From Thalassotalea euphylliae (lineage in GTDB: Bacteria; Pseudomonadota; Gammaproteobacteria; Enterobacterales; Alteromonadaceae), in NCBI RefSeq assembly GCF_003390395.1, contig NZ_QUOV01000001.1:1302001-1366000 (forward strand): DNA of 64,000 bases, read 5' to 3'. A program made the translations under genes and the position numbers. The first letter of the stretch is position 1, and each line of letters starts with the position of its first letter. Below are positions 1 to 64,000 of the stretch, in pieces. The notes under the pieces are model-generated. The model made no database searches. It was not told the DNA's origin and saw only the letters and a list, made by a program, of their open reading frames with translations.

Positions 1-20
1 AACGTTTAGGATTTACCAAG

Positions 21-1433
21 ATGAGTCACCAATCAGACTTAATTGAACAAGACATTGAAGCTTACTTAAAACAACACGAAAACAAAGAGCTCGTTCGCTT
101 TCTAACTTGCGGTAGCGTAGATGATGGCAAAAGCACACTAATCGGCCGCTTACTGCATGATTCAAAAATGATCTTTGAAGATCAGCTGGCAGCCATTGAA
201 AAAGATAGTAAAAAATCAGGTACAACAGGTGAAGCGGTTGACTTAGCACTACTTGTTGATGGTTTGCAATCAGAGCGAGAGCAGGGTATTACCATTGACG
301 TTGCTTATCGTTACTTCTCAACGGAAAAGCGCAAATTCATTATTGCCGACACACCGGGTCATGAGCAGTACACACGTAATATGGCAACAGGTGCGTCAAC
401 TTGTGATCTAGCGATTATCTTGATTGACGCTCGCCGTGGTGTGCAAGTACAAACACGTCGTCATTCATTTATCTGCTCATTACTTGGCATTAAGCACGTG
501 TTGGTAGCTGTTAATAAAATGGATTTGGTTGAGTACGATCAAGATCGTTACCAACAGATCAAGAAAGACTACCGAGAATTTGCCGAAGAGCTTAATTTTG
601 ATGACATCCGCTTTGTGCCAATTTCAGCACTAAATGGCGACAATGTTGTTGAAGAAAGTGAAAATATGCCGTGGTACCCAGGTGCAACTATGATGAAGTT
701 ACTTAACACCATCAAAGTTGAACCTGCCAATAAACTTAGCGAGTTCCGTTTTCCAGTTCAATACGTTAATCGTCCTCACTTAAACTTCCGTGGATTTGCC
801 GGTACTGTAGCTGCTGGTCAAGTGCGCGTAGGCGATACTGTGGTTGCACTGCCTTCAGGTAAAGAGAGTGAAGTTAAGTCTATTGTGACATTTGACGGCG
901 AGCTAGAACGTGCTGAGCAAGGTCAAGCCGTTACTTTAACGTTAACCGATGAGATTGATATCAGTCGCGGTGAAATGATCGTACGCAAAGGTAGCAGTGT
1001 TGTTTCATCGAGCGAATTCAATGCCTCTGTTGTTTGGATGCATGATGATGCGCTAGAAACTGGTCGTGAATATTACATTAAGCACGGTAGCAAATTAACT
1101 ACAGGTCATGTTTCAAGCATTGTTAGTCGCACTGATGTCAATACGCTTGAACAAAGTGAAGCGAGCAATTTAGCGCTTAACGAAATTGGTTCAGTTAATT
1201 TTGAAGTCGCTGAAGTGCTACATTTTGACCCCTACCAAACCAATGCTGAAACGGGTGCATTTATTATCATCGATCGCCTAACTAACATTACTGTTGGTGC
1301 GGGTATGATCAATCATGAAACGCAAAAAGACGAAGCTCAGACTTTCTCAGCGTTTGAGATTGAATTTAACGCGCTAGTACGCAAGCATTTCCCACACTGG
1401 GGCGCTCGCGACATTTCTAAATTATTCAATTAA
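21..1433 (+). CDS. cysN: Sulfate adenylyltransferase subunit 1 (CysN)
   Basis: GTPase subunit of ATP sulfurylase; with CysD it makes adenosine 5'-phosphosulfate from ATP and sulfate in assimilatory sulfate reduction (cytoplasm). The 470-residue length is normal. The P-loop GSVDDGKST is at about residues 31-39, followed by the switch region with [12 protein letters not shown] and the guanine-specificity motif NKMD, then an EF-Tu-like beta-barrel domain 2 and a C-terminal domain. It has no C-terminal APS kinase fusion; a separate cysC lies two genes downstream. The ATG lies 20 bases from the window edge, so cysD is presumably just outside. The Shine-Dalgarno sequence is weak, consistent with coupling to an upstream gene. 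Family assignment is very secure. Confidence 0.97.
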
Positions 1434-1533
1434 GTGCGCTAATTAACCTTAATCGCTTGCTAGTATCTAAATCATAGGTAATAGTAAGTGGTTAAGGGCA
1501 ACGCAACTGCAACTATTTGAAGAGACTGCTTTT

Positions 1534-3264
1534 ATGACAGCAATGCAATGGTTTGTGCTGGCTGTTTTTGTCGCTACCTTTTTAGGCTTGATTAAATTTC
1601 AAAAAGTACCTGAACGGGTATTTTTTGCATCTACGTTAACTTGCTTACTTGCTTCTATTGTATCCACTCAAGATATTCTCTATAACGCGGTAAACCCTGG
1701 CTTAGTGACCTTGCTTTTGTTGGTACTGTGCTCTTTTACTTTCGAGCGCACCAGCGTTTTACGCAAGCTGTCGAACATTTTGATCAGTGGCTCTAAAGTA
1801 AAATCAACACTACGTACCTTATTAAGCGCGGCCTTTGCCTCAGCGCTGATGAACAACACGGCAGTTGTCGCAAGTCTAATTAATACCATTAAAAACAATA
1901 CCCTGATAAACCCTGGTAAGCTTTTATTACCCTTGTCTTTTGTTGCCATATTAGGGGGTACATTAACGTTAGTTGGCACTTCGACGAATTTATTAGTCAA
2001 CAGTTTATACATTGAGCAAAGCGGACAACCACTGCAATTCTTTGACTTCACGTTAGTGGGGGGCACAGCACTATTAGTTTGTTTTTTCGTTATTGTGCTA
2101 CGCGCAGGTTCACTGCCCAATATTGCCGAAGAAGCCTTGCAAACGAAAGAATACCTACTTGAAGCGGAAATCGCTGAGAACTCAGCGCTTATTGGTAAAA
2201 CCGTTGAAGAAAATGGGCTACGTAATCTTGATTCTATTTTCTTAGTAGAAGTGGTACGCAAAGGGCGGCTAATCTCACCAGTAACGCCTGAAGAAGTTTT
2301 GCAGCCAAAAGATAAGTTAATCTTTACTGGTGATATCACTAAGGTATTAACCTTACAGCAGTTTGATGGTTTAACCTTGTTTGCTGAACAAGACGGTTTG
2401 CTCAGGGATAACTTAACCGAAGTTGTAATTAAACCGGATTCTTCGGTTATCGGAAAAAGCTTAAAAAGTGCTGGCTTCCGGGCTCGTTTTGATGCCGCTG
2501 TTGTGGCAATTCGTCGAGAGGGCGAAACTCTGTCGGGGAAACTTGGAGAAATTGTTATCCAGTCAGGTGACTTTTTAGTGCTTGCCGTCGGCAGTGATTT
2601 TAGCTCTCGTACTAACTTATCAAAAAACTTTTATATTCTTTCTGGTCACAAGCCTGACAATATGCTGTCGGGTTGGCGTGACAAATTGACGGTTGCCGGC
2701 TTTTTTATCACCATAGGTGTGTCGGTCTTTACCTCAATATCCTTGCTGAAATGTTTAATGTTTTATGTGGCCTTGTTAGTGTTTTCTGGCTGCTTAACTA
2801 TTAATGAAATTAAACGTCGATTTCCGTTAGAGATTTGGATGATTGTACTGAGCGCATTGACACTCGCGAAGGCCATGGAAAATAGCGGTTTAGCAACCGT
2901 TATGGCGGAAAACGTAGAGCAGCTTTTAGATGGCAAAAGCATCTATGTCGCGTTTGTGATGATTTTTGTGCTGTCACTGCTAGTGACTGAACTTGTCACC
3001 AACAACGCTGCAGCAGCACTAATTTTCCCGGTTGCATACAATATTGCTTTAGGGCTCGACGCTAGCCCGTTACCGTTTGTCATGGCGGTAGCATTTGCCG
3101 CTAGCGGCAGCTTTATAAGCCCGTACGGTTATCAAACCAATGTGATGGTATACAACGCCGGTAATTATCGTTTAACAGATTTTGTTAAGTTCGGCATTCC
3201 CGTCTCTTTCACTTATTCTCTGGTGGTATTGGTTATGATCCCACTTGTCTTCCCATTTTATTAA
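1534..3264 (+). CDS. SLC13-family permease with tandem TrkA_C domains
   Basis: Membrane anion transporter of the divalent anion:Na+ symporter/CitT-like superfamily, 576 residues. About five hydrophobic segments lie in residues 1-190. Two soluble RCK_C/TrkA_C-type modules follow (about 200-280 and 285-370), and then a second hydrophobic half. The SLC13 signatures occur twice: NNTAVVA with a GTSTN loop in the first half, and [11 protein letters not shown] in the second. It sits between cysN (100 bp upstream) and cysC (17 bp downstream) on the same strand, so sulfate is the most likely substrate. That substrate is inferred from context only; other members carry dicarboxylates or phosphate. The start is an ATG preceded by AGAGA. 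Confidence 0.9.
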
Positions 3265-3281
3265 TAGAGCAACGCGCACCG

Positions 3282-3881
3282 ATGAAAACAGAAAATACGG
3301 TATGGCACCAACAACAAGTGATAAAAACACAACGTGCCGAGCAGAAAAAACAGCGCCCATGTCTACTTTGGTATACGGGTCTTAGCGGCTCTGGCAAATC
3401 AACCGTTGCGAATGCGGTTGACGCCATACTATTTGAACGCGGCCACCACACTTATTTACTTGATGGTGATAATGTTCGCCACGGACTTAATGGAGACTTG
3501 GGCTTTAGTGATGAAGATAGAATCGAAAATATACGTCGTATTAGTGAAGTTAGTAAGCTGTTTATTGATGCGGGGTTAATTGTCTCAACCGCGTTTATTT
3601 CGCCATTTAAAGAAGATCGTGCGCAAGCACGAGCCTTGTTAGCTGCAGGCGAGTTTATCGAAGTGTTTATCGATACACCGATTGAAGTTTGTGAGCAACG
3701 CGATCCTAAAGGTCTGTATAAAAAAGCGCGGGCAGGTGAAATTAAAGACTTTACTGGCATCGACTCGGCCTATGACGTGCCTCAGGCGCCAGAGCTGCAT
3801 GTTAAAACAGCAGAGCAAGAGATAGAACAATGCGCCCTGCAAATTGTTAATTACTTGGCTGAGCAAGGCTATTTGGCTTAA
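3282..3881 (+). CDS. cysC: Adenylyl-sulfate kinase (CysC)
   Basis: Phosphorylates APS to PAPS, the step after ATP sulfurylase. The P-loop GLSGSGKST is at about residues 33-41. [11 protein letters not shown] motif, SPFKEDR and the [21 protein letters not shown] region are all typical of APS kinases. Its 199 residues match the family. It starts 17 bp after the SLC13 permease stop, so it should share a transcript with cysN. The Shine-Dalgarno sequence is poor, suggesting translational coupling. The assignment is secure. Confidence 0.97.
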
Positions 3882-3920
3882 TCAGGCGAAACTCAATTAA
3901 GTCTAACAAGAGGAAGTAAC

Positions 3921-4877
3921 ATGCATTTTGATGTCTTTAATGGTGATGCAGATGGCATTCTAGCCTTAGTTCAGTTGCGCCTTGCTGAACCAAAAGAGAG
4001 TGTTTTGGTGACTGGCGTTAAGCGTGATATTGCGCTGCTCGCAAAACTTGATATTGAGCAAGTGACCTCGGTGACAACTCTAGATATTTCAATGGAAAAA
4101 AATGCCGATGGTTTAGCGAGTTTGTTGGCAGCAAAAAAGCCAGTTTTTTACGTTGATCACCACCGCTCAGGCAATATTCCTGATAGCTCATATTTGCAAT
4201 CGATCATCGATTTAGATGCCAATACTTGTACGAGCTTGCTAGTCAATGAACACCTTAATCACGCTCACTATTTATGGGCGATTGCCGCAGCGTTTGGCGA
4301 TAACATGAATAAGTCTGCAATAGCCTTGGCAGCGCAACATCAAGTAAGTGAACACGACCAAACGTTCTTAAAGGCGCTTGGCATTTATGTTAACTATAAC
4401 GGCTATGGTCGCACGATTGATGATTTACATATACCACCTGCAGAGCTTTTTAAAACGTTAGTTGGCTATGCCAATCCATTGGAGTTAAGAGATGACAAAG
4501 ACTCGGTGTTTTATCAATTAGAAAGCGCTTATCAGCAAGACATGGCAAATGCTGCTCAGGCGATATGTCATCACGATGATAATATCGCTAAAGTCATTGA
4601 ACTACCCGATGAAGCTTGGGCCAGAAGGGTTAGTGGGGGGCTGGGCAATGATCTTGCTAATCAATCGCCTGACAAAGCGCACGCGGTTTTAACGCAAAAT
4701 AGTGATGATAGCTATACCGTGAGTTTACGCGCACCGCTGACAAATCGCCAAGGAGCCGACAACGTTTGTACCCAGTTTGCAACTGGTGGCGGTAGAGCCG
4801 CTGCTGCGGGTATTAATCAGTTGCCACGCGAGCAATTAGCGACGTTTATTGATACGCTAACGGCTTATTACGGCTAA
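3921..4877 (+). CDS. DHH-family phosphoesterase-like protein
   Basis: A 318-residue cytoplasmic protein of the DHH/DHHA1 superfamily (RecJ, nano-RNase and pyrophosphatase relatives). The first metal motif is near the N terminus as FNGDADGI (residues 6-13). The namesake motif appears as VDHHRSG at about residue 75. The C terminus has a glycine-rich GGGRAAAAGI stretch like the DHHA1 substrate-binding loop. The ATG has a strong Shine-Dalgarno (GAGGAAG). It sits between cysC and galE on the same strand with about 35-bp gaps. Metal-dependent phosphodiester hydrolysis is known for the superfamily. The substrate cannot be told from sequence; adjacency to cysC makes a PAP- or oligonucleotide-type substrate thinkable but unproven. 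Confidence 0.85.
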   Translation: MHFDVFNGDADGILALVQLRLAEPKESVLVTGVKRDIALLAKLDIEQVTSVTTLDISMEKNADGLASLLAAKKPVFYVDHHRSGNIPDSSYLQSIIDLDANTCTSLLVNEHLNHAHYLWAIAAAFGDNMNKSAIALAAQHQVSEHDQTFLKALGIYVNYNGYGRTIDDLHIPPAELFKTLVGYANPLELRDDKDSVFYQLESAYQQDMANAAQAICHHDDNIAKVIELPDEAWARRVSGGLGNDLANQSPDKAHAVLTQNSDDSYTVSLRAPLTNRQGADNVCTQFATGGGRAAAAGINQLPREQLATFIDTLTAYYG

Positions 4878-4911
4878 GCGAATTGTATTAAAGCAGGAAA
4901 GCGAGAATAAC

Positions 4912-5922
4912 ATGAGTTTATTGTTAACGGGCGGTATGGGCTATATTGGCAGCCATACTGTTGTAGAGTTGTTGCAGCTAAACCAAGAAGTAGTGATTTT
5001 TGACAATTTAGCCAATGCGTCAGAAGCGGTATTAGCTCGAATTGAAAAAATAACCGGCAAACAGGCAAAGTTTTTCAAAGGAGATATTTGTAGTCGTGAA
5101 GACCTTGAACAAGTTTTTACGGAATACGACATTGACGCCGTAATCCACTTTGCCGGCTTAAAAGCGGTGGGAGAATCAACACAAATTCCACTTAGCTATT
5201 ACCACAACAATGTCACAGGCTCTGTGAACTTGTTTGAAGTAATGGCAAAGCACAACTGTAAACGCTTGGTTTTCAGCTCGTCAGCAACTGTTTACGGCGA
5301 GCATAATCAGTCTCCCCTAATCGAAATTATGCCAACATCAGCAACTAACCCATATGGCCAAACTAAGCTGATGATAGAACTGATTTTACAGGACTTAGCG
5401 AAAAGTGACCCTGAGTGGTCAATTGTTAACTTGCGCTACTTCAACCCAATTGGTGCTCATGAGTCAGGTTTAATTGGCGAAAACCCTAAGGGCATCCCAA
5501 ATAATTTATTACCTTATGTAGCTCAAGTCGCTGTTGGGCGCTTAGGGCAATTAAGTGTATTTGGTGATGACTACGATACGCCAGATGGCACAGGAGTGCG
5601 TGATTACATCCATGTGGTTGATTTAGCTCAAGGTCATGTAAAAGCCCTAAATAAGCTTAGTGAACTATCAGGTTGTCATGCAATTAACTTGGGTACTGGC
5701 AATGGTACATCGGTATTAGAAATCGTTGAAACCTTTAAAGCTATTAGCGGTAAAGATATACCGTATCAAATTGTGCCGCGCAGGGCTGGCGACATTGCTA
5801 CCGTTTTTGCCGATGCGACTAAAGCGCAAGAACTGCTTGGTTGGCAAACGCAACTGAACCTTAATGCCATGATTAAAGATACATGGCGCTGGCAATCAAA
5901 TAATCCTAACGGTTATGAGTAG
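4912..5922 (+). CDS. galE: UDP-glucose 4-epimerase (GalE)
   Basis: Interconverts UDP-glucose and UDP-galactose in nucleotide-sugar metabolism. It is an extended short-chain dehydrogenase of 336 residues, the usual GalE length. The NAD-binding TGGMGYIGSH is at residues 6-15. The catalytic serine/threonine region is FSSSATVYGE, and the YxxxK pair is in NPYGQTK. The GalE signature FNPIGAHESGLIGE is also present. The Shine-Dalgarno AGGAAAG lies ahead of the ATG. It is the last gene of the plus-strand run that begins with cysN and is followed by a strong hairpin terminator. Confidence 0.96.
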   Translation: MSLLLTGGMGYIGSHTVVELLQLNQEVVIFDNLANASEAVLARIEKITGKQAKFFKGDICSREDLEQVFTEYDIDAVIHFAGLKAVGESTQIPLSYYHNNVTGSVNLFEVMAKHNCKRLVFSSSATVYGEHNQSPLIEIMPTSATNPYGQTKLMIELILQDLAKSDPEWSIVNLRYFNPIGAHESGLIGENPKGIPNNLLPYVAQVAVGRLGQLSVFGDDYDTPDGTGVRDYIHVVDLAQGHVKALNKLSELSGCHAINLGTGNGTSVLEIVETFKAISGKDIPYQIVPRRAGDIATVFADATKAQELLGWQTQLNLNAMIKDTWRWQSNNPNGYE

Positions 5923-5987
5923 TCATAAAGCTATAGCCATGCTGCTATAGATATAGCTATTCAACAAGCTTAAACTTTAACCTAAAT

Positions 5988-6015
5988 AAAAAGAGCGCCA
6001 TCGGCGCTCTTTTTG
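5988..6015. terminator. Bidirectional intrinsic terminator
   Basis: A 12-bp perfect inverted repeat AAAAAGAGCGCC/GGCGCTCTTTTT with a 3-nt loop lies between galE (plus) and the EAL/HDOD gene (minus). Both strands end the stem in a T run, so it can stop transcription from either side. Confidence 0.93.
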
Positions 6016-6093
6016 TTCGTTTCTGATTTAAACTATTGGGTTCGATTTAAACTATATGATTACAGCTGCATATACCGCGAGCTTCATTCTGCT

Positions 6094-7314
6094 TTAGCTC
6101 ACCTGTTGCGCTTGCTCGTCCGCCCAAGCAAGAGCTTGGTTATAAAACTCAACCGTTTGCTCTTTATCTAATTGCAACTTGTCCATGACTAAGCTGGTTT
6201 TGTCCCACTGCGCGCGCTCTATCAGCTCTAGTAGCTTAATCAGTGCTGCCATGACACCTTTTTTCGTTAATAGGGTATCTTTAATCTCTTGTGACAGTGG
6301 TAGCTTCTCTAGCACGGTTTCAATATCTTCATCCAATATAGCGTCAATCAAAGATAATAAACCCGTTAAGAAAGCGATTGAGCTATCTAGCCTTGGATTC
6401 ATAATATCAGCGATTTGTTCACAGAATTTAGCGCGTGCCATGGACAAATTGATCAGCTCTGACGGCTTATCTGGGTTAACATTGGCAGCGAACATTAAGC
6501 CAATGAAACGCTTAAGCTCTGCTGAGCCTAAAATCACCAAAGCTTGTTTGATGGTGGCAATCTCACTACGGCGTCTGAAAATTGGTGAGTTAGCATAGCG
6601 TAATAGCTTGTATGAAAGCGTCACATCACGCTCAAATACTGAAGTAATGCTGGCAAGATCTAGCTCTGGCTTGCTTGTTTCATATAAAAGCTCTGCCATG
6701 GCTATTTGTGAAGGTGATAAGTTCTTTGTTTTCACCATTTCAGGCTTCGAGAAGAAATAGCCTTGGAAGTATTCAAATCCCAATTCAAGTGCTTGGTTGT
6801 ATTCTTCGTAGGTTTCCACTTTCTCCGCTAATAATTGGATATGTGGATACTTAGCAATGGCTTGTTTTATCTCTTGAATTTGCTCAAGCGAAGTGTCTTG
6901 AATATCAATTTTGATGATTTTGATAAATGGGTAAAAATGCGCCCAAACATTTTGATGAATATAATCATCTAGCGCTAATGTGTAGCCTTGCTTGTGAAGA
7001 TCTTGGCACAAAGAGAGCAACTTTTTACCAGGCTTGATGGTTTCTAAAATCTCAACAACCACTTCTTCTTTTGTTAGCATTGTTGGGTAACCTTTGCTCA
7101 AGGTGTCCAATGTGAAGTTGATGAAAGCAGGTTTGTTACCTGTAAACTCATGAATTCCTAAGCTAAATTGACTAGCTTCAACCATTTTGCTGGTTGCTTC
7201 ATCACCATCTATTTCAGGGAAAACATTGTCGATACTATCCCTAAATAATAATTCGTAGGCGAAGAGATTTTTGTTTTTATCTAGTATTGGTTGACGCGCT
7301 GCATAAAAATACAT
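6094..7314 (-). CDS. EAL + HDOD domain signalling protein (YuxH/CdgJ type)
   Basis: A 406-residue cytoplasmic protein with an N-terminal EAL-like domain (about 1-200) and a C-terminal HDOD domain (about 205-380), the YuxH architecture. EAL landmarks are present but altered: YELLFR replaces EALxR; the glutamate of VEILET, LDDY, KIDIQ and AEKVE are retained in degenerate context; and FQGYFFSKPE closes the domain. The HDOD part begins around ASITSVFERDVTLSYKLLRYANS. Some family members, such as Vibrio CdgJ, are active c-di-GMP phosphodiesterases; others only bind partners. The ATG is preceded by AAGGA about 11 nt upstream. The gene stands alone, convergent with galE. Confidence 0.88.
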   Translation of the reverse strand: MYFYAARQPILDKNKNLFAYELLFRDSIDNVFPEIDGDEATSKMVEASQFSLGIHEFTGNKPAFINFTLDTLSKGYPTMLTKEEVVVEILETIKPGKKLLSLCQDLHKQGYTLALDDYIHQNVWAHFYPFIKIIKIDIQDTSLEQIQEIKQAIAKYPHIQLLAEKVETYEEYNQALELGFEYFQGYFFSKPEMVKTKNLSPSQIAMAELLYETSKPELDLASITSVFERDVTLSYKLLRYANSPIFRRRSEIATIKQALVILGSAELKRFIGLMFAANVNPDKPSELINLSMARAKFCEQIADIMNPRLDSSIAFLTGLLSLIDAILDEDIETVLEKLPLSQEIKDTLLTKKGVMAALIKLLELIERAQWDKTSLVMDKLQLDKEQTVEFYNQALAWADEQAQQVS

Positions 7315-7717
7315 CGAGTAAAAATCCTTTCCGAAATTCTTTATTGCTGTTCAATCTGTGTTAAGAGCAATCACTACATAAGGTAAGCATTGCCCACAAA
7401 ACCAATTTGTACCACAAATGCTATCAATTGAGGTTTAATAACAGCCAACTCTCGTTGTTGAATGCCTGCAAAAGTAGACTAAAAACAACGGATAGAGCCA
7501 AATTTAATTTTGTACGCACTATAAGTGAAAGCTTATTAGATAGCCAATGTTTTGTCTTATTTTATCTTCTATTTAACGCAAGCAAATCAATCTAGCACCG
7601 TGCAATATTTAGCTGCTTACGCTATGCAAAACCACTTACAACTTTCAATAGCCCTAGGCTGCACTAGGGCGTTACTCACTTTAACACACAAGGCTTTGGT
7701 TAAGGCTTTGGTTAAGG
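7315..7717. other. Intergenic region between EAL/HDOD gene and putP
   Basis: About 400 bp with no convincing gene; short open frames on the plus strand have no recognisable product. It holds a 7-bp inverted repeat, GCCCTAG/CTAGGGC (7651-7670, 6-nt loop), without a T run. It also holds a 12-nt direct repeat in two and a half copies (unit AAGGCTTTGGTT, 7690-7719) that ends at the putP stop codon. The promoter of the EAL/HDOD gene should lie at the left end. Confidence 0.6.
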
Positions 7718-9190
7718 CTAGCCAAGCTCGTCGGTTTGTTGTAAACGATTAAAAATTTGCTCTGGCTCGGTATTGCTAGCATCTACAAATCGGCTGACTA
7801 AATAGCCAGCGACAAAAGCGATAATAAAGCCAGGGACAATTTCATATAAGTCAAAAATGCCGCCGCTAGCTTGTTTCCAAGCAACAACGGTTATCGCACC
7901 TGAAACAATCGCTGCGATGGCACCAAACTTATTAAATTTTGGCCAAAATAGCGCTAAAATTACCGTTGGCCCAAATGCTGCGCCAAAGCCCGCCCATGCA
8001 TAACTCACTAAATCAAGCACGCTGCTTTCTGGATTTGTCGCAATTAAGGTTGAGACGATGGCGATTGCGGCTAATGACAGACGTGATAACCATACCAATT
8101 CACGCTCGCTCGCATTGCGTTTACCAATGTGTTTATAAAAATCTTCAACGATCACGCTGGAACATACGAGCAGCTGTGAATCGATTGTGCTCATAATCGC
8201 CGATAAAATTGCCGCGATGAGTAAGCCTGCAACCCAAGGGTTTAGAATAGCTGATGCTAATTGTAAGAATACCGTTTCAGGGTTCGTTAATGGTTGTTCG
8301 GCAAAATATGCTAGGCCAACTAGACCAACGGCTAAGGCGCCGATAAGCGAGATCACCATCCAGATCATAGCGATATTACGTGAGGTGGGAATGTCGCGAG
8401 TAGAGCGAATCGCCATAAAGCGGCTTAATATGTGTGGCTGACCAAAATAGCCCAGTCCCCAGGCCATTAAGGAAATAAATCCTAGCCAGGTAAAGTTTTT
8501 AAACAGGTTATCGTAATCTGGGTTAATAGCTTCAAGGCTGGTGGCTGTTTGCTCTAGCCCGCCTAAGGTGCTGATCGCGGCGATGGGCAAAAATATAAGT
8601 GCAATTAGCATCAAGCAACCTTGAAAAAAGTCGGTCCAACTGACCGCTAAGAAGCCGCCTAAAAAGGTGTAAGTAACAATCACTAGTGCGCCAATAATTA
8701 ACGCATGGGTGTACTCAAGTCCAAACACTTTCTCAAATAAAATTGCGCCACCAACTAAGCCTGAGGATACGTAGAAAGTGAAAAATAACAGAATAGTGAT
8801 TGCTGAAATAAAGCGCAGTATGTGGGATTTGTCGTTAAAGCGGTTTTCAAAAAATTCGGGGAGCGTTAGCGAGTCATTGGCGTTCGCCGTAAATTGGCGC
8901 AGACGCGGCGCGACTATCAGCCAGTTTAGAAAAGCGCCGATAACCAAACCAACACCAATCCAGACTTCACTGGCACCAGATAGGTAAATAGCGCCAGGTA
9001 AGCCAAGTAGCAGCCAGCCACTCATGTCTGATGCGCCAACGCTAAGTGCAGTTACGGCTGGACCAAGTTGTCTGCCGCCTAAGATATAGTCGCTTAACGT
9101 ATCAGTAGCGCGGTAGGCGATAAAGCCAATAGTTAGTGTTGCGAGTAAATAGCCAACAAAAGTGACTAACGTTGGAAGGGCAATGGTCAT
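7718..9190 (-). CDS. putP: Sodium/proline symporter (PutP)
   Basis: Sodium:solute symporter (SSS family) importing proline across the inner membrane, with about 13 hydrophobic helices. Visible landmarks are the N-terminal MTIALPTLVTFVGYL, which aligns with the E. coli PutP start; GGRQLGPAVTALSVGASDMSGW; the sodium-site helix region; and SYAWAGFGAAFGP. A longer frame opens at 9235, but I chose the ATG at 9190 because the extra 15 residues are hydrophilic and absent from relatives as I recall them. This gives 490 residues, normal for PutP. It lies downstream of, and in the same direction as, the ECF sigma/DUF3379 pair, separated by a long hairpin, so it is probably transcribed separately. Confidence 0.92.
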   Translation of the reverse strand: MTIALPTLVTFVGYLLATLTIGFIAYRATDTLSDYILGGRQLGPAVTALSVGASDMSGWLLLGLPGAIYLSGASEVWIGVGLVIGAFLNWLIVAPRLRQFTANANDSLTLPEFFENRFNDKSHILRFISAITILLFFTFYVSSGLVGGAILFEKVFGLEYTHALIIGALVIVTYTFLGGFLAVSWTDFFQGCLMLIALIFLPIAAISTLGGLEQTATSLEAINPDYDNLFKNFTWLGFISLMAWGLGYFGQPHILSRFMAIRSTRDIPTSRNIAMIWMVISLIGALAVGLVGLAYFAEQPLTNPETVFLQLASAILNPWVAGLLIAAILSAIMSTIDSQLLVCSSVIVEDFYKHIGKRNASERELVWLSRLSLAAIAIVSTLIATNPESSVLDLVSYAWAGFGAAFGPTVILALFWPKFNKFGAIAAIVSGAITVVAWKQASGGIFDLYEIVPGFIIAFVAGYLVSRFVDASNTEPEQIFNRLQQTDELG

Positions 9191-9254
9191 AATATTATTC
9201 TTGCTAGATGACGGATAATCCAGCCATGCTAACAAGAATCATATTTGGGTGCTA

Positions 9255-9300
9255 CTTCAACCAGCTTTTGCGGGTAACATCTCAATAATGCTGGTTGAAG
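9255..9300. repeat. 11-bp perfect inverted repeat (large hairpin)
   Basis: CTTCAACCAGC at 9255-9265 and its complement GCTGGTTGAAG at 9290-9300 enclose a 24-nt loop. It sits between the DUF3379 gene stop and putP. No T run follows on either strand, so it is not a classical terminator. It may be an RNA-processing or stabilising hairpin, or a protein-binding site. Confidence 0.6.
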
Positions 9301-9321
9301 CTAGGTAGGAAAAAGCAGTTT

Positions 9322-10035
9322 TTAGGTAGACCACTGAATGTTCTTGCTAAGATTCTTTTTCCATTGTTGCAGTGGCTCGGCTTTGTCACCCACGATAACC
9401 ACTTGGTTTTTACCGTGCTTAAACGATTTACCATTGAGCTTTTTATCACTAAAAGCTTCCGCAAAAGCGACTTCACTGCGCTCAGGTACAATGAAAACGT
9501 TTACTGGCTCTGATTCACCTTGAAACACTAAGTGTAAACTTTTAATGCCATCAAAGCGGCAGTAGTCAGCAGCAATTAACTGACCTAGCATTTCTGTGAA
9601 ATTGCCATCGAACGTTGACATTTTAGAGTTTAACGAGGCCAAAGTTATATCGGCAGACATATCATTGCTAAAATGATCTTGCTCGTAGTAAACATGCGCC
9701 ATGGCATAGTCGCCTAAGTTGTCGTAAGCGCTAGAAAACTGCAGCATGTTCACCGTTAACCCAACAGCAAATGCAACTGAGGCCGCAAGAGCTAAGTGAA
9801 TACGGTTTTTACGTTTTTGCTGCTGGTGGCTTGCCATAGCTTGACGCAATATCAGCTTATTGCATAAATCTTCAGGCACAGGCACTTTTAATGCGCTGGC
9901 AATTTTACTGTCTAATTCTTCAATCTCTTGAGCAAACTGCGCGCGTGATTCATCCGCTTGCTTAGCTGCTAAAAATTCGGGATCTTGGCTATTGGGTGCA
10001 GCATACAAATGTCGCCTAAACTGCAAATCATCCAC
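9322..10035 (-). CDS. DUF3379 protein, probable anti-sigma factor
   Basis: A 237-residue protein of the DUF3379 type. It has an acidic, helical cytoplasmic N terminus (about 1-85), one transmembrane helix (about 90-108, LALAASVAFAVGLTVNML) and a periplasmic C-terminal domain of about 125 residues. It overlaps the preceding ECF sigma gene by 8 bp and begins with GTG behind a good Shine-Dalgarno (GAGGTAAC). Overlap with an ECF sigma gene plus a single-helix topology is the usual arrangement of a membrane anti-sigma factor. That role is inferred from arrangement; I see no clear zinc-binding HxxxCxxC motif of the ZAS class. Confidence 0.82.
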   Translation of the reverse strand: MDDLQFRRHLYAAPNSQDPEFLAAKQADESRAQFAQEIEELDSKIASALKVPVPEDLCNKLILRQAMASHQQQKRKNRIHLALAASVAFAVGLTVNMLQFSSAYDNLGDYAMAHVYYEQDHFSNDMSADITLASLNSKMSTFDGNFTEMLGQLIAADYCRFDGIKSLHLVFQGESEPVNVFIVPERSEVAFAEAFSDKKLNGKSFKHGKNQVVIVGDKAEPLQQWKKNLSKNIQWST

Positions 10036-10543
10036 TGTAGTTACCTCTTTTCAATGGTTCTTTATCTAAAGCATCTTTAAGTTGATTACGCGCTCGAAAC
10101 AACCGTGTCATGACGGTGTTTTTGTTAAGACCAAGCATTTCAGCGATATCTTCGCCACTAAAACCACCAATTACCTGAAGCACTAGTGGCTCGCGGTATT
10201 CTTCAGGCATTTTTGCGATGCGCTCGCGCAGCCAATGGTTTTCAATTTCTTGCTCAGTACTCGTTGAGAGATGATCGGTAATCGATGCTTCTTCATATTC
10301 GCCCATGTCGAAACGTTTACGCTCAAAACGACGCGCATTCTCACGACGTAGAATAGTGATCAACCACGACTTAGCGGCTTTTTCGTCTTTCAACGAGTCT
10401 AGGGCACGCCAAGCTCTTAAAAAGGTTTCTTGCACTAAATCTTCCGCTACTTGTTTGTCATGAGTTAACCAATACGCATAACGGAATAAATCTGTGTGTA
10501 ACGCTTTAACTAAGGCTTCGTATCTAACTTGTTTTGTACTCAT
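10028..10543 (-). CDS. ECF-type RNA polymerase sigma factor
   Basis: Extracytoplasmic-function sigma-70 family protein. Region 2 contains LFRYAYWLTHDKQVAEDLVQ (DLVQETFLRAW), and region 4 contains PEEYREPLVLQVIGGFSGEDIAEMLGL with a helix-turn-helix. I start it at the ATG at 10543 (171 residues) rather than the first open codon at 10594, because family N termini begin near QVRYEALVKAL and the extra residues look unstructured. It overlaps the DUF3379 gene by 8 bp, indicating coupled synthesis of sigma and its presumed antagonist. It lies about 155 bp downstream of batD. The stimulus and regulon cannot be told from the window. Confidence 0.92.
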   Translation of the reverse strand: MSTKQVRYEALVKALHTDLFRYAYWLTHDKQVAEDLVQETFLRAWRALDSLKDEKAAKSWLITILRRENARRFERKRFDMGEYEEASITDHLSTSTEQEIENHWLRERIAKMPEEYREPLVLQVIGGFSGEDIAEMLGLNKNTVMTRLFRARNQLKDALDKEPLKRGNYSG

Positions 10544-10608
10544 GCTGGATGAGACCTTAGCATCGGTTAAATTATTTCGAATTTTTTTTATCATTGAGGA
10601 TCCGGACA

Positions 10609-10635
10609 GCTAGCGCCACTGCATATAGTGCTAGC
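10609..10635. repeat. Imperfect inverted repeat in the ECF sigma leader
   Basis: GCTAGC...CACT pairs with AGTGCTAGC around a short AT-rich loop, with a small bulge. It lies 66-92 bp before the sigma-factor ATG, in the gap after batD. There is no T run, so it is probably leader structure or a binding site. Confidence 0.35.
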
Positions 10636-10699
10636 TTAACCGGAACGCGGTTGATAAGACAGAAAAAAGTGCTCCTATCAGCCGCAAATTGGTGTCAAT

Positions 10700-12412
10700 T
10701 TAAGGATTTAGCGAGGGGAGGGGGCTAGCTGATTTACTCTGTTGCTGATTACTGATTCGATTGACGGCAGCAACGAGCGCTTTACTCGACCAATTTAATT
10801 GGCCTGCTGGCGTATTTGCAGCAAAACAATAACGTTGTAATTCATCAATCGCCATCTGCAGTTCAGTGTCTTGGCTAATCTGTTTTAACTCTGCGATGGT
10901 TTCAATCTTGGTAGCTTGGTTGTCGCTTTTGTTTACTTGATTGAACCATGGCACCAACAAACTAATTGCCTTGTGGCCATCTTGCTGCTTACAAGCCGCA
11001 ATCAAGGCAAGCTGTGCATTGCTAACGGTGCTTGGTGTCGCCTGAGGTGACTTGTCTTGACGGTTACTTCGACTGCGGCGCACTAATTCTGTGATAAGCC
11101 AAGCTAGGCTCGTCGCCACCCATAAACCTAAAAATAACCATTGCAACCAATGCGTTTGATAAACCGTTACGCTTTTACCTGAAGCAGGTGAAAAATTATT
11201 GCTAGCGATAGGGCTTGTTGAGGCAACAGCGGGGCTAATAGTTTGTTCACCTGCGACTACTTGAATCGTTTTAGCTGGCAATGTCGCCGTTTCGACGCGA
11301 TTAGTGATGGTGTTAAACCAAGGCACTTCCACCTCTGGCAAGGTGTATTCACCAGGCTGACTAACGACAATGGCAAAATTGCTCACCGCTTGGCTAACAT
11401 GGCGGCCATTGGTGGCATTTGCATGTGTCGTTTGTTGATCTGGATAGATTTTAATACCGCTTGACGCAGTTAGCTCAATATCTGGTAGCTGTTCTTCGCT
11501 AACACCCACTGCGGTTAATGTAATGGTGCGGGTGATAGGTTCACCCACTGTATAGTTTGTACCAGTCCCTTCTGATTGCCATTCTTCGTGCAAAGTTAGT
11601 AATTCACTCGGTAACCAATGGCCAATAAAGCTTGCCGGCATAGGTTTTACTTTGATTGGCAACTCATCACCTAACACGCTGATGGCCTTGCTTTCGCCAA
11701 AGCTTAGGAAGTTAGAGCGGCGACTAGATTGCATCATAATTTCGCCACTAAACATTGGCGAGCGCAGCACAAAATCACCACTTTGCTGTGGCGTGACTGA
11801 AAAAGTACGGGTAATTACGCGATAACGTTTACCATTAACGCGGGTATCTGATTCCTTGTCTTTGCCCACTTGAACAATGGTTGCCCCTTCAAGCTCTGGC
11901 TCGGTTAAACTGCCGCGTTTAAGTTCAGCGCCAATATGAATATTGACGGTCAGCGTCAGCATTTGTTGCACATAAACTTCGGTATTTGAAACTTGTGCGG
12001 TAATAAATACGTCTCGCTGCTGGCTCGCTGCAGGGTCATTGGCATCAAGCACTGTCAGTGTGATTGGAGTCGTGTATTGGTCTTCTATCGATAGGGTAGG
12101 AATGGTGATATTTCCCATCCGACGAGGGATAAGCACGGTTTGCCAAGTGGTCGTACGTGTGGTGTTAAAATTCACCATGCTAGTTTGTGAGCTAACCGAT
12201 GTGCGACCAACGATAAAATCGGCAAGTAGTGGCGAAGTATCAAGTGCATTAGCGTCAACATCATCATCAGCGACAACGGTCAGTACCACAGACTCCTTAA
12301 CCGTGACTGGGTTTTTATCGACACTGGCGGTGACTTTCGTTAGCGCTTGGCTTGCTGGTGAAAAACTTAGCCCTAGCATTAGCAAGGCTGCTAGCCATAA
12401 CATTCTTACCAC
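10700..12412 (-). CDS. batD: BatD-family protein
   Basis: Last gene of the MoxR/Bat operon. It is an exported, membrane-anchored protein of 570 residues. A signal peptide (WLAALLMLGLSFSPASQA) is followed by repeated beta-sandwich modules starting TKVTASVDKNPVTVKESVVLTV. A transmembrane helix lies near residue 425 (WLQWLFLGLWVATSLAWLI), and a cytoplasmic helical tail ends the protein. I keep the GTG at 12412, with GGAG upstream; an ATG at 12403 gives the same signal peptide. It overlaps the batB/C stop by 7 bp. BatD is known as a partner of the Bat VWA proteins (first linked to aerotolerance in Bacteroides). Its molecular role is unsettled. Confidence 0.88.
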   Translation of the reverse strand: MVRMLWLAALLMLGLSFSPASQALTKVTASVDKNPVTVKESVVLTVVADDDVDANALDTSPLLADFIVGRTSVSSQTSMVNFNTTRTTTWQTVLIPRRMGNITIPTLSIEDQYTTPITLTVLDANDPAASQQRDVFITAQVSNTEVYVQQMLTLTVNIHIGAELKRGSLTEPELEGATIVQVGKDKESDTRVNGKRYRVITRTFSVTPQQSGDFVLRSPMFSGEIMMQSSRRSNFLSFGESKAISVLGDELPIKVKPMPASFIGHWLPSELLTLHEEWQSEGTGTNYTVGEPITRTITLTAVGVSEEQLPDIELTASSGIKIYPDQQTTHANATNGRHVSQAVSNFAIVVSQPGEYTLPEVEVPWFNTITNRVETATLPAKTIQVVAGEQTISPAVASTSPIASNNFSPASGKSVTVYQTHWLQWLFLGLWVATSLAWLITELVRRSRSNRQDKSPQATPSTVSNAQLALIAACKQQDGHKAISLLVPWFNQVNKSDNQATKIETIAELKQISQDTELQMAIDELQRYCFAANTPAGQLNWSSKALVAAVNRISNQQQSKSASPLPSLNP

Positions 12413-14328
12413 TTTTTCTTAACTCCGTTGTTTGAACCTTCTTGGCGTCTTTTTTGGTATTCCAGCTGCATTTTATTACGCAGTAGTAAATAAGGATCGT
12501 CGGTCACTTTTTTCAGTAATTGCTGATGCTTTTGTGCTTGCTCTTGATCAATCGGCTGTTCACCTGCTGTTGCGGCTTGAGCCTGCTGCTGCGCATTATC
12601 TGTTGACTCTTCCTGTTGCTGATCACTTACAGCGCTATCTTGCGGCTGTTCATTTTGTGCAGCGTCTTGCCCTTGCTGCTCTGGTGGCTGAGAGCTGCTA
12701 TCTGAGCTGTTTTGCTGGTCATTTTGGCTATTTTGCTGACTCGAATTTTGTTGGTCATTGCCCTGTTGCTCATCATTTTGGCTCGCATCATTTTGCTGCT
12801 CTTGCTGACTTTGCGATTCGTCACCTTGTGAGCCTTGGCCTTGCTGATCGTTTTGTTGCTGATTTTCTTGCTGATTTTTTTGCGGATCGCTTTGTTGGTT
12901 GTCCTGATTCTGATCTGAGTTTTGTTGATTTTGCTGCTGGTTTTCTTGCTGACTCTTCAGCTGCTCAATTAAGGCTTTATTAGCCTGAGCATCGCTATGC
13001 TCCGGTGATAGTGCTAACGCTTGCTCATAAGCGTTAATGGCTTCGTCAAACTGTTGCATTTTGGCTAACGCATTACCTTGATTGTAGTACCCTTGCGCGG
13101 ATTCCAATTTACCAAATGCCTCAGCAGCAGCCTGATAATTGCCCGCTTTATACAGTGAAGAACCTTTCCACATTGGGTCGTTAAAAGTGTTAGCAGCCTG
13201 CTCAAATTCCTGCTGGTTGAACGCTTTTTGTCCTTGTTGATCTTTAGTTTGCCATAAGCTTTGCCAGTCAATCGCCATTGCTTGCTCGCTTGGCGTTAAT
13301 AATAGTAATGCGGGTAACACGCCCAAGAGTAAGCCACGGCGAAAATAAGGCAGCAGTAAAAGAAGTACAACAACCAGTAAGTAAGGACCTGCTTCTTGCC
13401 ACTGATCGCCTAAGTTTTGCTCGCTTTCGACCAGTTCATCGCTATCAGTACTGTCTTTATCCTGCACTCGTTTAGCATTGCTAATTAAAGCGTCAATATC
13501 ATAGCTGTCGCTGCGAATCGTTTGGTACTCGCCGCTACTTTTACCGGCAACGCCATATAAGAATTGATCTGATAATTTCGGCACGACAATAGCACCGCGA
13601 TCATCTTTCATCAGTTCACCGTTTGGTAATTTGATGGGGGCACCTGCTCGTGTGCCAATGCCAAGTATATTAACCGTATGCGGGTATTGAGCTGACCAAT
13701 CATTTAAATCTTTAACGTCTTCTTGGTCGATACCGTCGGTAAACCAATAAATATCCCCTTCAACATGCCCCGCATTGGCTAGCATCTGCTGGGCAAGATC
13801 AAGTGCAGCTAACGGATTGCTACCTAGTGCTGGCATTAACTCTGGGCTTAACGATGGCAATAATAGTTTAATGTTATTGATATCTTGAGTTAGCGGGCTA
13901 ATAACAAATGCATCACCAGCATAAGCTACTAAACCTATGTCTCCTTCGTTCAGGTTGTCGAGTAAATCAACGGCCTTAAAACGGGCTCTGGTTAAGCGGT
14001 TAGGCGCTAAGTCAGTGGCATACATGGAATAGGACATATCCATGACAATCACTGAGCCACGTTCAACTTGATAAACTGGCTGGGGCAACTTTTGCCATGT
14101 TGGACCAGCCAAAGCGACTGTCGCTAATATAAAAATCAGGCTGGCGGGAACAACGGATAAACCTTTGGTTGGGCCACCTTGCTCCATCATGCGTACTGCC
14201 AAATGTGGCGGTAAAATGTTAGACCAGCCGCTGTGACTCACTTGCAAGCGTTTGACTAACCAAATAATTAGCGGTAGTGCGAGTAGGGCGATTAACCACA
14301 GTGGTCGAATAAAATGAAATTCTGACAT
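12406..14328 (-). CDS. BatB-BatC fusion: VWA domain plus TPR protein
   Basis: A 640-residue protein. Two N-terminal hydrophobic segments precede a von Willebrand A domain (about 85-290) whose metal site reads DMSYS (DxSxS). Two more hydrophobic helices follow near 315-350, then a periplasmic TPR region (about 360-470; YYNQGNALAKMQQFDEAINAYEQALALSP). A roughly 120-residue tail of mostly Gln, Asn, Ser and Asp comes next, and a basic C terminus ends it. BatB and BatC are separate genes in Bacteroides; here they are one chain. The ATG follows GGGAG inside the end of batA. It overlaps batD. The VWA domain probably docks partners in a MoxR-controlled assembly. Confidence 0.9.
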   Translation of the reverse strand: MSEFHFIRPLWLIALLALPLIIWLVKRLQVSHSGWSNILPPHLAVRMMEQGGPTKGLSVVPASLIFILATVALAGPTWQKLPQPVYQVERGSVIVMDMSYSMYATDLAPNRLTRARFKAVDLLDNLNEGDIGLVAYAGDAFVISPLTQDINNIKLLLPSLSPELMPALGSNPLAALDLAQQMLANAGHVEGDIYWFTDGIDQEDVKDLNDWSAQYPHTVNILGIGTRAGAPIKLPNGELMKDDRGAIVVPKLSDQFLYGVAGKSSGEYQTIRSDSYDIDALISNAKRVQDKDSTDSDELVESEQNLGDQWQEAGPYLLVVVLLLLLPYFRRGLLLGVLPALLLLTPSEQAMAIDWQSLWQTKDQQGQKAFNQQEFEQAANTFNDPMWKGSSLYKAGNYQAAAEAFGKLESAQGYYNQGNALAKMQQFDEAINAYEQALALSPEHSDAQANKALIEQLKSQQENQQQNQQNSDQNQDNQQSDPQKNQQENQQQNDQQGQGSQGDESQSQQEQQNDASQNDEQQGNDQQNSSQQNSQNDQQNSSDSSSQPPEQQGQDAAQNEQPQDSAVSDQQQEESTDNAQQQAQAATAGEQPIDQEQAQKHQQLLKKVTDDPYLLLRNKMQLEYQKRRQEGSNNGVKKKW

Positions 14329-14330
14329 AA

Positions 14331-15332
14331 CTAGGCTCCCGAATCTCTAGATAAGCGGCCAGTAGGCAGGTTAAGCCACACTAAATGCAGTAACGCGATA
14401 ATCAGAGCTAACGCAAGTGGCCAGAAAAACAGGGCGGTCAGCGGGCGCATTTGTTGTTGATCTTGCTCAACAGGCTCTAGCTGATCGAGCAATTGATATA
14501 TCTGCGCCATTGATTCGCTGTCACGAGCACGAAAATAACGACCACCCGTTTGCTCAGCAAGTTCAGTTAAGGTTTTCTCGTCTAGCTCACTGGACGGGTT
14601 AACTTGGCGCATGCCAAAAAGCGAGCGTTGCAGCATAACATCTGCGCCAATACCGATAGTGTAAATGGTAATGCCTTTGGCAACGGCTAGTTCCAATGCT
14701 TGCTCTGGGGTAATTCTTCCTGCGGTATTTTGACCATCGGTGAGTAAAAGCAACACACGGTTTGACTCTTCTTTTTGCTCAAAGCGTTTTACCGCAAGGC
14801 CAATCGCGTCGCCTATCGCGGTTTTTTGGCCAACTAAACCAAGTACTGTTTCATCGAGCATTTGCCCAACGGTTTCGCGATCAAAGGTCATCGGAGTTTG
14901 CATATAAGCGTCGTCACCAAACAAAATTAGCCCAAGGCGATCGCCAACGCGGCGCTCAATAAAATCGCCAAGTAGTACTTTAAGCATTTGTAGGCGGTTC
15001 ACGGTACTGCCGCCTAGCTCCATATCTTCAACGCGCATACTGCCGGATAAATCAACGGCAATCATCATTTCACGGCCTTCGGTTGGAATATCAATGGGCT
15101 CACCTAACCATTGGGGGCGGCTGGCGGCAAGAACTAATAACAGCCAAACCAAAGACAATACGAATATCGGAAGTTTTTTATTGGTATCCGCTCGTGCACC
15201 CGCATCTAACCCTGTGACAAGTGCTGGGACTTTTAAGGCTGCAACTTGTGCTTGGCGCTTTGCCGGTAAAAAATACACCAACAGTGGCAGTGGCAGCGCC
15301 AATAATAAGTAAGGCCAAGCAAAACTAATCAT
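14331..15332 (-). CDS. batA: BatA-like VWA domain membrane protein
   Basis: A 333-residue protein with two N-terminal hydrophobic helices (residues about 5-25 and 55-70), a von Willebrand A domain (about 85-285) and a C-terminal transmembrane helix (about 308-325). The metal-ion-dependent adhesion site is intact: DLSGSM, then the conserved threonine in MTFDRETV and LLLTDGQNTAG. The Shine-Dalgarno CGAGG stands before the ATG. It overlaps the DUF4381 gene by 8 bp, and batB/C starts 2 bp after its stop, a tight operon. The family acts with MoxR ATPases in assembling or activating membrane or periplasmic complexes. Confidence 0.9.
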   Translation of the reverse strand: MISFAWPYLLLALPLPLLVYFLPAKRQAQVAALKVPALVTGLDAGARADTNKKLPIFVLSLVWLLLVLAASRPQWLGEPIDIPTEGREMMIAVDLSGSMRVEDMELGGSTVNRLQMLKVLLGDFIERRVGDRLGLILFGDDAYMQTPMTFDRETVGQMLDETVLGLVGQKTAIGDAIGLAVKRFEQKEESNRVLLLLTDGQNTAGRITPEQALELAVAKGITIYTIGIGADVMLQRSLFGMRQVNPSSELDEKTLTELAEQTGGRYFRARDSESMAQIYQLLDQLEPVEQDQQQMRPLTALFFWPLALALIIALLHLVWLNLPTGRLSRDSGA

Positions 15333-15894
15333 CTTGACCTCGAGTAGTTGTTTTCATCGTTTGTTTCACGTTGCTTTCGTTAGCTGTGTTTTTGTTATCT
15401 CTGTTTTTGTCATCTCTATTTTTGTTAGGGGCGGCAGCTAAAGCATGTTTTTTTGCAGGTAGTGCATGAGTTAACCAAAAGCGTATTGCTTGGTTAAATT
15501 TAACTAGGCTTAACTGCGTATTGGCTTGATAAATATCGCTAAGGTCTTGTGGCATCAGTTGTTCAAAGCTTGCTTGTTTTTTCAACGGCAGCGCGGCAAC
15601 TAAGAAGGCTCTTAACTCACGGCCAAATAAGCTGGCTGTTTCTTGCCGTGGAAAGTAACTAATCAGCGCTAATTTTAGCAATTGATTGCTGCTTTCTAAT
15701 GTTGTTGAGCTTGATAGCGCCGTTAGGATTTGTCGCTTTGTTTTACGCTCTTTACGATAGCGAATAAACGCTAGCACGGCCCACACAATGCAGCCAATAA
15801 TAAGCACCAATAGCAGCCACCAACCGGGCGCAATCGGCAAGTTAGTCACTTGCTCAGGCAGGTGAATATCTTTAAGTTGCGCTAACGGATCCAT
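15325..15894 (-). CDS. DUF4381 family membrane protein of the Bat operon
   Basis: A 189-residue protein with one transmembrane helix at about 24-44 (GWWLLLVLIIGCIVWAVLAFI), a basic stretch after it (RYRKERKTKR), and a cytoplasmic helical region ending in a Lys/Asn/Asp-rich tail. The tail is coded by an imperfect 15-nt tandem repeat (15385-15428), giving NKNRD-type repeats. It lies between the DUF58 gene (13-bp region of overlap) and batA (8-bp overlap), the usual place for DUF4381. Its role is unknown; it is presumably a structural member of the MoxR/Bat complex. Confidence 0.85.
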   Translation of the reverse strand: MDPLAQLKDIHLPEQVTNLPIAPGWWLLLVLIIGCIVWAVLAFIRYRKERKTKRQILTALSSSTTLESSNQLLKLALISYFPRQETASLFGRELRAFLVAALPLKKQASFEQLMPQDLSDIYQANTQLSLVKFNQAIRFWLTHALPAKKHALAAAPNKNRDDKNRDNKNTANESNVKQTMKTTTRGQDD

Positions 15895-16889
15895 TGGTGT
15901 GCTCCGTCTATCAGTTGTTGTTCGAGTGACTCCCCCGCAGATAAGGTCAGCAACCTTGCACCTGCTTGGCGAAACAGCTGTTTACGCGCTGCCATTAAGC
16001 TGTCAACTTTGGTTTGATAAGTTTGCGCGGCGTGCAGATCGCCCAAGGTTACCTGTTGACGTTGCTCACCGTCTGTCATTGCCACGTTGAGGCGCTGAGC
16101 AGAACTTGGCAGCGCCACTTCTAATGGATCAGTGATCAAGCAAACAATCAGCTCGCAGTGGCGACTTAATTGCGATAAATGGCGAACACTTTCGCTGCCA
16201 ATCGCATGCCCGTCGGTAATTAAATACACTAAGCTTCCGGGCTTAGCTAGTTGTCTTAGGCGCTGACAGTTATCGGCAAATGCGCTAACAAAATCTTGAG
16301 CCGCTAGGGCTTGCTGATTAGCAAAACTGGCGGCATGCATCGTTTCTAAGTGATGCAAATAATGTAATACCCCTTGCTTGCGCGAGCGAGGTTTGCATTC
16401 TTGGTGGGTGGTTTCGTTAAATACCATGCCACCTAATCGGTCGCCTCGTGCTTTTGCGTGCCATGCAACAAGGGCGGCAATATGGGCCGCTTGTACTGAC
16501 TTACACAACAACTGGCTACCAAATAACATGCTGGTGCTCAAATCGGTTGCAACCAGCACAGGGCGCTCAATTTCTTCACGATAAAGCTTGGTATGCGTTT
16601 TTCCGGTACGTGCGGTTACACGCCAGTCAATCGCCCGAATATCATCACCGTGCTGGTAATGACGCACTTCGTCAAATTCCATACCACGGCCTTTACTGCG
16701 CGATAAGTAATTGCCAGACATACGTGATTGCTGATTGCGCGATGCTTTTATATCAATCAAGCGGGTTTTACTTTGATAGCGCAAGAGCTCTTCAATACTG
16801 AGCGTCAGGCCATCGCTTTGTAACTCGTTTAAGGTTTGCGTTATTGCGGCAAACTTGCTTGTGTCGGCGGCGCGACTAAACCACTTCAT
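15882..16889 (-). CDS. DUF58 domain protein (VWA-like)
   Basis: A cytoplasmic protein of about 335 residues. The DUF58 core begins near RSKGRGMEFDEVRHYQHGDD with the hallmark IRAIDWRVTARTGK. It is followed by a VWA-like fold whose metal motif is DLSTSM. DUF58 proteins are encoded directly after moxR almost everywhere and are thought to be adaptors or clients of the AAA+ ATPase. GTG (16892) and ATG (16889) are adjacent; I chose ATG. It begins 11 bp after the moxR stop and overlaps the DUF4381 start. Confidence 0.92.
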   Translation of the reverse strand: MKWFSRAADTSKFAAITQTLNELQSDGLTLSIEELLRYQSKTRLIDIKASRNQQSRMSGNYLSRSKGRGMEFDEVRHYQHGDDIRAIDWRVTARTGKTHTKLYREEIERPVLVATDLSTSMLFGSQLLCKSVQAAHIAALVAWHAKARGDRLGGMVFNETTHQECKPRSRKQGVLHYLHHLETMHAASFANQQALAAQDFVSAFADNCQRLRQLAKPGSLVYLITDGHAIGSESVRHLSQLSRHCELIVCLITDPLEVALPSSAQRLNVAMTDGEQRQQVTLGDLHAAQTYQTKVDSLMAARKQLFRQAGARLLTLSAGESLEQQLIDGAHQWIR

Positions 16890-16899
16890 CACAAACCCA

Positions 16900-17856
16900 C
16901 TAAGCGATTGCCACCAAAGATAATAAGTGGCTGATCACTTGGTTCGTGGTCACGCCTTCGGCTTCGGCTTGGTAAGTTAGCAGTAATCTGTGTCTTAGTA
17001 CGTTATGAACAACGGCCTGAACATCTTCTGGGCTGACAAAGTCGCGATTATGTAACCAGGCACGGGCACGGGCACAGCGATCTAGGGCAATCGTGGCACG
17101 TGGGCTGGCGCCAAAGGCTAACCATTGTTTTAACTTGTCGTCATATTTTTCCGGCTGGCGAGTGGCAATAATCAAATCGACAATATATTGCTCAACCGCA
17201 GGTGCCATATGAATTTTTAAGACTTCTTCACGGGCGGCAAAAATTTCTTCTTGCGATAATGTACGCAGTGGCTTGCTTTCAGTTTTTAATGCTTCGCCAC
17301 GATTGAGCTTTAAGATTTCTAGCTCACTGGCAGCGTCTGGGTAGCTGACATCAAGGTGCATTAAAAAGCGATCAAGCTGGGCTTCGGGCAGTGGGTAAGT
17401 ACCTTCTTGCTCTAGCGGGTTTTGGGTTGCCATCACCAAAAACAGCTCGGGTAATTGATAAGTTTTACGACCGACGGTAATTTGCCCTTCAGCCATGGCT
17501 TCAAGCAGTGCTGATTGCACTTTCGCTGGGGCACGGTTGATTTCGTCGGCTAAAACTAGGTTTCTAAATAATGGACCAGACTGGAACACAAAGGTGCCAT
17601 CTTCTGGGCGGTAAATATCGGTACCAGTTAAATCAGCAGGCAAGAGATCAGGGGTAAACTGAACGCGATGAAAATCTGCCTCTAAGCCATCCGCTAACGC
17701 ATTTACGGCGCGAGTTTTGGCAAGTCCTGGTGGGCCTTCAACAATTAAATGACCGTTAGCGAGTAGGGCGATTAACAGGTTTTCGACCATATCTTGCTGG
17801 CCAATAATTTGTTGAGATAAGTGCTCTTTAAGAGTTGAAAAATGCTCGATAGTCAT
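16900..17856 (-). CDS. MoxR-family AAA+ ATPase
   Basis: A 318-residue AAA+ ATPase, first gene of the Bat operon. Walker A is GPPGLAKT (about residues 40-47) and Walker B is LVLADEINRAP. Sensor 1 is MATQNPLEQEGTYPLPEAQLDRF, a MoxR signature, and the AAA lid domain ends with the arginine-rich LRHRLLLTYQAEAEG. MoxR proteins act as chaperones that remodel or load cofactors into partner complexes together with VWA proteins. It is divergent from fadI across a 262-bp gap, which should contain its promoter. The Shine-Dalgarno is weak. Confidence 0.95.
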   Translation of the reverse strand: MTIEHFSTLKEHLSQQIIGQQDMVENLLIALLANGHLIVEGPPGLAKTRAVNALADGLEADFHRVQFTPDLLPADLTGTDIYRPEDGTFVFQSGPLFRNLVLADEINRAPAKVQSALLEAMAEGQITVGRKTYQLPELFLVMATQNPLEQEGTYPLPEAQLDRFLMHLDVSYPDAASELEILKLNRGEALKTESKPLRTLSQEEIFAAREEVLKIHMAPAVEQYIVDLIIATRQPEKYDDKLKQWLAFGASPRATIALDRCARARAWLHNRDFVSPEDVQAVVHNVLRHRLLLTYQAEAEGVTTNQVISHLLSLVAIA

Positions 17857-18083
17857 AAGAATTGTTTACTATTTATCTTCTATTTTTATGTATTTACGAC
17901 AACACTAAGGGAAAAGTTAGTGACTGCCGAGAATATGACGCTGTTTGTTATATAAGGTTCAAACTATTTATTACAAGCACAAACTTGTAAGAAAATTAGT
18001 GCGTGTCGTTGTCATGACCAACATGCCCTAAACAGGGGAAAGTTGAAAAAAATATCTTAAGCGTTAAAATTGAAGAAAACCCA

Positions 18084-18100
18084 AAGAGGTCAGACCTCTT
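18084..18100. promoter_or_regulatory. FadR-like operator upstream of fadIJ
   Basis: The 17-bp perfect palindrome AAGAGGTCAGACCTCTT has the GGTCnGACC core of the FadR binding site known from E. coli and other gammaproteobacteria (consensus about AACTGGTCNGACCAGTT). It ends 18 bp before the fadI start codon, where bound repressor would block transcription or elongation. Repression relieved by long-chain acyl-CoA would fit. The regulator gene itself is not in the window. Confidence 0.75.
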
Positions 18101-18118
18101 AAATAAGAGAGATAAACA

Positions 18119-19423
18119 ATGTCCCATACCATAGCGACCCCAAAAGGAGAGCGTATTGCCGTTGTCGCAGGCTTACGTACGCCTTTTGCTAAACAGGCAA
18201 CAGCCTTTCATGGCGTACCTGCCGTAGACCTAGGAAAAATGGTGGTTAATGAGCTCATGCAAAAGCATGACATTGATCCGAAAATTGTAGACCAACTCGT
18301 GTTTGGTCAAGTGGTGCAAATGCCCGAAGCACCTAATATCGCCCGAGAAATTGTCTTAGGGACCGGAATGAACGTGCATACCGATGCTTATAGTGTCTCA
18401 CGCGCTTGTGCTACTAGCTTCCAATCTACTGTCAATGTTGCCGAGTCGATTATGGCTGGCGTGGTTGATGTCGGTATTGCTGGTGGCGCTGATTCTTCAT
18501 CAGTGGCACCAATTGGGGTGACGAAAAAGCTGGCGAAAACGCTATTGGATTTATCAAAAGCGAAAACCATGGGGCAAAAGTTTGCGCTAGTTAGACAACT
18601 TGGCTTGAAAGACCTATTGCCTGTACCACCTGCTGTTGCTGAATACTCGACCGGCCTTTCAATGGGACAAACGGCAGAGCAAATGGCGAAAACGCATGGC
18701 ATTACTCGCCAAGCTCAAGATGAGTTAGCGCATCGCTCACACGTGTTAGCAACTGAAAGCTGGGCGGCTGGCAAGCTTGATAACGAAGTGATGGCGGCGC
18801 ACCCTCAGCCTCATAAATCATTTATTGAAAAAGATAACTGTATTCGCGAAAACTCAGAGTTAGCGGGTTACGCCAAGCTTCGTCCGGTGTTCGATCGCAA
18901 ACATGGCTCAGTAACGGCGGCGAACAGTACAGCGTTAACCGATGGTGCGGCTGCGGTATTGTTGATGCGGGAAGGGCGTGCCAAAGAGCTAGGTTACAAG
19001 CCGCTTGGTTATATTAAAAGCTATGGTTTTGCTGCTATCGATGTTTGGGAAGACATGCTGATGGGGCCAAGCTACGCAACGCCAATCGCCTTAAAGCGCG
19101 CGGGTATGGAATTAAGTGATTTAACATTAATTGAAATGCATGAAGCGTTTGCAGCGCAAGCGTTAGCAAATATGAAGATGTTTGGCTCGACTAAGTTTGC
19201 TAAAGAGCATTTAGGTCGCGACAAGGCGATTGGTGAAATCGACATGGACAAGTTCAATGTGATGGGCGGTTCACTAGCGTATGGTCACCCATTTGCGGCA
19301 ACAGGTGCTCGCTTAATTACCCAAACACTTAATGAATTAAATCGTCGTGGCGGCGGTGTTGGCTTAACCACGGCGTGTGCTGCAGGTGGTTTAGGTGCTG
19401 CCATGATTGTGGAGACAGACTAA
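18119..19423 (+). CDS. fadI: 3-ketoacyl-CoA thiolase (FadI)
   Basis: Beta subunit of the FadIJ beta-oxidation complex; it cleaves 3-ketoacyl-CoA with CoA to acetyl-CoA and a shortened acyl-CoA. It has 434 residues, the FadI length (FadA is shorter). The nucleophilic cysteine is in [10 protein letters not shown], the histidine in [12 protein letters not shown] and the second active-site cysteine in [10 protein letters not shown]. The ATG has AGAGA upstream, and the FadR-like palindrome lies just before it. Its stop overlaps the fadJ start (TAATG), so the two subunits are co-translated. FadIJ is the set used in anaerobic fatty-acid oxidation in E. coli; in marine Alteromonadales it may act aerobically too. 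Confidence 0.96.
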
Positions 19424-21573
19424 TGACTGAAACAACGACTCAAGCTGGCGAAAACAGCGTATTTTCGCTAGTGCGTCAAGAAAACGGTATCGCCCATTTG
19501 ATTATGGATGTACCGGGCGAAACCATGAACACGCTTAAGGCAGAATTTAGTGAGCAAGTCACTGAAATGCTAAAAGAGATCAAAGACGATAGCAGTATTA
19601 CTGGTGTTGTGATTGTTAGTGGTAAAGCCGATTCATTTGTCGCGGGTGCTGATATTAACATGTTAGCTAGCTGCACCACGGCAGAAGAGGCAACTACCTT
19701 GTCTCGTCAGGGGCAGATGGTTTTCGATCAAATGGAGAAGTTTCCTAAGCCAATTATTGCCGCCATTAATGGCCCGTGTCTTGGTGGCGGCTTAGAGCTA
19801 GCTATGGCGTGTCATGCACGTATTTGTAGCGATAGCCCGAAAACGGCATTAGGTGTACCTGAAGTGCAACTTGGCTTATTGCCAGGTGGCGGCGGCACCC
19901 AGCGTTTACCTAAGCTTGTTGGTATTCAAAAGTCATTAGATATGATGCTGACGGGCAAACAGCTGCGTGCTAAACAAGCACTAAAAGCTGGGTTAGTGGA
20001 TGATGTTGTACCGAATACTATTTTGGTTGCAACCGCTGAAAAACTGGCGTTAGCAGGCAAAGTTAAAGCTAAGCAGCTGAAACGCTCGTTAATGGATAAG
20101 TTACTTGAAGGTAACTCATTTGGTCGCAAAATTGTTTTTGATCAAGCGAGTAAATCAGTGTTGGCGAAAACTAAGGGCAATTACCCTGCACCATTAAAAA
20201 TTATTGATTGTGTGCGCACTGGTGCAGAAAACTCACCGGCGATGGGTTACCAAGTGGAAGCCGATCATTTTGGCCACTTGGTGATGACGCCAGAGTCTGA
20301 GCAGCTGCGTAACTTATTCTTTGCTACCACAGAAATGAAAAAAGAAGATGGTGTTGAAGGTGTAGCTCCTGAAAAGGTGGCTAAAGCTGGCGTGCTAGGT
20401 GGCGGTTTGATGGGCGGTGGTATTGCTTTTGTTACCGCAACCAAAGCGAAAGTGCCAGTGCGTGTAAAAGATATCGCACACAATGGCATTAATGCCGCGC
20501 TTAAATACAGTTTTGATTTACTGAATAAGAAAGTTAAGCGCCGTTTTATGCGTCACAGTGAAATGCAAAAGCAAATGTCAGCTATTACAGGCACGTTAGA
20601 TTACTCTGGCTTTAATGACACTGATATTGTCGTTGAAGCGGTATTTGAAGACTTGTCATTAAAGCAAAAAATGGTTGCTGATGTTGAGCAACACTGTAAG
20701 CCTGAAACGATTTTTGCCAGTAACACCTCAAGCCTGCCAATTGGCCAAATCGCTGAAAAAGCGGAGCGTCCTGAGAATGTGATTGGTCTGCATTACTTTT
20801 CTCCTGTCGATAAAATGCCATTGGCAGAAATTATTGCTCACGAGAAAACCTCAGATCAAACTATCTCAACGACAGTGGCGTTTGCCAAAAAGCAAGGTAA
20901 AACCCCAATTGTGGTGAAAGACAAGGCGGGCTTCTTTGTTAACCGTATATTAGCGCCATACATGAACGAAGCAGCGCGTATGTTACTTGCTGGTGAGCCA
21001 ATTGAGAAACTCGACAAAGCACTGGTTAAATTTGGTTTCCCTGTTGGGCCAATGCAGTTACTTGATGAAGTTGGTATTGATATTGGTGCTAAAATCTCGC
21101 CAATTTTAACCGCTGAATTAGGCGAGCGTTTCACTGCGCCTGAGGCCTTTGATCGATTAATCAATGACGGTCGATTAGGCAAAAAGTCAAACAAGGGTTT
21201 TTACCTGTATGGCAAAGCTGCCAAAAAAGGTAAAAAACAAGTGGATGAAACCATATACGGCTTACTTGGCATTACCCCAAGTGGCAGCCTAACAGAGCAG
21301 GAAATTGCCAAGCGTAGTGTTTACATGATGTTAAACGAAGCTATGCGCTGTTTAGATGAAGGTGTTGTGCGTAATGCACGCGATGGTGACATTGGCGCAA
21401 TCTTTGGTATTGGTTTTCCACCATTCTTAGGCGGTCCATTCCGTTATATCGATAAAGTTGGCGCGGTTAACATTGTTAACCAACTGAATCAGTGGGCACA
21501 GCAGCACGGTGAGCGTTATAAGCCATGCCAAGCACTCGTTGATATGGCAGAGCAGGGCACTACTTGCTACTAG
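19423..21573 (+). CDS. fadJ: Multifunctional fatty acid oxidation protein alpha subunit (FadJ)
   Basis: Bifunctional enoyl-CoA hydratase/3-hydroxyacyl-CoA dehydrogenase, 716 residues. The N-terminal crotonase domain (about 10-200) shows VAGADINML for the oxyanion hole and GVPEVQLGLLPGGGGTQRLP with catalytic glutamates. The NAD-binding domain (about 320-500) opens GVLGGGLMGGGIA and contains HYFSPVDKMPLAEII. Two C-terminal HCDH helical domains follow. An open frame extends back to 19375 inside fadI, but the ATG at 19423 overlaps the fadI stop as TAATG and matches known FadJ N termini. It is followed by a good terminator. Confidence 0.96.
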   Translation: MTETTTQAGENSVFSLVRQENGIAHLIMDVPGETMNTLKAEFSEQVTEMLKEIKDDSSITGVVIVSGKADSFVAGADINMLASCTTAEEATTLSRQGQMVFDQMEKFPKPIIAAINGPCLGGGLELAMACHARICSDSPKTALGVPEVQLGLLPGGGGTQRLPKLVGIQKSLDMMLTGKQLRAKQALKAGLVDDVVPNTILVATAEKLALAGKVKAKQLKRSLMDKLLEGNSFGRKIVFDQASKSVLAKTKGNYPAPLKIIDCVRTGAENSPAMGYQVEADHFGHLVMTPESEQLRNLFFATTEMKKEDGVEGVAPEKVAKAGVLGGGLMGGGIAFVTATKAKVPVRVKDIAHNGINAALKYSFDLLNKKVKRRFMRHSEMQKQMSAITGTLDYSGFNDTDIVVEAVFEDLSLKQKMVADVEQHCKPETIFASNTSSLPIGQIAEKAERPENVIGLHYFSPVDKMPLAEIIAHEKTSDQTISTTVAFAKKQGKTPIVVKDKAGFFVNRILAPYMNEAARMLLAGEPIEKLDKALVKFGFPVGPMQLLDEVGIDIGAKISPILTAELGERFTAPEAFDRLINDGRLGKKSNKGFYLYGKAAKKGKKQVDETIYGLLGITPSGSLTEQEIAKRSVYMMLNEAMRCLDEGVVRNARDGDIGAIFGIGFPPFLGGPFRYIDKVGAVNIVNQLNQWAQQHGERYKPCQALVDMAEQGTTCY

Positions 21574-21627
21574 CTATCAGCACTTTGCAGACCTGCCTTT
21601 AAATTGGCACCTTTAATTTAACACGCT

Positions 21628-21668
21628 AAAAAGAGCTCATGTTTTATCGAACACGAGCTCTTTTTTTG
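21628..21668 (+). terminator. Intrinsic terminator of fadIJ
   Basis: AAAAAGAGCTC and GAGCTCTTTTTTT form a stem extended inward by four pairs after one mismatch, with a loop of about five bases. A run of seven T follows on the plus strand, 55 bp after the fadJ stop. Confidence 0.9.
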
Positions 21669-21761
21669 TAGAATAATTACTCAATTTGCTTTTCATCCCC
21701 ATCGAGTTTTGTTATATTTCTGCTCGTTTTTTCGTCAGCAGGTTTCGCTTGTTTTTAGCTT

Positions 21762-21817
21762 AGTACTTATCAAGTTAAGTACTTTTCAAGTTTAGCACTT
21801 AGCTAAAGCACTAAGTG
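21762..21817. repeat. Pair of adjacent short inverted repeats
   Basis: AGTACTT/AAGTACT (21762-21783) and CACTTAG/CTAAGTG (21796-21817) each have 7-bp arms and an 8-nt spacer, and they stand 12 bp apart. They lie 57-112 bp before the small membrane-protein gene. The equal arm and loop sizes suggest paired operators or paired leader hairpins. Confidence 0.5.
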
Positions 21818-21873
21818 GCTTGCGATCTTAGCCTCGTTCTCTTTTCGACTTAGTATGTGATGGGTGTTGTATT

Positions 21874-22074
21874 ATGTTGTTGCTAGTGGTTGTCTGCTCT
21901 TTAGTTTCTTCATTATTTTTTTACTGCCAAGCACTATCAAATGGTTTAGGGCGCAGACGTTGGGCGTTGGGTGGCTTAGTTTTTGGGCCAGCGTTATGGC
22001 CAATGTTTTGTATGAAAAAACGTATGAAAGTGAATAAAGCGTTTGGGTTTAATTACTTAATATTTAAAGCCTAA
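21874..22074 (+). CDS. Small hypothetical membrane protein
   Basis: A 66-residue protein not assigned to a named family. It has an N-terminal hydrophobic helix (residues 1-18), then a basic GLGRRRWALGG turn and a second hydrophobic segment (GGLVFGPALWPMF). A strongly basic MKKRMK and a short C terminus follow. The RRW-GLVFGP-WP-KKR layout looks like a real small inner-membrane protein with two helices rather than chance. It is isolated, with the fadJ terminator 200 bp upstream and no near neighbour on its strand. No good Shine-Dalgarno is visible (GGGTGTTGTATT before the ATG). Confidence 0.6.
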   Translation: MLLLVVVCSLVSSLFFYCQALSNGLGRRRWALGGLVFGPALWPMFCMKKRMKVNKAFGFNYLIFKA

Positions 22075-22388
22075 CGGCTATTGTCTTACGATTTTCTAGG
22101 TCGCTATACTCATTTTTTTTTGAGCTGGATTTGAGCTTATTTTAAGCGGACAGTTGCTTGGATTATGCTAAGTATCTACTTAGCTTCTTATATGGCTCTC
22201 TAAATAGATTTCCGCTGGGTTGCAGTAGCTATTATGAATTTCCTTTCTTGTCTTTGAGCATATGCTAATAACTGATAAGCGAACTTCCTTGTCGCATATT
22301 ATTTGATTAACTGTATAGCTATTAACGACTACTTAACTGTTTTCAAGTAATGGCCGACGTCAATGCGACGATTAATTGACTAGCTTTT
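22075..22388. other. Gene-free AT-rich region
   Basis: About 310 bp between the small membrane protein (plus) and the 34-codon gene (minus). I find no gene, clear terminator or repeat here, only T-rich stretches. A small RNA cannot be excluded. Confidence 0.5.
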
Positions 22389-22493
22389 TTATTTCCACCA
22401 CGTCGAAGCAGGTGCTTCTTTAAATTCAATCTTAGCCGCAATTGAATTTTCGTGATGTTTTTTATGAAAAAGCGATTTAATAAAGTTAATCAT
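22389..22493 (-). CDS. 34-residue peptide, translationally coupled
   Basis: A short open frame whose ATG overlaps the stop of the repeat-protein gene as TAATG. It encodes 34 residues: an amphipathic start (MINFIKSLFHKKHH), a mixed middle, and a C terminus ending PASTWWK. I do not recognise the family. The 1-nt overlap, balanced composition and paired tryptophans make it more than a random frame, but no homology could be checked. If real, it is made from the same transcript as the SQKRRESRI protein, probably by re-initiation. Confidence 0.5.
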   Translation of the reverse strand: MINFIKSLFHKKHHENSIAAKIEFKEAPASTWWK

Positions 22494-22798
22494 TAAATAC
22501 GGCTCTCACGACGCTTTTGACTGATACGAGACTCACGGCGTTTTTGGCTAACTAATTCTAGCTCTTCACTAATGCGAGATTCGCGACGTTTTTGACTAAT
22601 ACGCGATTCACGACGCTTTTGGCTTGCTAACTCAAGCTCTTCACTAATGCGAGACTCACGACGTTTTTGGCTAATACGTGATTCACGACGCTTCTGGCTA
22701 ACTAAAGTGGCTGAATCGCCATCAACAACTTGTTCTGTATCTACAATAGCAGGTTGTGTTAGTGACATTGAGATTGACATTAGAATAGAAGTTAACAT
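22493..22798 (-). CDS. SQKRRESRI nonapeptide-repeat protein
   Basis: A 101-residue protein of unknown family. Residues 1-33 are a mildly hydrophobic leader (MLTSILMSISMSLTQPA) followed by an acidic stretch. Residues 34-101 are six exact copies of SQKRRESRI, arranged in pairs separated by SEELELA and SEELELV (super-repeat of 25 residues). The repeats are highly basic and the linkers acidic, so alternating charge blocks, perhaps helical, are expected. I start at the ATG at 22798 with AAGGA nine bases upstream; a TTG-started frame to 22858 would add a basic N terminus that could turn the leader into a signal peptide. A good sigma-70-like promoter lies upstream. Function is unknown. Confidence 0.65.
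   Translation of the reverse strand: MLTSILMSISMSLTQPAIVDTEQVVDGDSATLVSQKRRESRISQKRRESRISEELELASQKRRESRISQKRRESRISEELELVSQKRRESRISQKRRESRI
22496..22699 (-). repeat. Tandem coding repeat (27-nt unit, 75-nt super-repeat)
   Basis: Six 27-nt units encode the same nine residues but differ at many synonymous positions (Arg CGT/CGC, Lys AAG/AAA, Glu GAA/GAG; Ser 7 uses TCA, TCT, TCG or AGC). The first four units are grouped in two 75-nt blocks that include the 7-codon linkers. Confidence 0.9.
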
Positions 22799-22830
22799 TT
22801 TGTTTTTCCTTATGGTTATTGATTTAATCC

Positions 22831-22858
22831 GTATAAGGTTTAGCCAAATGTATGCCAA
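22831..22858 (-). promoter_or_regulatory. Possible sigma-70 promoter (proximal)
   Basis: On the minus strand TTGGCA and TTATAC are separated by 16 bp, about 33 bp before the ATG of the repeat-protein gene. It is an alternative to the distal promoter. Confidence 0.35.
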
Positions 22859-22927
22859 TTTGATTTACTATGTTTTTGTTTTTCTATGTTGTTGTTTGTT
22901 AAGCTTTTATTGTGTTTTGTGTTGGTT

Positions 22928-22956
22928 TTATGAAGTGCCTAATACAAAGATGTCAA
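22928..22956 (-). promoter_or_regulatory. Sigma-70-like promoter of the repeat-protein gene
   Basis: On the minus strand a perfect TTGACA is followed after 17 bp by TCATAA. Transcription from here would give a leader of about 120 nt before the ATG at 22798 and would separate this unit from the large signalling gene upstream. Confidence 0.5.
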
Positions 22957-23018
22957 AATCCTGCCAAACAAGCGGCAAAGCTTAGCGCATCGAGGCAAAA
23001 TTTTGACGTACAAGTGAT

Positions 23019-26000
23019 TTAGCTGTTGATGAAGCTCGTTGATTTATCAGTAATTTGATAGCTTAGTAGGTACTTTTGGAAGTCATTTTCAGGTAATGGC
23101 TTACTATATAAATAACCTTGTAATTGCTCGCAGCCAAGGCCTGCTAAGAAGCTCAACTGATTATTATTCTCTACGCCCTCTGCAACAACTTGCATACCTA
23201 AGTTGTGAGCAATGGTTACTATGGTTGCCACCATGTTTCGACCTTGATCTGAGCTTTCAATATCGTCAACGAAAGCCTTGTCTATTTTTAACGTATTGAG
23301 TGGGAATTTCTTCAAATAAGCAAGAGAGGAGTAACCGGTACCAAAGTCATCCAAGGCTAAATGAATACCCATAGAGCGGATTTGCAGCATGGTATCAATA
23401 GCTTGCTGCGGCGAATCCATTACAGTGCCTTCGGTAATCTCAAGCTCTAAGTGCTTAGCCGGTAGCTGGCTTTCTTCTAAAATATTGGCAATCATCTGCG
23501 GCAAGTTAGGTTGTGTAAATTGTACCGCCGATAGGTTAACCGCGACACGACCATCAAATAACCCCGCATCTATCCAGCGCTTAGTCGCAAAACATGATTT
23601 TCTTAAAACAATTTCACCAATATCAATAATTTGCCCTGTTTCTTCTGAAATAGGAATAAACGCGAGTGGGCTGATAATGCCTTTGGTTGGCGTTTCGAAG
23701 CGCACCAAGGCTTCCATACCAGAGACTTTACCACTGGCAATGTCTATTTTCGGCTGATAGAAAACCGAGAAATAGTCTTCTTTTAAACCATGGCGAATAA
23801 GCGTTTCAATTTGAATACGCTTCACCGCTTGTTTATTCATTGAATCACTGAAGAATTGATATCGATTACCGCCATTGCCTTTCGCGTGATACATCGCGGT
23901 ATCGGCATTCTTGAGAAGTTCTGCTGGCGTCGCGCCATCTTCTGGATACAGCACAATACCAATACTGCTAAACAAGACGATTTCTTGGTTTTTAAGTTTT
24001 AATGGCTGAGCAATACAGTTAAGAATTTCTTTGGCGAGCGTTGTTACCGTATGAATATCATTGGTATTTTCAATAATTATACTAAACTCGTCACCACCAA
24101 GGCGATATACGCTAATACGTTTGCCGCCAACGCGAGCAATTCGTTTAGCTACCTCAACTAAGATAAGGTCGCCGACTTGATGCCCCATAGAGTCATTAAT
24201 TTTTTTGAAATTATCAAGATCGAAAACTAACAAGGCATGAGGAGTTTTGCTTTTCACCAAACGCTGTTGGTTCGCTTGGAAATATGAACGGTTGGGCAAG
24301 CCTGTTAGCGTGTCGGAATTCGCTAGGCGGCGCAGTTCAGCGTCTGATGCTTTTCGCGATGTAATGTCTGAAAATACGCCAACAAAATGCGAAATATTGT
24401 CGCCTTCGTCACGAATCACATCTAAGGTTAATTCACAGTAATAAAGCTCATTGTTGTGGCGCAAACTTTCAATTTCACCTTGCCAACTGCCTTCAACAAC
24501 CAACTGCTTTTTAATTGATTGCGTAAAATTTGCGGGGTAGCGGTTAAACTGCAATTGTTCGCCAATAACATCGGCTTTGCTTCTGCCAGTGATACGGCTG
24601 AATGATTTGTTAACATCAATGGTGTTAAATTGACGGTCGTAAATCACGACTGCGTCAGAGATGTTTTCAATGCACTTGGCAAATAATTTAAGCCTTTCTT
24701 CTGCTTTTTTTATTTGACTAACGTCTTTAAGGGTACCTGTCATTCGCAATGGCTTACCTTGCTCATTACGTTCAACCACTTTGCCGCGATCGAGCACCCA
24801 CACCCAGTTTTCTTGTTTATCTAGAACGCGATACGTTGTCTCGTAATGCTCAGTTTTGCTATCAAAATGATCTTCTAATGCGTTGGTCACCCGTTTGATA
24901 TCATTTGGGTGAATATTTGTTTGCTCAGTTCCTACATTACGTGTGCCATCTTGTGGGAACTCTAAAATGCCCCAGATATTTGAGCGGAATATTTTCTGAG
25001 TACGAATATTCCAGTCCCACATTTCATCACCACTGCCCCAAAGTGAAAGTTTTAATCGTTCTTCACTTTTCTTGATCTGGTAGTGATATTCGTGGCGATG
25101 TCGCAACTGCTGCAAAAAGTAAGCGCATAGTAGGATGCCCGCTAAGCCGTATAGAATCACCGCGCTTTTGTCTAACCACCACGGCGGGGTGATAGTAAAC
25201 GAAAGCTTAGTACCTTCAACTAGCGTCGGGTCAAAATGGTCAAAGACTTCAACTTCAAACGTGTATTCGCCGGAGCTTAAATTTGTGTAGGTCGCACGTC
25301 TGTTTTCGTTGTCAGCTTCAACCCAGCTTTCTTCTAATCCAAGTAAGCGGTAGCGGTATCTGGTTTGGTGTTTTAGCTTGGCATTAGGTGCAACAAAATC
25401 AAAGCTTAGCGGGAAATCTCGGTGACCTATGGTAAATGCTTTAGTATTCGCTAAATTCATAGGAAAGTGTTGGTCCGCAAACTGTTCTAGTATCTCAATG
25501 TTTTTATTCGCGATGTTGACTTTGCTGATGACAGGAGTTGATATCGACTGTGTTGTATTAAACAGCTGTTGTGGTTTGAATTTTACATAGCCTTTAGGGC
25601 TACCAAAATACGCCCAGCCTTCTTTTGTTAATAGCGCAGAGTGACTATTAAATTCGATGTGATCCAACCCATAATCAATATCGAACTGCTTTAAGGTTAA
25701 GCTGTTAACATCAATTGCGCCAATTCCCTTATTGGTCGCAAACCATAGCTGATTGTCAGGCGACATTAGTAAATCGGCCAAGTAGCTATTGCCCAAACCA
25801 TTGCCTTCGATGAAGTTTTTTACTTGACTGGTTGCTAAGTCAATATGGGTTAGGCCTTTACCGTTTGAAGCCAACCAAAGGCTGCCTTGGCTGAGTATTA
25901 AGTGGCTTACCGTTACTGAAGGTGAGTAAATATCGGCTAAAGAATAAATAAACTCGAATTTTTGCTGAGCAACTGAAAATTTATAAACGGCTTGGCTTTC

Positions 26001-27596
26001 GGTCAGAACGAGTAGACTATCGTTTGTGTGTTTCTGCAACAAAACGGCCGCTTGTTCACCGTCAGGCAGAAAAGTTAATACCTGCTCACTATTGCTGTTT
26101 AAACAGCTGACATTTCTTGCTGAGTCGATTTGGCAAAGGTGGTTGTTTAGAGCGACTAGCTCTTGCATTTTATGACTTGAAGCTATCCAAGCTTGAAAAT
26201 GTCGAAGTGTGAGCGACTCAGTATTGAATTCGAAAAGCTCTTGTGAGTAGCTTTTTAACCATAAACTATTACTGTCTTTAACGTGTACTTGCGCGACTTC
26301 AATGTTTAGCGATATTGGCTGAGCTAGCTCGGCATCAAGTGGTTGTTTAAACAGTTCACCTGATTCATTACTAAACCACAGGGTCCCTGTGCTGTCTTGC
26401 GCGAATGAGGTGAGCCAAAGATCATGTGTTAACTGCGTTCTTGGGCCAGTTTTAATCAGCTTACTGCTGTCTCTGTGCTTTTGAATACCGCCGCCATAGG
26501 TGCCAAACCATAAGTTACCAACCTTATCTTGATAAGATGTCATCACCCATGGCTCTTCAAAGCCATTCGGGGCTGCCCCTTTTTTCGCGACTTGGCTGAT
26601 TGATAGCGTCAATAAATCAATGGCATTGATACCTTCTTTGGTTCCAAGCCATAGTTTGCTGCCCTGGGTCGGCAATAAAGTTCTGATTTGGTTTGACAGT
26701 AATTGGAAGTCGGTCGATTGTTGGGTGATATGGTGTTTAAGCTGGTAGCTCTTATCAACTATAAAAATACCGTTGTCTGTTGCTAGCCAGTAGTTTTCGG
26801 CAATTTCTTTAATATCAAATAATGAAGTAGCATCAATAGTGAAATTCCATTGGCTCGTTTTTTCACCAGCAATCTTTAAGTGTTTTATTAAACTAAAACT
26901 TTGATTGGTAAGATAAACACCATCATCAAAAGTACCTAACCAAATATTTTTTTTGTCGTCTTGGTAGATGCTTTTTACTGCTTTAAAACTTTCGCCTGTT
27001 GTGCCATTTTCTATCCGTGTAAATTGACCATTAGCGGTATTGAACTTATGCAGGCCTGATTCTGTCGCGACAAGCAGTTGAACACCATCAACGTTGGAAA
27101 CAACTTCATAAATAGTCCAAATAGTGTTGTCGGATAGGGCATTGGTATTGCTTTGATTAGAGGAGGTAAGAGCGTTTTCCTGATCGGTGGTGAAATTATC
27201 AAAGTTATTACGGGAAGGATTAAATCGGCTGAGGCCTCCTTTTGTACCAACCCACAAGGTATTTTCGCTGTCGATAAATAAGGTTCGAATGTAATTGTCA
27301 GCTACAGAATTAGGATCTTGAACATTGTGTCGATAATGCACAAATTCAAACCCGTCATAACGGTTCAAACCATCGGCTGTTGCGAACCAGAGAAAGCCAT
27401 TACTGTCTTGGACAATAGAAAATACATAACTTTGTGATAGGCCATCAGAGGTGGTGAATTGCTGAAAAGTTGCGTTGTTATCGAAGTGGCTGGCGTGCGA
27501 AATTTTGCTAACCAATACCGACGATATTGATACAGCAATTAACAGCCAAAAAAAGAAAACTCTATGTAAAGCTCTATGTAAAGAAAGAACAGCCAA
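23019..27596 (-). CDS. Periplasmic propeller / PAS / GGDEF / EAL hybrid signalling protein
   Basis: A 1525-residue inner-membrane c-di-GMP enzyme. In order: a signal peptide (VFFFWLLIAVSISSVLV, cleavage near SHA); a periplasmic two-component-regulator propeller (about 40-700, opening FTTSDGLSQSYVFSIVQDSN); a Y_Y_Y domain (about 730-820); a transmembrane helix (about 830-850); a PAS_3-type domain and a second PAS domain; GGDEF (motif RLGGDEF intact); and EAL (EALVRF, LELEITEG, LDDFGTGYSSL, KIDKAFV, VAEGVE all present). Both cyclase and phosphodiesterase activities are possible. The only credible start is TTG at 27596, because an in-frame stop lies four codons upstream and no early ATG exists. 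A 12-nt tandem duplication codes LHRALHR in the signal peptide n-region. It stands alone. Confidence 0.93.
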   Translation of the reverse strand: MAVLSLHRALHRVFFFWLLIAVSISSVLVSKISHASHFDNNATFQQFTTSDGLSQSYVFSIVQDSNGFLWFATADGLNRYDGFEFVHYRHNVQDPNSVADNYIRTLFIDSENTLWVGTKGGLSRFNPSRNNFDNFTTDQENALTSSNQSNTNALSDNTIWTIYEVVSNVDGVQLLVATESGLHKFNTANGQFTRIENGTTGESFKAVKSIYQDDKKNIWLGTFDDGVYLTNQSFSLIKHLKIAGEKTSQWNFTIDATSLFDIKEIAENYWLATDNGIFIVDKSYQLKHHITQQSTDFQLLSNQIRTLLPTQGSKLWLGTKEGINAIDLLTLSISQVAKKGAAPNGFEEPWVMTSYQDKVGNLWFGTYGGGIQKHRDSSKLIKTGPRTQLTHDLWLTSFAQDSTGTLWFSNESGELFKQPLDAELAQPISLNIEVAQVHVKDSNSLWLKSYSQELFEFNTESLTLRHFQAWIASSHKMQELVALNNHLCQIDSARNVSCLNSNSEQVLTFLPDGEQAAVLLQKHTNDSLLVLTESQAVYKFSVAQQKFEFIYSLADIYSPSVTVSHLILSQGSLWLASNGKGLTHIDLATSQVKNFIEGNGLGNSYLADLLMSPDNQLWFATNKGIGAIDVNSLTLKQFDIDYGLDHIEFNSHSALLTKEGWAYFGSPKGYVKFKPQQLFNTTQSISTPVISKVNIANKNIEILEQFADQHFPMNLANTKAFTIGHRDFPLSFDFVAPNAKLKHQTRYRYRLLGLEESWVEADNENRRATYTNLSSGEYTFEVEVFDHFDPTLVEGTKLSFTITPPWWLDKSAVILYGLAGILLCAYFLQQLRHRHEYHYQIKKSEERLKLSLWGSGDEMWDWNIRTQKIFRSNIWGILEFPQDGTRNVGTEQTNIHPNDIKRVTNALEDHFDSKTEHYETTYRVLDKQENWVWVLDRGKVVERNEQGKPLRMTGTLKDVSQIKKAEERLKLFAKCIENISDAVVIYDRQFNTIDVNKSFSRITGRSKADVIGEQLQFNRYPANFTQSIKKQLVVEGSWQGEIESLRHNNELYYCELTLDVIRDEGDNISHFVGVFSDITSRKASDAELRRLANSDTLTGLPNRSYFQANQQRLVKSKTPHALLVFDLDNFKKINDSMGHQVGDLILVEVAKRIARVGGKRISVYRLGGDEFSIIIENTNDIHTVTTLAKEILNCIAQPLKLKNQEIVLFSSIGIVLYPEDGATPAELLKNADTAMYHAKGNGGNRYQFFSDSMNKQAVKRIQIETLIRHGLKEDYFSVFYQPKIDIASGKVSGMEALVRFETPTKGIISPLAFIPISEETGQIIDIGEIVLRKSCFATKRWIDAGLFDGRVAVNLSAVQFTQPNLPQMIANILEESQLPAKHLELEITEGTVMDSPQQAIDTMLQIRSMGIHLALDDFGTGYSSLAYLKKFPLNTLKIDKAFVDDIESSDQGRNMVATIVTIAHNLGMQVVAEGVENNNQLSFLAGLGCEQLQGYLYSKPLPENDFQKYLLSYQITDKSTSFINS

Positions 27597-27787
27597 ATTA
27601 TTTTGCTAGCAGCCTAGGGCTTAGCTAGTTCATTTATAATTATTGTTTGCTACATTTAATCGAATGCTTTGTGGTAAGTCAAATTTGTTGATAAAAGTGT
27701 AGGACATATGCTCAAACAATCGTCGGTAATGTCTCAATCTTGATAAAAATTAGCCTAAGGTTTGGCTAAAAACTTGGTGTCTGAGCT

Positions 27788-30574
27788 TTAGTATTTTCGC
27801 TCCGTCTTTTGGCTTAGTTCACTTGGTTCGTTAATAATTATGGCGCCTCTATCTTCCCATTGTTTACTTTGCGTTTTATTCTCAAGTGAAACTAATGTTA
27901 ATCGGCTAATGAAGTCTTGATTGTCAGTTTTACATAGTACCTTGTCGATAAACGCGATGACTTGTTCTAGCGATATGTCATTGATAGCTTCAAGCAAGCG
28001 TTGCTTGCGATCAAAGGTAAAATCTTGATTGGATATTGCTGCCCAAAAGCGTTGGCTTTTTGTGCGTAAGCTAGTGTCCTTCTCTGCTAATTGTGCACTT
28101 AGACCAAATTTAAACGTTTGCCATTGCTCATTGGTGACACTTGACAGTTTATCACTCACCGTTGCAATAAACTCATCCATAGCGCTGACTAATTCAACCG
28201 GTGAGGTATGTGGTGACTGGATGTAAAATGCAATGCCAGGGTAGCGGTTAATAGGTATATAACCGACATTAACTAAGTATCCATATTGCTTTTCTGTGCG
28301 CATTTCTTGGAAAAACAGAGGTGCGAGAAAATGACTGGTTAGCATGGTTAGTGCCGTTGAATGCTCGTCTTTTTCTGTTTGTGGGTAATAGCACACGGCT
28401 GCGTGATCATGCTCGGGCAGTAACACTGGCACTATATATTCTTGGTGCCCATCGATATCAATAACAGGGCAGCTAACGTGATTACGACCATCAAAGCAAT
28501 GATTAAACCCGTCTTCTATTTGCTTGGCTATTGCTCGAGCGTGACTTTCTAGCCAGTTGCCGTGGATCAACACCTCAAGGGTGATATGTTCAAATAGTCT
28601 GCCACAAAAGCGCATAAACTGAGCAAACGAGATTGAGCTAACCGTTTCCAATAATTCACTTGCGGCCGGATTGTGAGGCTGCATTAATGAGCTCAAGGTC
28701 GCAAATAGTTGAGAAATAGACTTGTTCTTGTCAGCATTTTGCCACTGCTTAACATGTAATGCTTTGCTCTGCTCAAATGCCTGCTCAGTAAAGTTATGTT
28801 GAATAAGGCTAGCTAATAGCCTTTCTAGTAGCAAAGGTTGCTTTTCACTGAGCCCAGACAATTGCAGTGTCATCCCACCTTGATGGGCATAGAGTTGATA
28901 GTGAATGCCTGCTAACTCAGCGTCATAATGTTCTTCAATCACTTGATCACTAAAGATATCAACAAACATGCGCGTCATGACAATGTTAGCGGTAGATGCA
29001 ATAGCAAGAGGGGAATCTATACCAATATAGATGTATCCTTTGGGCACTTTATAAGTTGTATCTTGCTTGTACCAAACACATAAGCCGTTGTGGTTGTCAA
29101 TTAACGCAGGCTTGCTTGACTCATGGCTGTGAGGCCAAACCTGAGGCTTGTCTATGATATAAGGGTTTGGTGCTGGTAGCTTTAAGTCTTGATGCACAGT
29201 AATGGTTTGCCAGCGCTCTAGCGTTTGAGGCGAAATGGCACTCACCTGATAGGGCACTTGATACCAAGGGCTTAACTGATCACATTGGTAATTTTGCCCG
29301 ATTTTGACTATGCGACAGTTGTTGGGAGATAAAAAGGTTAACAAGTGCTCTACGCTGTCATCGCACATACCTGCCATTAAATAATCGCCGGCGATATAGT
29401 CTTCCACCGGGTAGTGTTGCATGTTCACCGCGAGCTGGTTGACTGAGTCGAGCGGCTTGAGCCTTTCCATATAGTCAAAAGCGATGCGTGCGAGCTTTTG
29501 CTTTTCAATGTAGTAAGTGTGCGATAACGGTTTTGATTTTAATAACTGAATATAGCTAAAAACGATGTCGAGAATACCATCAATTTCTTGCTCGCCTTGT
29601 TCGGTAAGCGAGATGCTGATATTGAAATCTTTGAAGTTTGAGCCGTTTATCCCAGAGCCTGCGGTAAGCCCCAAAGCTAAATGCTGTTGCTTGAGTAGCG
29701 ATAGAATACTGCCTTTGCCTTCATGTCCTAGCAGGTAAGTAAGCACTGATTCCGGCTTGTGCTGGTAATATTCATCGATACCAGGCATCGCAAAGCTGAC
29801 AATTAATTGTCTTTCTTCTTTGACAGGGGTAACCGATATTTCTTGTGCTAAGTGCTCAGCTAGATATAAAGGTGTGGTGATCGTTTTTTTATCACCACCA
29901 GTCTTGATGGATGAAAAGTACTGTTTAGCGAGCTGCTCTAATTCCTCAAGTGGCTGCGGCCCTTCGATGGCAAGGGTCATTAAATTAGCGCGATAATTTT
30001 GTTCAAAATAAGCAAGAATGTCTGCTTGTGCGCTTTGCCCATCGCGATCGGCTAAGGTTTCAAGGTTGCCGACAGAAAACTGCGAAAATGGGTGTGCTTG
30101 GTTTACGGTTGCCTTGTGAACATCGTACAAGCGTCTAATGTCGTCTTTTAATTTTAATTTGAACTCGGCATCAATATTTTGTCGCTCAGTTTCGACAAAT
30201 TCTTCGCTCAGTAGCGGGCAGATAAAAAAGTCAGCAAATCTTGCTAACGCTTCTGGTAAGAAATTACTTTGAATGTCAAAAAAGAAGCAGGTGTGCTCGG
30301 TGCCTGTCCATGCATTATGATGGCCACCGTGCTGACTGATAAATTTTTGGTATTCACTACCATCGGGATAATTTTTAGTGCCCAAAAACAACATGTGCTC
30401 AACAAAATGCGCTAGGCCTTCGCGGTCTCTAGGGTCATCAAAATGACCAGCATTAATTGCCAAAGCTGCCGCGGCTTTTTCAGACTCAGTGTTTTGTACA
30501 AGTAGCACTTGTAAACCATTGCTAAGTGTCAGCGGCTGGTATTGTTTTTTGTCATTAGGGCTTTGTTTCAACAT
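27788..30574 (-). CDS. M16 family zinc metallopeptidase (pitrilysin/insulysin-like)
   Basis: A 928-residue M16A peptidase. The inverted zinc motif is H56-F-V-E59-H60, with the downstream glutamate in ETERQNIDAEF completing the site. The long four-domain layout with a catalytically inactive C-terminal half is typical of protease III and insulysin. It degrades peptides in a closed chamber. Unlike E. coli protease III, the N terminus (MLKQSPNDKKQYQPLTL) has no signal peptide, so a cytoplasmic location is likely. The ATG has AGGA upstream. It is a single gene, divergent from sixA. Confidence 0.92.
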   Translation of the reverse strand: MLKQSPNDKKQYQPLTLSNGLQVLLVQNTESEKAAAALAINAGHFDDPRDREGLAHFVEHMLFLGTKNYPDGSEYQKFISQHGGHHNAWTGTEHTCFFFDIQSNFLPEALARFADFFICPLLSEEFVETERQNIDAEFKLKLKDDIRRLYDVHKATVNQAHPFSQFSVGNLETLADRDGQSAQADILAYFEQNYRANLMTLAIEGPQPLEELEQLAKQYFSSIKTGGDKKTITTPLYLAEHLAQEISVTPVKEERQLIVSFAMPGIDEYYQHKPESVLTYLLGHEGKGSILSLLKQQHLALGLTAGSGINGSNFKDFNISISLTEQGEQEIDGILDIVFSYIQLLKSKPLSHTYYIEKQKLARIAFDYMERLKPLDSVNQLAVNMQHYPVEDYIAGDYLMAGMCDDSVEHLLTFLSPNNCRIVKIGQNYQCDQLSPWYQVPYQVSAISPQTLERWQTITVHQDLKLPAPNPYIIDKPQVWPHSHESSKPALIDNHNGLCVWYKQDTTYKVPKGYIYIGIDSPLAIASTANIVMTRMFVDIFSDQVIEEHYDAELAGIHYQLYAHQGGMTLQLSGLSEKQPLLLERLLASLIQHNFTEQAFEQSKALHVKQWQNADKNKSISQLFATLSSLMQPHNPAASELLETVSSISFAQFMRFCGRLFEHITLEVLIHGNWLESHARAIAKQIEDGFNHCFDGRNHVSCPVIDIDGHQEYIVPVLLPEHDHAAVCYYPQTEKDEHSTALTMLTSHFLAPLFFQEMRTEKQYGYLVNVGYIPINRYPGIAFYIQSPHTSPVELVSAMDEFIATVSDKLSSVTNEQWQTFKFGLSAQLAEKDTSLRTKSQRFWAAISNQDFTFDRKQRLLEAINDISLEQVIAFIDKVLCKTDNQDFISRLTLVSLENKTQSKQWEDRGAIIINEPSELSQKTERKY

Positions 30575-30786
30575 AAATTCCTATTTCACACTTATATCGA
30601 ACAGCACCATCGGAAAATCGTGTATATACTTTTGATTATAGCGTTGTTTTTGTTATAAATTACTTGAGGGAATAACGCCAGTTTATTTTATTCTTAAGAG
30701 TTGTTATTAATCATAACGCGTTTCTTTTACTATAGCCGGAATTTTTTACCAATAACCGCGATTTATTGAAGTGCGGGAGACAGTTA

Positions 30787-31278
30787 ATGCAGATTTTGAT
30801 AATGCGACATGGTCAAGCAGAAGCGACGGCCAACTCTGATGCGGAACGTGCATTAACTGAATACGGTATTAATGAAGCCGCTATAATGGGCAAATGGTTG
30901 GCGAGTAGATCAATTACGCCAAGCAAAATTTGGGTTAGTCCTTATTTGCGTGCTCAGCAAACCTATCAAACCCTTGCTGAATATTTGCCTCTGTCGACTC
31001 AAGCGCTAACCGAGTTAGTTGTTACTCAGTCCATGATCACCCCGTCAGGCTCAGCGTCTCAAGTACGCGATTTAATCGATGGTGAATTGATGTCAACATC
31101 AACAGAAACCTTATTGATCGTTTCGCATATGCCATTGGTGAGTTATTTAGTGTCAGAATTCACACAGCAGCAGTTTGCTCCTATCTTCCAAACGGCAGGT
31201 ATTGCTGAAATAGAATATGATGTAAACACTATGCTTGGCGAGCTCAATGGCGTCGTTGCGCCAAGTGATTTAGGCTAG
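30787..31278 (+). CDS. sixA: Phosphohistidine phosphatase (SixA)
   Basis: Histidine phosphatase-superfamily enzyme that removes phosphate from phosphohistidine, in E. coli from ArcB and the nitrogen PTS. The catalytic RHG motif is at the very N terminus (MQILIMRHGQAE). The second histidine is in LLIVSHMPLVSYL, and SPYLRAQQTYQ supplies the conserved arginine. At 163 residues it is the SixA size. An open frame starts earlier at 30766, but the ATG at 30787 follows GGGAGA and gives the family start. It converges with smrB. Confidence 0.92.
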   Translation: MQILIMRHGQAEATANSDAERALTEYGINEAAIMGKWLASRSITPSKIWVSPYLRAQQTYQTLAEYLPLSTQALTELVVTQSMITPSGSASQVRDLIDGELMSTSTETLLIVSHMPLVSYLVSEFTQQQFAPIFQTAGIAEIEYDVNTMLGELNGVVAPSDLG

Positions 31279-31310
31279 CTGTTAATTAGATTATCTGGGG
31301 CTTGCTTTTA

Positions 31311-31844
31311 TCAATACTTATCTTTGATATCAACAAGCGCGAGCAAAGCACCGTCACCACCATACTCCAAAGGCGCTTGATGAAATGCTAGTACATCAGG
31401 GTGCTGCACTAACCAGTGAGGCACTTTGTTCTTGAGAATTCGGTTGCCAATACCGTGAACAATGCACACACAGCGCGCATGTTCTTTGTGACAAGCGAGC
31501 AACAAGGAGGCAATCTCGCGTTTAGCATGCTCTTGCGTTAACCCGTGCAAATCTAAAATTAGCTCGGGATGATAAATTCCGCGGCGCAGGTTTTTGGCTT
31601 CATAGCTGTCGGTACCTTCCTTAACGTATTGCATTGGGCCTGTGCGATTTAAATCGGGCTCAAATTCATCAGAAAAATGAAACTCAGCCACTTGCCTTGT
31701 CGTCATTTGATTTGCTTTTACAACCGCAGAAGTCGGGCGCTTTTTTTGATGCACGACTTTGTCTTGTTTAAGCCGTTTAACTTTACCAATTTCATCTTTG
31801 AATAATTGCTTTTCTTCAGCGGTTAATAAATCTTTAAATTTCAT
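31311..31844 (-). CDS. smrB: Ribosome rescue endonuclease SmrB
   Basis: Smr-domain protein that cleaves mRNA behind collided ribosomes. A basic N-terminal segment (about 1-70) precedes the Smr domain, with LDLHGLTQEHAK and VHGIGNRILKNKVPHWL. The C-terminal EYGGDGALLALVDIK is typical. I start at the ATG at 31844 (177 residues), aligning with E. coli SmrB; the longer frame to 31970 would add 42 residues and run into prmB. It is divergent from prmB, a widely conserved arrangement. Confidence 0.94.
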   Translation of the reverse strand: MKFKDLLTAEEKQLFKDEIGKVKRLKQDKVVHQKKRPTSAVVKANQMTTRQVAEFHFSDEFEPDLNRTGPMQYVKEGTDSYEAKNLRRGIYHPELILDLHGLTQEHAKREIASLLLACHKEHARCVCIVHGIGNRILKNKVPHWLVQHPDVLAFHQAPLEYGGDGALLALVDIKDKY

Positions 31845-31933
31845 GGCAAAGTTGAACACGTAAACAGAGTTTAATGATATAGTAGTTGGCCTTTTTTGTC
31901 CTCCATTAGTACGCCAGAACGCGCAAGATAGCC

Positions 31934-32935
31934 ATGTCAGAAAAAACAGTGTCAACCACCTCAGAGCCACAGCAAGAGTCGCTCAATCCAGACATCGCTA
32001 GCCAACAGCTAGCAAATCCAATATTTGAACAGTTAACGACGATTGAAGATTGGATTAGGTGGGCGGCAAGCGAGTTTAATCGCGCTGATTTATTTTTTGG
32101 GCACGGCACTGACAATGCTTGGGATGAAGCGACTAAATTAGTGATGTACACACTGGCGCTGCCCAACGAGTTATTTGAACGTTGCAAAGCAGCCAAACTG
32201 TTAGCTGATGAAAAGCAGGCATTATTTGAACTTATTGCGCGCCGAATTGAAGAGCAAATTCCCGCCGCCTATTTGACCAATCAAGCAAGTTTTGCTGGTT
32301 TGTCATTTTATGTGGATGAGCGCGTGCTTGTGCCACGTTCGCCAATAGCTGAGTTGATAGATAATCAGTTTGCTCCTTATTTGTCACATCAGCCAGCGCG
32401 TATATTAGATCTTTGCACGGGCAGCGGCTGTATCGCTATTGCGTGTGCTTATGCTTTCCCTGATGCTGAAGTGGACGCTCTTGACTTATCGACAGATGCG
32501 CTGGATGTTGCGCAAATTAATATTGAAGGTCACGGTTTAATGGCACAAGTTATTCCGATTCAGTCTGATCTTTTTGCTTCTGTCACACAGGAAAAATATG
32601 ATTTAATTGTGACGAATCCACCGTATGTCGATCAGGAAGATGTTGACAGCTTACCTGCTGAATTCACTCACGAACCAGAAATGGGGCTTGGCTCTGGTCA
32701 CGACGGCTTAGATATTACTCGTGAAATATTAGCCAAGGCAGCAAGTCAACTCAGTGATAATGGCATTCTGGTTTGTGAGGTAGGTAACTCACAAATTCAT
32801 GTTGAAGCAACTTATCCTGAAGTCCCTTTTCATTGGGTTGAGTTTACACGCGGTGGACACGGCGTTTTTGTGCTGACAAAGGCACAATTAGAGGAACATC
32901 AAGAAATTTTTAATCAACGGGTCGTTGCAAGATAA
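31934..32935 (+). CDS. prmB: 50S ribosomal protein L3 glutamine methyltransferase (PrmB)
   Basis: SAM-dependent N5-glutamine methyltransferase of the HemK/PrmB family, 333 residues. The SAM-binding motif is [14 protein letters not shown] and the catalytic motif [15 protein letters not shown] PrmB-type N-terminal helical domain covers about 1-120. It modifies ribosomal protein L3. Its stop overlaps the aroC start as TAATG, the same pairing as in Enterobacteria. The smrB promoter region is on the other side. Confidence 0.95.
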
Positions 32936-34023
32936 TGTCAGGTAATACATACGGAAAATTATTCACGGTCACCACGTTTGGTGAAAGTCATGGTCTAGGT
33001 TTAGGTGCTATTGTTGATGGTTGCCCACCGGGTTTAGAAATCTCGGAAGCAGATCTGCAATTTGACCTTGATCGCCGTAAGCCTGGTACATCTCGTTATA
33101 CCACAGCTCGACGTGAAGCCGATCAAGTGAAAATTATGTCGGGTGTGTTTGAAGGTAAAACAACAGGTACACCTATTGGCTTGTTAATTGAAAATACAGA
33201 TCAACGCTCGAAAGATTACGGCAATATCGCACAAAGCTTCCGTCCTGGCCACGCTGATTACACGTATACGCAAAAATATGGTTTTCGCGATTACCGTGGT
33301 GGTGGTCGTTCGTCAGCGCGTGAAACAGCAATGCGTGTAGCGGCTGGTGCGATTGCGAAAAAGTATTTAAAACAACAATTAGGTATTGAGATTAAGGCCT
33401 GTGTTACACAAATTGCTGATGTTAAAGCAGAGCAGTTTAACTGGGATATTGTTGAAGAAAACCCTTTCTTTTTCCCTGATGACACTAAGCTTGACGCGTT
33501 AGATGAAACTTTGCGCGGCATTATTAAGCAAAAAGACTCGATTGGCGCAAAAATCATGGTGGTTGCCACAGGCGTTCCTGTTGGCTTAGGTGAGCCGATT
33601 TTTGATCGTTTAGATGCTGACATTGCCCACAGTTTAATGAGCATTAACGCGGTTAAAGGCGTTGAAATTGGCGATGGTTTTGAAGTGGTTAACCAGAAAG
33701 GCTCAGAGCATCGCGATGAACTGACGCCTGAAGGTTTTGCTTCTAATCACGCTGGTGGCGTATTAGGGGGCTTGTCTTCAGGTCAGCCAATTGTCGCTAA
33801 TATTGCGCTTAAGCCAACCTCAAGTATTGGTGTTAGCGGTCAAACCATTGATGTTGACGGACAGCCTATGGATATCGCAACCAAAGGGCGCCACGATCCA
33901 TGTGTTGGTATTCGCGCTGTACCTATTGCTGAGGCTATGCTGGCGTTAACCCTAATGGATCACTATTTACGCCATCGTGGCCAAAACGCCGATGTGGCCT
34001 GCGCTACACCAGTAATTGAATAG
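32935..34023 (+). CDS. aroC: Chorismate synthase (AroC)
   Basis: Converts EPSP to chorismate using reduced FMN, the last step of the shikimate pathway. The 362-residue length is standard. Signatures are [18 protein letters not shown] near the N terminus, the arginine-rich [29 protein letters not shown] (positions about 100-130), and the C-terminal [17 protein letters not shown]. It overlaps prmB by one base and is followed by a perfect hairpin terminator. Confidence 0.97.
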
Positions 34024-34093
34024 GCTGTCGGCAAACACAAGCAAGCTTATGAAAGTTAACTTATCTTAAGCTGCTAAGCGATAAAATTGACAT

Positions 34094-34117
34094 AGCTCGC
34101 CGCGGCGAGCTTTTTTA
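34094..34117 (+). terminator. Intrinsic terminator of prmB-aroC
   Basis: The palindrome AGCTCGCC-GC-GGCGAGCT runs directly into six T on the plus strand, 70 bp after the aroC stop. Confidence 0.93.
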
Positions 34118-34176
34118 TATGCGATAATTAAACCCTTTCAAATAAGGACTGGCGAACATTATACAATGTCGCTACT

Positions 34177-34216
34177 AAGAGGTTGGGGAGGCTGGACCTA
34201 TCCAAACCTTCTTTTT
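34177..34216 (+). other. Terminator-like hairpin in the MFS gene leader
   Basis: AAGAGGTT pairs with AACCTTCTT (one bulge) around a G-rich loop, followed by a T run, ending about 30 bp before the MFS start codon. A second terminator-like element after the strong aroC terminator suggests an attenuator for the downstream gene, but it could be chance. Confidence 0.4.
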
Positions 34217-34246
34217 GTTACCAATATGGAAGTAATTTTCTAACAC

Positions 34247-35398
34247 ATGTTATCTAACTTTGTTCGCCTTTCTAACGGCTACTTTTGGTACTTCGCCGTA
34301 CTTGGTTTAGCCATGCCATTTTTAGCGGTTTTTCTAGAAGGGCGAGGATTTAACTCCCGCCAAATTGGTGAGCTACTTGCGATTTTTACCGCTACTAAAA
34401 TTGTAGGGCCGTCTTTTTGGGCATTCTTTGCTGATAAAACGGGTAAGCAGCTTGTCGTTATTCAAGTGGCCAGTACGCTGGCAATGATTTCATTTTTTGG
34501 CTTGTTCTTTGTTGATGGTTATTGGCCGATTGCTATTGTATTAGCGCTATTCAGTTTATTTTGGACAGGCATGTTGCCTCAGCTAGAAGTGCTAACGCTG
34601 CACTCGATGCGCAAAAGCGCAAAGTTTTATGCGCGTATTCGGCTTTGGGGTAGTTTAGGTTTTATTGCGCTTGCTGTGCTTAGTGGCGAAGTTATTGCCA
34701 GCCAAGGCAGTGAAACCTTTGTCTTGCTCGGTCTAGTGGTGCTCATTGGTTTATGGTTATCAACCTTGTTGATGCGCGATAAAAGAGGGCGAGCACCAAG
34801 CGAAATAGATACGAGCTCAATGCTAACCCTCCTTATGTCACGCAACTTTGTTTTATTCTTTGTCGCTGGTTTATTGTTGCAAGTAAGCTTTGGCCCTTAT
34901 TACTCATTTTTTGCTCTGTATATTCGTGACTTAGGCCATCCTAGCTACGCAGTTGGCCTGCTAATCGGAGTCTCTGTGGTGATTGAAGTCGCGACATTTA
35001 TACTTGCTGGGCGTATATTTAAGCGGTTTAGTGTTTATCACTTATTAATCTTTAGCTTTTTAAGTACCGCACTGCGCTGGCTGTTAATGGGGCTTTGGGG
35101 CGAGCATATGGCATTACTAGTGTTTACGCAGCTTATTCATGCGGCAAGCTATGCGCTATACCACAGTGCGTCGATGCAGTTTATTCAACATCACTTTCGT
35201 GAAAATCAACAAAATAGGGCGCAAGCGCTCTACATTAGTGGTGTTTATGGGGTGGGGGGCGCGATCGGTGCGTACGCAGCTGGCCTATTGTGGCTAGATG
35301 GTGATGGGTTAACGCAAACACATATTGCGGCCGCGATAACTGCGCTTCTAGCTGGTTTTATTTCACTGGGGCTTAACAAACGTCAACTGGATCGTTAA
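34247..35398 (+). CDS. MFS transporter, HcaT/nucleoside:H+ symporter-like
   Basis: A 383-residue inner-membrane protein with about 12 hydrophobic segments, of the MFS_1-like/3-phenylpropionate permease (HcaT) group. The N terminus (LSNGYFWYFAVLGLAMPFLAVFLEGRGFNSRQIGELL) and the PSFWAFFADKTGK loop between helices 2 and 3 are typical. The later FMQHH-like QFIQHHF and the GVGGAIGAYAAGLLW helix also fit. The substrate is unknown. It stands alone between two terminators. Confidence 0.87.
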   Translation: MLSNFVRLSNGYFWYFAVLGLAMPFLAVFLEGRGFNSRQIGELLAIFTATKIVGPSFWAFFADKTGKQLVVIQVASTLAMISFFGLFFVDGYWPIAIVLALFSLFWTGMLPQLEVLTLHSMRKSAKFYARIRLWGSLGFIALAVLSGEVIASQGSETFVLLGLVVLIGLWLSTLLMRDKRGRAPSEIDTSSMLTLLMSRNFVLFFVAGLLLQVSFGPYYSFFALYIRDLGHPSYAVGLLIGVSVVIEVATFILAGRIFKRFSVYHLLIFSFLSTALRWLLMGLWGEHMALLVFTQLIHAASYALYHSASMQFIQHHFRENQQNRAQALYISGVYGVGGAIGAYAAGLLWLDGDGLTQTHIAAAITALLAGFISLGLNKRQLDR

Positions 35399-35420
35399 CG
35401 AAGGGATGAGAGGGCTAAAG

Positions 35421-35459
35421 AATTAGCGACAGTACCAAGTTAAACTGCCGCTAATTTTT
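35421..35459 (+). terminator. Intrinsic terminator of the MFS gene
   Basis: AATTAGCG-A-CAGT pairs with ACTG-C-CGCTAATT (one mismatch) around a 10-nt loop, followed by TTT on the plus strand. It lies between the convergent MFS and lipA genes and may slow both. Confidence 0.8.
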
Positions 35460-35506
35460 AGGAAGTTATGATTAGCCTTAAAGCACGTAACGCTGGCGAC
35501 ACATTA

Positions 35507-36475
35507 CTAGCTGACTTCTTCACCTGCGGCTTGCTTGTCAGCGTGGTAACTTGAACGTACTAGTGGCCCACAGGCGGCATGTTTAAAGCCCATTTTCATG
35601 GCTTCGTCGTGGAACATTTTAAATTCATCAGGGTGAACATAACGTTCCACAGGTAAGTGCTCTTTACTTGGTTGCAAGTATTGACCAATCGTTAGCATGG
35701 TCACGCCGTGAGCACGCAAGTCGCGCATAACCTCAAGGATTTCTTCGTTAGTTTCACCTAAGCCCACCATTAAGCCTGACTTAGTTGGTATATCGGGGTT
35801 AGCTTCACCGAATTTCTTTAGTAAGTCTAATGACCACTGGTAGTTCGCCCCGGGGCGCGCTTTAGTGTATAGTCGCGGCGCAGTTTCCATGTTGTGGTTA
35901 AACACATGTGGTGGATGCTGGTTTAAAATTTCCAGCGCTCGGTCCATACGGCCACGAAAATCAGGCACTAAGATTTCTACTTTTGTGTGTGGTGCAAGTT
36001 CGGCTATTTCTTTCACACATTCAGCAAATTGGCTCGCACCACCGTCACGCAGATCGTCGCGATCAACTGAAGTGATCACCACGTATTTTAGTGACATGTC
36101 TTTAAGCGTAAGTGCCAATTTTTTCGGCTCTTGGGCATCAGGTTTTAGCGGACGCCCATGAGCTACATCACAGAACGGACAGCGACGGGTACAAATGTCA
36201 CCCAAGATCATAAAGGTGGCGGTACCGTGATTGAAACATTCTGACAGGTTAGGGCATGAAGCTTCTTCACATACGGAGTGCAAACCGTGCTTGCGTAAGC
36301 CAGCTTTGACTTGATCGATTTTTTCAGTCGTACGCGGCAGTTTGATGCGCAACCACTCTGGTTTGCGCAGCATGGTTTCGCGTTCTGAAGGCACCACTTT
36401 AATTGGGATATGGGCCATTTTCTCAGCGTCACGTAACTTAACGCCGGGCTCCATACGTGAAGATTTAATTGTCAT
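35507..36475 (-). CDS. lipA: Lipoyl synthase (LipA)
   Basis: Radical-SAM enzyme inserting two sulfurs into octanoyl-protein to form lipoyl groups. The auxiliary cluster motif C-x4-C-x5-C is [12 protein letters not shown]; the radical SAM motif CxxxCxxC is CTRRCPFC; and the C-terminal RSSYHAD carries the conserved serine. I start at the ATG at 36475 (322 residues, the family length), with GGAACAACAAT before it; the open frame to 36520 would overlap lipB much more. The chosen start overlaps lipB by 11 bp, so the two are coupled. Confidence 0.96.
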
Positions 36476-37124
36476 ATTGTTGTTCCAAACCTGTTTGATA
36501 TTGAAGCTCGTCGGCTTCAAGTAGTGCGCTTAAATGTTTGACCAGCCCTTGACCTGCTTGCTCAACAGTTTTGGGGCCATTTAAATCAGCACTCTGTATA
36601 ATTTCTAAATCGTTATAACCGCAAGGATTGATGCGCAAAAATGGTGATAAATCCATATTAACATTGAGCGCTAACCCATGGAATGAACAGCCTTTGCGAA
36701 TCCGTAAGCCAAGCGAAGCGACTTTTTTGCCATCGACATAGACACCTGGGGCATCTGGCCTTGGGTAAGCGTCAATATCATATTCTGCAAGGGTATTAAC
36801 TATCGCATTTTCAATTAGGGTAACCAGTTCTCGAACACCCATTTTCCGGCGTCTAAGATCGATCATAACGTAGATAACTTGCTGGCCGGGACCGTGGTAA
36901 GTCACTTGTCCGCCACGGTCAACTTGTACAACTGGGATTTCCCCTGGCGCAAGTAAATGCTCTTCTTTACCGGCTTGCCCTTGAGTAAACACGGGCGGAT
37001 GCTCTACTAACCACAGTTCGTCTAAGCTTGACTTGTCACGCTCATCGGTGAACTTTTGCATGGCTTGCCATACTTGCGTGTACTCTGCTTGTGCTAACTG
37101 TCGAATAACTAGCGTATTAGTCAA
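36465..37124 (-). CDS. lipB: Octanoyltransferase (LipB)
   Basis: Transfers octanoate from acyl carrier protein to lipoyl domains, the step before LipA. Motifs are [14 protein letters not shown] with the active-site region, [17 protein letters not shown] with the catalytic lysine/cysteine pair, and [12 protein letters not shown]. The start is TTG at 37124: [15 protein letters not shown] aligns with the E. coli N terminus, no ATG is near, and AGG lies at a usable distance upstream. It comes after ybeD and overlaps lipA, the conserved ybeD-lipB-lipA order. Confidence 0.95.
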
Positions 37125-37192
37125 TTTACTGCCTACTTGATTTTACAATGTCGCGATAGAATGCTTGGCTATTTCTTTGGTGGCTTGGTTCG

Positions 37193-37456
37193 CTAGAGGA
37201 TGTAGCGAACTTGCTCAATTGTATTAAGTGATTGATATACTTGCTCAATATGCTCTTTGCTTGTCACGCGAACGGCAACAGACACAGACACATAATTACC
37301 TTTAGAGCTTGGCTTTAATTTCGGTGAATAATCGCCAGGCGTGTGCTTTTGTAACTCAGCAACAATCAAGTCAGGTAATTCGTCGCAAGCGACACCCATC
37401 ACTTTGAAGTTTAGTACGGTTGGAAATTCTAATAGTTCATCAAATTTAGTTTGCAT
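37193..37456 (-). CDS. ybeD: DUF493 family protein YbeD
   Basis: An 87-residue cytoplasmic protein of the YbeD/DUF493 family with an ACT-like fold. Landmarks are KFDELLEFPTVLNFKVMG and the C-terminal EQVYQSLNTIEQVRYIL. The ATG has AGAGAGC upstream. It is placed between dacA and lipB as in E. coli. A regulatory role in lipoate or amino-acid metabolism has been suggested from its position, but nothing in the sequence shows it. Confidence 0.92.
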   Translation of the reverse strand: MQTKFDELLEFPTVLNFKVMGVACDELPDLIVAELQKHTPGDYSPKLKPSSKGNYVSVSVAVRVTSKEHIEQVYQSLNTIEQVRYIL

Positions 37457-37662
37457 ATTTGCTCTCTATTGCTGCTTGCAGGGCGTTAATACGACGCTTT
37501 ACAACGCAGTCTGGTGCGAACGCTCACATAAATGCGGTCGCTTGGTACTCTTAGTTCATATTTTATCACTAATCTACAGGCAAGGGCTATGCTTGTGATT
37601 TGCTGGCTTGTTAATGGTGGCGAACAATCAAAATTCAAGCGTTAAATGTAACTTTATGAGAC

Positions 37663-37687
37663 AAAAAAACCCTAGCGTTTGCCAGGG
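37663..37687 (-). terminator. Intrinsic terminator of dacA
   Basis: On the minus strand CCCTGGC/GCTAGGG (7 bp, one G-T pair) with loop AAAC is followed by seven T, about 45 bp after the dacA stop. Confidence 0.85.
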
Positions 37688-37729
37688 CTTTTCAAGGGGG
37701 GATTTACGCTGTTACTTCACATTTAGTAA

Positions 37730-38926
37730 CTAGTTAACAAACTGTAGTTTTACATAGTCCACTAAACGACTGAACATGCTGCCTTCGTTCACTTCTTGTA
37801 AGGTAACCAGAGGGTATTCAGCGATATCTTCACCGTTAAGGGTTAAATAAAGTTTGCCCACTTGCTCACCTTTGGCTAATGGGGCAACAAGTTCTTTGGT
37901 AAGCTCAACGTTCGTTTCAATTTTCTTACGTTGCCCACGCGGAATAGTAATCGGCGTACTTTCTAAAATACCTAGGTTAACGTCTTTAATATCACCCATC
38001 CAAACACGGTTCGTGGCAAACGTTTCGCCAGCTTCATATGGCGTGATGGTTTCAAAGAAGCGGAAACCATAGTTAAGGAGTTTCTTGTTTTCAATTTTAC
38101 GAGCGCGTTGGCTTTCGGTCCCCATCACCACAGAAACTAAACGCATTCCGTCTTTCACCGCCGAAGTCACTAAGCTGTAGCCAGCTTTTGAATGGTAACC
38201 CGTTTTAATTCCGTCAACGTCTAAACTCTTGTCCCATAATAGACTGTTACGGTTGTACTGTTTGATGTCGTTGTAAGTGTACGAGCGTTGCTTGTACATC
38301 TCATATTCATTTGGTGTATCGCGAATTAATGCAATTGCGAGGGTTGCCATATCTCGTGGTGTAGTGAAGTGCTCTTCACTATGCAGACCATGGCTGTTTT
38401 CAAAGTAACTGCTCGACATGCCTAATTGCTGTGCGTGGGCATTCATCAGATCGGCGAAGGCATCTTCCGACCCTGCAATATGCTCAGCCATTGCAACACA
38501 GGCATCGTTACCTGAAGCGACAATAATTCCTTGGTTAAGCTCGGCAACACTCACCTCAGTACCGACTTCAATAAACATTTTTGAAGAATCTGGGAAGTTT
38601 TTTGCCCATGCATTTTCACTGATAGTTACCATATCAGTGCTTGCAATGTTACCTGCTTGAAGTTCGCGACCGATAATATAGCTGGTCATCATTTTAGTTA
38701 AACTAGCCGGTTCTAATTGCGTGTCGGCATTGCCTTCTGCGATCACTTTACCTGTGGTGTAATCAATTAAGATGAAGCCTTTGGCATTAATTTCTGGGGC
38801 ATCCGGTGTGATGCGAATCGATTGTGCCGAAGCAGAAAATATAGATGAGGAAAGTGTAATGGCGCTTAGCAAAACTAAGCATCGCTTAGTGGATTTAGCT
38901 ACGCGCTGAGCGAATGGGCGTGACAT
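37730..38926 (-). CDS. dacA: D-alanyl-D-alanine carboxypeptidase (PBP5/6 type, DacA)
   Basis: Low-molecular-mass penicillin-binding protein trimming the terminal D-Ala of peptidoglycan peptides in the periplasm. A signal peptide (CLVLLSAITLSSSIFSASA) comes first. The catalytic SxxK is SLTK in LEPASLTKMM, SxN is SGND and KTG is KTGYHSKAGYS. The C-terminal domain 2 and an amphipathic membrane anchor (FSRLVDYVKLQFVN) end it. The ATG at 38926 has the excellent Shine-Dalgarno AAGGAG; a frame opening at 38965 lacks one. It is followed by its own terminator. Confidence 0.95.
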   Translation of the reverse strand: MSRPFAQRVAKSTKRCLVLLSAITLSSSIFSASAQSIRITPDAPEINAKGFILIDYTTGKVIAEGNADTQLEPASLTKMMTSYIIGRELQAGNIASTDMVTISENAWAKNFPDSSKMFIEVGTEVSVAELNQGIIVASGNDACVAMAEHIAGSEDAFADLMNAHAQQLGMSSSYFENSHGLHSEEHFTTPRDMATLAIALIRDTPNEYEMYKQRSYTYNDIKQYNRNSLLWDKSLDVDGIKTGYHSKAGYSLVTSAVKDGMRLVSVVMGTESQRARKIENKKLLNYGFRFFETITPYEAGETFATNRVWMGDIKDVNLGILESTPITIPRGQRKKIETNVELTKELVAPLAKGEQVGKLYLTLNGEDIAEYPLVTLQEVNEGSMFSRLVDYVKLQFVN

Positions 38927-39118
38927 AATGCTCCTTGAAAATTGTATTTTTAACCAGCTGCACAACTGATCATTGCTTTAGCGAGTCATTTACTTTGCCA
39001 CTCGCTTTATTGGGGAGGGCAGTGCTAAAGGTTGATGTGATAAGTTGTGTCAAAAAATTGCCAACAGTATATCACTACTATTAGGATTTGCTACGCGCAA
39101 ACCCAATGGATAACAGGC

Positions 39119-40027
39119 TTAATGTAAGATTTTGCGACGGTAGGCGCTTTCGTAACCGGCTTGTCGCAAACTGGTGACTAATTCATCAGTATTTTCGTGC
39201 TCAGCAAATGGACCTAGCTTAACTCGGTATATACCATTTTGCTGTGAATAAACGGCGTTGTGTTGATATAAGCTGGTCAGTGCTAAAACTGTACGCTTAG
39301 CCACGTCTTCACTGCGTGTTGCGAATACTTGAACATAATCACCTTCTGGTACCGCCGAGTCATCGTTGGTCGTTGTTAACAATTCTTGCTTGGCTTTCTG
39401 CTTAACTTCTTGCTCAGCGTCAGTGGCTGCTAACTGACTTGTACCATCAGGTGAAGTTTTTGCACTGGCAACCGAACTTGGTTTTGCTATCGGCGCATTA
39501 TCGTCAGTAATCGCTTCAATTGTAACGTTTGCAGTGCCAGTAGACAGCATGCCTAACTTGTATGCCGCGCTGTAGGACAAGTCGATAATACGATCTTGAT
39601 GGAACGGACCGCGATCATTAACGCGGACTATGACTGATTTTTGGTTTGCTTGGTTGGTGACTTTTACATAGGTTGGCAATGGTAAGTTTTTATGCGCGGC
39701 GCTCATGGCATACATGTCATAAATCTCACCATTAGATGTTAGATGACCGTGAAATTTTTTACCATACCAAGAAGCTATACCTGACTGGCTAAACCCTTCT
39801 GCGCTATCGAGTACTTGATAGTGCTTACCGCGCACTTGATAGTTTCGATTACCACCTCGGCTTTTCGGCTCAACACGCGGAATGGGATCTTTAAGCTCCG
39901 CAGCGGTTGGTAAACGGGTTGGAATGCTGTCATGTGCTTGTTGGTAGCGGCCCTTACTGGTACTGCAACCAGCCATGATGGCAATAGCAGTGATAAGCAA
40001 GCTGGCTAGGCATAATTTTTTAGTCAT
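39119..40027 (-). CDS. rlpA: Septal ring lytic transglycosylase RlpA
   Basis: Outer-membrane lipoprotein, 302 residues. The lipobox is IMAGC after a short signal sequence. The double-psi beta-barrel domain (about 75-170) begins SGIASWYGKKFHGHLTSNGE and contains NDRGPF. The C-terminal SPOR domain (about 225-300) includes DYVQVFATRSE. In Pseudomonas, RlpA cleaves denuded septal glycan during daughter-cell separation. The gene lies between dacA and mrdB in the conserved elongation cluster. Confidence 0.94.
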   Translation of the reverse strand: MTKKLCLASLLITAIAIMAGCSTSKGRYQQAHDSIPTRLPTAAELKDPIPRVEPKSRGGNRNYQVRGKHYQVLDSAEGFSQSGIASWYGKKFHGHLTSNGEIYDMYAMSAAHKNLPLPTYVKVTNQANQKSVIVRVNDRGPFHQDRIIDLSYSAAYKLGMLSTGTANVTIEAITDDNAPIAKPSSVASAKTSPDGTSQLAATDAEQEVKQKAKQELLTTTNDDSAVPEGDYVQVFATRSEDVAKRTVLALTSLYQHNAVYSQQNGIYRVKLGPFAEHENTDELVTSLRQAGYESAYRRKILH

Positions 40028-40100
40028 TGTTATTTATGTATAGCTTTTATGTTTAGTTTTTAAGCGTTACGTAAAATTGAGATTTAAAGCTTATTGGCAA

Positions 40101-41219
40101 TCACTGTGCATTAAACCGACGGTGTGTTCCTATTGCCATTAGAATGCCAAAGCCGGCCATTAATGTCACCATTGACGTACCACCATAGCTAACGAGCGGC
40201 AGCGGTACGCCAACCACTGGTAGCAAACCCGAGACCATACCAATATTGACAAATACGTATACGAAAAAGGTCAACGTAATACTGCCTGCAAGCAGCTTGG
40301 TAAAGGCTTCTTGAGCATTTACTGCGATCCAAAGACCGCGCATCACGATAGCTAAATAAACCAGTAGCAGCGCTGTTACGCCAACTAGTCCAAACTCCTC
40401 ACTAAATACTGAGAAGATAAAGTCGGTATGGCGCTCAGGTAAAAACTCTAATTGTGATTGCGTGCCTTGTAGCCAGCCTTTGCCGTATAGCCCGCCTGAA
40501 CCAATGGCAATTTTCGATTGAATAATGTGGTAGCCGCTACCCAGTGGATCTTTCTCTGGATCGAGAAAAGTTAATACCCGCTGCTTTTGGTAGTCTTTCA
40601 TCAAAAACATCCAAAGGATTGGCGTAAATGCTGAGGCAAGGCCAACGCAGGTGCCAATTAACTTCCAACTGGCGCCCGCAAGAAAAATCACGAAAATGCC
40701 TGAGCTAGCAATTAATAATGAGGTACCTAAATCGGGTTGCTTAGCAATTAGTAATGTTGGGATCAGCACAAGAATAAAGGCAATCACGATATTACCTAGC
40801 TTGGCTGGCAGATCGTGCTGGCTGATAAACCAAGCGATGGTGATCGGCACAATAAGTTTCATCACTTCTGAAGGTTGAAACTGCATAAAGCCGAGATTTA
40901 ACCAGCGTTGAGCGCCTTTACCTACCGTACCAACTAGCAGTACCGCAACCAGTAAACCTAAACCAATAACAAAAGTGGGAACGGCCCATTTAAAATAAAC
41001 CTGCGGTGGAATCTGCGCGACGATAAACATCACGAGCAGGGCAACGCCAAGGCGAACACCTTGTCGAACAACTAAATCAAAGTCTTGCCCACCTGCGCTA
41101 TAGACCACAAAAAGTCCCAAGGTCATCAAGCTAAGTAAGCCAAGCAACAAGGGTAAATCTAAATGAAGTTTCTGCCAAATATCGAGTTTTTTGGCTTGAT
41201 CTTGCCCCGTTGATCGCAT
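40101..41219 (-). CDS. mrdB: Peptidoglycan glycosyltransferase RodA (MrdB)
   Basis: SEDS-family polymerase of the rod complex, 372 residues with about 10 transmembrane helices. Signatures include QFQPSEVMKL, the GSGGLYGKGWLQGTQSQLEFLPERHTDFIFSV loop with the catalytic acidic region, and SYGGTSMV near the C terminus. It works with PBP2, whose stop overlaps its start by one base (TAATG), so the pair is co-translated in near-equal amounts. Confidence 0.96.
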   Translation of the reverse strand: MRSTGQDQAKKLDIWQKLHLDLPLLLGLLSLMTLGLFVVYSAGGQDFDLVVRQGVRLGVALLVMFIVAQIPPQVYFKWAVPTFVIGLGLLVAVLLVGTVGKGAQRWLNLGFMQFQPSEVMKLIVPITIAWFISQHDLPAKLGNIVIAFILVLIPTLLIAKQPDLGTSLLIASSGIFVIFLAGASWKLIGTCVGLASAFTPILWMFLMKDYQKQRVLTFLDPEKDPLGSGYHIIQSKIAIGSGGLYGKGWLQGTQSQLEFLPERHTDFIFSVFSEEFGLVGVTALLLVYLAIVMRGLWIAVNAQEAFTKLLAGSITLTFFVYVFVNIGMVSGLLPVVGVPLPLVSYGGTSMVTLMAGFGILMAIGTHRRFNAQ

Positions 41220-43192
41220 TAATCGGCCTCGTCAGTGGAAACGGTAAAGTGCTCGTCGTGAAGTGGATGTTCCTCACTGGTGTATTCGCTAGTGATCACG
41301 CGATTACCAAAATATTGATCCATTATTTGCCTTGCCACCGGCGCGGCATTGGTTGCACCACCGCCTTTGGCAACATTTTCGATAGCAACAGAGACCACAA
41401 TCTCGGGCTTATCAAATGGGGCAAAGGCGATAAACATGGCATTATCACGCTTGTTCTCTTGAGTTTTTTCGGCGTCATATTTTGCATCTTGCGCAATGCG
41501 CGCAACTTGTGCGGAGCCTGTTTTACCGGCGGCGTCGTATTGGTGGTCTTTAAACGCGGTATGGCCAGTTGCCCCTTTTTTCTGCACGGTTGAATGCATC
41601 GCATCCAATACAAGTTGCCAATTGTCTTTGTTATTTAAGGCAATTGGTGGATACTCCTCAAGCTCATATGGCTGAGCACTGATGGTGACAACATTCTTGC
41701 CTTCACCTTGTGTGTATGTAGTTTGCGAACTGGCTTTTAATAAATGCGGCTTTTTGATTTCACCTTTGTTGACCAACACTGAGGTCGCCTGCGCCAGTTG
41801 CAGTGGCGTTACTGTCCAATAACTTTGTCCGATACCGACTGATAAAGTTTCGCCTGTATACCAGTTTTGATTGTAGCGAGCGCGCTTCCAGCCAACACTG
41901 GGCAAAATACCGCTGCTCTCTTCATGAATATCAATGCCGGTGCGTTCACCAAAGCCAAACTTGTCCATCATCTCGCTGATTTTGGTGATACCAAGCTTGT
42001 AGGCTAAATCATAAAAGTAAACGTTACACGATTGTTCAATCGCTTTAGTTAAATCAACCCAGCCATGCCCCCATTTTTTCCAGTCACGGTATTTGTGATC
42101 AACACCTTTTAGCTGATACCAACCAGGGTCCCAAATTCGAGTTTCAGGTGTTATCACTCCTTGCTCTAGGCCAAGTAAGGCTAAGAAGGGTTTTACGGTA
42201 GAAGCGGGCGGGTAACCTTGGACACTGCGATTGATCAGTGGCAAGTCTTTCGAGTCCAATAATTTGCGATAATTCTTCGAACTAATGCCGTGCACGAATA
42301 AGTTACCGTCGTAACTTGGGTTCGAATACATCGCCAACACTCCGCCATCACGGGGGTCAATCGCGACTACTGAGCCACGTTTGCCAGCGAGTGCCCGCTT
42401 GGCGATCATTTGTAGCTCAATATCTAGGGTAAGGGTAAGGTCTTTGCCGGGAGTAGGAGGCGTGAAATCAAGCGTGCGTATCACGCGTCCTTGGTTATTC
42501 ACTTCAACTTCTTGGTGACCAATACGACCGTGTAGAATCTCTTCGTAATACTTTTCTAAACCTAGTTTACCTATCTCACGCGTTGCTGCGTAATTCTCTG
42601 ATTTCCCCTCTGCTTCTAGGCGCTGCGCGTCTTTGCGGTTAATTTTGGCAACATAACCTAAGTTATGGGTGGTTAAATCGCCAAATGGATAATAACGCTT
42701 AAGTCGGGCATCAATAAATGCGCCTGGGTATTTATGCTGATTAACGGAAAAGCGCGCTACTTGCTGATCGCTCAAACGCGACTGCAATTCAATCGGTTTA
42801 AAACGACGTTTACCTCGCAGTGCTTTGAAGAACTTTTGTTGCTTTTCTTCGCTGATATCGAGTAATTCACTAATATCGGCAATCGTACCTTCGAGGTCTT
42901 CAACCTGCTCAGGAATAATTTCTAAGCTGTAAACGGGCTTATTTTCAGCCAGCAGTACGCCATTGCGATCATAGATTTGCCCGCGATTAGGGGCAACAGG
43001 TAAAAGCTTAATGCGGTTGCTGTTTGATCGTGTTTGATACTTTTCGAACGAATTAACTTGCGAGTTATAAACGTTGGTAAACAGAACAATCAACATCGCG
43101 ACCACACCAATGAGTGCAATAAAAGCACGGCGGGCAAATAAGTTTGCCTCGGCGCTGTGGTTACGTATGGATACGCGTTTACGTCTTACCAT
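41219..43192 (-). CDS. mrdA: Penicillin-binding protein 2 (MrdA)
   Basis: Class B transpeptidase of the elongasome, 657 residues. There is one N-terminal transmembrane helix (FIALIGVVAMLIVLFTNVY, about 30-48), then a pedestal dimerisation domain and a transpeptidase domain. The catalytic SxxK is STVK in YPPASTVKPF, SxN is SCN and KTG is KTGSAQVAR. It cross-links side-wall peptidoglycan with RodA. It is upstream of mrdB with a one-base overlap and downstream of rlmH by 48 bp. Confidence 0.97.
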   Translation of the reverse strand: MVRRKRVSIRNHSAEANLFARRAFIALIGVVAMLIVLFTNVYNSQVNSFEKYQTRSNSNRIKLLPVAPNRGQIYDRNGVLLAENKPVYSLEIIPEQVEDLEGTIADISELLDISEEKQQKFFKALRGKRRFKPIELQSRLSDQQVARFSVNQHKYPGAFIDARLKRYYPFGDLTTHNLGYVAKINRKDAQRLEAEGKSENYAATREIGKLGLEKYYEEILHGRIGHQEVEVNNQGRVIRTLDFTPPTPGKDLTLTLDIELQMIAKRALAGKRGSVVAIDPRDGGVLAMYSNPSYDGNLFVHGISSKNYRKLLDSKDLPLINRSVQGYPPASTVKPFLALLGLEQGVITPETRIWDPGWYQLKGVDHKYRDWKKWGHGWVDLTKAIEQSCNVYFYDLAYKLGITKISEMMDKFGFGERTGIDIHEESSGILPSVGWKRARYNQNWYTGETLSVGIGQSYWTVTPLQLAQATSVLVNKGEIKKPHLLKASSQTTYTQGEGKNVVTISAQPYELEEYPPIALNNKDNWQLVLDAMHSTVQKKGATGHTAFKDHQYDAAGKTGSAQVARIAQDAKYDAEKTQENKRDNAMFIAFAPFDKPEIVVSVAIENVAKGGGATNAAPVARQIMDQYFGNRVITSEYTSEEHPLHDEHFTVSTDEAD

Positions 43193-43240
43193 GATAGCTG
43201 CTTAGTTTTGATGGCTATTACCTGCGCTTATTCTCTGTGC

Positions 43241-43711
43241 TTATTCTCGATGATAAGGGTGGTTAGTGTTAACACTCCAAGCGCGATACAAACTTTCGGC
43301 AATAATAATGCGCACCATAGGGTGTGGCAATGTCAAAGGCGAAAGCGACCACTTTTGCTCTGAAGCTTTAATACATGCGGGTGCTAGCCCCTCAGGCCCA
43401 CCAACCAGTAATGCAACGTCACGACCATCGTGCTGCCAACGTTCTAGCTGGGTAGCGAGCATCGGGGTGTCCCAAGGTTTACCTGTGACTTCCAGGGTAA
43501 CAATGCGATTGCCTTTTGGAATAGCCGCTAACATTTGCTCGCCTTCTTTGTCTAGAATACGGGCAATATCAGCATTTTTAGTACGTTTACCAGGAGGGAT
43601 TTCAACCAGGTGAAAGCTTAAATCACGTGGGAAACGGCGGGCATATTCTTCAAAGCCTTGAGTCACCCAAGCAGGCATTTTATTGCCAACGGCATATAAA
43701 GTTAAACGCAT
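43241..43711 (-). CDS. rlmH: 23S rRNA pseudouridine-1915 N3-methyltransferase (RlmH)
   Basis: SPOUT-class methyltransferase acting on helix 69 of the large subunit. Its 156 residues match the family. The knot region contains [14 protein letters not shown] and [25 protein letters not shown], followed by the C-terminal HPYHRE. It follows rsfS by 23 bp in the usual rsfS-rlmH-mrdA order. Confidence 0.97.
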
Positions 43712-43734
43712 TGAACGGATCGCCTAAATTGCTG

Positions 43735-44055
43735 TTAGTCTTGCCAAAGCTTTTCAATTTGGTATTTGTCACGTTGCTCGTCAGTCATGACATGAACGAC
43801 CACTGAACCTAAGTCAACTAACGACCATTCACCAATATCGTTACCTTCGATACCGAGCGGTTCGATACCTTCAGCACGGCATTCCATGGCAACATTTTGC
43901 GCAATAGATTTAACGTGGCGATTAGAGTTACCTGAAGCGACTACCATGTAATCAGCAAAACTGGCCTTATCTTGAATATTTAGGGTGATAATGTCGCGGC
44001 CTTTTAGATCGTCGATTTTTTCATAAACGAAAGCGGAAAGAGCTTCACTTTGCAA
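43735..44055 (-). CDS. rsfS: Ribosomal silencing factor RsfS
   Basis: Binds ribosomal protein L14 and blocks subunit joining when nutrients are scarce. I start at TTG 44055, giving 106 residues: it follows AAGGAAAAAACA, an excellent Shine-Dalgarno, and aligns with the E. coli start (MQ..AL..FV..KIDDLKG). A longer ATG-less frame back to 44121 lacks this. Typical motifs are KIDDLKGRDI, FADYMVVASGNSNRHV and WSLVDLGSVVVHVM. The cobC phosphatase gene that E. coli has between rsfS and nadD is absent; a 210-bp gap is there instead. Confidence 0.93.
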   Translation of the reverse strand: MQSEALSAFVYEKIDDLKGRDIITLNIQDKASFADYMVVASGNSNRHVKSIAQNVAMECRAEGIEPLGIEGNDIGEWSLVDLGSVVVHVMTDEQRDKYQIEKLWQD

Positions 44056-44265
44056 TGTTTTTTCCTTGATTGAAATTGAATTTAAACAATATTCGAAATT
44101 AGTAACCGCTAATAATATCACTATTTATCAGGAGCGTTAACTGCTCAAAGGTAACAGGCAGTAAATTATTAGGCTACGAAGTACTTATTCGTGAAGTATT
44201 CACAAAAACGCGTTGATGTTTAGGTTAGTGCGGATAGTGAGTTATCTGTATATTCAGGCAAATTA

Positions 44266-44988
44266 TTAGCAATAAAGCTGACGCTGCTTGATGTACTCTG
44301 CGATTACCTTGGGGAGCTGGTTAAATGCTTGGCTAGGCACTTGGGAAGAAGTGGTGACCGATGATGAATCGTACGTGTTTACTTGACTAAGCTGATAGCG
44401 AATATCGGTTGAGGACAAGTCTACATTAGCTGACGGTGCTAAATAAATTTGTCCAACATCAGCTAAGTTTAATGAAGCCTTATCGGTCAGGCGTTTTTGT
44501 AGCTCTGTGTGCAATTGCTTTATGTCAAGCGTGTAATTGGGGCGTGTACAGACAATAAGATTAACTCGCGCGATTATTTCCTGCCATTGGTGCCACTGCG
44601 TAAAGCTCAGTAAAGAGTCCATACCAATAAGTAAACTTAAAGAAAGCGCAGGGGTTTCAAGCTTAATCTCTTTTAATGTGTCGACTGTATAACTTGGCTT
44701 GTCGCGATTGAGCTCTCGACCATCAACACGAAAAAGCGGTTCTTGCTGGGCGAGTGCTTGTAACATTGCCAATCTGTGTTGACTGCTTACCTTGGCTGCG
44801 GCTTTGTGCGGCGGAATATTCGCAGGCAATAGTGTGATTGTATTAACGTCTAAATCGCCAGCAACATGTTTACATAGGTTTAAGTGGCCCAAGTGAAAAG
44901 GGTCAAAGGTGCCGCCAAAAATTAGTTGGCTTTCGGTGTTTTTGGGCCGTTTGCTTTTAACACGCTCGTTTTCAGCAACGTTAGTCAT
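44266..44988 (-). CDS. nadD: Nicotinate-nucleotide adenylyltransferase (NadD)
   Basis: Adenylates nicotinic acid mononucleotide in NAD synthesis. The nucleotidyltransferase motif is FGGTFDPFHLGHLNL (residues about 24-38) with the HxGH, and STDIRYQL (ISSTxxR motif) lies near the C terminus. At 240 residues it is slightly longer than E. coli NadD, with extra N-terminal residues and a Ser/Thr-rich insertion before the C-terminal helix. It overlaps the end of holA by 8 bp. Confidence 0.95.
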   Translation of the reverse strand: MTNVAENERVKSKRPKNTESQLIFGGTFDPFHLGHLNLCKHVAGDLDVNTITLLPANIPPHKAAAKVSSQHRLAMLQALAQQEPLFRVDGRELNRDKPSYTVDTLKEIKLETPALSLSLLIGMDSLLSFTQWHQWQEIIARVNLIVCTRPNYTLDIKQLHTELQKRLTDKASLNLADVGQIYLAPSANVDLSSTDIRYQLSQVNTYDSSSVTTSSQVPSQAFNQLPKVIAEYIKQRQLYC

Positions 44989-46021
44989 AGTAGTTTAGGC
45001 TAAGTGGCTTTAGCTTTTCACCGTGATAAGCGCAAATACAGACATCTGCGAGCATCTGAAAAACATTAAATTCACTCGTAGTTTTACTGACCAAATCAAC
45101 ATCGGCTAGGCGGGTAATCGCAATTAAAATATTATCAAGCGACATATTGGCTAGTGCATGCTGATAAAGCGGTTTGCGCTTATCCCAAATGCGAAATGCT
45201 TTAAATATGGCTTGCTCGTTTTCGCCTGTTTGCAATTGGTAATGCATTTGTTTGAGCTGGTTAAGCTCTTTATTGATAAACCATTGTATTTTGGCTGCAG
45301 GCGTTCCTTCTTGTTGCTGCTGATCTAACATAGTGATACAGCGATCAACTTTACCTGCGAGTAAGGCATCAACTAAGGCAAAAGGATTAAATTTTGCTTG
45401 GCTAATAATCAGTGCTGACAAGGTATCAAATTCAATTGCCTGCTGGCCATATAAAATAGACAGCTTTTGTAATTCTTGATCGAGCGCTAAGACATTGCCC
45501 TCAAACATGGTCAGCAATAATTCAATGCCTTGTTTATCAATCACCAATTGATACTGACGTACTTGACGATTGAGCCACATGGCTAGCCCTTTGGTGTCAA
45601 GGTCGTAAAGTGGCAGATAGACACCCGAGCCGCTCAGTGCTTTAAACCATTTCTTTTTACTGGCGTTGCCATCGAGTTTATCACCATGGCAAAGCAGGGT
45701 GACATCTGGGCTAAGCTGACTACAAATTAACTCAATCGCTTTTGTGGCGCTATCGTTTAACTTGGTGGTGAGAAATTCAAGCTCAATCACACGGCGGGCG
45801 GCAAATAGGCTCATCGCATTGTATTCGTTGAGCACATCGTCCCAACTGAACTTGTCATCAATGCTAAAGCGGATTAGCTCATCAAAACCTTGCTGCAGGG
45901 CAGCGGCTTTGATTTGTGCCAAGCTATCGTTTTTTTGCCAAGGCTCGTCGCCAAATACTAGCCAAACTGGTGAAAGCGGCTCAGTTAAGGTTTGTGAGAG
46001 TTGATTGTGGTAGATGCGCAA
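44981..46021 (-). CDS. holA: DNA polymerase III delta subunit (HolA)
   Basis: Clamp-loader wrench that opens the beta sliding clamp. It has 346 residues with the delta N-terminal fold (PVWLVFGDEPWQKNDSLAQI), the clamp-binding region around SLFAARRVIELE, and a helical collar domain at the C terminus. The start is TTG at 46021: MRIYHNQLSQTL aligns with the E. coli start, GAGG lies 9 nt upstream and no in-frame ATG is near. It lies between lptE (32-bp gap) and nadD (overlap). Confidence 0.94.
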   Translation of the reverse strand: MRIYHNQLSQTLTEPLSPVWLVFGDEPWQKNDSLAQIKAAALQQGFDELIRFSIDDKFSWDDVLNEYNAMSLFAARRVIELEFLTTKLNDSATKAIELICSQLSPDVTLLCHGDKLDGNASKKKWFKALSGSGVYLPLYDLDTKGLAMWLNRQVRQYQLVIDKQGIELLLTMFEGNVLALDQELQKLSILYGQQAIEFDTLSALIISQAKFNPFALVDALLAGKVDRCITMLDQQQQEGTPAAKIQWFINKELNQLKQMHYQLQTGENEQAIFKAFRIWDKRKPLYQHALANMSLDNILIAITRLADVDLVSKTTSEFNVFQMLADVCICAYHGEKLKPLSLNYYD

Positions 46022-46053
46022 GCTTAAAAACCTCGTTAATTGGCGTTGAAGGC

Positions 46054-46554
46054 TTAGCTATTAACTTGAATACTCGCCATTTCACGTAGGATACGATCTG
46101 CAGCAAGTTGGCGCATTTCTTTTAACAGTAGTGCAAGTTCGCGACTTTTTGCCAGAGTGCGATCTGGGTCGTCTTGATAATCACTGTACAGCTCAAAGCT
46201 AAAGCGCTGAGGTTCTTGGTTAGCCATTTGTAGCTGGTAATTAACGGTATAGATAATTTCGTATTCAGCCACTTGGCCATTAGGAAATAGTGACAGGGTG
46301 CGACGATTTAGCTCGTCTTTTAAAATTCTCAGCTCAGGTAGTTCGGCACGAGGTGTACTAACGATATTCACCTGATTTAAGGTTAAATGTTGTTTGACTA
46401 AACGAGTGAGCTCACCGTGTTTGTCAACTGAACTAACATAAAGGGTTTGCAGTTCTGGTGCGAGCAGAAAGTCACCGCGTAAGCGAAAGCCACAAGCCGA
46501 TAGCAAAATGCTTAACACGACAATCAGGCTTATTTTACGTGACGATAACTTCAT
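46054..46554 (-). CDS. lptE: LPS-assembly lipoprotein LptE
   Basis: Outer-membrane lipoprotein that plugs the LptD barrel during lipopolysaccharide export. The signal peptide and lipobox (LSILLSAC, then GFRLRGD) are clear, and the length of 166 residues is usual. The Shine-Dalgarno AAGGAAAAATT precedes the ATG. It lies between leuS and holA, exactly as in E. coli. Confidence 0.94.
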   Translation of the reverse strand: MKLSSRKISLIVVLSILLSACGFRLRGDFLLAPELQTLYVSSVDKHGELTRLVKQHLTLNQVNIVSTPRAELPELRILKDELNRRTLSLFPNGQVAEYEIIYTVNYQLQMANQEPQRFSFELYSDYQDDPDRTLAKSRELALLLKEMRQLAADRILREMASIQVNS

Positions 46555-46602
46555 AATTTTTCCTTACTCTAAAGCGAAAAGAACCCGACAAGATTAAATA
46601 TT

Positions 46603-46656
46603 TAGCGCCTAAATTAACGCCTCACTTATAGCGCCTAACAAGGACTTGATAGGCGC
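46603..46656. repeat. Short direct and inverted repeats after leuS
   Basis: TAGCGCCTAA occurs at 46603-46612 and again at 46629-46638. The second copy also forms a 7-bp stem GCGCCTA/TAGGCGC (46631-46637 with 46650-46656) followed by ATTTTT on the plus strand. No plus-strand gene precedes it, so a terminator role is doubtful. Confidence 0.45.
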
Positions 46657-46725
46657 ATTTTTATAGTGTTAGCTAGTGGCTATTTGATATTAAACAGTCA
46701 TTAGTAACAGCTAGTTAGCCAACCT

Positions 46726-49662
<2,937 letters not shown>

Positions 49663-50145
49663 ATGGCTGAGCACAACCAACTAGATACCATTTATCAAAA
49701 GCTTTCCAACTGGCTGCAAGATATTCAGCAACATGAGGTTAGGCAGTTAATTGATGTCGTGGAAGAAGCAAAAGCGTTAGCACATGCGGCAGAGAGTTTA
49801 TCGCAAGAGCGAGTAGGCCAGTTTGTTGATAATTTGAAATATGACTTAAAGGAGTTTGGCGAGCAGTGGCAGCAAGACTCCGCACATTCCATTTATTTAG
49901 GGCTACTTAACGAGACTTGGTGGGATTCGTTAGCAAAAGCGGCAGATAAATCGCAAATTGAGTGGGCTGAGCTGCCTGATGATTTTGCCCATGACGGTAT
50001 CTATCAAAGTGGTGACTATATTGGTTTTGGTGTCTTGGTTTGCCGACAATGCGATGCATCGCTGACGATTTCTCATTTCTCGCAAGTCGCTAATTGTGCT
50101 AAGTGCGGGCACGATAAATTTTATCGCCAACCCTTGTCGCCTTAG
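49663..50145 (+). CDS. DUF1451 zinc-ribbon protein (YbeL-like)
   Basis: A 160-residue cytoplasmic protein. The N-terminal two thirds are alpha-helical (about 1-100), and the C-terminal zinc ribbon has two CxxC pairs: VCRQCDASL and CAKCGHDKFYRQP. The order HDGIYQSGDYIGFGVLVCRQC matches the YbeL/DUF1451 family, which sits beside leuS in E. coli too. Three consecutive start codons occur (GTG-ATG-ATG); the third, with AAGGGG five bases upstream, is the best. Function is unknown. Confidence 0.9.
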   Translation: MAEHNQLDTIYQKLSNWLQDIQQHEVRQLIDVVEEAKALAHAAESLSQERVGQFVDNLKYDLKEFGEQWQQDSAHSIYLGLLNETWWDSLAKAADKSQIEWAELPDDFAHDGIYQSGDYIGFGVLVCRQCDASLTISHFSQVANCAKCGHDKFYRQPLSP

Positions 50146-50258
50146 TCTTCGGGAAAGGGCGTTGTTCAAGTCAAAGAAACTTACTTTCTAGTGCAAATAG
50201 GGAACGTTCAATTGCTGCTAACTAGGTTGCGTTGGTTGATAAGTAACCACCTGTCAAA

Positions 50259-50287
50259 GCCAAGGGTAAATTACCTTTGCTCTTGGC
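50259..50287. repeat. Hairpin upstream of the Lon-like protease gene
   Basis: GCCAAG (50259-50264) pairs with CTTGGC (50282-50287), enclosing a smaller inverted repeat GGTAA/TTACC. It lies about 40 bp before the protease start. It may be a weak terminator of the ybeL-like gene or an operator. Confidence 0.35.
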
Positions 50288-50324
50288 AGGCAAGCGAGTA
50301 AACTGGCGATAATACTAACAAAAT

Positions 50325-52739
50325 TTGAACATGTTTCATTTGAGTTCCTGCATGAGTTTATCCGCTGTTAGCTGCCTGCTAAAACCAAACCAATTAACTG
50401 CTAATTTATCAGAGGCGATGTTTATCAGCTCTGAGCACGCCATTGAGCGTCAGCCATTTGTCGGGCACGAACGTGCCAAAGAGGCATTGGAATTTGGTTT
50501 ATCAATGGAAGCTATTGGCTTTAATGTGTTTGCCATGGGAGATCACGGTACGGGTCGCCAAACGTTAATCAAGCAAATGCTAAACGAAGTAGCAGGTGAG
50601 CAAACAACGCCTTCCGAGTGGTGCTATATCAACAACTTTGATGATAACCACGCACCGTACCGCCTCTATGTGAGCCCGGGCGATGGCAAGCAGTTATTGG
50701 CTCGCATCAATACTTTTATTGATGAGTTGATGGCACTGTTTCCAGAAATTTTTGATAACCCGGGTTATCAACGTCAAAAGGCGGCGATTGATCGCGAGTT
50801 TAACCAAAAATATGATGAAGCCATTGGCACAGTTGAGCAAACCGCGCTTAGCCACAGTGTAGTGCTGCACGAAGAAAACGGTGAAATTGGTTTTTCACCA
50901 CTAGTAGACGGTAAACCTGTTAGTGATAAAGAATTTGCCAACCTGTCGGAAGAAAAACGCGCTGAGTTTTACAAAATTCTTGCGGCTCTTGAGAATTTGT
51001 TATCGGAACAATTAATTGAGTTACCACTATGGAAACGCGAGTCTTCAAACAAACTGCGAAAGCTTAAGTTTGAGACCGCTGATCACAGTATTCGCCCGTT
51101 AATTAAAGAACTAGAGCACGAGTTTGCCAGCAACATTGGTGTGCTTAAATACCTGAGCAAGCTTAAAGAGCACGCCGTTGATACAGTACTTGAAGTACTG
51201 GCAGATGAAAGTGCAGAAAACACGAACGATAAAGATAATCGTAAGTTATTGGTTGAGCACTTCTTGCCAAATCTACTCGTTTCACGTAAGCCGAACGAAG
51301 GCGCGCCTGTGGTGTACGAGCAAAATCCAACCTTCCAAAATTTGTTTGGTCATATCGATTTTTCCACCTTTCAAGGAGCAACTTACACTAGCTATCGTCA
51401 AATTCGCCCAGGGGCGTTGCACAAAGCGAATGGTGGTTATTTGATTTTAGATGCTGATAAGCTGCTCAATCAGCCATTGGTGTGGTCAAGGTTAAAGTTG
51501 GCGTTAAAAACGCAAAAGTTAGCCATTGAAAACCCCTATTCAGAAATGGGCGCGAGCGCGACGGTCACCTTACAGCCGCAAAAAATTCCACTTAATGTGA
51601 AAGTGGTTTTACTGGGTAGTTCAGATGTTTACTACATGCTGCAAGAGTACGATCAGGAGTTTACCGAGCTATTTCGCGTGTTGGCAGACTTTGATCGTCA
51701 TATTGATAATAACCACGCCAGTTTGAAAGCGTATGGCAATTTAATTCGTCGCCGTGCAAAACAATTCGATTATCCCGAAGTGCTGGATGAGGCGATTGTC
51801 GAGTTGGTGCGCTATGCACTGCGCCGTGCTGAGCATCAACACAAGATCTCTGCCAATATTGTGCAAATCAATGACTTGTTAGACGAAGCCGTTTATTGCT
51901 GGCGCAAGCAGTCGCTGGAAAGCACACTTACTGCTGAATTTGTCAAACTTGCCCTAGCTGCAAAGCAGCGTCGTACGGGGCGATTAAGTGAAACTTGGCT
52001 AAGCGAAATTAAAGAGCGCCAAGTGCTGATTAATACCGAAGGGCAAAATGTTGGCAAGGTTAACGGCTTAACCGTGTTAGAAATTGGCGATAGCGTGTTT
52101 GGTACACCAGCGCGCATTACCGCCACGGTCTATGCAGGCAGTAACGGCGTAACCGATATTGAGCGAGAAGTCGACTTAGGTAAATCAATTCACTCCAAAG
52201 GGGTATTGCTACTGACGGGTTATCTCGGTCATAAGTACGGTCAAGAGTTTCCGGTATCGATTTCTGCCAATATTGCCATTGAACAATCTTATGGGCATAT
52301 TGATGGCGATAGTGCCTCAATGGCGGAGCTGTGTGTTTTAATTTCGGCCATTACTCAGCTGCCCATTGAGCAAAGCATTGCCATTACCGGCTCTATTAAT
52401 CAACACGGTGAAGTGCAATCGGTTGGTGGTGTGAATGAAAAAATCGAAGGTTTTTATCGCCTGTGTAAAGACAAGGGGTTAACGGGTAAGCAAGGGGTGA
52501 TTATTCCGCGTACCAATGTGATTAACCTCATGTTAGAGCAAGATGTGATTGATGCCGTTAAAGAAGGGAAGTTCGCCATTTATGCCGTTGATTGCATCGA
52601 CCAAGCGCTGGAAATTTTAATGGCGATGCCTGCAGGCGAAATCAGTCGCACAGGTCGATACCCACGTAAATCAATTCATGGCTTAGCATTAGAGAAACTG
52701 AATAAATTTGCCGATATTTTAGAAGGCTCGGAAGAGTAG
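50325..52739 (+). CDS. Lon-like AAA+ protease (LonB/LonH-type)
   Basis: An 804-residue cytoplasmic protein joining an N-terminal helical region, a degenerate AAA+ domain and a C-terminal Lon (S16) protease domain. The Walker A-like loop reads GDHGTGRQT with Arg in place of the usual Lys, and the Walker B region is GGYLILDADKLL. The catalytic pair is intact: serine about residue 663 in DGDSASMAE and lysine about 706 in VNEKIEG, 43 apart as in E. coli Lon. No zinc-finger or large Lon N domain is present, so this is not the housekeeping Lon. The first open codon is TTG; ATGs follow at codons 3 and 10 and the true start is unsure. Confidence 0.9.
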   Translation: MNMFHLSSCMSLSAVSCLLKPNQLTANLSEAMFISSEHAIERQPFVGHERAKEALEFGLSMEAIGFNVFAMGDHGTGRQTLIKQMLNEVAGEQTTPSEWCYINNFDDNHAPYRLYVSPGDGKQLLARINTFIDELMALFPEIFDNPGYQRQKAAIDREFNQKYDEAIGTVEQTALSHSVVLHEENGEIGFSPLVDGKPVSDKEFANLSEEKRAEFYKILAALENLLSEQLIELPLWKRESSNKLRKLKFETADHSIRPLIKELEHEFASNIGVLKYLSKLKEHAVDTVLEVLADESAENTNDKDNRKLLVEHFLPNLLVSRKPNEGAPVVYEQNPTFQNLFGHIDFSTFQGATYTSYRQIRPGALHKANGGYLILDADKLLNQPLVWSRLKLALKTQKLAIENPYSEMGASATVTLQPQKIPLNVKVVLLGSSDVYYMLQEYDQEFTELFRVLADFDRHIDNNHASLKAYGNLIRRRAKQFDYPEVLDEAIVELVRYALRRAEHQHKISANIVQINDLLDEAVYCWRKQSLESTLTAEFVKLALAAKQRRTGRLSETWLSEIKERQVLINTEGQNVGKVNGLTVLEIGDSVFGTPARITATVYAGSNGVTDIEREVDLGKSIHSKGVLLLTGYLGHKYGQEFPVSISANIAIEQSYGHIDGDSASMAELCVLISAITQLPIEQSIAITGSINQHGEVQSVGGVNEKIEGFYRLCKDKGLTGKQGVIIPRTNVINLMLEQDVIDAVKEGKFAIYAVDCIDQALEILMAMPAGEISRTGRYPRKSIHGLALEKLNKFADILEGSEE

Positions 52740-52763
52740 TTTTTTCAACCGTCATCCTATATC

Positions 52764-52796
52764 AAAAAAATAGCCAGCAATCGCTGGCTATTTTTA
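52764..52796. terminator. Bidirectional intrinsic terminator
   Basis: TAGCCAGC/GCTGGCTA with loop AATC, flanked by A7 on the left and T5 on the right, lies between the convergent Lon-like protease and carbonic anhydrase genes. Confidence 0.92.
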
Positions 52797-52845
52797 TTCG
52801 TTAAAGTTTTAGTTAAGGCTCTCGTTTAGGTTAAAGCACTAGCCG

Positions 52846-53445
52846 TTACTTACCGTCTACCGACACTTCCATATCTTTTAAAATGCCGTCTTTAAGGTTA
52901 TAGACAAAGCCATGAACCGTTAACTCCTGTCCGTTAGACCACGCTTTTTTAACGATACTGGAATTAGCGACATTGGCGACTTGTTCAATCACATTGAGCT
53001 CGCACATTAAATTAAACTTTTCGTTTTGATCGGTGACGGCATCTACCTTTTCCTTATGGAATCGATAAACATCTTTTAAATGGCGCAGCCAGTTATCGAT
53101 TAAGCCTCTAGGCTCATCGTCCATTGAAGCGATAACACCGCCGCAGCCATAGTGGCCACAAACAATCACATGTTTTACTTTCAGCACTTCAATCGCGTAT
53201 TGCATTACCGATAAGCAGTTAAGGTCAGTGTGCACTACTTGGTTGGCGATATTGCGATGAACAAATACTTCACCCGGCGCTAAACCTAATAGCTGGTTGG
53301 CGGGAACACGAGAATCTGAACAGCCAATCCACAAATATTCTGGTGATTGCTGTTTCGACAATTGCTCAAAAAAATTGGGGTCTTGTTCACGTATTTTATC
53401 TGCCCATTGTTGGTTTTTGCTAAATAGATGATCGATGGAGCTCAT
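52846..53445 (-). CDS. can: Beta-class carbonic anhydrase
   Basis: Zinc enzyme interconverting CO2 and bicarbonate in the cytoplasm, 199 residues. Zinc ligands and the Asp-Arg dyad are in WIGCSDSRVP, and the second ligand pair in CGHYGCGGV. APGEVFVHRNIANQV is typical of the Can/CynT family, and the length fits Can. Single gene with a terminator on its 3' side. Confidence 0.95.
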   Translation of the reverse strand: MSSIDHLFSKNQQWADKIREQDPNFFEQLSKQQSPEYLWIGCSDSRVPANQLLGLAPGEVFVHRNIANQVVHTDLNCLSVMQYAIEVLKVKHVIVCGHYGCGGVIASMDDEPRGLIDNWLRHLKDVYRFHKEKVDAVTDQNEKFNLMCELNVIEQVANVANSSIVKKAWSNGQELTVHGFVYNLKDGILKDMEVSVDGK

Positions 53446-53583
53446 AGTTAATTATTATAATTTTAAGTAGTAGATAAACTTGGTGATAGCGTATCACAAC
53501 TGAATATGTGAAGTGGTTGAATTAGTTGTTTTTAGTGTTTTCAGTTTACAATTGTCACTATTGAGGATTTATTGAGAACAATC

Positions 53584-53862
53584 ATGGCAACAGCATCTGC
53601 CCGACATATTTTAGTGAAAGACAAAGTACTAGCGGAAAAGTTAAAGCAACAATTAGACAAAGGCGCTGATTTTGCCAAATTGGCAAAAAAGCATTCCACC
53701 TGTCCATCTGGCAAGCGCGGCGGTGACTTGGGAGAATTTCGTCGCGGTCAAATGGTGAAAGCATTTGACGACGTGGTGTTTAAGAAAGATGTACTGAAAA
53801 TTCACGGCCCAGTGAAAACTCGCTTTGGCTTTCACCTGATCCAAACCATTTATCGCAGTTAG
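53584..53862 (+). CDS. ppiC: Parvulin-type peptidyl-prolyl isomerase (PpiC)
   Basis: A single-domain parvulin of 92 residues that accelerates cis-trans isomerisation of prolyl bonds in the cytoplasm. ARHILVKDK at the start, [24 protein letters not shown] in the middle and [13 protein letters not shown] at the end are classic PpiC features, with the active-site histidines and cysteine present. The ATG at 53584 is chosen over a TTG at 53572. It is divergent from can. Confidence 0.95.
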
Positions 53863-53902
53863 GCCAACGTTTCGCCGCTACAATTAAAGGTACTTATGGA
53901 AC

Positions 53903-53935
53903 GGTTTGCTTGTGTAACGCTTTACCAAGCAAGCC
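53903..53935. repeat. 10-bp hairpin between ppiC and the DUF2897 gene
   Basis: GGTTTGCTTG pairs with CAAGCAAGCC (one G-T pair) around a 13-nt loop, 40 bp after ppiC. No immediate T run; possibly a weak terminator of ppiC. Confidence 0.4.
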
Positions 53936-53994
53936 ATCAATTACTTAACATCTTTTTCTTCTCTAACTTCTTTTTAATGCCTTAGTGATGCCTT

Positions 53995-54168
53995 TTATTC
54001 CTTGTCTTCTTCTTTCTCTTCCTTTTCCCAAGCGGCTTGACGCTCTTTTATTTTCCTTTTCTGTTCATCTGTCAGGTTAAATTTCTTTGCAGACTGTTTT
54101 AGTAACAGTATCCCGCCCCAAATAACTCCCAACGCCAATACTAGAATTAATAATTGCTCAATATTCAT
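53995..54168 (-). CDS. DUF2897 family small membrane protein
   Basis: A 57-residue protein found by reading the minus strand. An N-terminal transmembrane helix (LLILVLALGVIWGGILLL, residues 6-23) is followed by a basic stretch KQSAKKFNLTDEQKRKIKER and a strongly acidic C terminus (EKEEKEEDKE). This helix/KKFNLT/charged-tail pattern matches DUF2897 proteins of marine gammaproteobacteria. Function is unknown. It is convergent with ppiC and divergent from the chemoreceptor gene. Confidence 0.75.
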   Translation of the reverse strand: MNIEQLLILVLALGVIWGGILLLKQSAKKFNLTDEQKRKIKERQAAWEKEEKEEDKE

Positions 54169-54387
54169 GCAGATAAATGATTTGTCTGTTAAATCTTAAA
54201 ATTATCATAGAAAAATAGCGGATTTATCGGTAATTTGGTAACGCTTTCATAACAATAATGTCATTTATTATCGTATTAAGTTTCAAAATAGCTCGAGTAG
54301 TATTATTCAGGACTAAAGGTGAGACGACGGTAAATATCATTACTCAGAAAGTTGTGAAAAATAAGAAAAATAATATGGAAAGTTAAT

Positions 54388-55554
54388 ATGTTAGATAGGT
54401 TAAACGTAAAATTGCTGATGCCGTTGGCATTGATTGGTGTCATTTTTGTTGTCGTTAGTGTCTTGATGGCGGAAACCTTGTCGGGCGGCGCAGTTACAGG
54501 CTTTGTGCTAGCGATGCTGATCACTCAGCTGATAGGTTGTTACTTTTATTCCCAACATACATTAACGGCTAGGCTTGCCAAGCTAAAAGCCTATTTGGCG
54601 TTAGTGGTAAGTACTGAGCAAGCACCAGAGTCTCCACTTAATGATAGCCGTAGCGATGAACTTGCTGAAATCACTAATGAATTAAGCGAGTTTATTGAAG
54701 GTTTAGGGCAAGTAATTGAAGAAATTCGCACTGAGTCTGAGGTTTTAAGTCAAGGCTCTACTAAGCTGTCATCACAAATGGTTAACTCGGTTAATGCCGT
54801 TGACGAATCATCAAATCAAATTGAGTTAATGGCAGGCTCAATCAACCAAGTTGCCGAAACTTCGAGTATTTTATCTGATAGCGCAGAGCAAGTTAGCGAA
54901 ACGACTAGTCGTGTGATGGAAATACTTGCACAGGGTACTTCTTCGTCAAATACCAGCCAGCACACAATAGAATCAGTCACCAATGAAGTTAACAGCATGG
55001 CCAATGACTTAGCCTTGCTGCAAGAGGAGTGCTCACGAATTGGTACTGTACTCGATGTTATTCGTGGCATCGCGGAGCAAACTAATTTATTGGCACTTAA
55101 CGCCGCCATTGAAGCAGCGCGTGCCGGAGAACAAGGGCGTGGTTTCGCCGTGGTCGCTGATGAGGTAAGGGCGCTGGCGCATCGAACCCAAGAGTCAACG
55201 GTAGAAATTCAGTCGATGGTAGAGGGTTTACAAGAAAAGTCTACGAAAGCGGTTAATGCAATTGGCCGTGGGCAAGCGTTAACACAAGAAAGTTTAGCGC
55301 ATTCTCAGCAGGTAGTGTCGGCATTAGACCAAGTAGGTGATGCCTTTGCTGACGTTGATAATTTAACCTCACAAATAGCCAGTGGTACTGATGAACAACG
55401 GCTGTCGACATCATCGATAAATGAAGCTATGGCGACGGTGGTGGCGTTAAGCCGTGATGTTACACAAGGTTTAGCCGCTATTGCAGAGCACGCTGAGCAA
55501 CAACAGCGCACAGCTGCTGATGTTGACACCACGTTGAATCGAATCTGTGTTTAA
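54388..55554 (+). CDS. Methyl-accepting chemotaxis protein without a large sensor domain
   Basis: A 388-residue chemoreceptor. Two closely spaced transmembrane helices (about 10-29 and 34-55) leave almost no periplasmic loop. A HAMP-like linker and a cytoplasmic signalling domain follow, whose hairpin tip reads [37 protein letters not shown]. It signals to CheA/CheW. With no periplasmic domain it must sense membrane state or an internal cue, or act with a partner. The ATG follows GGAAAG. No obvious CheR-binding pentapeptide at the C terminus. Confidence 0.92.
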
Positions 55555-55619
55555 ATCCTAAAAAAATAAGCGCCTAGAACTAAGCAGATAAAGCTAATTC
55601 GATAAAAATTGGCAAATAA

Positions 55620-55656
55620 AAAAGCGAGCAATTCACGCTAAGTGATGCTCGCTTTT
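55620..55656. terminator. Bidirectional intrinsic terminator between two chemoreceptor genes
   Basis: AAAAGCGAGCA pairs with TGCTCGCTTTT around a 15-nt loop; the stem ends in T6 on the plus strand and in T on the minus strand. It separates the convergent chemoreceptor genes. Confidence 0.88.
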
Positions 55657-55675
55657 TTGTTATTGGTATAAATTG

Positions 55676-57667
55676 CTACTGAAACTTAAAGTTATCCATG
55701 GTGTTTTGAAGTGTTTTAGAGTTGATTTTCATATCTTTGAAAATTTGCTCTAAGTCTTGAGATGCTTCAACTTCGTGGTTCGCATATTCCAGCACATTCG
55801 TTGCATCACCTGCAATGGTTGCGGCAACGGTCGATTGCTGCTCGGCAGCAGAAGATACGTTCATTGCCAGCGACTCTAAGTTACGGCTTTGAGCGTGTAC
55901 TTGCTCAGACACGTCTTTTGCTTGTTCAAACTTATCTAAGGCCGTTTTCGACAACTCTGCGCTATCGTCAATTGACTTAACAACTTGCTCAGTAATGGAT
56001 TGCAGCTGGTTAAGCAGTGAAGCAATCTTTTCTGAAGACTCTTTACTGTTGCCCGCTAGACTTCTTACCTCATCGGCGACCACGGCAAAGCCTCGACCAT
56101 GTTCACCAGCACGCGCTGCTTCGATTGCGGCATTTAAGGCAAGTAAGTTAGTTTGCTCGGCAATGCTGCTAATAGAATCAAGAATTAGTGAAATACTGGC
56201 AACTTGCTGCTCCATTTGTGCAGCAAGTGATTCAACAGTATTCATACTTGCGGTTAAATCGTTGATCGATGTTTGGCTTGCTTGGTTGTCGTCAATCAGT
56301 TGCTGTGCTTGTCGATTTAAATCATCGCTAGCATCTAAGGTTTGCGACGCAGACTGAGCAATTTCTCGGCTAGTGGCTGCCATTTCTTCAATTGCACTGG
56401 CGATATTTGTGGCCATCGACTGTGTTTTAAGTGACTCTTCTAATACAGTTTGTGTCGCTTCGTTCATGCTATTGTTGAGTCGCGTTCCAGATTTTACTGA
56501 CTTATCTAACCCTAGCATCAAGGCTTTAAATGCATAAACCGTATTGTGAATAGCGCTAGATATTTCGCCCAACTCATCTTTGGTATTAAGGCGAAGTTCT
56601 ACGGTTAAATCACCGTTTTCCGCCTCTTTTAACATTTTGGTTAAATAACCAAGCTCTTCACGCAATGTTGATAGCAAGTAATAGTTCAGCAAAATAATGA
56701 TGATGATAGTGACCACAAACGCAATTAGCGTGTAGGTTAGTTCATTCAACGCGCCATTTTTCATTGCTTCTCCATCAGCTTGGATACCTTGCCATTGCTT
56801 GTCTAGCATGGCTTTGATTTGTCCAATTTGTTGAGTTGCCATTGGAAACCAACTAGTGGCTGCAGGAAGGCTAGAGAAATCAGGGCTGTCTGACGCTAGC
56901 AATTGGTCGACAATTGCTTTAATGCGGATCGAATCACCTGAACTTAACGCACTGTTGAATGTCTGCTGATCATCTGTGCCAGAAAGGCTGGCTTTAAGGT
57001 AGTTGTTTAAAAGCGCCAATTCAGAGCTATATAGCGCAATATCTTGCTGTGCTTTTGGCGAGATTTGTTGTTTGGCTAATACACCATTAATTTTACCGCG
57101 ATTTTGCCCTAGCCGCTCTTTGTATTGAGCAAATAAAAACGCAGCACTTAACTCTTCAGCTAACTCAGGGTGCTTAATTTGGTTTTTCAGGCTGGAAGCG
57201 ATATCAATAGCGATTTTGTTGAGTGTACTGTAGTAGCCAAATGCTTCTGGCGCGTTACGCGCATCCACCTTGCGACGCAGGCTAGTTTTGCCTGCCTCGT
57301 GGTTGTACAAAATAGTGAGGTTTTGACTTAGTTTATCACCTAAGTGGTCAAGCTCTTTTTGCTGTTCTCGTAAGTTGTTAATCGATGCATCGGCTTTTTG
57401 GCGTTGAGCGATAACTTTCTGCCTAGCTTGGTCAGTACCACTGCCTAAAAAGCCCGCGGTTAATCCCCGCTCAACGGCGTGGTTATGCGCGACTTTCTCT
57501 AGTGCATCAAGCAAGAGAATGAGCTTAATATCTTGTTCTGTGGTTTCCACTTCGTGCCACTTGTTTAATAGGTTTTGAACCAACAAGGTGACAACAAATA
57601 TGGCGAGTATGGCTGAGCTTATTAACGAAATTTGAATAATAGATAATCTACTCAGTAGTTTTTTCAT
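55676..57667 (-). CDS. Methyl-accepting chemotaxis protein with NIT sensor domain
   Basis: A 663-residue chemoreceptor. TM1 covers about 10-30. A periplasmic four-helix nitrate/nitrite-sensing (NIT) domain follows (about 45-290), recognisable by [22 protein letters not shown]2 ([22 protein letters not shown]), a HAMP domain with [13 protein letters not shown] and a signalling domain with the tip [37 protein letters not shown] complete it. The ATG at 57667 has AAGGAAATC upstream; a longer frame from 57688 lacks a Shine-Dalgarno. Nitrate or nitrite is the likely ligand from the domain family; this was not shown here. Confidence 0.93.
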
Positions 57668-58417
57668 TGATGATTTCCTTCTACTCAACAGGTCCTTTGC
57701 TTTGAAAAAGCGAACTAAGTTTTGGGTTACTCTTGGGTGTTTACTAGATATTTGGTGTGTATTACAGACTTGTGCAATACCACTTCAGTGTAGACCAAGA
57801 ATTTTAAACCTGAAGAATTTATGATTGTTTTTACTGCTTTTTTTTGCTTTTTCTCGATTACTTAGAGTAAAAGCTTTAGCTAGATTAGCAGGAATATTGA
57901 GCAATAATAGGGGCTAAATCAAAGTGAAGGTCTAAACATTGATGTTAAAAAACACTAAAGATGAGTGAAAAATAACAATAAATGACGAATTGTCAGCAAG
58001 TTAGCATCATACCTGAGAGGTTTTATGTATAAGCTTACAGGCATTATGATTTTGATGAATTGTCGTTATTGTCAGCTCAATCTACAGGTGTAAAAACTAT
58101 TGTAAGTGTTTGATTATAAATAGGTGGTTGTTCTAGGGCTAGCTGGCCAACGCTTCTTAGGTTGCTTACGTAGTTTACGTTGCTTACATCAATTGCTTAG
58201 TTTGCGTTAACTCCGTGGCTTACTTTGCCTGTTTCGAATGGCTTTACTTTGTCGGTTATATAAAAGTTATCGGTTATATAAAAATTTTGCGCTTTTAAAA
58301 ATGGGTAAAGCCAAGACGTAACTGCTGAATTTTCAAATTGCAGGAAAATCAGCAATCACGCTTAGCTTTTATTTTGTGAGCTACTTTTAGAACTTCAAAA
58401 TATTTATGCTCTTAAAA
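57668..58417. other. 750-bp AT-rich intergenic region
   Basis: No convincing gene. A 22-codon plus-strand frame (58025-58093) has GAGAGG before its ATG but no recognisable product. The region contains two short tandem repeats with 18-nt spacing: GTTGCTTAC at 58161 and 58179, and TCGGTTATATAAAA at 58252 and 58270. The left end should hold the promoter of the NIT chemoreceptor gene. Confidence 0.5.
58252..58283. repeat. Two-copy 18-nt tandem repeat
   Basis: TCGGTTATATAAAA occurs at 58252-58265 and 58270-58283, with a 4-nt GTTA spacer. TATATAAAA-like elements are promoter-like, but no gene starts nearby. Confidence 0.6.
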
Positions 58418-59509
58418 CTAAGCTAAATAATTTGAGTAGTCAGTGTAACCCTCAGCATTGCCGCCATATAGAGTCAGTCTGGCATCGGCATCAAATTCTG
58501 CCAGCGGCCAGCTATTTTCAAAGCGCGCCACTAGGTCTGGATTAGTGACAAATGGCGTACCGAACGCCACTAAATCAGCATAACCTTTGGCGAGTAATTC
58601 CTGAGCTTTATCTTTATCGAGCTTACCGGCGACCATGATTGGGTTTTGGTAAACTTCGCGCACCTGTTGGCGGAATAATTCTGGCACTGCTTGGTAGCGG
58701 GAAATATTTTCAGAAAAATGCACATAGGCCAGCTTCATTGGCTGCAATTTCTCTAGCATATTTAACGTTAATGGCACCAGCTCGGGGTCTTGTTCAGCGA
58801 AGCCTTCAACCACATGCGGCGATAAGCGCACGGCGACTTTGTCACTGCCAATCTCATTACCTACGGCTGATAATGTTTCAAGTAAAAAGCGCATTCGGTT
58901 TGCTTGGCTACCACCATATTGATCGTTTCGCTGGTTACTTTCTAAACGCAAAAATGTATCAAATAGGTAGCCATGTGCCGCGTGAATTTCAATGCCATCA
59001 AAGCCCGCTTCCATCGCATTTTTTGCCGCTTGGACAAAGTCAGCGAAGGTGTTGTCGATATCTTGCTGCGTCATGGCTTTTGGCTGCTCGGTTTCTATCA
59101 TGCCAAAGCCACCTGTTGGCAATGGGCCGAATACTTGATCTGGCACTTTGATTGCCGATGGCGCTAGCGGCTGTTGACCTGAAATACTGGAATGGCTGCG
59201 GCGACCAACATGCCAAAGCTGAACAAAAACTTTACCGCCTTTTTTATGGATCGCATCGGTAACTTTGCGCCAGCCTGCGATTTGCTCTGGTGTGTAAATT
59301 CCCGGAGTCATGGAATAACCGCGACCCACTTCAGATATCGGCGTCCCCTCGGTAACAATAAGCCCGGCTGTGGCGCGCTGCTCGTAATATTTCGCCATTA
59401 ATTCATTGGGAATATCACCGGGTTGAGTGGAGCGTGAGCGTGTCATCGGTGCCATGGCGATACGGTTAGTTAAGCTTAGTGATTGATGCTCAAAATCTTG
59501 GAAAATCAT
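58418..59509 (-). CDS. Old Yellow Enzyme family alkene reductase (copy 1)
   Basis: FMN-dependent ene-reductase of the NemA/OYE family, 363 residues, a TIM barrel. Landmarks are NRIAMAPMTRSR near the N terminus, the substrate-binding pair in IHAAHGYL, and SNQRNDQYGGS, which follows in all classical OYEs. It reduces activated C=C bonds and often electrophiles or nitro compounds with NAD(P)H. It starts 2 bp after the second OYE gene's stop, with GGAGCAG as Shine-Dalgarno inside the end of that gene, so the two form an operon. Confidence 0.93.
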   Translation of the reverse strand: MIFQDFEHQSLSLTNRIAMAPMTRSRSTQPGDIPNELMAKYYEQRATAGLIVTEGTPISEVGRGYSMTPGIYTPEQIAGWRKVTDAIHKKGGKVFVQLWHVGRRSHSSISGQQPLAPSAIKVPDQVFGPLPTGGFGMIETEQPKAMTQQDIDNTFADFVQAAKNAMEAGFDGIEIHAAHGYLFDTFLRLESNQRNDQYGGSQANRMRFLLETLSAVGNEIGSDKVAVRLSPHVVEGFAEQDPELVPLTLNMLEKLQPMKLAYVHFSENISRYQAVPELFRQQVREVYQNPIMVAGKLDKDKAQELLAKGYADLVAFGTPFVTNPDLVARFENSWPLAEFDADARLTLYGGNAEGYTDYSNYLA

Positions 59510-59511
59510 GG

Positions 59512-60627
59512 TTACTGCTCCGCGTTGGCTTGGCTAGTGTAATTAGGGTAGTCGATTAAGCCTTGCTCGCCGCCGCCAAATAGGGTTTCTGGCACATGAG
59601 CGGCTAATGGATAGCCGTGTTTAATCCGCGTGGGTAAATCAGGGTTGGCGACAAATGGGCGACCAAAACCAATCATGTCGGCTAGGCCTTGGCTAATGGC
59701 TTGCTGCGCTTTCTCACCGTTGTAACGACCTGCGTAAATAAGCACGCCATCAAATGCATCGCGAAGCCCTTGTTTAAATGACACTGGTGTATCGGGGGCA
59801 TCGTCCCAGTCCACTTCTGCGATATGTAGATAAACAATCTTGTGCTTATTGAGCAGCGCCGCTGCGGCTGTATAAGTGTTGATAGGATCGCTATCGACTG
59901 TGCCATTTAGTGTGGTAAGTGGTGCTAAGCGCACGCCAACACGATCGGCACCTATGGCATCAACCATAGCGCTAACTACTTCGTCTAGAAAGCGCAAACG
60001 GTTTTCAAGGCAGCCACCGTATTCGTCGGTGCGGTTGTTCGATTCAGAATCGATAAACTGGTTGATTAAATAACCGTTAGCGGCGTGTAGTTCGATACCG
60101 TCAAAGCCCGCTTCAATCGCATTCAATGCTGCTTGGCGATATTGCTCAATAACTAACTTGATATCGTCATGGGTCATTTCACGCGGCTGTGCTACATCAA
60201 CAAAGCCCGGTTCATCAGTGCCATTATCAACAAACACTTTAACGTTTTCCGCTTGAATCGCAGATGAGGAGATTGGCTGCTCGCCATCGATATTATCTGG
60301 ATGGGTAACTCGGCCAACGTGCCAAAGCTGCGCGAAAATAGTGCCGTCTTTCGCGTGCACAGCCTCAGTCACCTTTTTCCAACCAGCAATTTGTGCCTCA
60401 CTGTATATGCCCGGTGTCCAAGCATAACCTTTACCCATAGGTGAAATTTGTGTGCCTTCGGTAACAATTAGGCCTGCGCTCGCACGCTGGGCGTAATAGG
60501 TTGCCATTAAATCGTTGGCAGCATCGTCAGGTTGACTGGCTCGTGAGCGAGTCATAGGGGGCATTACTATGCGGTTGTTAAGCGTTAGTTTGCCTAATTG
60601 AATAGGCTGGAATAAAGCATCTGTCAT
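59512..60627 (-). CDS. Old Yellow Enzyme family alkene reductase (copy 2)
   Basis: A 371-residue OYE, paralogue of the next gene. N-terminal NNRIVMPPMTRSRA, the flavin region, LHAANGYLINQFIDSESNNRTDEYGG (His and Asn in the substrate pair, where copy 1 has His-His) and C-terminal FGRPFVANPDLPTR. The His/Asn versus His/His difference is a known split among OYEs and suggests different substrates for the two copies. It is first in the operon; GAGG lies ahead of the ATG, and a 19-bp palindrome sits 94 bp upstream. Confidence 0.93.
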   Translation of the reverse strand: MTDALFQPIQLGKLTLNNRIVMPPMTRSRASQPDDAANDLMATYYAQRASAGLIVTEGTQISPMGKGYAWTPGIYSEAQIAGWKKVTEAVHAKDGTIFAQLWHVGRVTHPDNIDGEQPISSSAIQAENVKVFVDNGTDEPGFVDVAQPREMTHDDIKLVIEQYRQAALNAIEAGFDGIELHAANGYLINQFIDSESNNRTDEYGGCLENRLRFLDEVVSAMVDAIGADRVGVRLAPLTTLNGTVDSDPINTYTAAAALLNKHKIVYLHIAEVDWDDAPDTPVSFKQGLRDAFDGVLIYAGRYNGEKAQQAISQGLADMIGFGRPFVANPDLPTRIKHGYPLAAHVPETLFGGGEQGLIDYPNYTSQANAEQ

Positions 60628-60720
60628 GACTGAGCCTCGTTACATCATATAAAGTGTGAAGAAAATAAGTTAAGTGGCGCGTATCTTAGCAAGGGTGACT
60701 GGGTAGATTTAGAGCAAAAA

Positions 60721-60739
60721 TAACAAATGATATTTGTTA
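60721..60739. promoter_or_regulatory. 19-bp perfect palindrome upstream of the OYE operon
   Basis: TAACAAAT-GAT-ATTTGTTA, two 8-bp arms about a 3-bp centre, 94-112 bp before the first OYE start and 139 bp after the LuxR-type gene's stop. Length and symmetry suit a dimeric repressor or activator; the binding protein is unknown. Confidence 0.55.
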
Positions 60740-60877
60740 AAAGTGAAATAATTTAACGGTGTTGTTGCAATCTTTTACTGTGACGGCTAGTCGTGATGGA
60801 AAATGGTGGCGGGGAGTCAATAAAGGGCGTAATGCTCTTGGCAAGCGCTTTTATGCGAGCATGCAAATGCAGGCGAG

Positions 60878-61591
60878 CTATAGCAAGTTATACTGAATAG
60901 CCTTAACGGCAGCAGCGGTTTTATTGCAAACGCCTAATTTGTTTACCGCATTAGCTAAATGAAAAGAAACTGTGCTTTTAGTGACGTTAAGTATCATCGC
61001 AATTTCATCCGATGTTTTGCCATCTGCACACCATTTAAGGATTTCTTTTTCTCGTTTGGTTAGCTTACCGTCATGGGTGTCGATTTTTTGCGGCACGACA
61101 AGCTCACCGTAGACAGATTGGAAGGTGTTACTCAAGCTTAATAAATATAGCTGTTTAGCTTGCGACAAGGGGGCTTGATCATTCGTTGCCAGAGTTAGCA
61201 TGCCCGTTGCACCGGGTTTTAATAGTGCCGATTGCGCCCAACCTGACTTAAGCCCGTGAGCGTTAGCCTCTTCCCAAAATGCCTTTTGGCTGCGCTTTTT
61301 TTGTCCTGACCAAGCAATTGGTCGAGTGGATTGCAGCCCGTGTGCCACAGTCGGATCAATATGGATATATTGGTTTTTCTCGTATCTATGTTGCCACTGC
61401 TCGGGGTAGTTATTACGTAGTGTGAAGGTTGGCCTAGTCACCGGAGAAGCAATACACAAACCATAGGCGTAGTAATCGAATTCTAAATATTGTATTGCCG
61501 ACTTTAGGTGTTTAAACAACTCAGACTCAGTTGAAACATAAGTCATATCTTGAATGATTTGAAAAAAAGTGGTTGAAAATACTGGGGTCAT
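60878..61591 (-). CDS. LuxR-type regulator with autoinducer-binding domain
   Basis: A 237-residue transcription factor. The N-terminal acyl-homoserine-lactone-binding domain (about 15-165) keeps W66, Y70, D79, P80 and W94 at the exact spacing of LuxR/TraR ligand residues, with GLKSGW after them. The C-terminal LuxR helix-turn-helix (about 172-235) reads LTKREKEILKWCADGKTSDEIAMILNV. No luxI-type synthase is in the window, so it looks like a LuxR solo. It lies upstream of and in the same direction as the two OYE genes, 250 bp away. The Shine-Dalgarno is weak. Confidence 0.9.
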   Translation of the reverse strand: MTPVFSTTFFQIIQDMTYVSTESELFKHLKSAIQYLEFDYYAYGLCIASPVTRPTFTLRNNYPEQWQHRYEKNQYIHIDPTVAHGLQSTRPIAWSGQKKRSQKAFWEEANAHGLKSGWAQSALLKPGATGMLTLATNDQAPLSQAKQLYLLSLSNTFQSVYGELVVPQKIDTHDGKLTKREKEILKWCADGKTSDEIAMILNVTKSTVSFHLANAVNKLGVCNKTAAAVKAIQYNLL

Positions 61592-61937
61592 TACTAAAAA
61601 AGCTATTATCGGAACGGGTGAAAAGCGCTTAGCATTTTATTTATGCGTTGCCATCACACTTTTATTTTGAACATATCTTTTAAACACAAGCCCGGTTAAA
61701 AAACGGCATAAAATTCGATGACATTGACTGTGTTTAAGCGGTGTAAAGTATACAAGGTACTAAGGCATATACAATCGTAAAAGGTAAACAGTTGAGAGCC
61801 GAGCTGCACAACTCTGTTACTGGCGGTACATCAACTGACAATAATTTGCCGCATCAGTGCCAACCCTTGCCTACTCAGCTTTCGATCATTTCTGAACGCC
61901 GCCCAAAAAGCAAACTATCCATTAATTTAGCCGTAAA

Positions 61938-61959
61938 AACCTAGCACAAGTACTAGGTT
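61938..61959. repeat. Inverted repeat upstream of a sigma-54-like promoter
   Basis: AACCTAG and CTAGGTT (7-bp arms) with an 8-nt spacer. It lies 10 bp upstream of the -24 element of the candidate sigma-54 promoter. It could be a regulator site or, with the T-rich stretch after it, a weak terminator. Confidence 0.5.
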
Positions 61960-61968
61960 AATTATTTT

Positions 61969-61984
61969 TGGTGCATGACTTGCG
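61969..61984 (+). promoter_or_regulatory. Candidate sigma-54 promoter
   Basis: TGGTGCATGACTTGCG has GG and GC separated by exactly 10 bp and matches TGG....TTGC of the -24/-12 consensus. A start point near 61995 would give a leader of about 40 nt before the ATG at 62036. One isolated match can occur by chance. Confidence 0.4.
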
Positions 61985-62035
61985 TGACCACGATTAATTC
62001 AAGCCAAAGTGTCATTAAAATAGCAGAGGACAATC

Positions 62036-62491
62036 ATGCTAACTAACCGAATAGCGCAAACCAACCAAACCGCTTCAATACAGCAAACAATAACAAATAC
62101 CGCCATTTACCAGCAAAACCAAGAAAATACGACAAAGGCCACAAGCACCACCACAGATACGGCAACCATCAGTAGCGCAGGCCAAGCCAGCAGCGATGCC
62201 GATATTGACGCCAAATGGCAAGCGATTGCCAAAAAATATGATGTAACGAATATTACCGGCCATGAGGTGTTAGCCATGGCGCAAGAGTTATATGACAATA
62301 ATTTTATAACTGGGGCTGAAAAACTAGATATGTATATACCTGCTGGTATTGATGATGACTTATCCAGAAAGCGCAATCATTTAGAAAGTAGGATGTTAGA
62401 TTATGAAGCCATCAAGAAGCATGGCGAGTATAGTCAAGGATCCCTTAAAGCAGATGAGCGTGTTATCGAGATATTAAAGCGAATTGGCTAA
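62036..62491 (+). CDS. Hypothetical protein, tandem paralogue 1
   Basis: A 151-residue protein I cannot name. The N terminus (1-60) is a low-complexity Thr/Gln/Asn/Ser region including TDTATISSAGQASS. A compact helical part follows (KWQAIAKKYDVTNITGHEVLAMAQELYDNNFI), then a charged helical C terminus ending IEILKRIG. The YDVTNI...AMAQELYD pattern recurs in small uncharacterised proteins of Alteromonadales (from memory). No signal peptide or membrane helix. A disordered Thr/Ser start resembles some flagellar-export substrates, but that is only a resemblance. The Shine-Dalgarno AGAGGAC is good. Confidence 0.75.
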   Translation: MLTNRIAQTNQTASIQQTITNTAIYQQNQENTTKATSTTTDTATISSAGQASSDADIDAKWQAIAKKYDVTNITGHEVLAMAQELYDNNFITGAEKLDMYIPAGIDDDLSRKRNHLESRMLDYEAIKKHGEYSQGSLKADERVIEILKRIG

Positions 62492-62531
62492 TTAACAAGG
62501 CGGACTAGCCACAAAGGATAAGGAATCACCC

Positions 62532-62588
62532 ATGATCACAAACCATATTGCCCCTACCCACCAAGCCACCTAAATAAAGCAATCAACG
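62532..62588 (+). pseudogene. Interrupted N terminus of tandem paralogue 2
   Basis: ATG at 62532 with AAGGAATC upstream starts a reading frame that aligns codon for codon with the start of paralogue 1 (25 codons without a gap). At codon 14, TCA (Ser) of paralogue 1 is TAA here. The frame remains open after this stop. It is therefore a point nonsense change rather than a frameshift. Confidence 0.8.
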
Positions 62589-62987
62589 ATGACTGCGGCA
62601 ATTTACCAGCAAAACCAAGAAAGCACCGCACAGGCAAATAGCACCACTGCAGATATGGCAACCATCAGTAGTGCCGGTCAAGCCAGCAGCGATGCCGATA
62701 TTAATGCCAAATGGCAGGCGATTGCTGAAAAATATGACGTAACGAATATTACCGGCCATGAGGTGCTAGCCATGGCACAAGAGTTATATGACAATAACTT
62801 GATCTCTGAGGCTGAATACTTCGATATGTATAGATCAGCAGGTATTGATGATGACTTATCCAGAAAGCGCAATCATTTAGAAGGGATGATGTTAGATTAT
62901 GAAGCTGTTAAGAGGCATGGCAAACCGACACAAGAATCCCTTAAAAAAATGGAAAGTGTGATTGAGATATTAAAGCGAATTGGCTGA
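62589..62987 (+). CDS. Hypothetical protein, tandem paralogue 2 (restart after nonsense codon)
   Basis: A 132-residue frame highly similar to the upstream gene over nearly its whole length (IYQQNQE, ATISSAGQASSDADI, KYDVTNITGHEVLAMAQELYDNN, GIDDDLSRKRNHLE, IEILKRIG). The first internal ATG, at 62589, lacks a Shine-Dalgarno. Translation may therefore depend on re-initiation after the stop at 62571-62573, or the copy may be silenced. Differences are concentrated at FITGAEKLDMYIPAG versus LISEAEYFDMYRSAG, so the copies have diverged in the middle while keeping an intact frame. This suggests selection until recently. Confidence 0.65.
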   Translation: MTAAIYQQNQESTAQANSTTADMATISSAGQASSDADINAKWQAIAEKYDVTNITGHEVLAMAQELYDNNLISEAEYFDMYRSAGIDDDLSRKRNHLEGMMLDYEAVKRHGKPTQESLKKMESVIEILKRIG

Positions 62988-63078
62988 TATAGTCTCAACG
63001 AGCGCTTGCTTATCGAATATAAACAGAATCTCGCCAGTAACCAAATGGGCTGGCGATTGAGTTACAGTTTTAAATAGC

Positions 63079-63366
63079 TCAAGCATAGTAATCGGCATAG
63101 CTTGGAGTGAGTTCGACTAATGTTTGATAATTTTCTGGAGAGCTTAAGCCTTGGCTTCCCCAGCGATTCGCGAGCTTGTATAAATCTGATTGTTGGTCTC
63201 TTAATTCGACAATACTGAGCAGGATCGCTTTGTCGCTTTTGCCCTCCGCTCGGACCTGACTGATTAGCGCTTGCTCCTGATTGAGCACAGAGCGGTTTTC
63301 TTGTTCAATTTGGCCGCTTAAACGATTGATTCTGTTAAGCAATTCTTCTTCTCTACCTGAATTCAT
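63079..63366 (-). CDS. Small coiled-coil hypothetical protein
   Basis: A 95-residue helical, hydrophilic protein with heptad-like stretches (EEELLNRINRLSGQIEQENRSVLNQEQALISQVR) and a C terminus ending PSYADYYA. I do not recognise it. The ATG at 63366 has GCGGGAAATA before it and lies 13 nt after the stop of the preceding small gene. An earlier in-frame ATG at 63390 overlaps that gene but has only pyrimidines upstream. It is the third gene of a minus-strand group and converges on the tandem paralogues. Confidence 0.6.
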   Translation of the reverse strand: MNSGREEELLNRINRLSGQIEQENRSVLNQEQALISQVRAEGKSDKAILLSIVELRDQQSDLYKLANRWGSQGLSSPENYQTLVELTPSYADYYA

Positions 63367-63379
63367 TATTTCCCGCAAA

Positions 63380-63598
63380 TTAACCACCATGGGGGAGGGA
63401 GCTTGACATGATTTGGTTAACGCGTGCAGTAAGCTCTGCTGGTGTTGCCGTGGCAATAAAGTCGGTCGTATTTTTTCGGGTATCGATATTGACGACCGAT
63501 TCACTCGATTTGGCGGTGAACTGGGCTAACTCATTGACTTTACTAACAGTGCGTGTTGGCTGAATGTGATAACTCTGCCCAGTGATTGAACTGTTCAT
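63380..63598 (-). CDS. Small hypothetical protein
   Basis: A 72-residue polar protein without a membrane helix (MNSSITGQSYHIQPTRTVSK start; SSESVVNIDTRKN in the middle; ARVNQIMSSSLPHGG end). The Shine-Dalgarno AAGGATAAG is strong. Its Ser/Thr/Asn-rich start resembles that of the nearby paralogues. Not a recognised family. It lies 61 bp after the partial gene to its right and just before the coiled-coil gene, so the three probably form one operon. Confidence 0.6.
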   Translation of the reverse strand: MNSSITGQSYHIQPTRTVSKVNELAQFTAKSSESVVNIDTRKNTTDFIATATPAELTARVNQIMSSSLPHGG

Positions 63599-63659
63599 GG
63601 CGCTTATCCTTACGTCTTCGCTGGCGGTAAAAGTTGTTTGTAATCGTCAACTTAGATCT

Positions 63660-64000
63660 TTATTTCGGTTTAACCCCTAGGGTGTTCATTAGCGTGACGG
63701 CTTTGGGGTTGGCTAACATGATTGCTTTGAATTGTTCACCCAGCGCTGCGCTGTTTGGGTCATGTAAACTTGGCAGAAAAGAGTCATTATCAAGACCTAG
63801 TGCTGCTTTAGCTGCGGCCATTGCATCCTGCTTAATCGCTGTGTATTCATCAATTTGCTGTTGGTGAGTTTGATTAAATTGATCATGAGCAAGCAACTGC
63901 TGATTCGCTGACATATGGTGTCGATAACTTGCTATTGCTTGTTGTTCTGCGGCAGTAACATGTCCATCTGCACTATATTGTTCTGACAATGCAACTAGCT
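63660..64000 (-). CDS. Partial hypothetical protein (5' end beyond the window)
   Basis: The frame is open to the right edge, so the start is not in the window; at least 113 residues are visible. It is hydrophilic and helical, Gln- and Ala-rich. A segment SADGHVTAAEQQAI resembles half an EF-hand (D-x-G then a helix), but the first ligand position is missing, so calcium binding is only a guess. A TTG at 63989 is the first possible start but has no Shine-Dalgarno. It heads the small minus-strand gene group. Confidence 0.6.
   Translation of the reverse strand, partial: LVALSEQYSADGHVTAAEQQAIASYRHHMSANQQLLAHDQFNQTHQQQIDEYTAIKQDAMAAAKAALGLDNDSFLPSLHDPNSAALGEQFKAIMLANPKAVTLMNTLGVKPK

Follow-up and report, generated by a model that had tools for sequence, protein, structure and literature searches.

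A gene for a small repeat protein (P1) and an overlapping gene for a 34-residue peptide (P2) form a conserved two-gene unit in Thalassotalea euphylliae and its relatives. In 16 genomes of the Colwellia group, the repeated core peptide of P1 co-segregates with the sensing half of a large membrane sensor encoded next to the unit. The core copies are identical as peptides and diverged in their codons, a sigma54 promoter precedes the unit, a hairpin motif follows it, and the gene order is syntenic. These data suggest that P1 and the co-varying membrane sensor are an undescribed peptide-and-receptor signalling pair. In the reading that we favour, with confidence just short of even, P1 is a multicopy precursor, and the neighbouring GGDEF/EAL sensor recognizes its species-specific cationic core as cognate ligand. 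The features of the unit, found in a window of 64,000 nucleotides (the whole stretch of DNA that was analysed), are listed in Table 1.

The favoured reading would work as follows. The sigma54 promoter, under an activator of the FleQ/FlrA type, would transcribe P1 and P2, and CsrA would bind their mRNA at the 3' hairpin. The hydrophobic N-terminus would export P1, and the exported protein would be cut into identical peptides of 7-10 residues. A freed core peptide would bind the propeller/Y_Y_Y sensor and set either synthesis or breakdown of c-di-GMP. P2, a small peptide that starts with a helix and has a conserved tail, would aid export, maturation or membrane docking. The FleQ-type/sigma54 and CsrA-type elements would tie the unit to the choice between motility and biofilm, which agrees with a c-di-GMP output.

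To our knowledge, peptide pheromones with matched receptors are a Gram-positive theme, and the c-di-GMP enzymes with large periplasmic propellers that we know of mostly have no known ligands. If the favoured reading is true, the ligand of such a c-di-GMP receptor can be read from the genome in dozens of species. Ligand/receptor swaps would then exist naturally between sister species, and the reading could be tested directly with a synthetic 9-mer.

Table 1 Features of the P1/P2 unit and its neighbourhood (positions within the window)
Feature	Position	Strand	Description
66-aa membrane protein	21874-22074	+	Convergent with the P1/P2 unit; no Pfam match
3' RNA hairpin	22271..22304 (stem-loop 22279-22295)	-	gcga[CAAGGAAGT]tcgc; CsrA-consensus type
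P2	22389..22493	-	34-aa peptide MINFIKSLFHKKHHENSIAAKIEFKEAPASTWWK, ending PASTWWK; start overlaps P1 stop as TAATG
P1	22493..22798	-	101-aa precursor-like protein; overlaps P2
P1 N-terminus	Start of P1	-	MLTSILMSISMSLTQPA, uncharged and hydrophobic, followed by six SQKRRESRI with SEELEL spacers
P1 core copy 1	22673..22699	-	
P1 core copy 2	22646..22672	-	
P1 core copy 3	22598..22624	-	
P1 core copy 4	22571..22597	-	
P1 core copy 5	22523..22549	-	
P1 core copy 6	22496..22522	-	Last codon abuts stop codon
sigma54 -24/-12 promoter	22842..22857	-	TGGCATACATTTGGCT; GG-N10-GC, 59 nt before P1 ATG
Candidate FleQ-type box	22952..22965	-	GGCAGGATTTTGAC; 7 of 8 half-site bases, by eye
Candidate FleQ-type box	22994..23007	-	GTCAAAATTTTGCC; 7 of 8 half-site bases
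Sensor	23019..27596	-	Reg_prop propeller / Y_Y_Y / PAS / GGDEF / EAL protein; 1525 aa from putative TTG start
M16 peptidase	27788..30574	-	Insulinase/pitrilysin family; upstream of sensor

Conservation of the two-gene unit

The preliminary description of this locus had reported a 101-residue repeat protein joined by TAATG to a 34-codon frame ending in PASTWWK, and its coordinates, strand and overlap were confirmed. It had also known of no match for either product; indeed, neither P1 nor P2 of T. euphylliae matched Pfam or NCBIfam at the curated cut-off. T. euphylliae P1 as a database query found no relatives. A Colwellia P1 query found 13, all of them without a Pfam domain and either unnamed or called “hypothetical protein”. 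Among eight P1 proteins of relatives scanned, the seven-copy P1 of genome G013 matched DUF4097 (Toastrack, PF13349) with 37.4 bits (cut-off 22.9) and E 2.4e-9; this family was not listed for the other seven and did not match T. euphylliae P1. A few others matched unrelated families with E below 0.001, under the cut-off. We read all these matches as repeat-driven, and no described family convincingly matches P1.

The idea of a system had been made to depend on the survival of the 34-codon frame in relatives. The frame is intact, without stops, in each of the six remaining genomes of the genus. Matches of the P2 profile reach 97 of the 395 genomes of the family and 24 of its 52 genera (E up to 0.1, at which the weakest rows are partly chance). 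In a sample of the order, 11 of 394 genomes match at E up to 0.01: eight belong to the family, two are weak, and one (G752) is from another family of the order. In a sample of the class, four of 369 match, two within the family and two weakly. The G752 locus (L119, G752:C3:1-2500) has a P2-like reading of 37 residues ending in REVPAGSWWS (E 3.6e-5) close to the contig start, and its P1 region lies beyond the sequence available. By eye, the DNA downstream of this reading resembles the gene of the 66-residue neighbour.

The pair was found in Colwellia, Cognaticolwellia, Thalassotalea, Thalassomonas and Pseudocolwellia (22 loci). A script placed P1 directly upstream of P2 in 62 of 66 distinct units; three of the remaining four (L017, L024, L031) sit at the edge of a contig, and P1 of the fourth (L064) was found on reading the locus. 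Thus the comparisons support the earlier proposal that P1 and P2 belong together as a conserved pair of genes for which no family has been described. In the g52 genomes L034 and L062-L065 there are two tandem P2 genes, and these loci also lack the 3' motif.

AlphaFold modelled P2 with low confidence (mean pLDDT 66.8) and gave it a short N-terminal helix. By eye, the linker motif of P1 (L/I-D/E-I/V-x-E) looked homologous to the P2 tail IEIKEM; a profile comparison returned a probability of 0.1, and no homology is claimed.

Repeats of P1

The claim that two thirds of P1 are perfect repeats stands for the six identical nonapeptides and not for the fraction: the six SQKRRESRI copies cover 54 of 101 residues, and two thirds is reached only by counting the SEELEL spacers. 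The copies are identical as protein, their codons differ in all six, and the synonymous difference between them is 0.74. Thus the repeats are not a recent DNA duplication.

The same holds among relatives. We took as the core the word that is repeated exactly and then sought its copies with at most two mismatches. Copies were counted in 53 of the 62 P1 genes; L078 was excluded as partly N, and the others have no core repeated three times. Within genes, 274 of 278 copies are identical as protein, with a median synonymous difference of 0.33 and a mean nonsynonymous difference of 0.011. Between genes the core changes: 50 distinct cores occur among the 53 genes, for example GTRRNQVRI, GTRKDQVRI, SKRGLRI, GKSHGKVRI, GDARGTRRL and GSTRIRI. 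Identity of the copies in spite of synonymous divergence indicates that every copy is constrained to a single exact peptide and that, as species diverge, all copies are replaced jointly. The earlier suggestion that the repeats bind RNA/DNA or membranes draws no support from any of these observations.

The N-termini of P1 are similar across relatives (M-L-S-S-[LI]-I-L-S-like), and residues 1-15 contain no K or R in any of the 62 proteins. In this they are unlike an ordinary Sec signal peptide, which counts against the export reading. Additionally, no exporter or processing protease for P1 was identified, which counts against the core being a ligand.

It is also conceivable, though somewhat unlikely, that P1 stays uncut as a membrane-anchored or periplasmic accessory subunit, its repeats binding the propeller sensor multivalently and tuning or clustering it. 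The coevolution and synteny data given below also fit such a subunit. The number of core copies per P1 varies from 1 to 14, basic and acidic blocks alternate along the protein (by inspection), and the uncharged hydrophobic N-terminus could serve as an anchor. However, 51 of the 62 P1 proteins end in K or R plus an aliphatic residue, i.e., in the last pair of the core, and inspection of relatives' P1 shows that the spacers vary more than the cores; a released peptide fits this better. A single C-terminal core also suffices in four Thalassomonas-group (g14) genomes (L018, L023, L042, L045).

The adjacent sensor and its neighbourhood

The sensor gene lies directly upstream of P1 on the same strand and adjoins the P1/P2 unit in 55 of the 57 genomes fetched. 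Since the sensor has two hydrophobic stretches, at residues about 9-33 and 810-831, its propeller/Y_Y_Y half is predicted to be periplasmic. With the sensing half outside the inner membrane, P1 or pieces of it would need to be exported. Two genomes, G338 (L199) and G349 (L188), keep P1 and P2 with a shared core SAKRGSRRL and have no GGDEF-EAL match in the approximately 5 kb fetched upstream, which we count against the peptide-ligand reading.

Computed on the linked sensor alone, the median pairwise identity among 40 genomes is 0.33 for the propeller, 0.51 for Y_Y_Y, 0.66 for PAS, 0.79 for GGDEF and 0.86 for EAL, i.e., a fast-changing sensor is joined to a slow-changing output. The sensing half was matched at E<=1e-100 in 28 of 147 relatives, 27 of which have P2. 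In four P2-bearing genomes (G014, G033, G037, G051) the sensing half does not reach this threshold, and G033 has the protein next door. The sensing half and P2 mark the same clade, therefore their co-occurrence is weak evidence alone.

The M16 peptidase gene occupies the same place in 19 of the 20 relatives looked at; in the exception, G019, there is none upstream of the sensor. The peptidase is a candidate for turnover or processing but may simply be an old neighbour. A relative of the 66-residue membrane protein accompanies 61 of 66 unit loci. Elsewhere in the window, a run of minus-strand genes (10700-17856) encodes BatD and VWA/TPR proteins, recognized by Pfam, and a MoxR-like AAA protein, labelled so from reading the sequence.

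Small overlapping genes, cationic repeats and species-specific sequences would also suit a toxin-antitoxin or bacteriocin-immunity pair. We regard this pair, which would agree with the earlier idea of P2 as a partner or antidote, as very improbable: the unit keeps the same chromosomal neighbourhood across genera, and P2 is conserved while the P1 cores diverge. Moreover, the similarity of P2 shows no significant correlation with that of the sensor (r=0.17, 218/3000; for Y_Y_Y, 166/3000).

Co-segregation of the core and the sensing half

We compared core similarity with domain similarity by partial Mantel tests from which output-domain similarity and synonymous identity were removed. The main set comprises 16 genomes of the Colwellia group whose P1 has a 9-residue core of the GT type in two or more copies; L088 (one core copy), L101 (no GGDEF-EAL on the contig) and duplicates were dropped. 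The propeller was restricted to residues 420-740 because the named loci do not cover the whole sensor.

In this set the core follows Y_Y_Y with r=0.49 (0/5000 permutations) and the propeller with r=0.25 (89/5000). The domains used as placebo show no such signal: r is -0.05 for PAS, 0.02 for GGDEF and 0.17 for EAL (556/5000). Within the propeller, the window 580-659 gives r=0.37 (0/5000), and the other three of four 80-residue windows give no signal (565-634 of 5000), which is counted against the peptide-ligand reading.

The core-sensor test was also run on other sets. With 17 genomes, i.e., the 16 and the distant genome G002, it gives r=0.31 (16/2000). In all 40 genomes the signal is weak (r=0.16, 104/2000), and GGDEF/EAL identity is the better correlate of the core (r=0.35). 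In the group g52 (n=11) r is positive, 0.13-0.31, and not significant (p 0.10-0.23), and in g38 (n=10) there is no signal (r -0.24 to -0.02). The results for the 40 genomes, g52 and g38 are counted against a ligand. For g38, the output tree (71/1000) suits the core better than the sensor tree does (383/1000). The co-segregation therefore rests on one well-resolved group.

Within these 16 genomes, trees lead to the same pattern. Core parsimony requires 20 steps on the sensor tree, a count reached by 1/1000 permutations; on the output tree it requires 24 (398/1000). Eleven genomes have Q at core position 6 and five do not. The two groups, picked after seeing the data, are separated by 34 of 265 variable propeller columns, by two of 36 in Y_Y_Y and by none of the 165 variable columns in TM/linker, PAS, GGDEF and EAL; the state changes only about three times, and permutation does not fully model descent. 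The five non-Q genomes are one clade in the sensor tree (100/100), and this clade is rejected by the output-domain DNA (AU p 7.7e-6). Two groupings at position 5 have one and six separating propeller columns. Position 3 has a separating column nowhere and needs an additional step on the sensor tree, and both facts are counted against the peptide-ligand reading.

Sister pairs were also chosen after seeing the data. L084/L086 and G309/L085 are sisters by output domain and have different cores; the sensor data reject their sisterhood (p 1.6e-5 and 3.8e-97, respectively). G309 and L085 share 0.98 identity in GGDEF+EAL and 0.48 in the sensor, whereas G309 and L083, which have the same core, share 0.75 in the sensor. 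A ligand-receptor pair predicts exact, codon-diverged cores and a sensing half that varies together with the peptide, in contrast to the output domain encoded between the two.

Not all of P1 behaves in the same way. Its first 16 residues do not follow the sensor (1640/3000), and the 12 residues just before the core do (r=0.38, 0/3000). As the pre-core leader also follows the sensor, P1 may travel with it as a cassette, not by residue-level matching. This suits the view, unlikely in our estimation, that the sensor and P1 are exchanged by recombination and functionally independent, P1 acting elsewhere in a FleQ/CsrA regulon, e.g., in motility or biofilm. The lack of a significant signal in g52 and g38, the two genomes that keep P1/P2 without the sensor next door and the independence of the regulatory elements from the sensor point the same way. 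However, the output domain lies between the sensing half and P1 and, by the AU test of the non-Q clade, was not exchanged with them, thus two separate segments must have moved together under such linkage. The fadJ gene, available for 14 of the 16 genomes, likewise agrees with the output domain in supporting L084+L086, with many other fadJ branches open.

Comparison with known systems

If the core is indeed the ligand, the closest counterparts are Gram-positive. In the ComX-ComP and AgrD-AgrC cassettes, a hypervariable peptide gene neighbours that of a membrane sensor. The sensor diverges in its sensing half and is conserved in its output half, and the peptide and the sensing half co-segregate between strains. 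P1 and its sensor share the variable peptide by a membrane sensor and the diverging sensing half; their co-segregation is seen in the 16 Colwellia-group genomes and is not significant in g52 and g38. They differ in the tandem multicopy core, in the Gram-negative host and in the sensor, where Reg_prop/Y_Y_Y is fused to GGDEF/EAL and not to a histidine kinase. Also, unlike those cassettes, no modification enzyme was noticed beside the P1/P2 unit.

In its layout P1 is similar to yeast precursors of the alpha-factor type, which have a leader and several identical peptide copies with spacers and are processed at KR sites. No relation is claimed: P1 is bacterial, and the KR processing pattern was not seen here. 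The sensor shares its Reg_prop and Y_Y_Y domains with the Bacteroides hybrid two-component systems and differs from them by its GGDEF/EAL output; the known ones are reported to regulate polysaccharide use. In the titles and abstracts of open-licence PMC articles we found nothing describing such a peptide/sensor system.

A broader proposition is that the Colwelliaceae-type genomes share a family-wide peptide language. In it, a multicopy precursor would release a species-specific cationic peptide of 7-10 residues, and a single-protein receptor would read it directly and turn it into a c-di-GMP signal. Controlled by FleQ/sigma54 and CsrA, peptide and receptor would pass from one species to another as matched cassettes (pherotypes). 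We offer this tentatively, as possible and somewhat below an even chance.

Promoter and 3' hairpin

Three elements carry the functional signal of the unit: its sigma54/FleQ-type promoter, its 3' hairpin and the sensor next to it. The earlier interpretation, sound as to a conserved unit without a described family, had missed all three. It had seen good promoters upstream. A sigma70 scan of the minus strand from 22800 to 23100 found none, and there is a sigma54 -24/-12 element in their place (Table 1). An element with GG-N10-GC stands 53-74 nt before the P1 start in all 40 units; it was scored as at least 8 of 11 against TGGCAC-N5-TTGCW-like elements, a threshold reached by 166 of 4000 shuffles.

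Farther upstream are candidate FleQ-type boxes. In Pseudomonas aeruginosa such boxes have GTCA-N6-TGAC half-sites in a 14-bp core (PMC10723142). The P1/P2 unit has the same layout upstream of a sigma54 promoter. Unlike there, its activator is putative; a FleQ-family protein is encoded in the T. euphylliae genome (95.8 bits). GTCA-N6-TGAC with at least 7 of 8 bases occurs within 200 nt upstream in 30 of 40 units and in 3% of shuffles. The N6 spacing was first spotted by eye, after which all gaps were scanned: with the other spacings from 2 to 12 a box is found in 0 to 5 of the 40 units. Five of six g52 genomes are without a 7-of-8 box. The exact pattern of box and sigma54 element has no matches elsewhere in the T. 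euphylliae genome.

Downstream of P2, the motif ACANGGA is found within 170 nt in 52 of 66 units (3.3% of shuffles). These 52 units were chosen for the motif, therefore its invariance among them is by construction. With per-sequence folding in which enclosing pairs are counted, GGA falls in a hairpin loop in 43 of the 52, compared with approximately 30% of flank shuffles; a stricter folding criterion, which misses bulged stems, gives 21 of 52 against 24%. In one fixed register covariation of the hairpin is not significant (score 171/500), and 82.8% of cells are paired against 80.3% (23/500). A hairpin model run against the T. euphylliae genome gave one hit above chance, at the P1/P2 unit (150 of 1593 first-look candidates were scored). 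The motif is absent from all seven g52 units read. In the g14 loci L018, L023, L042 and L045 no simple hairpin was seen at ACAAGGA, and in L018 and L023 there is GGGAATGTCG with its complement further on.

The SELEX ligand of CsrA is RUACARGGAUGU (PMC7652899). The hairpin matches this consensus: its loop has ACA and GGA, and GU usually comes next. It lies 3' of the last gene, P2, and not in a 5' leader; binding of CsrA to it is putative. The csrA gene is present in the T. euphylliae genome.

Mimicry of CsrA by the repeats, which would then act on the Csr system, is extremely improbable. It draws on cores such as GTKRNQVRI, which resemble a stretch of CsrA, and on the CsrA-type hairpin of the mRNA. 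Cores such as SQKRRESRI and GDARGTRRL have no such resemblance. Membership of the CsrA family (PF02599) was rejected: only one of eight relatives' P1 matched it, with E 0.65 and 10.5 bits against a cut-off of 27, as the weakest of the eight families listed for that relative, and T. euphylliae P1 has no Pfam match to it.

A CsrB-type sponge RNA downstream of P2 was likewise rejected, since one conserved hairpin is found there and not many GGA hairpins. A separate CsrB-like RNA with 18 GGA motifs is encoded elsewhere (L104, G000:C1:2916899-2917251, minus strand); it scores 45.9 bits to Rfam CsrB, below the gathering score of 71. Upstream of this RNA lies an open frame with GEGKCGEGKAKGKCGEGK-type repeats.
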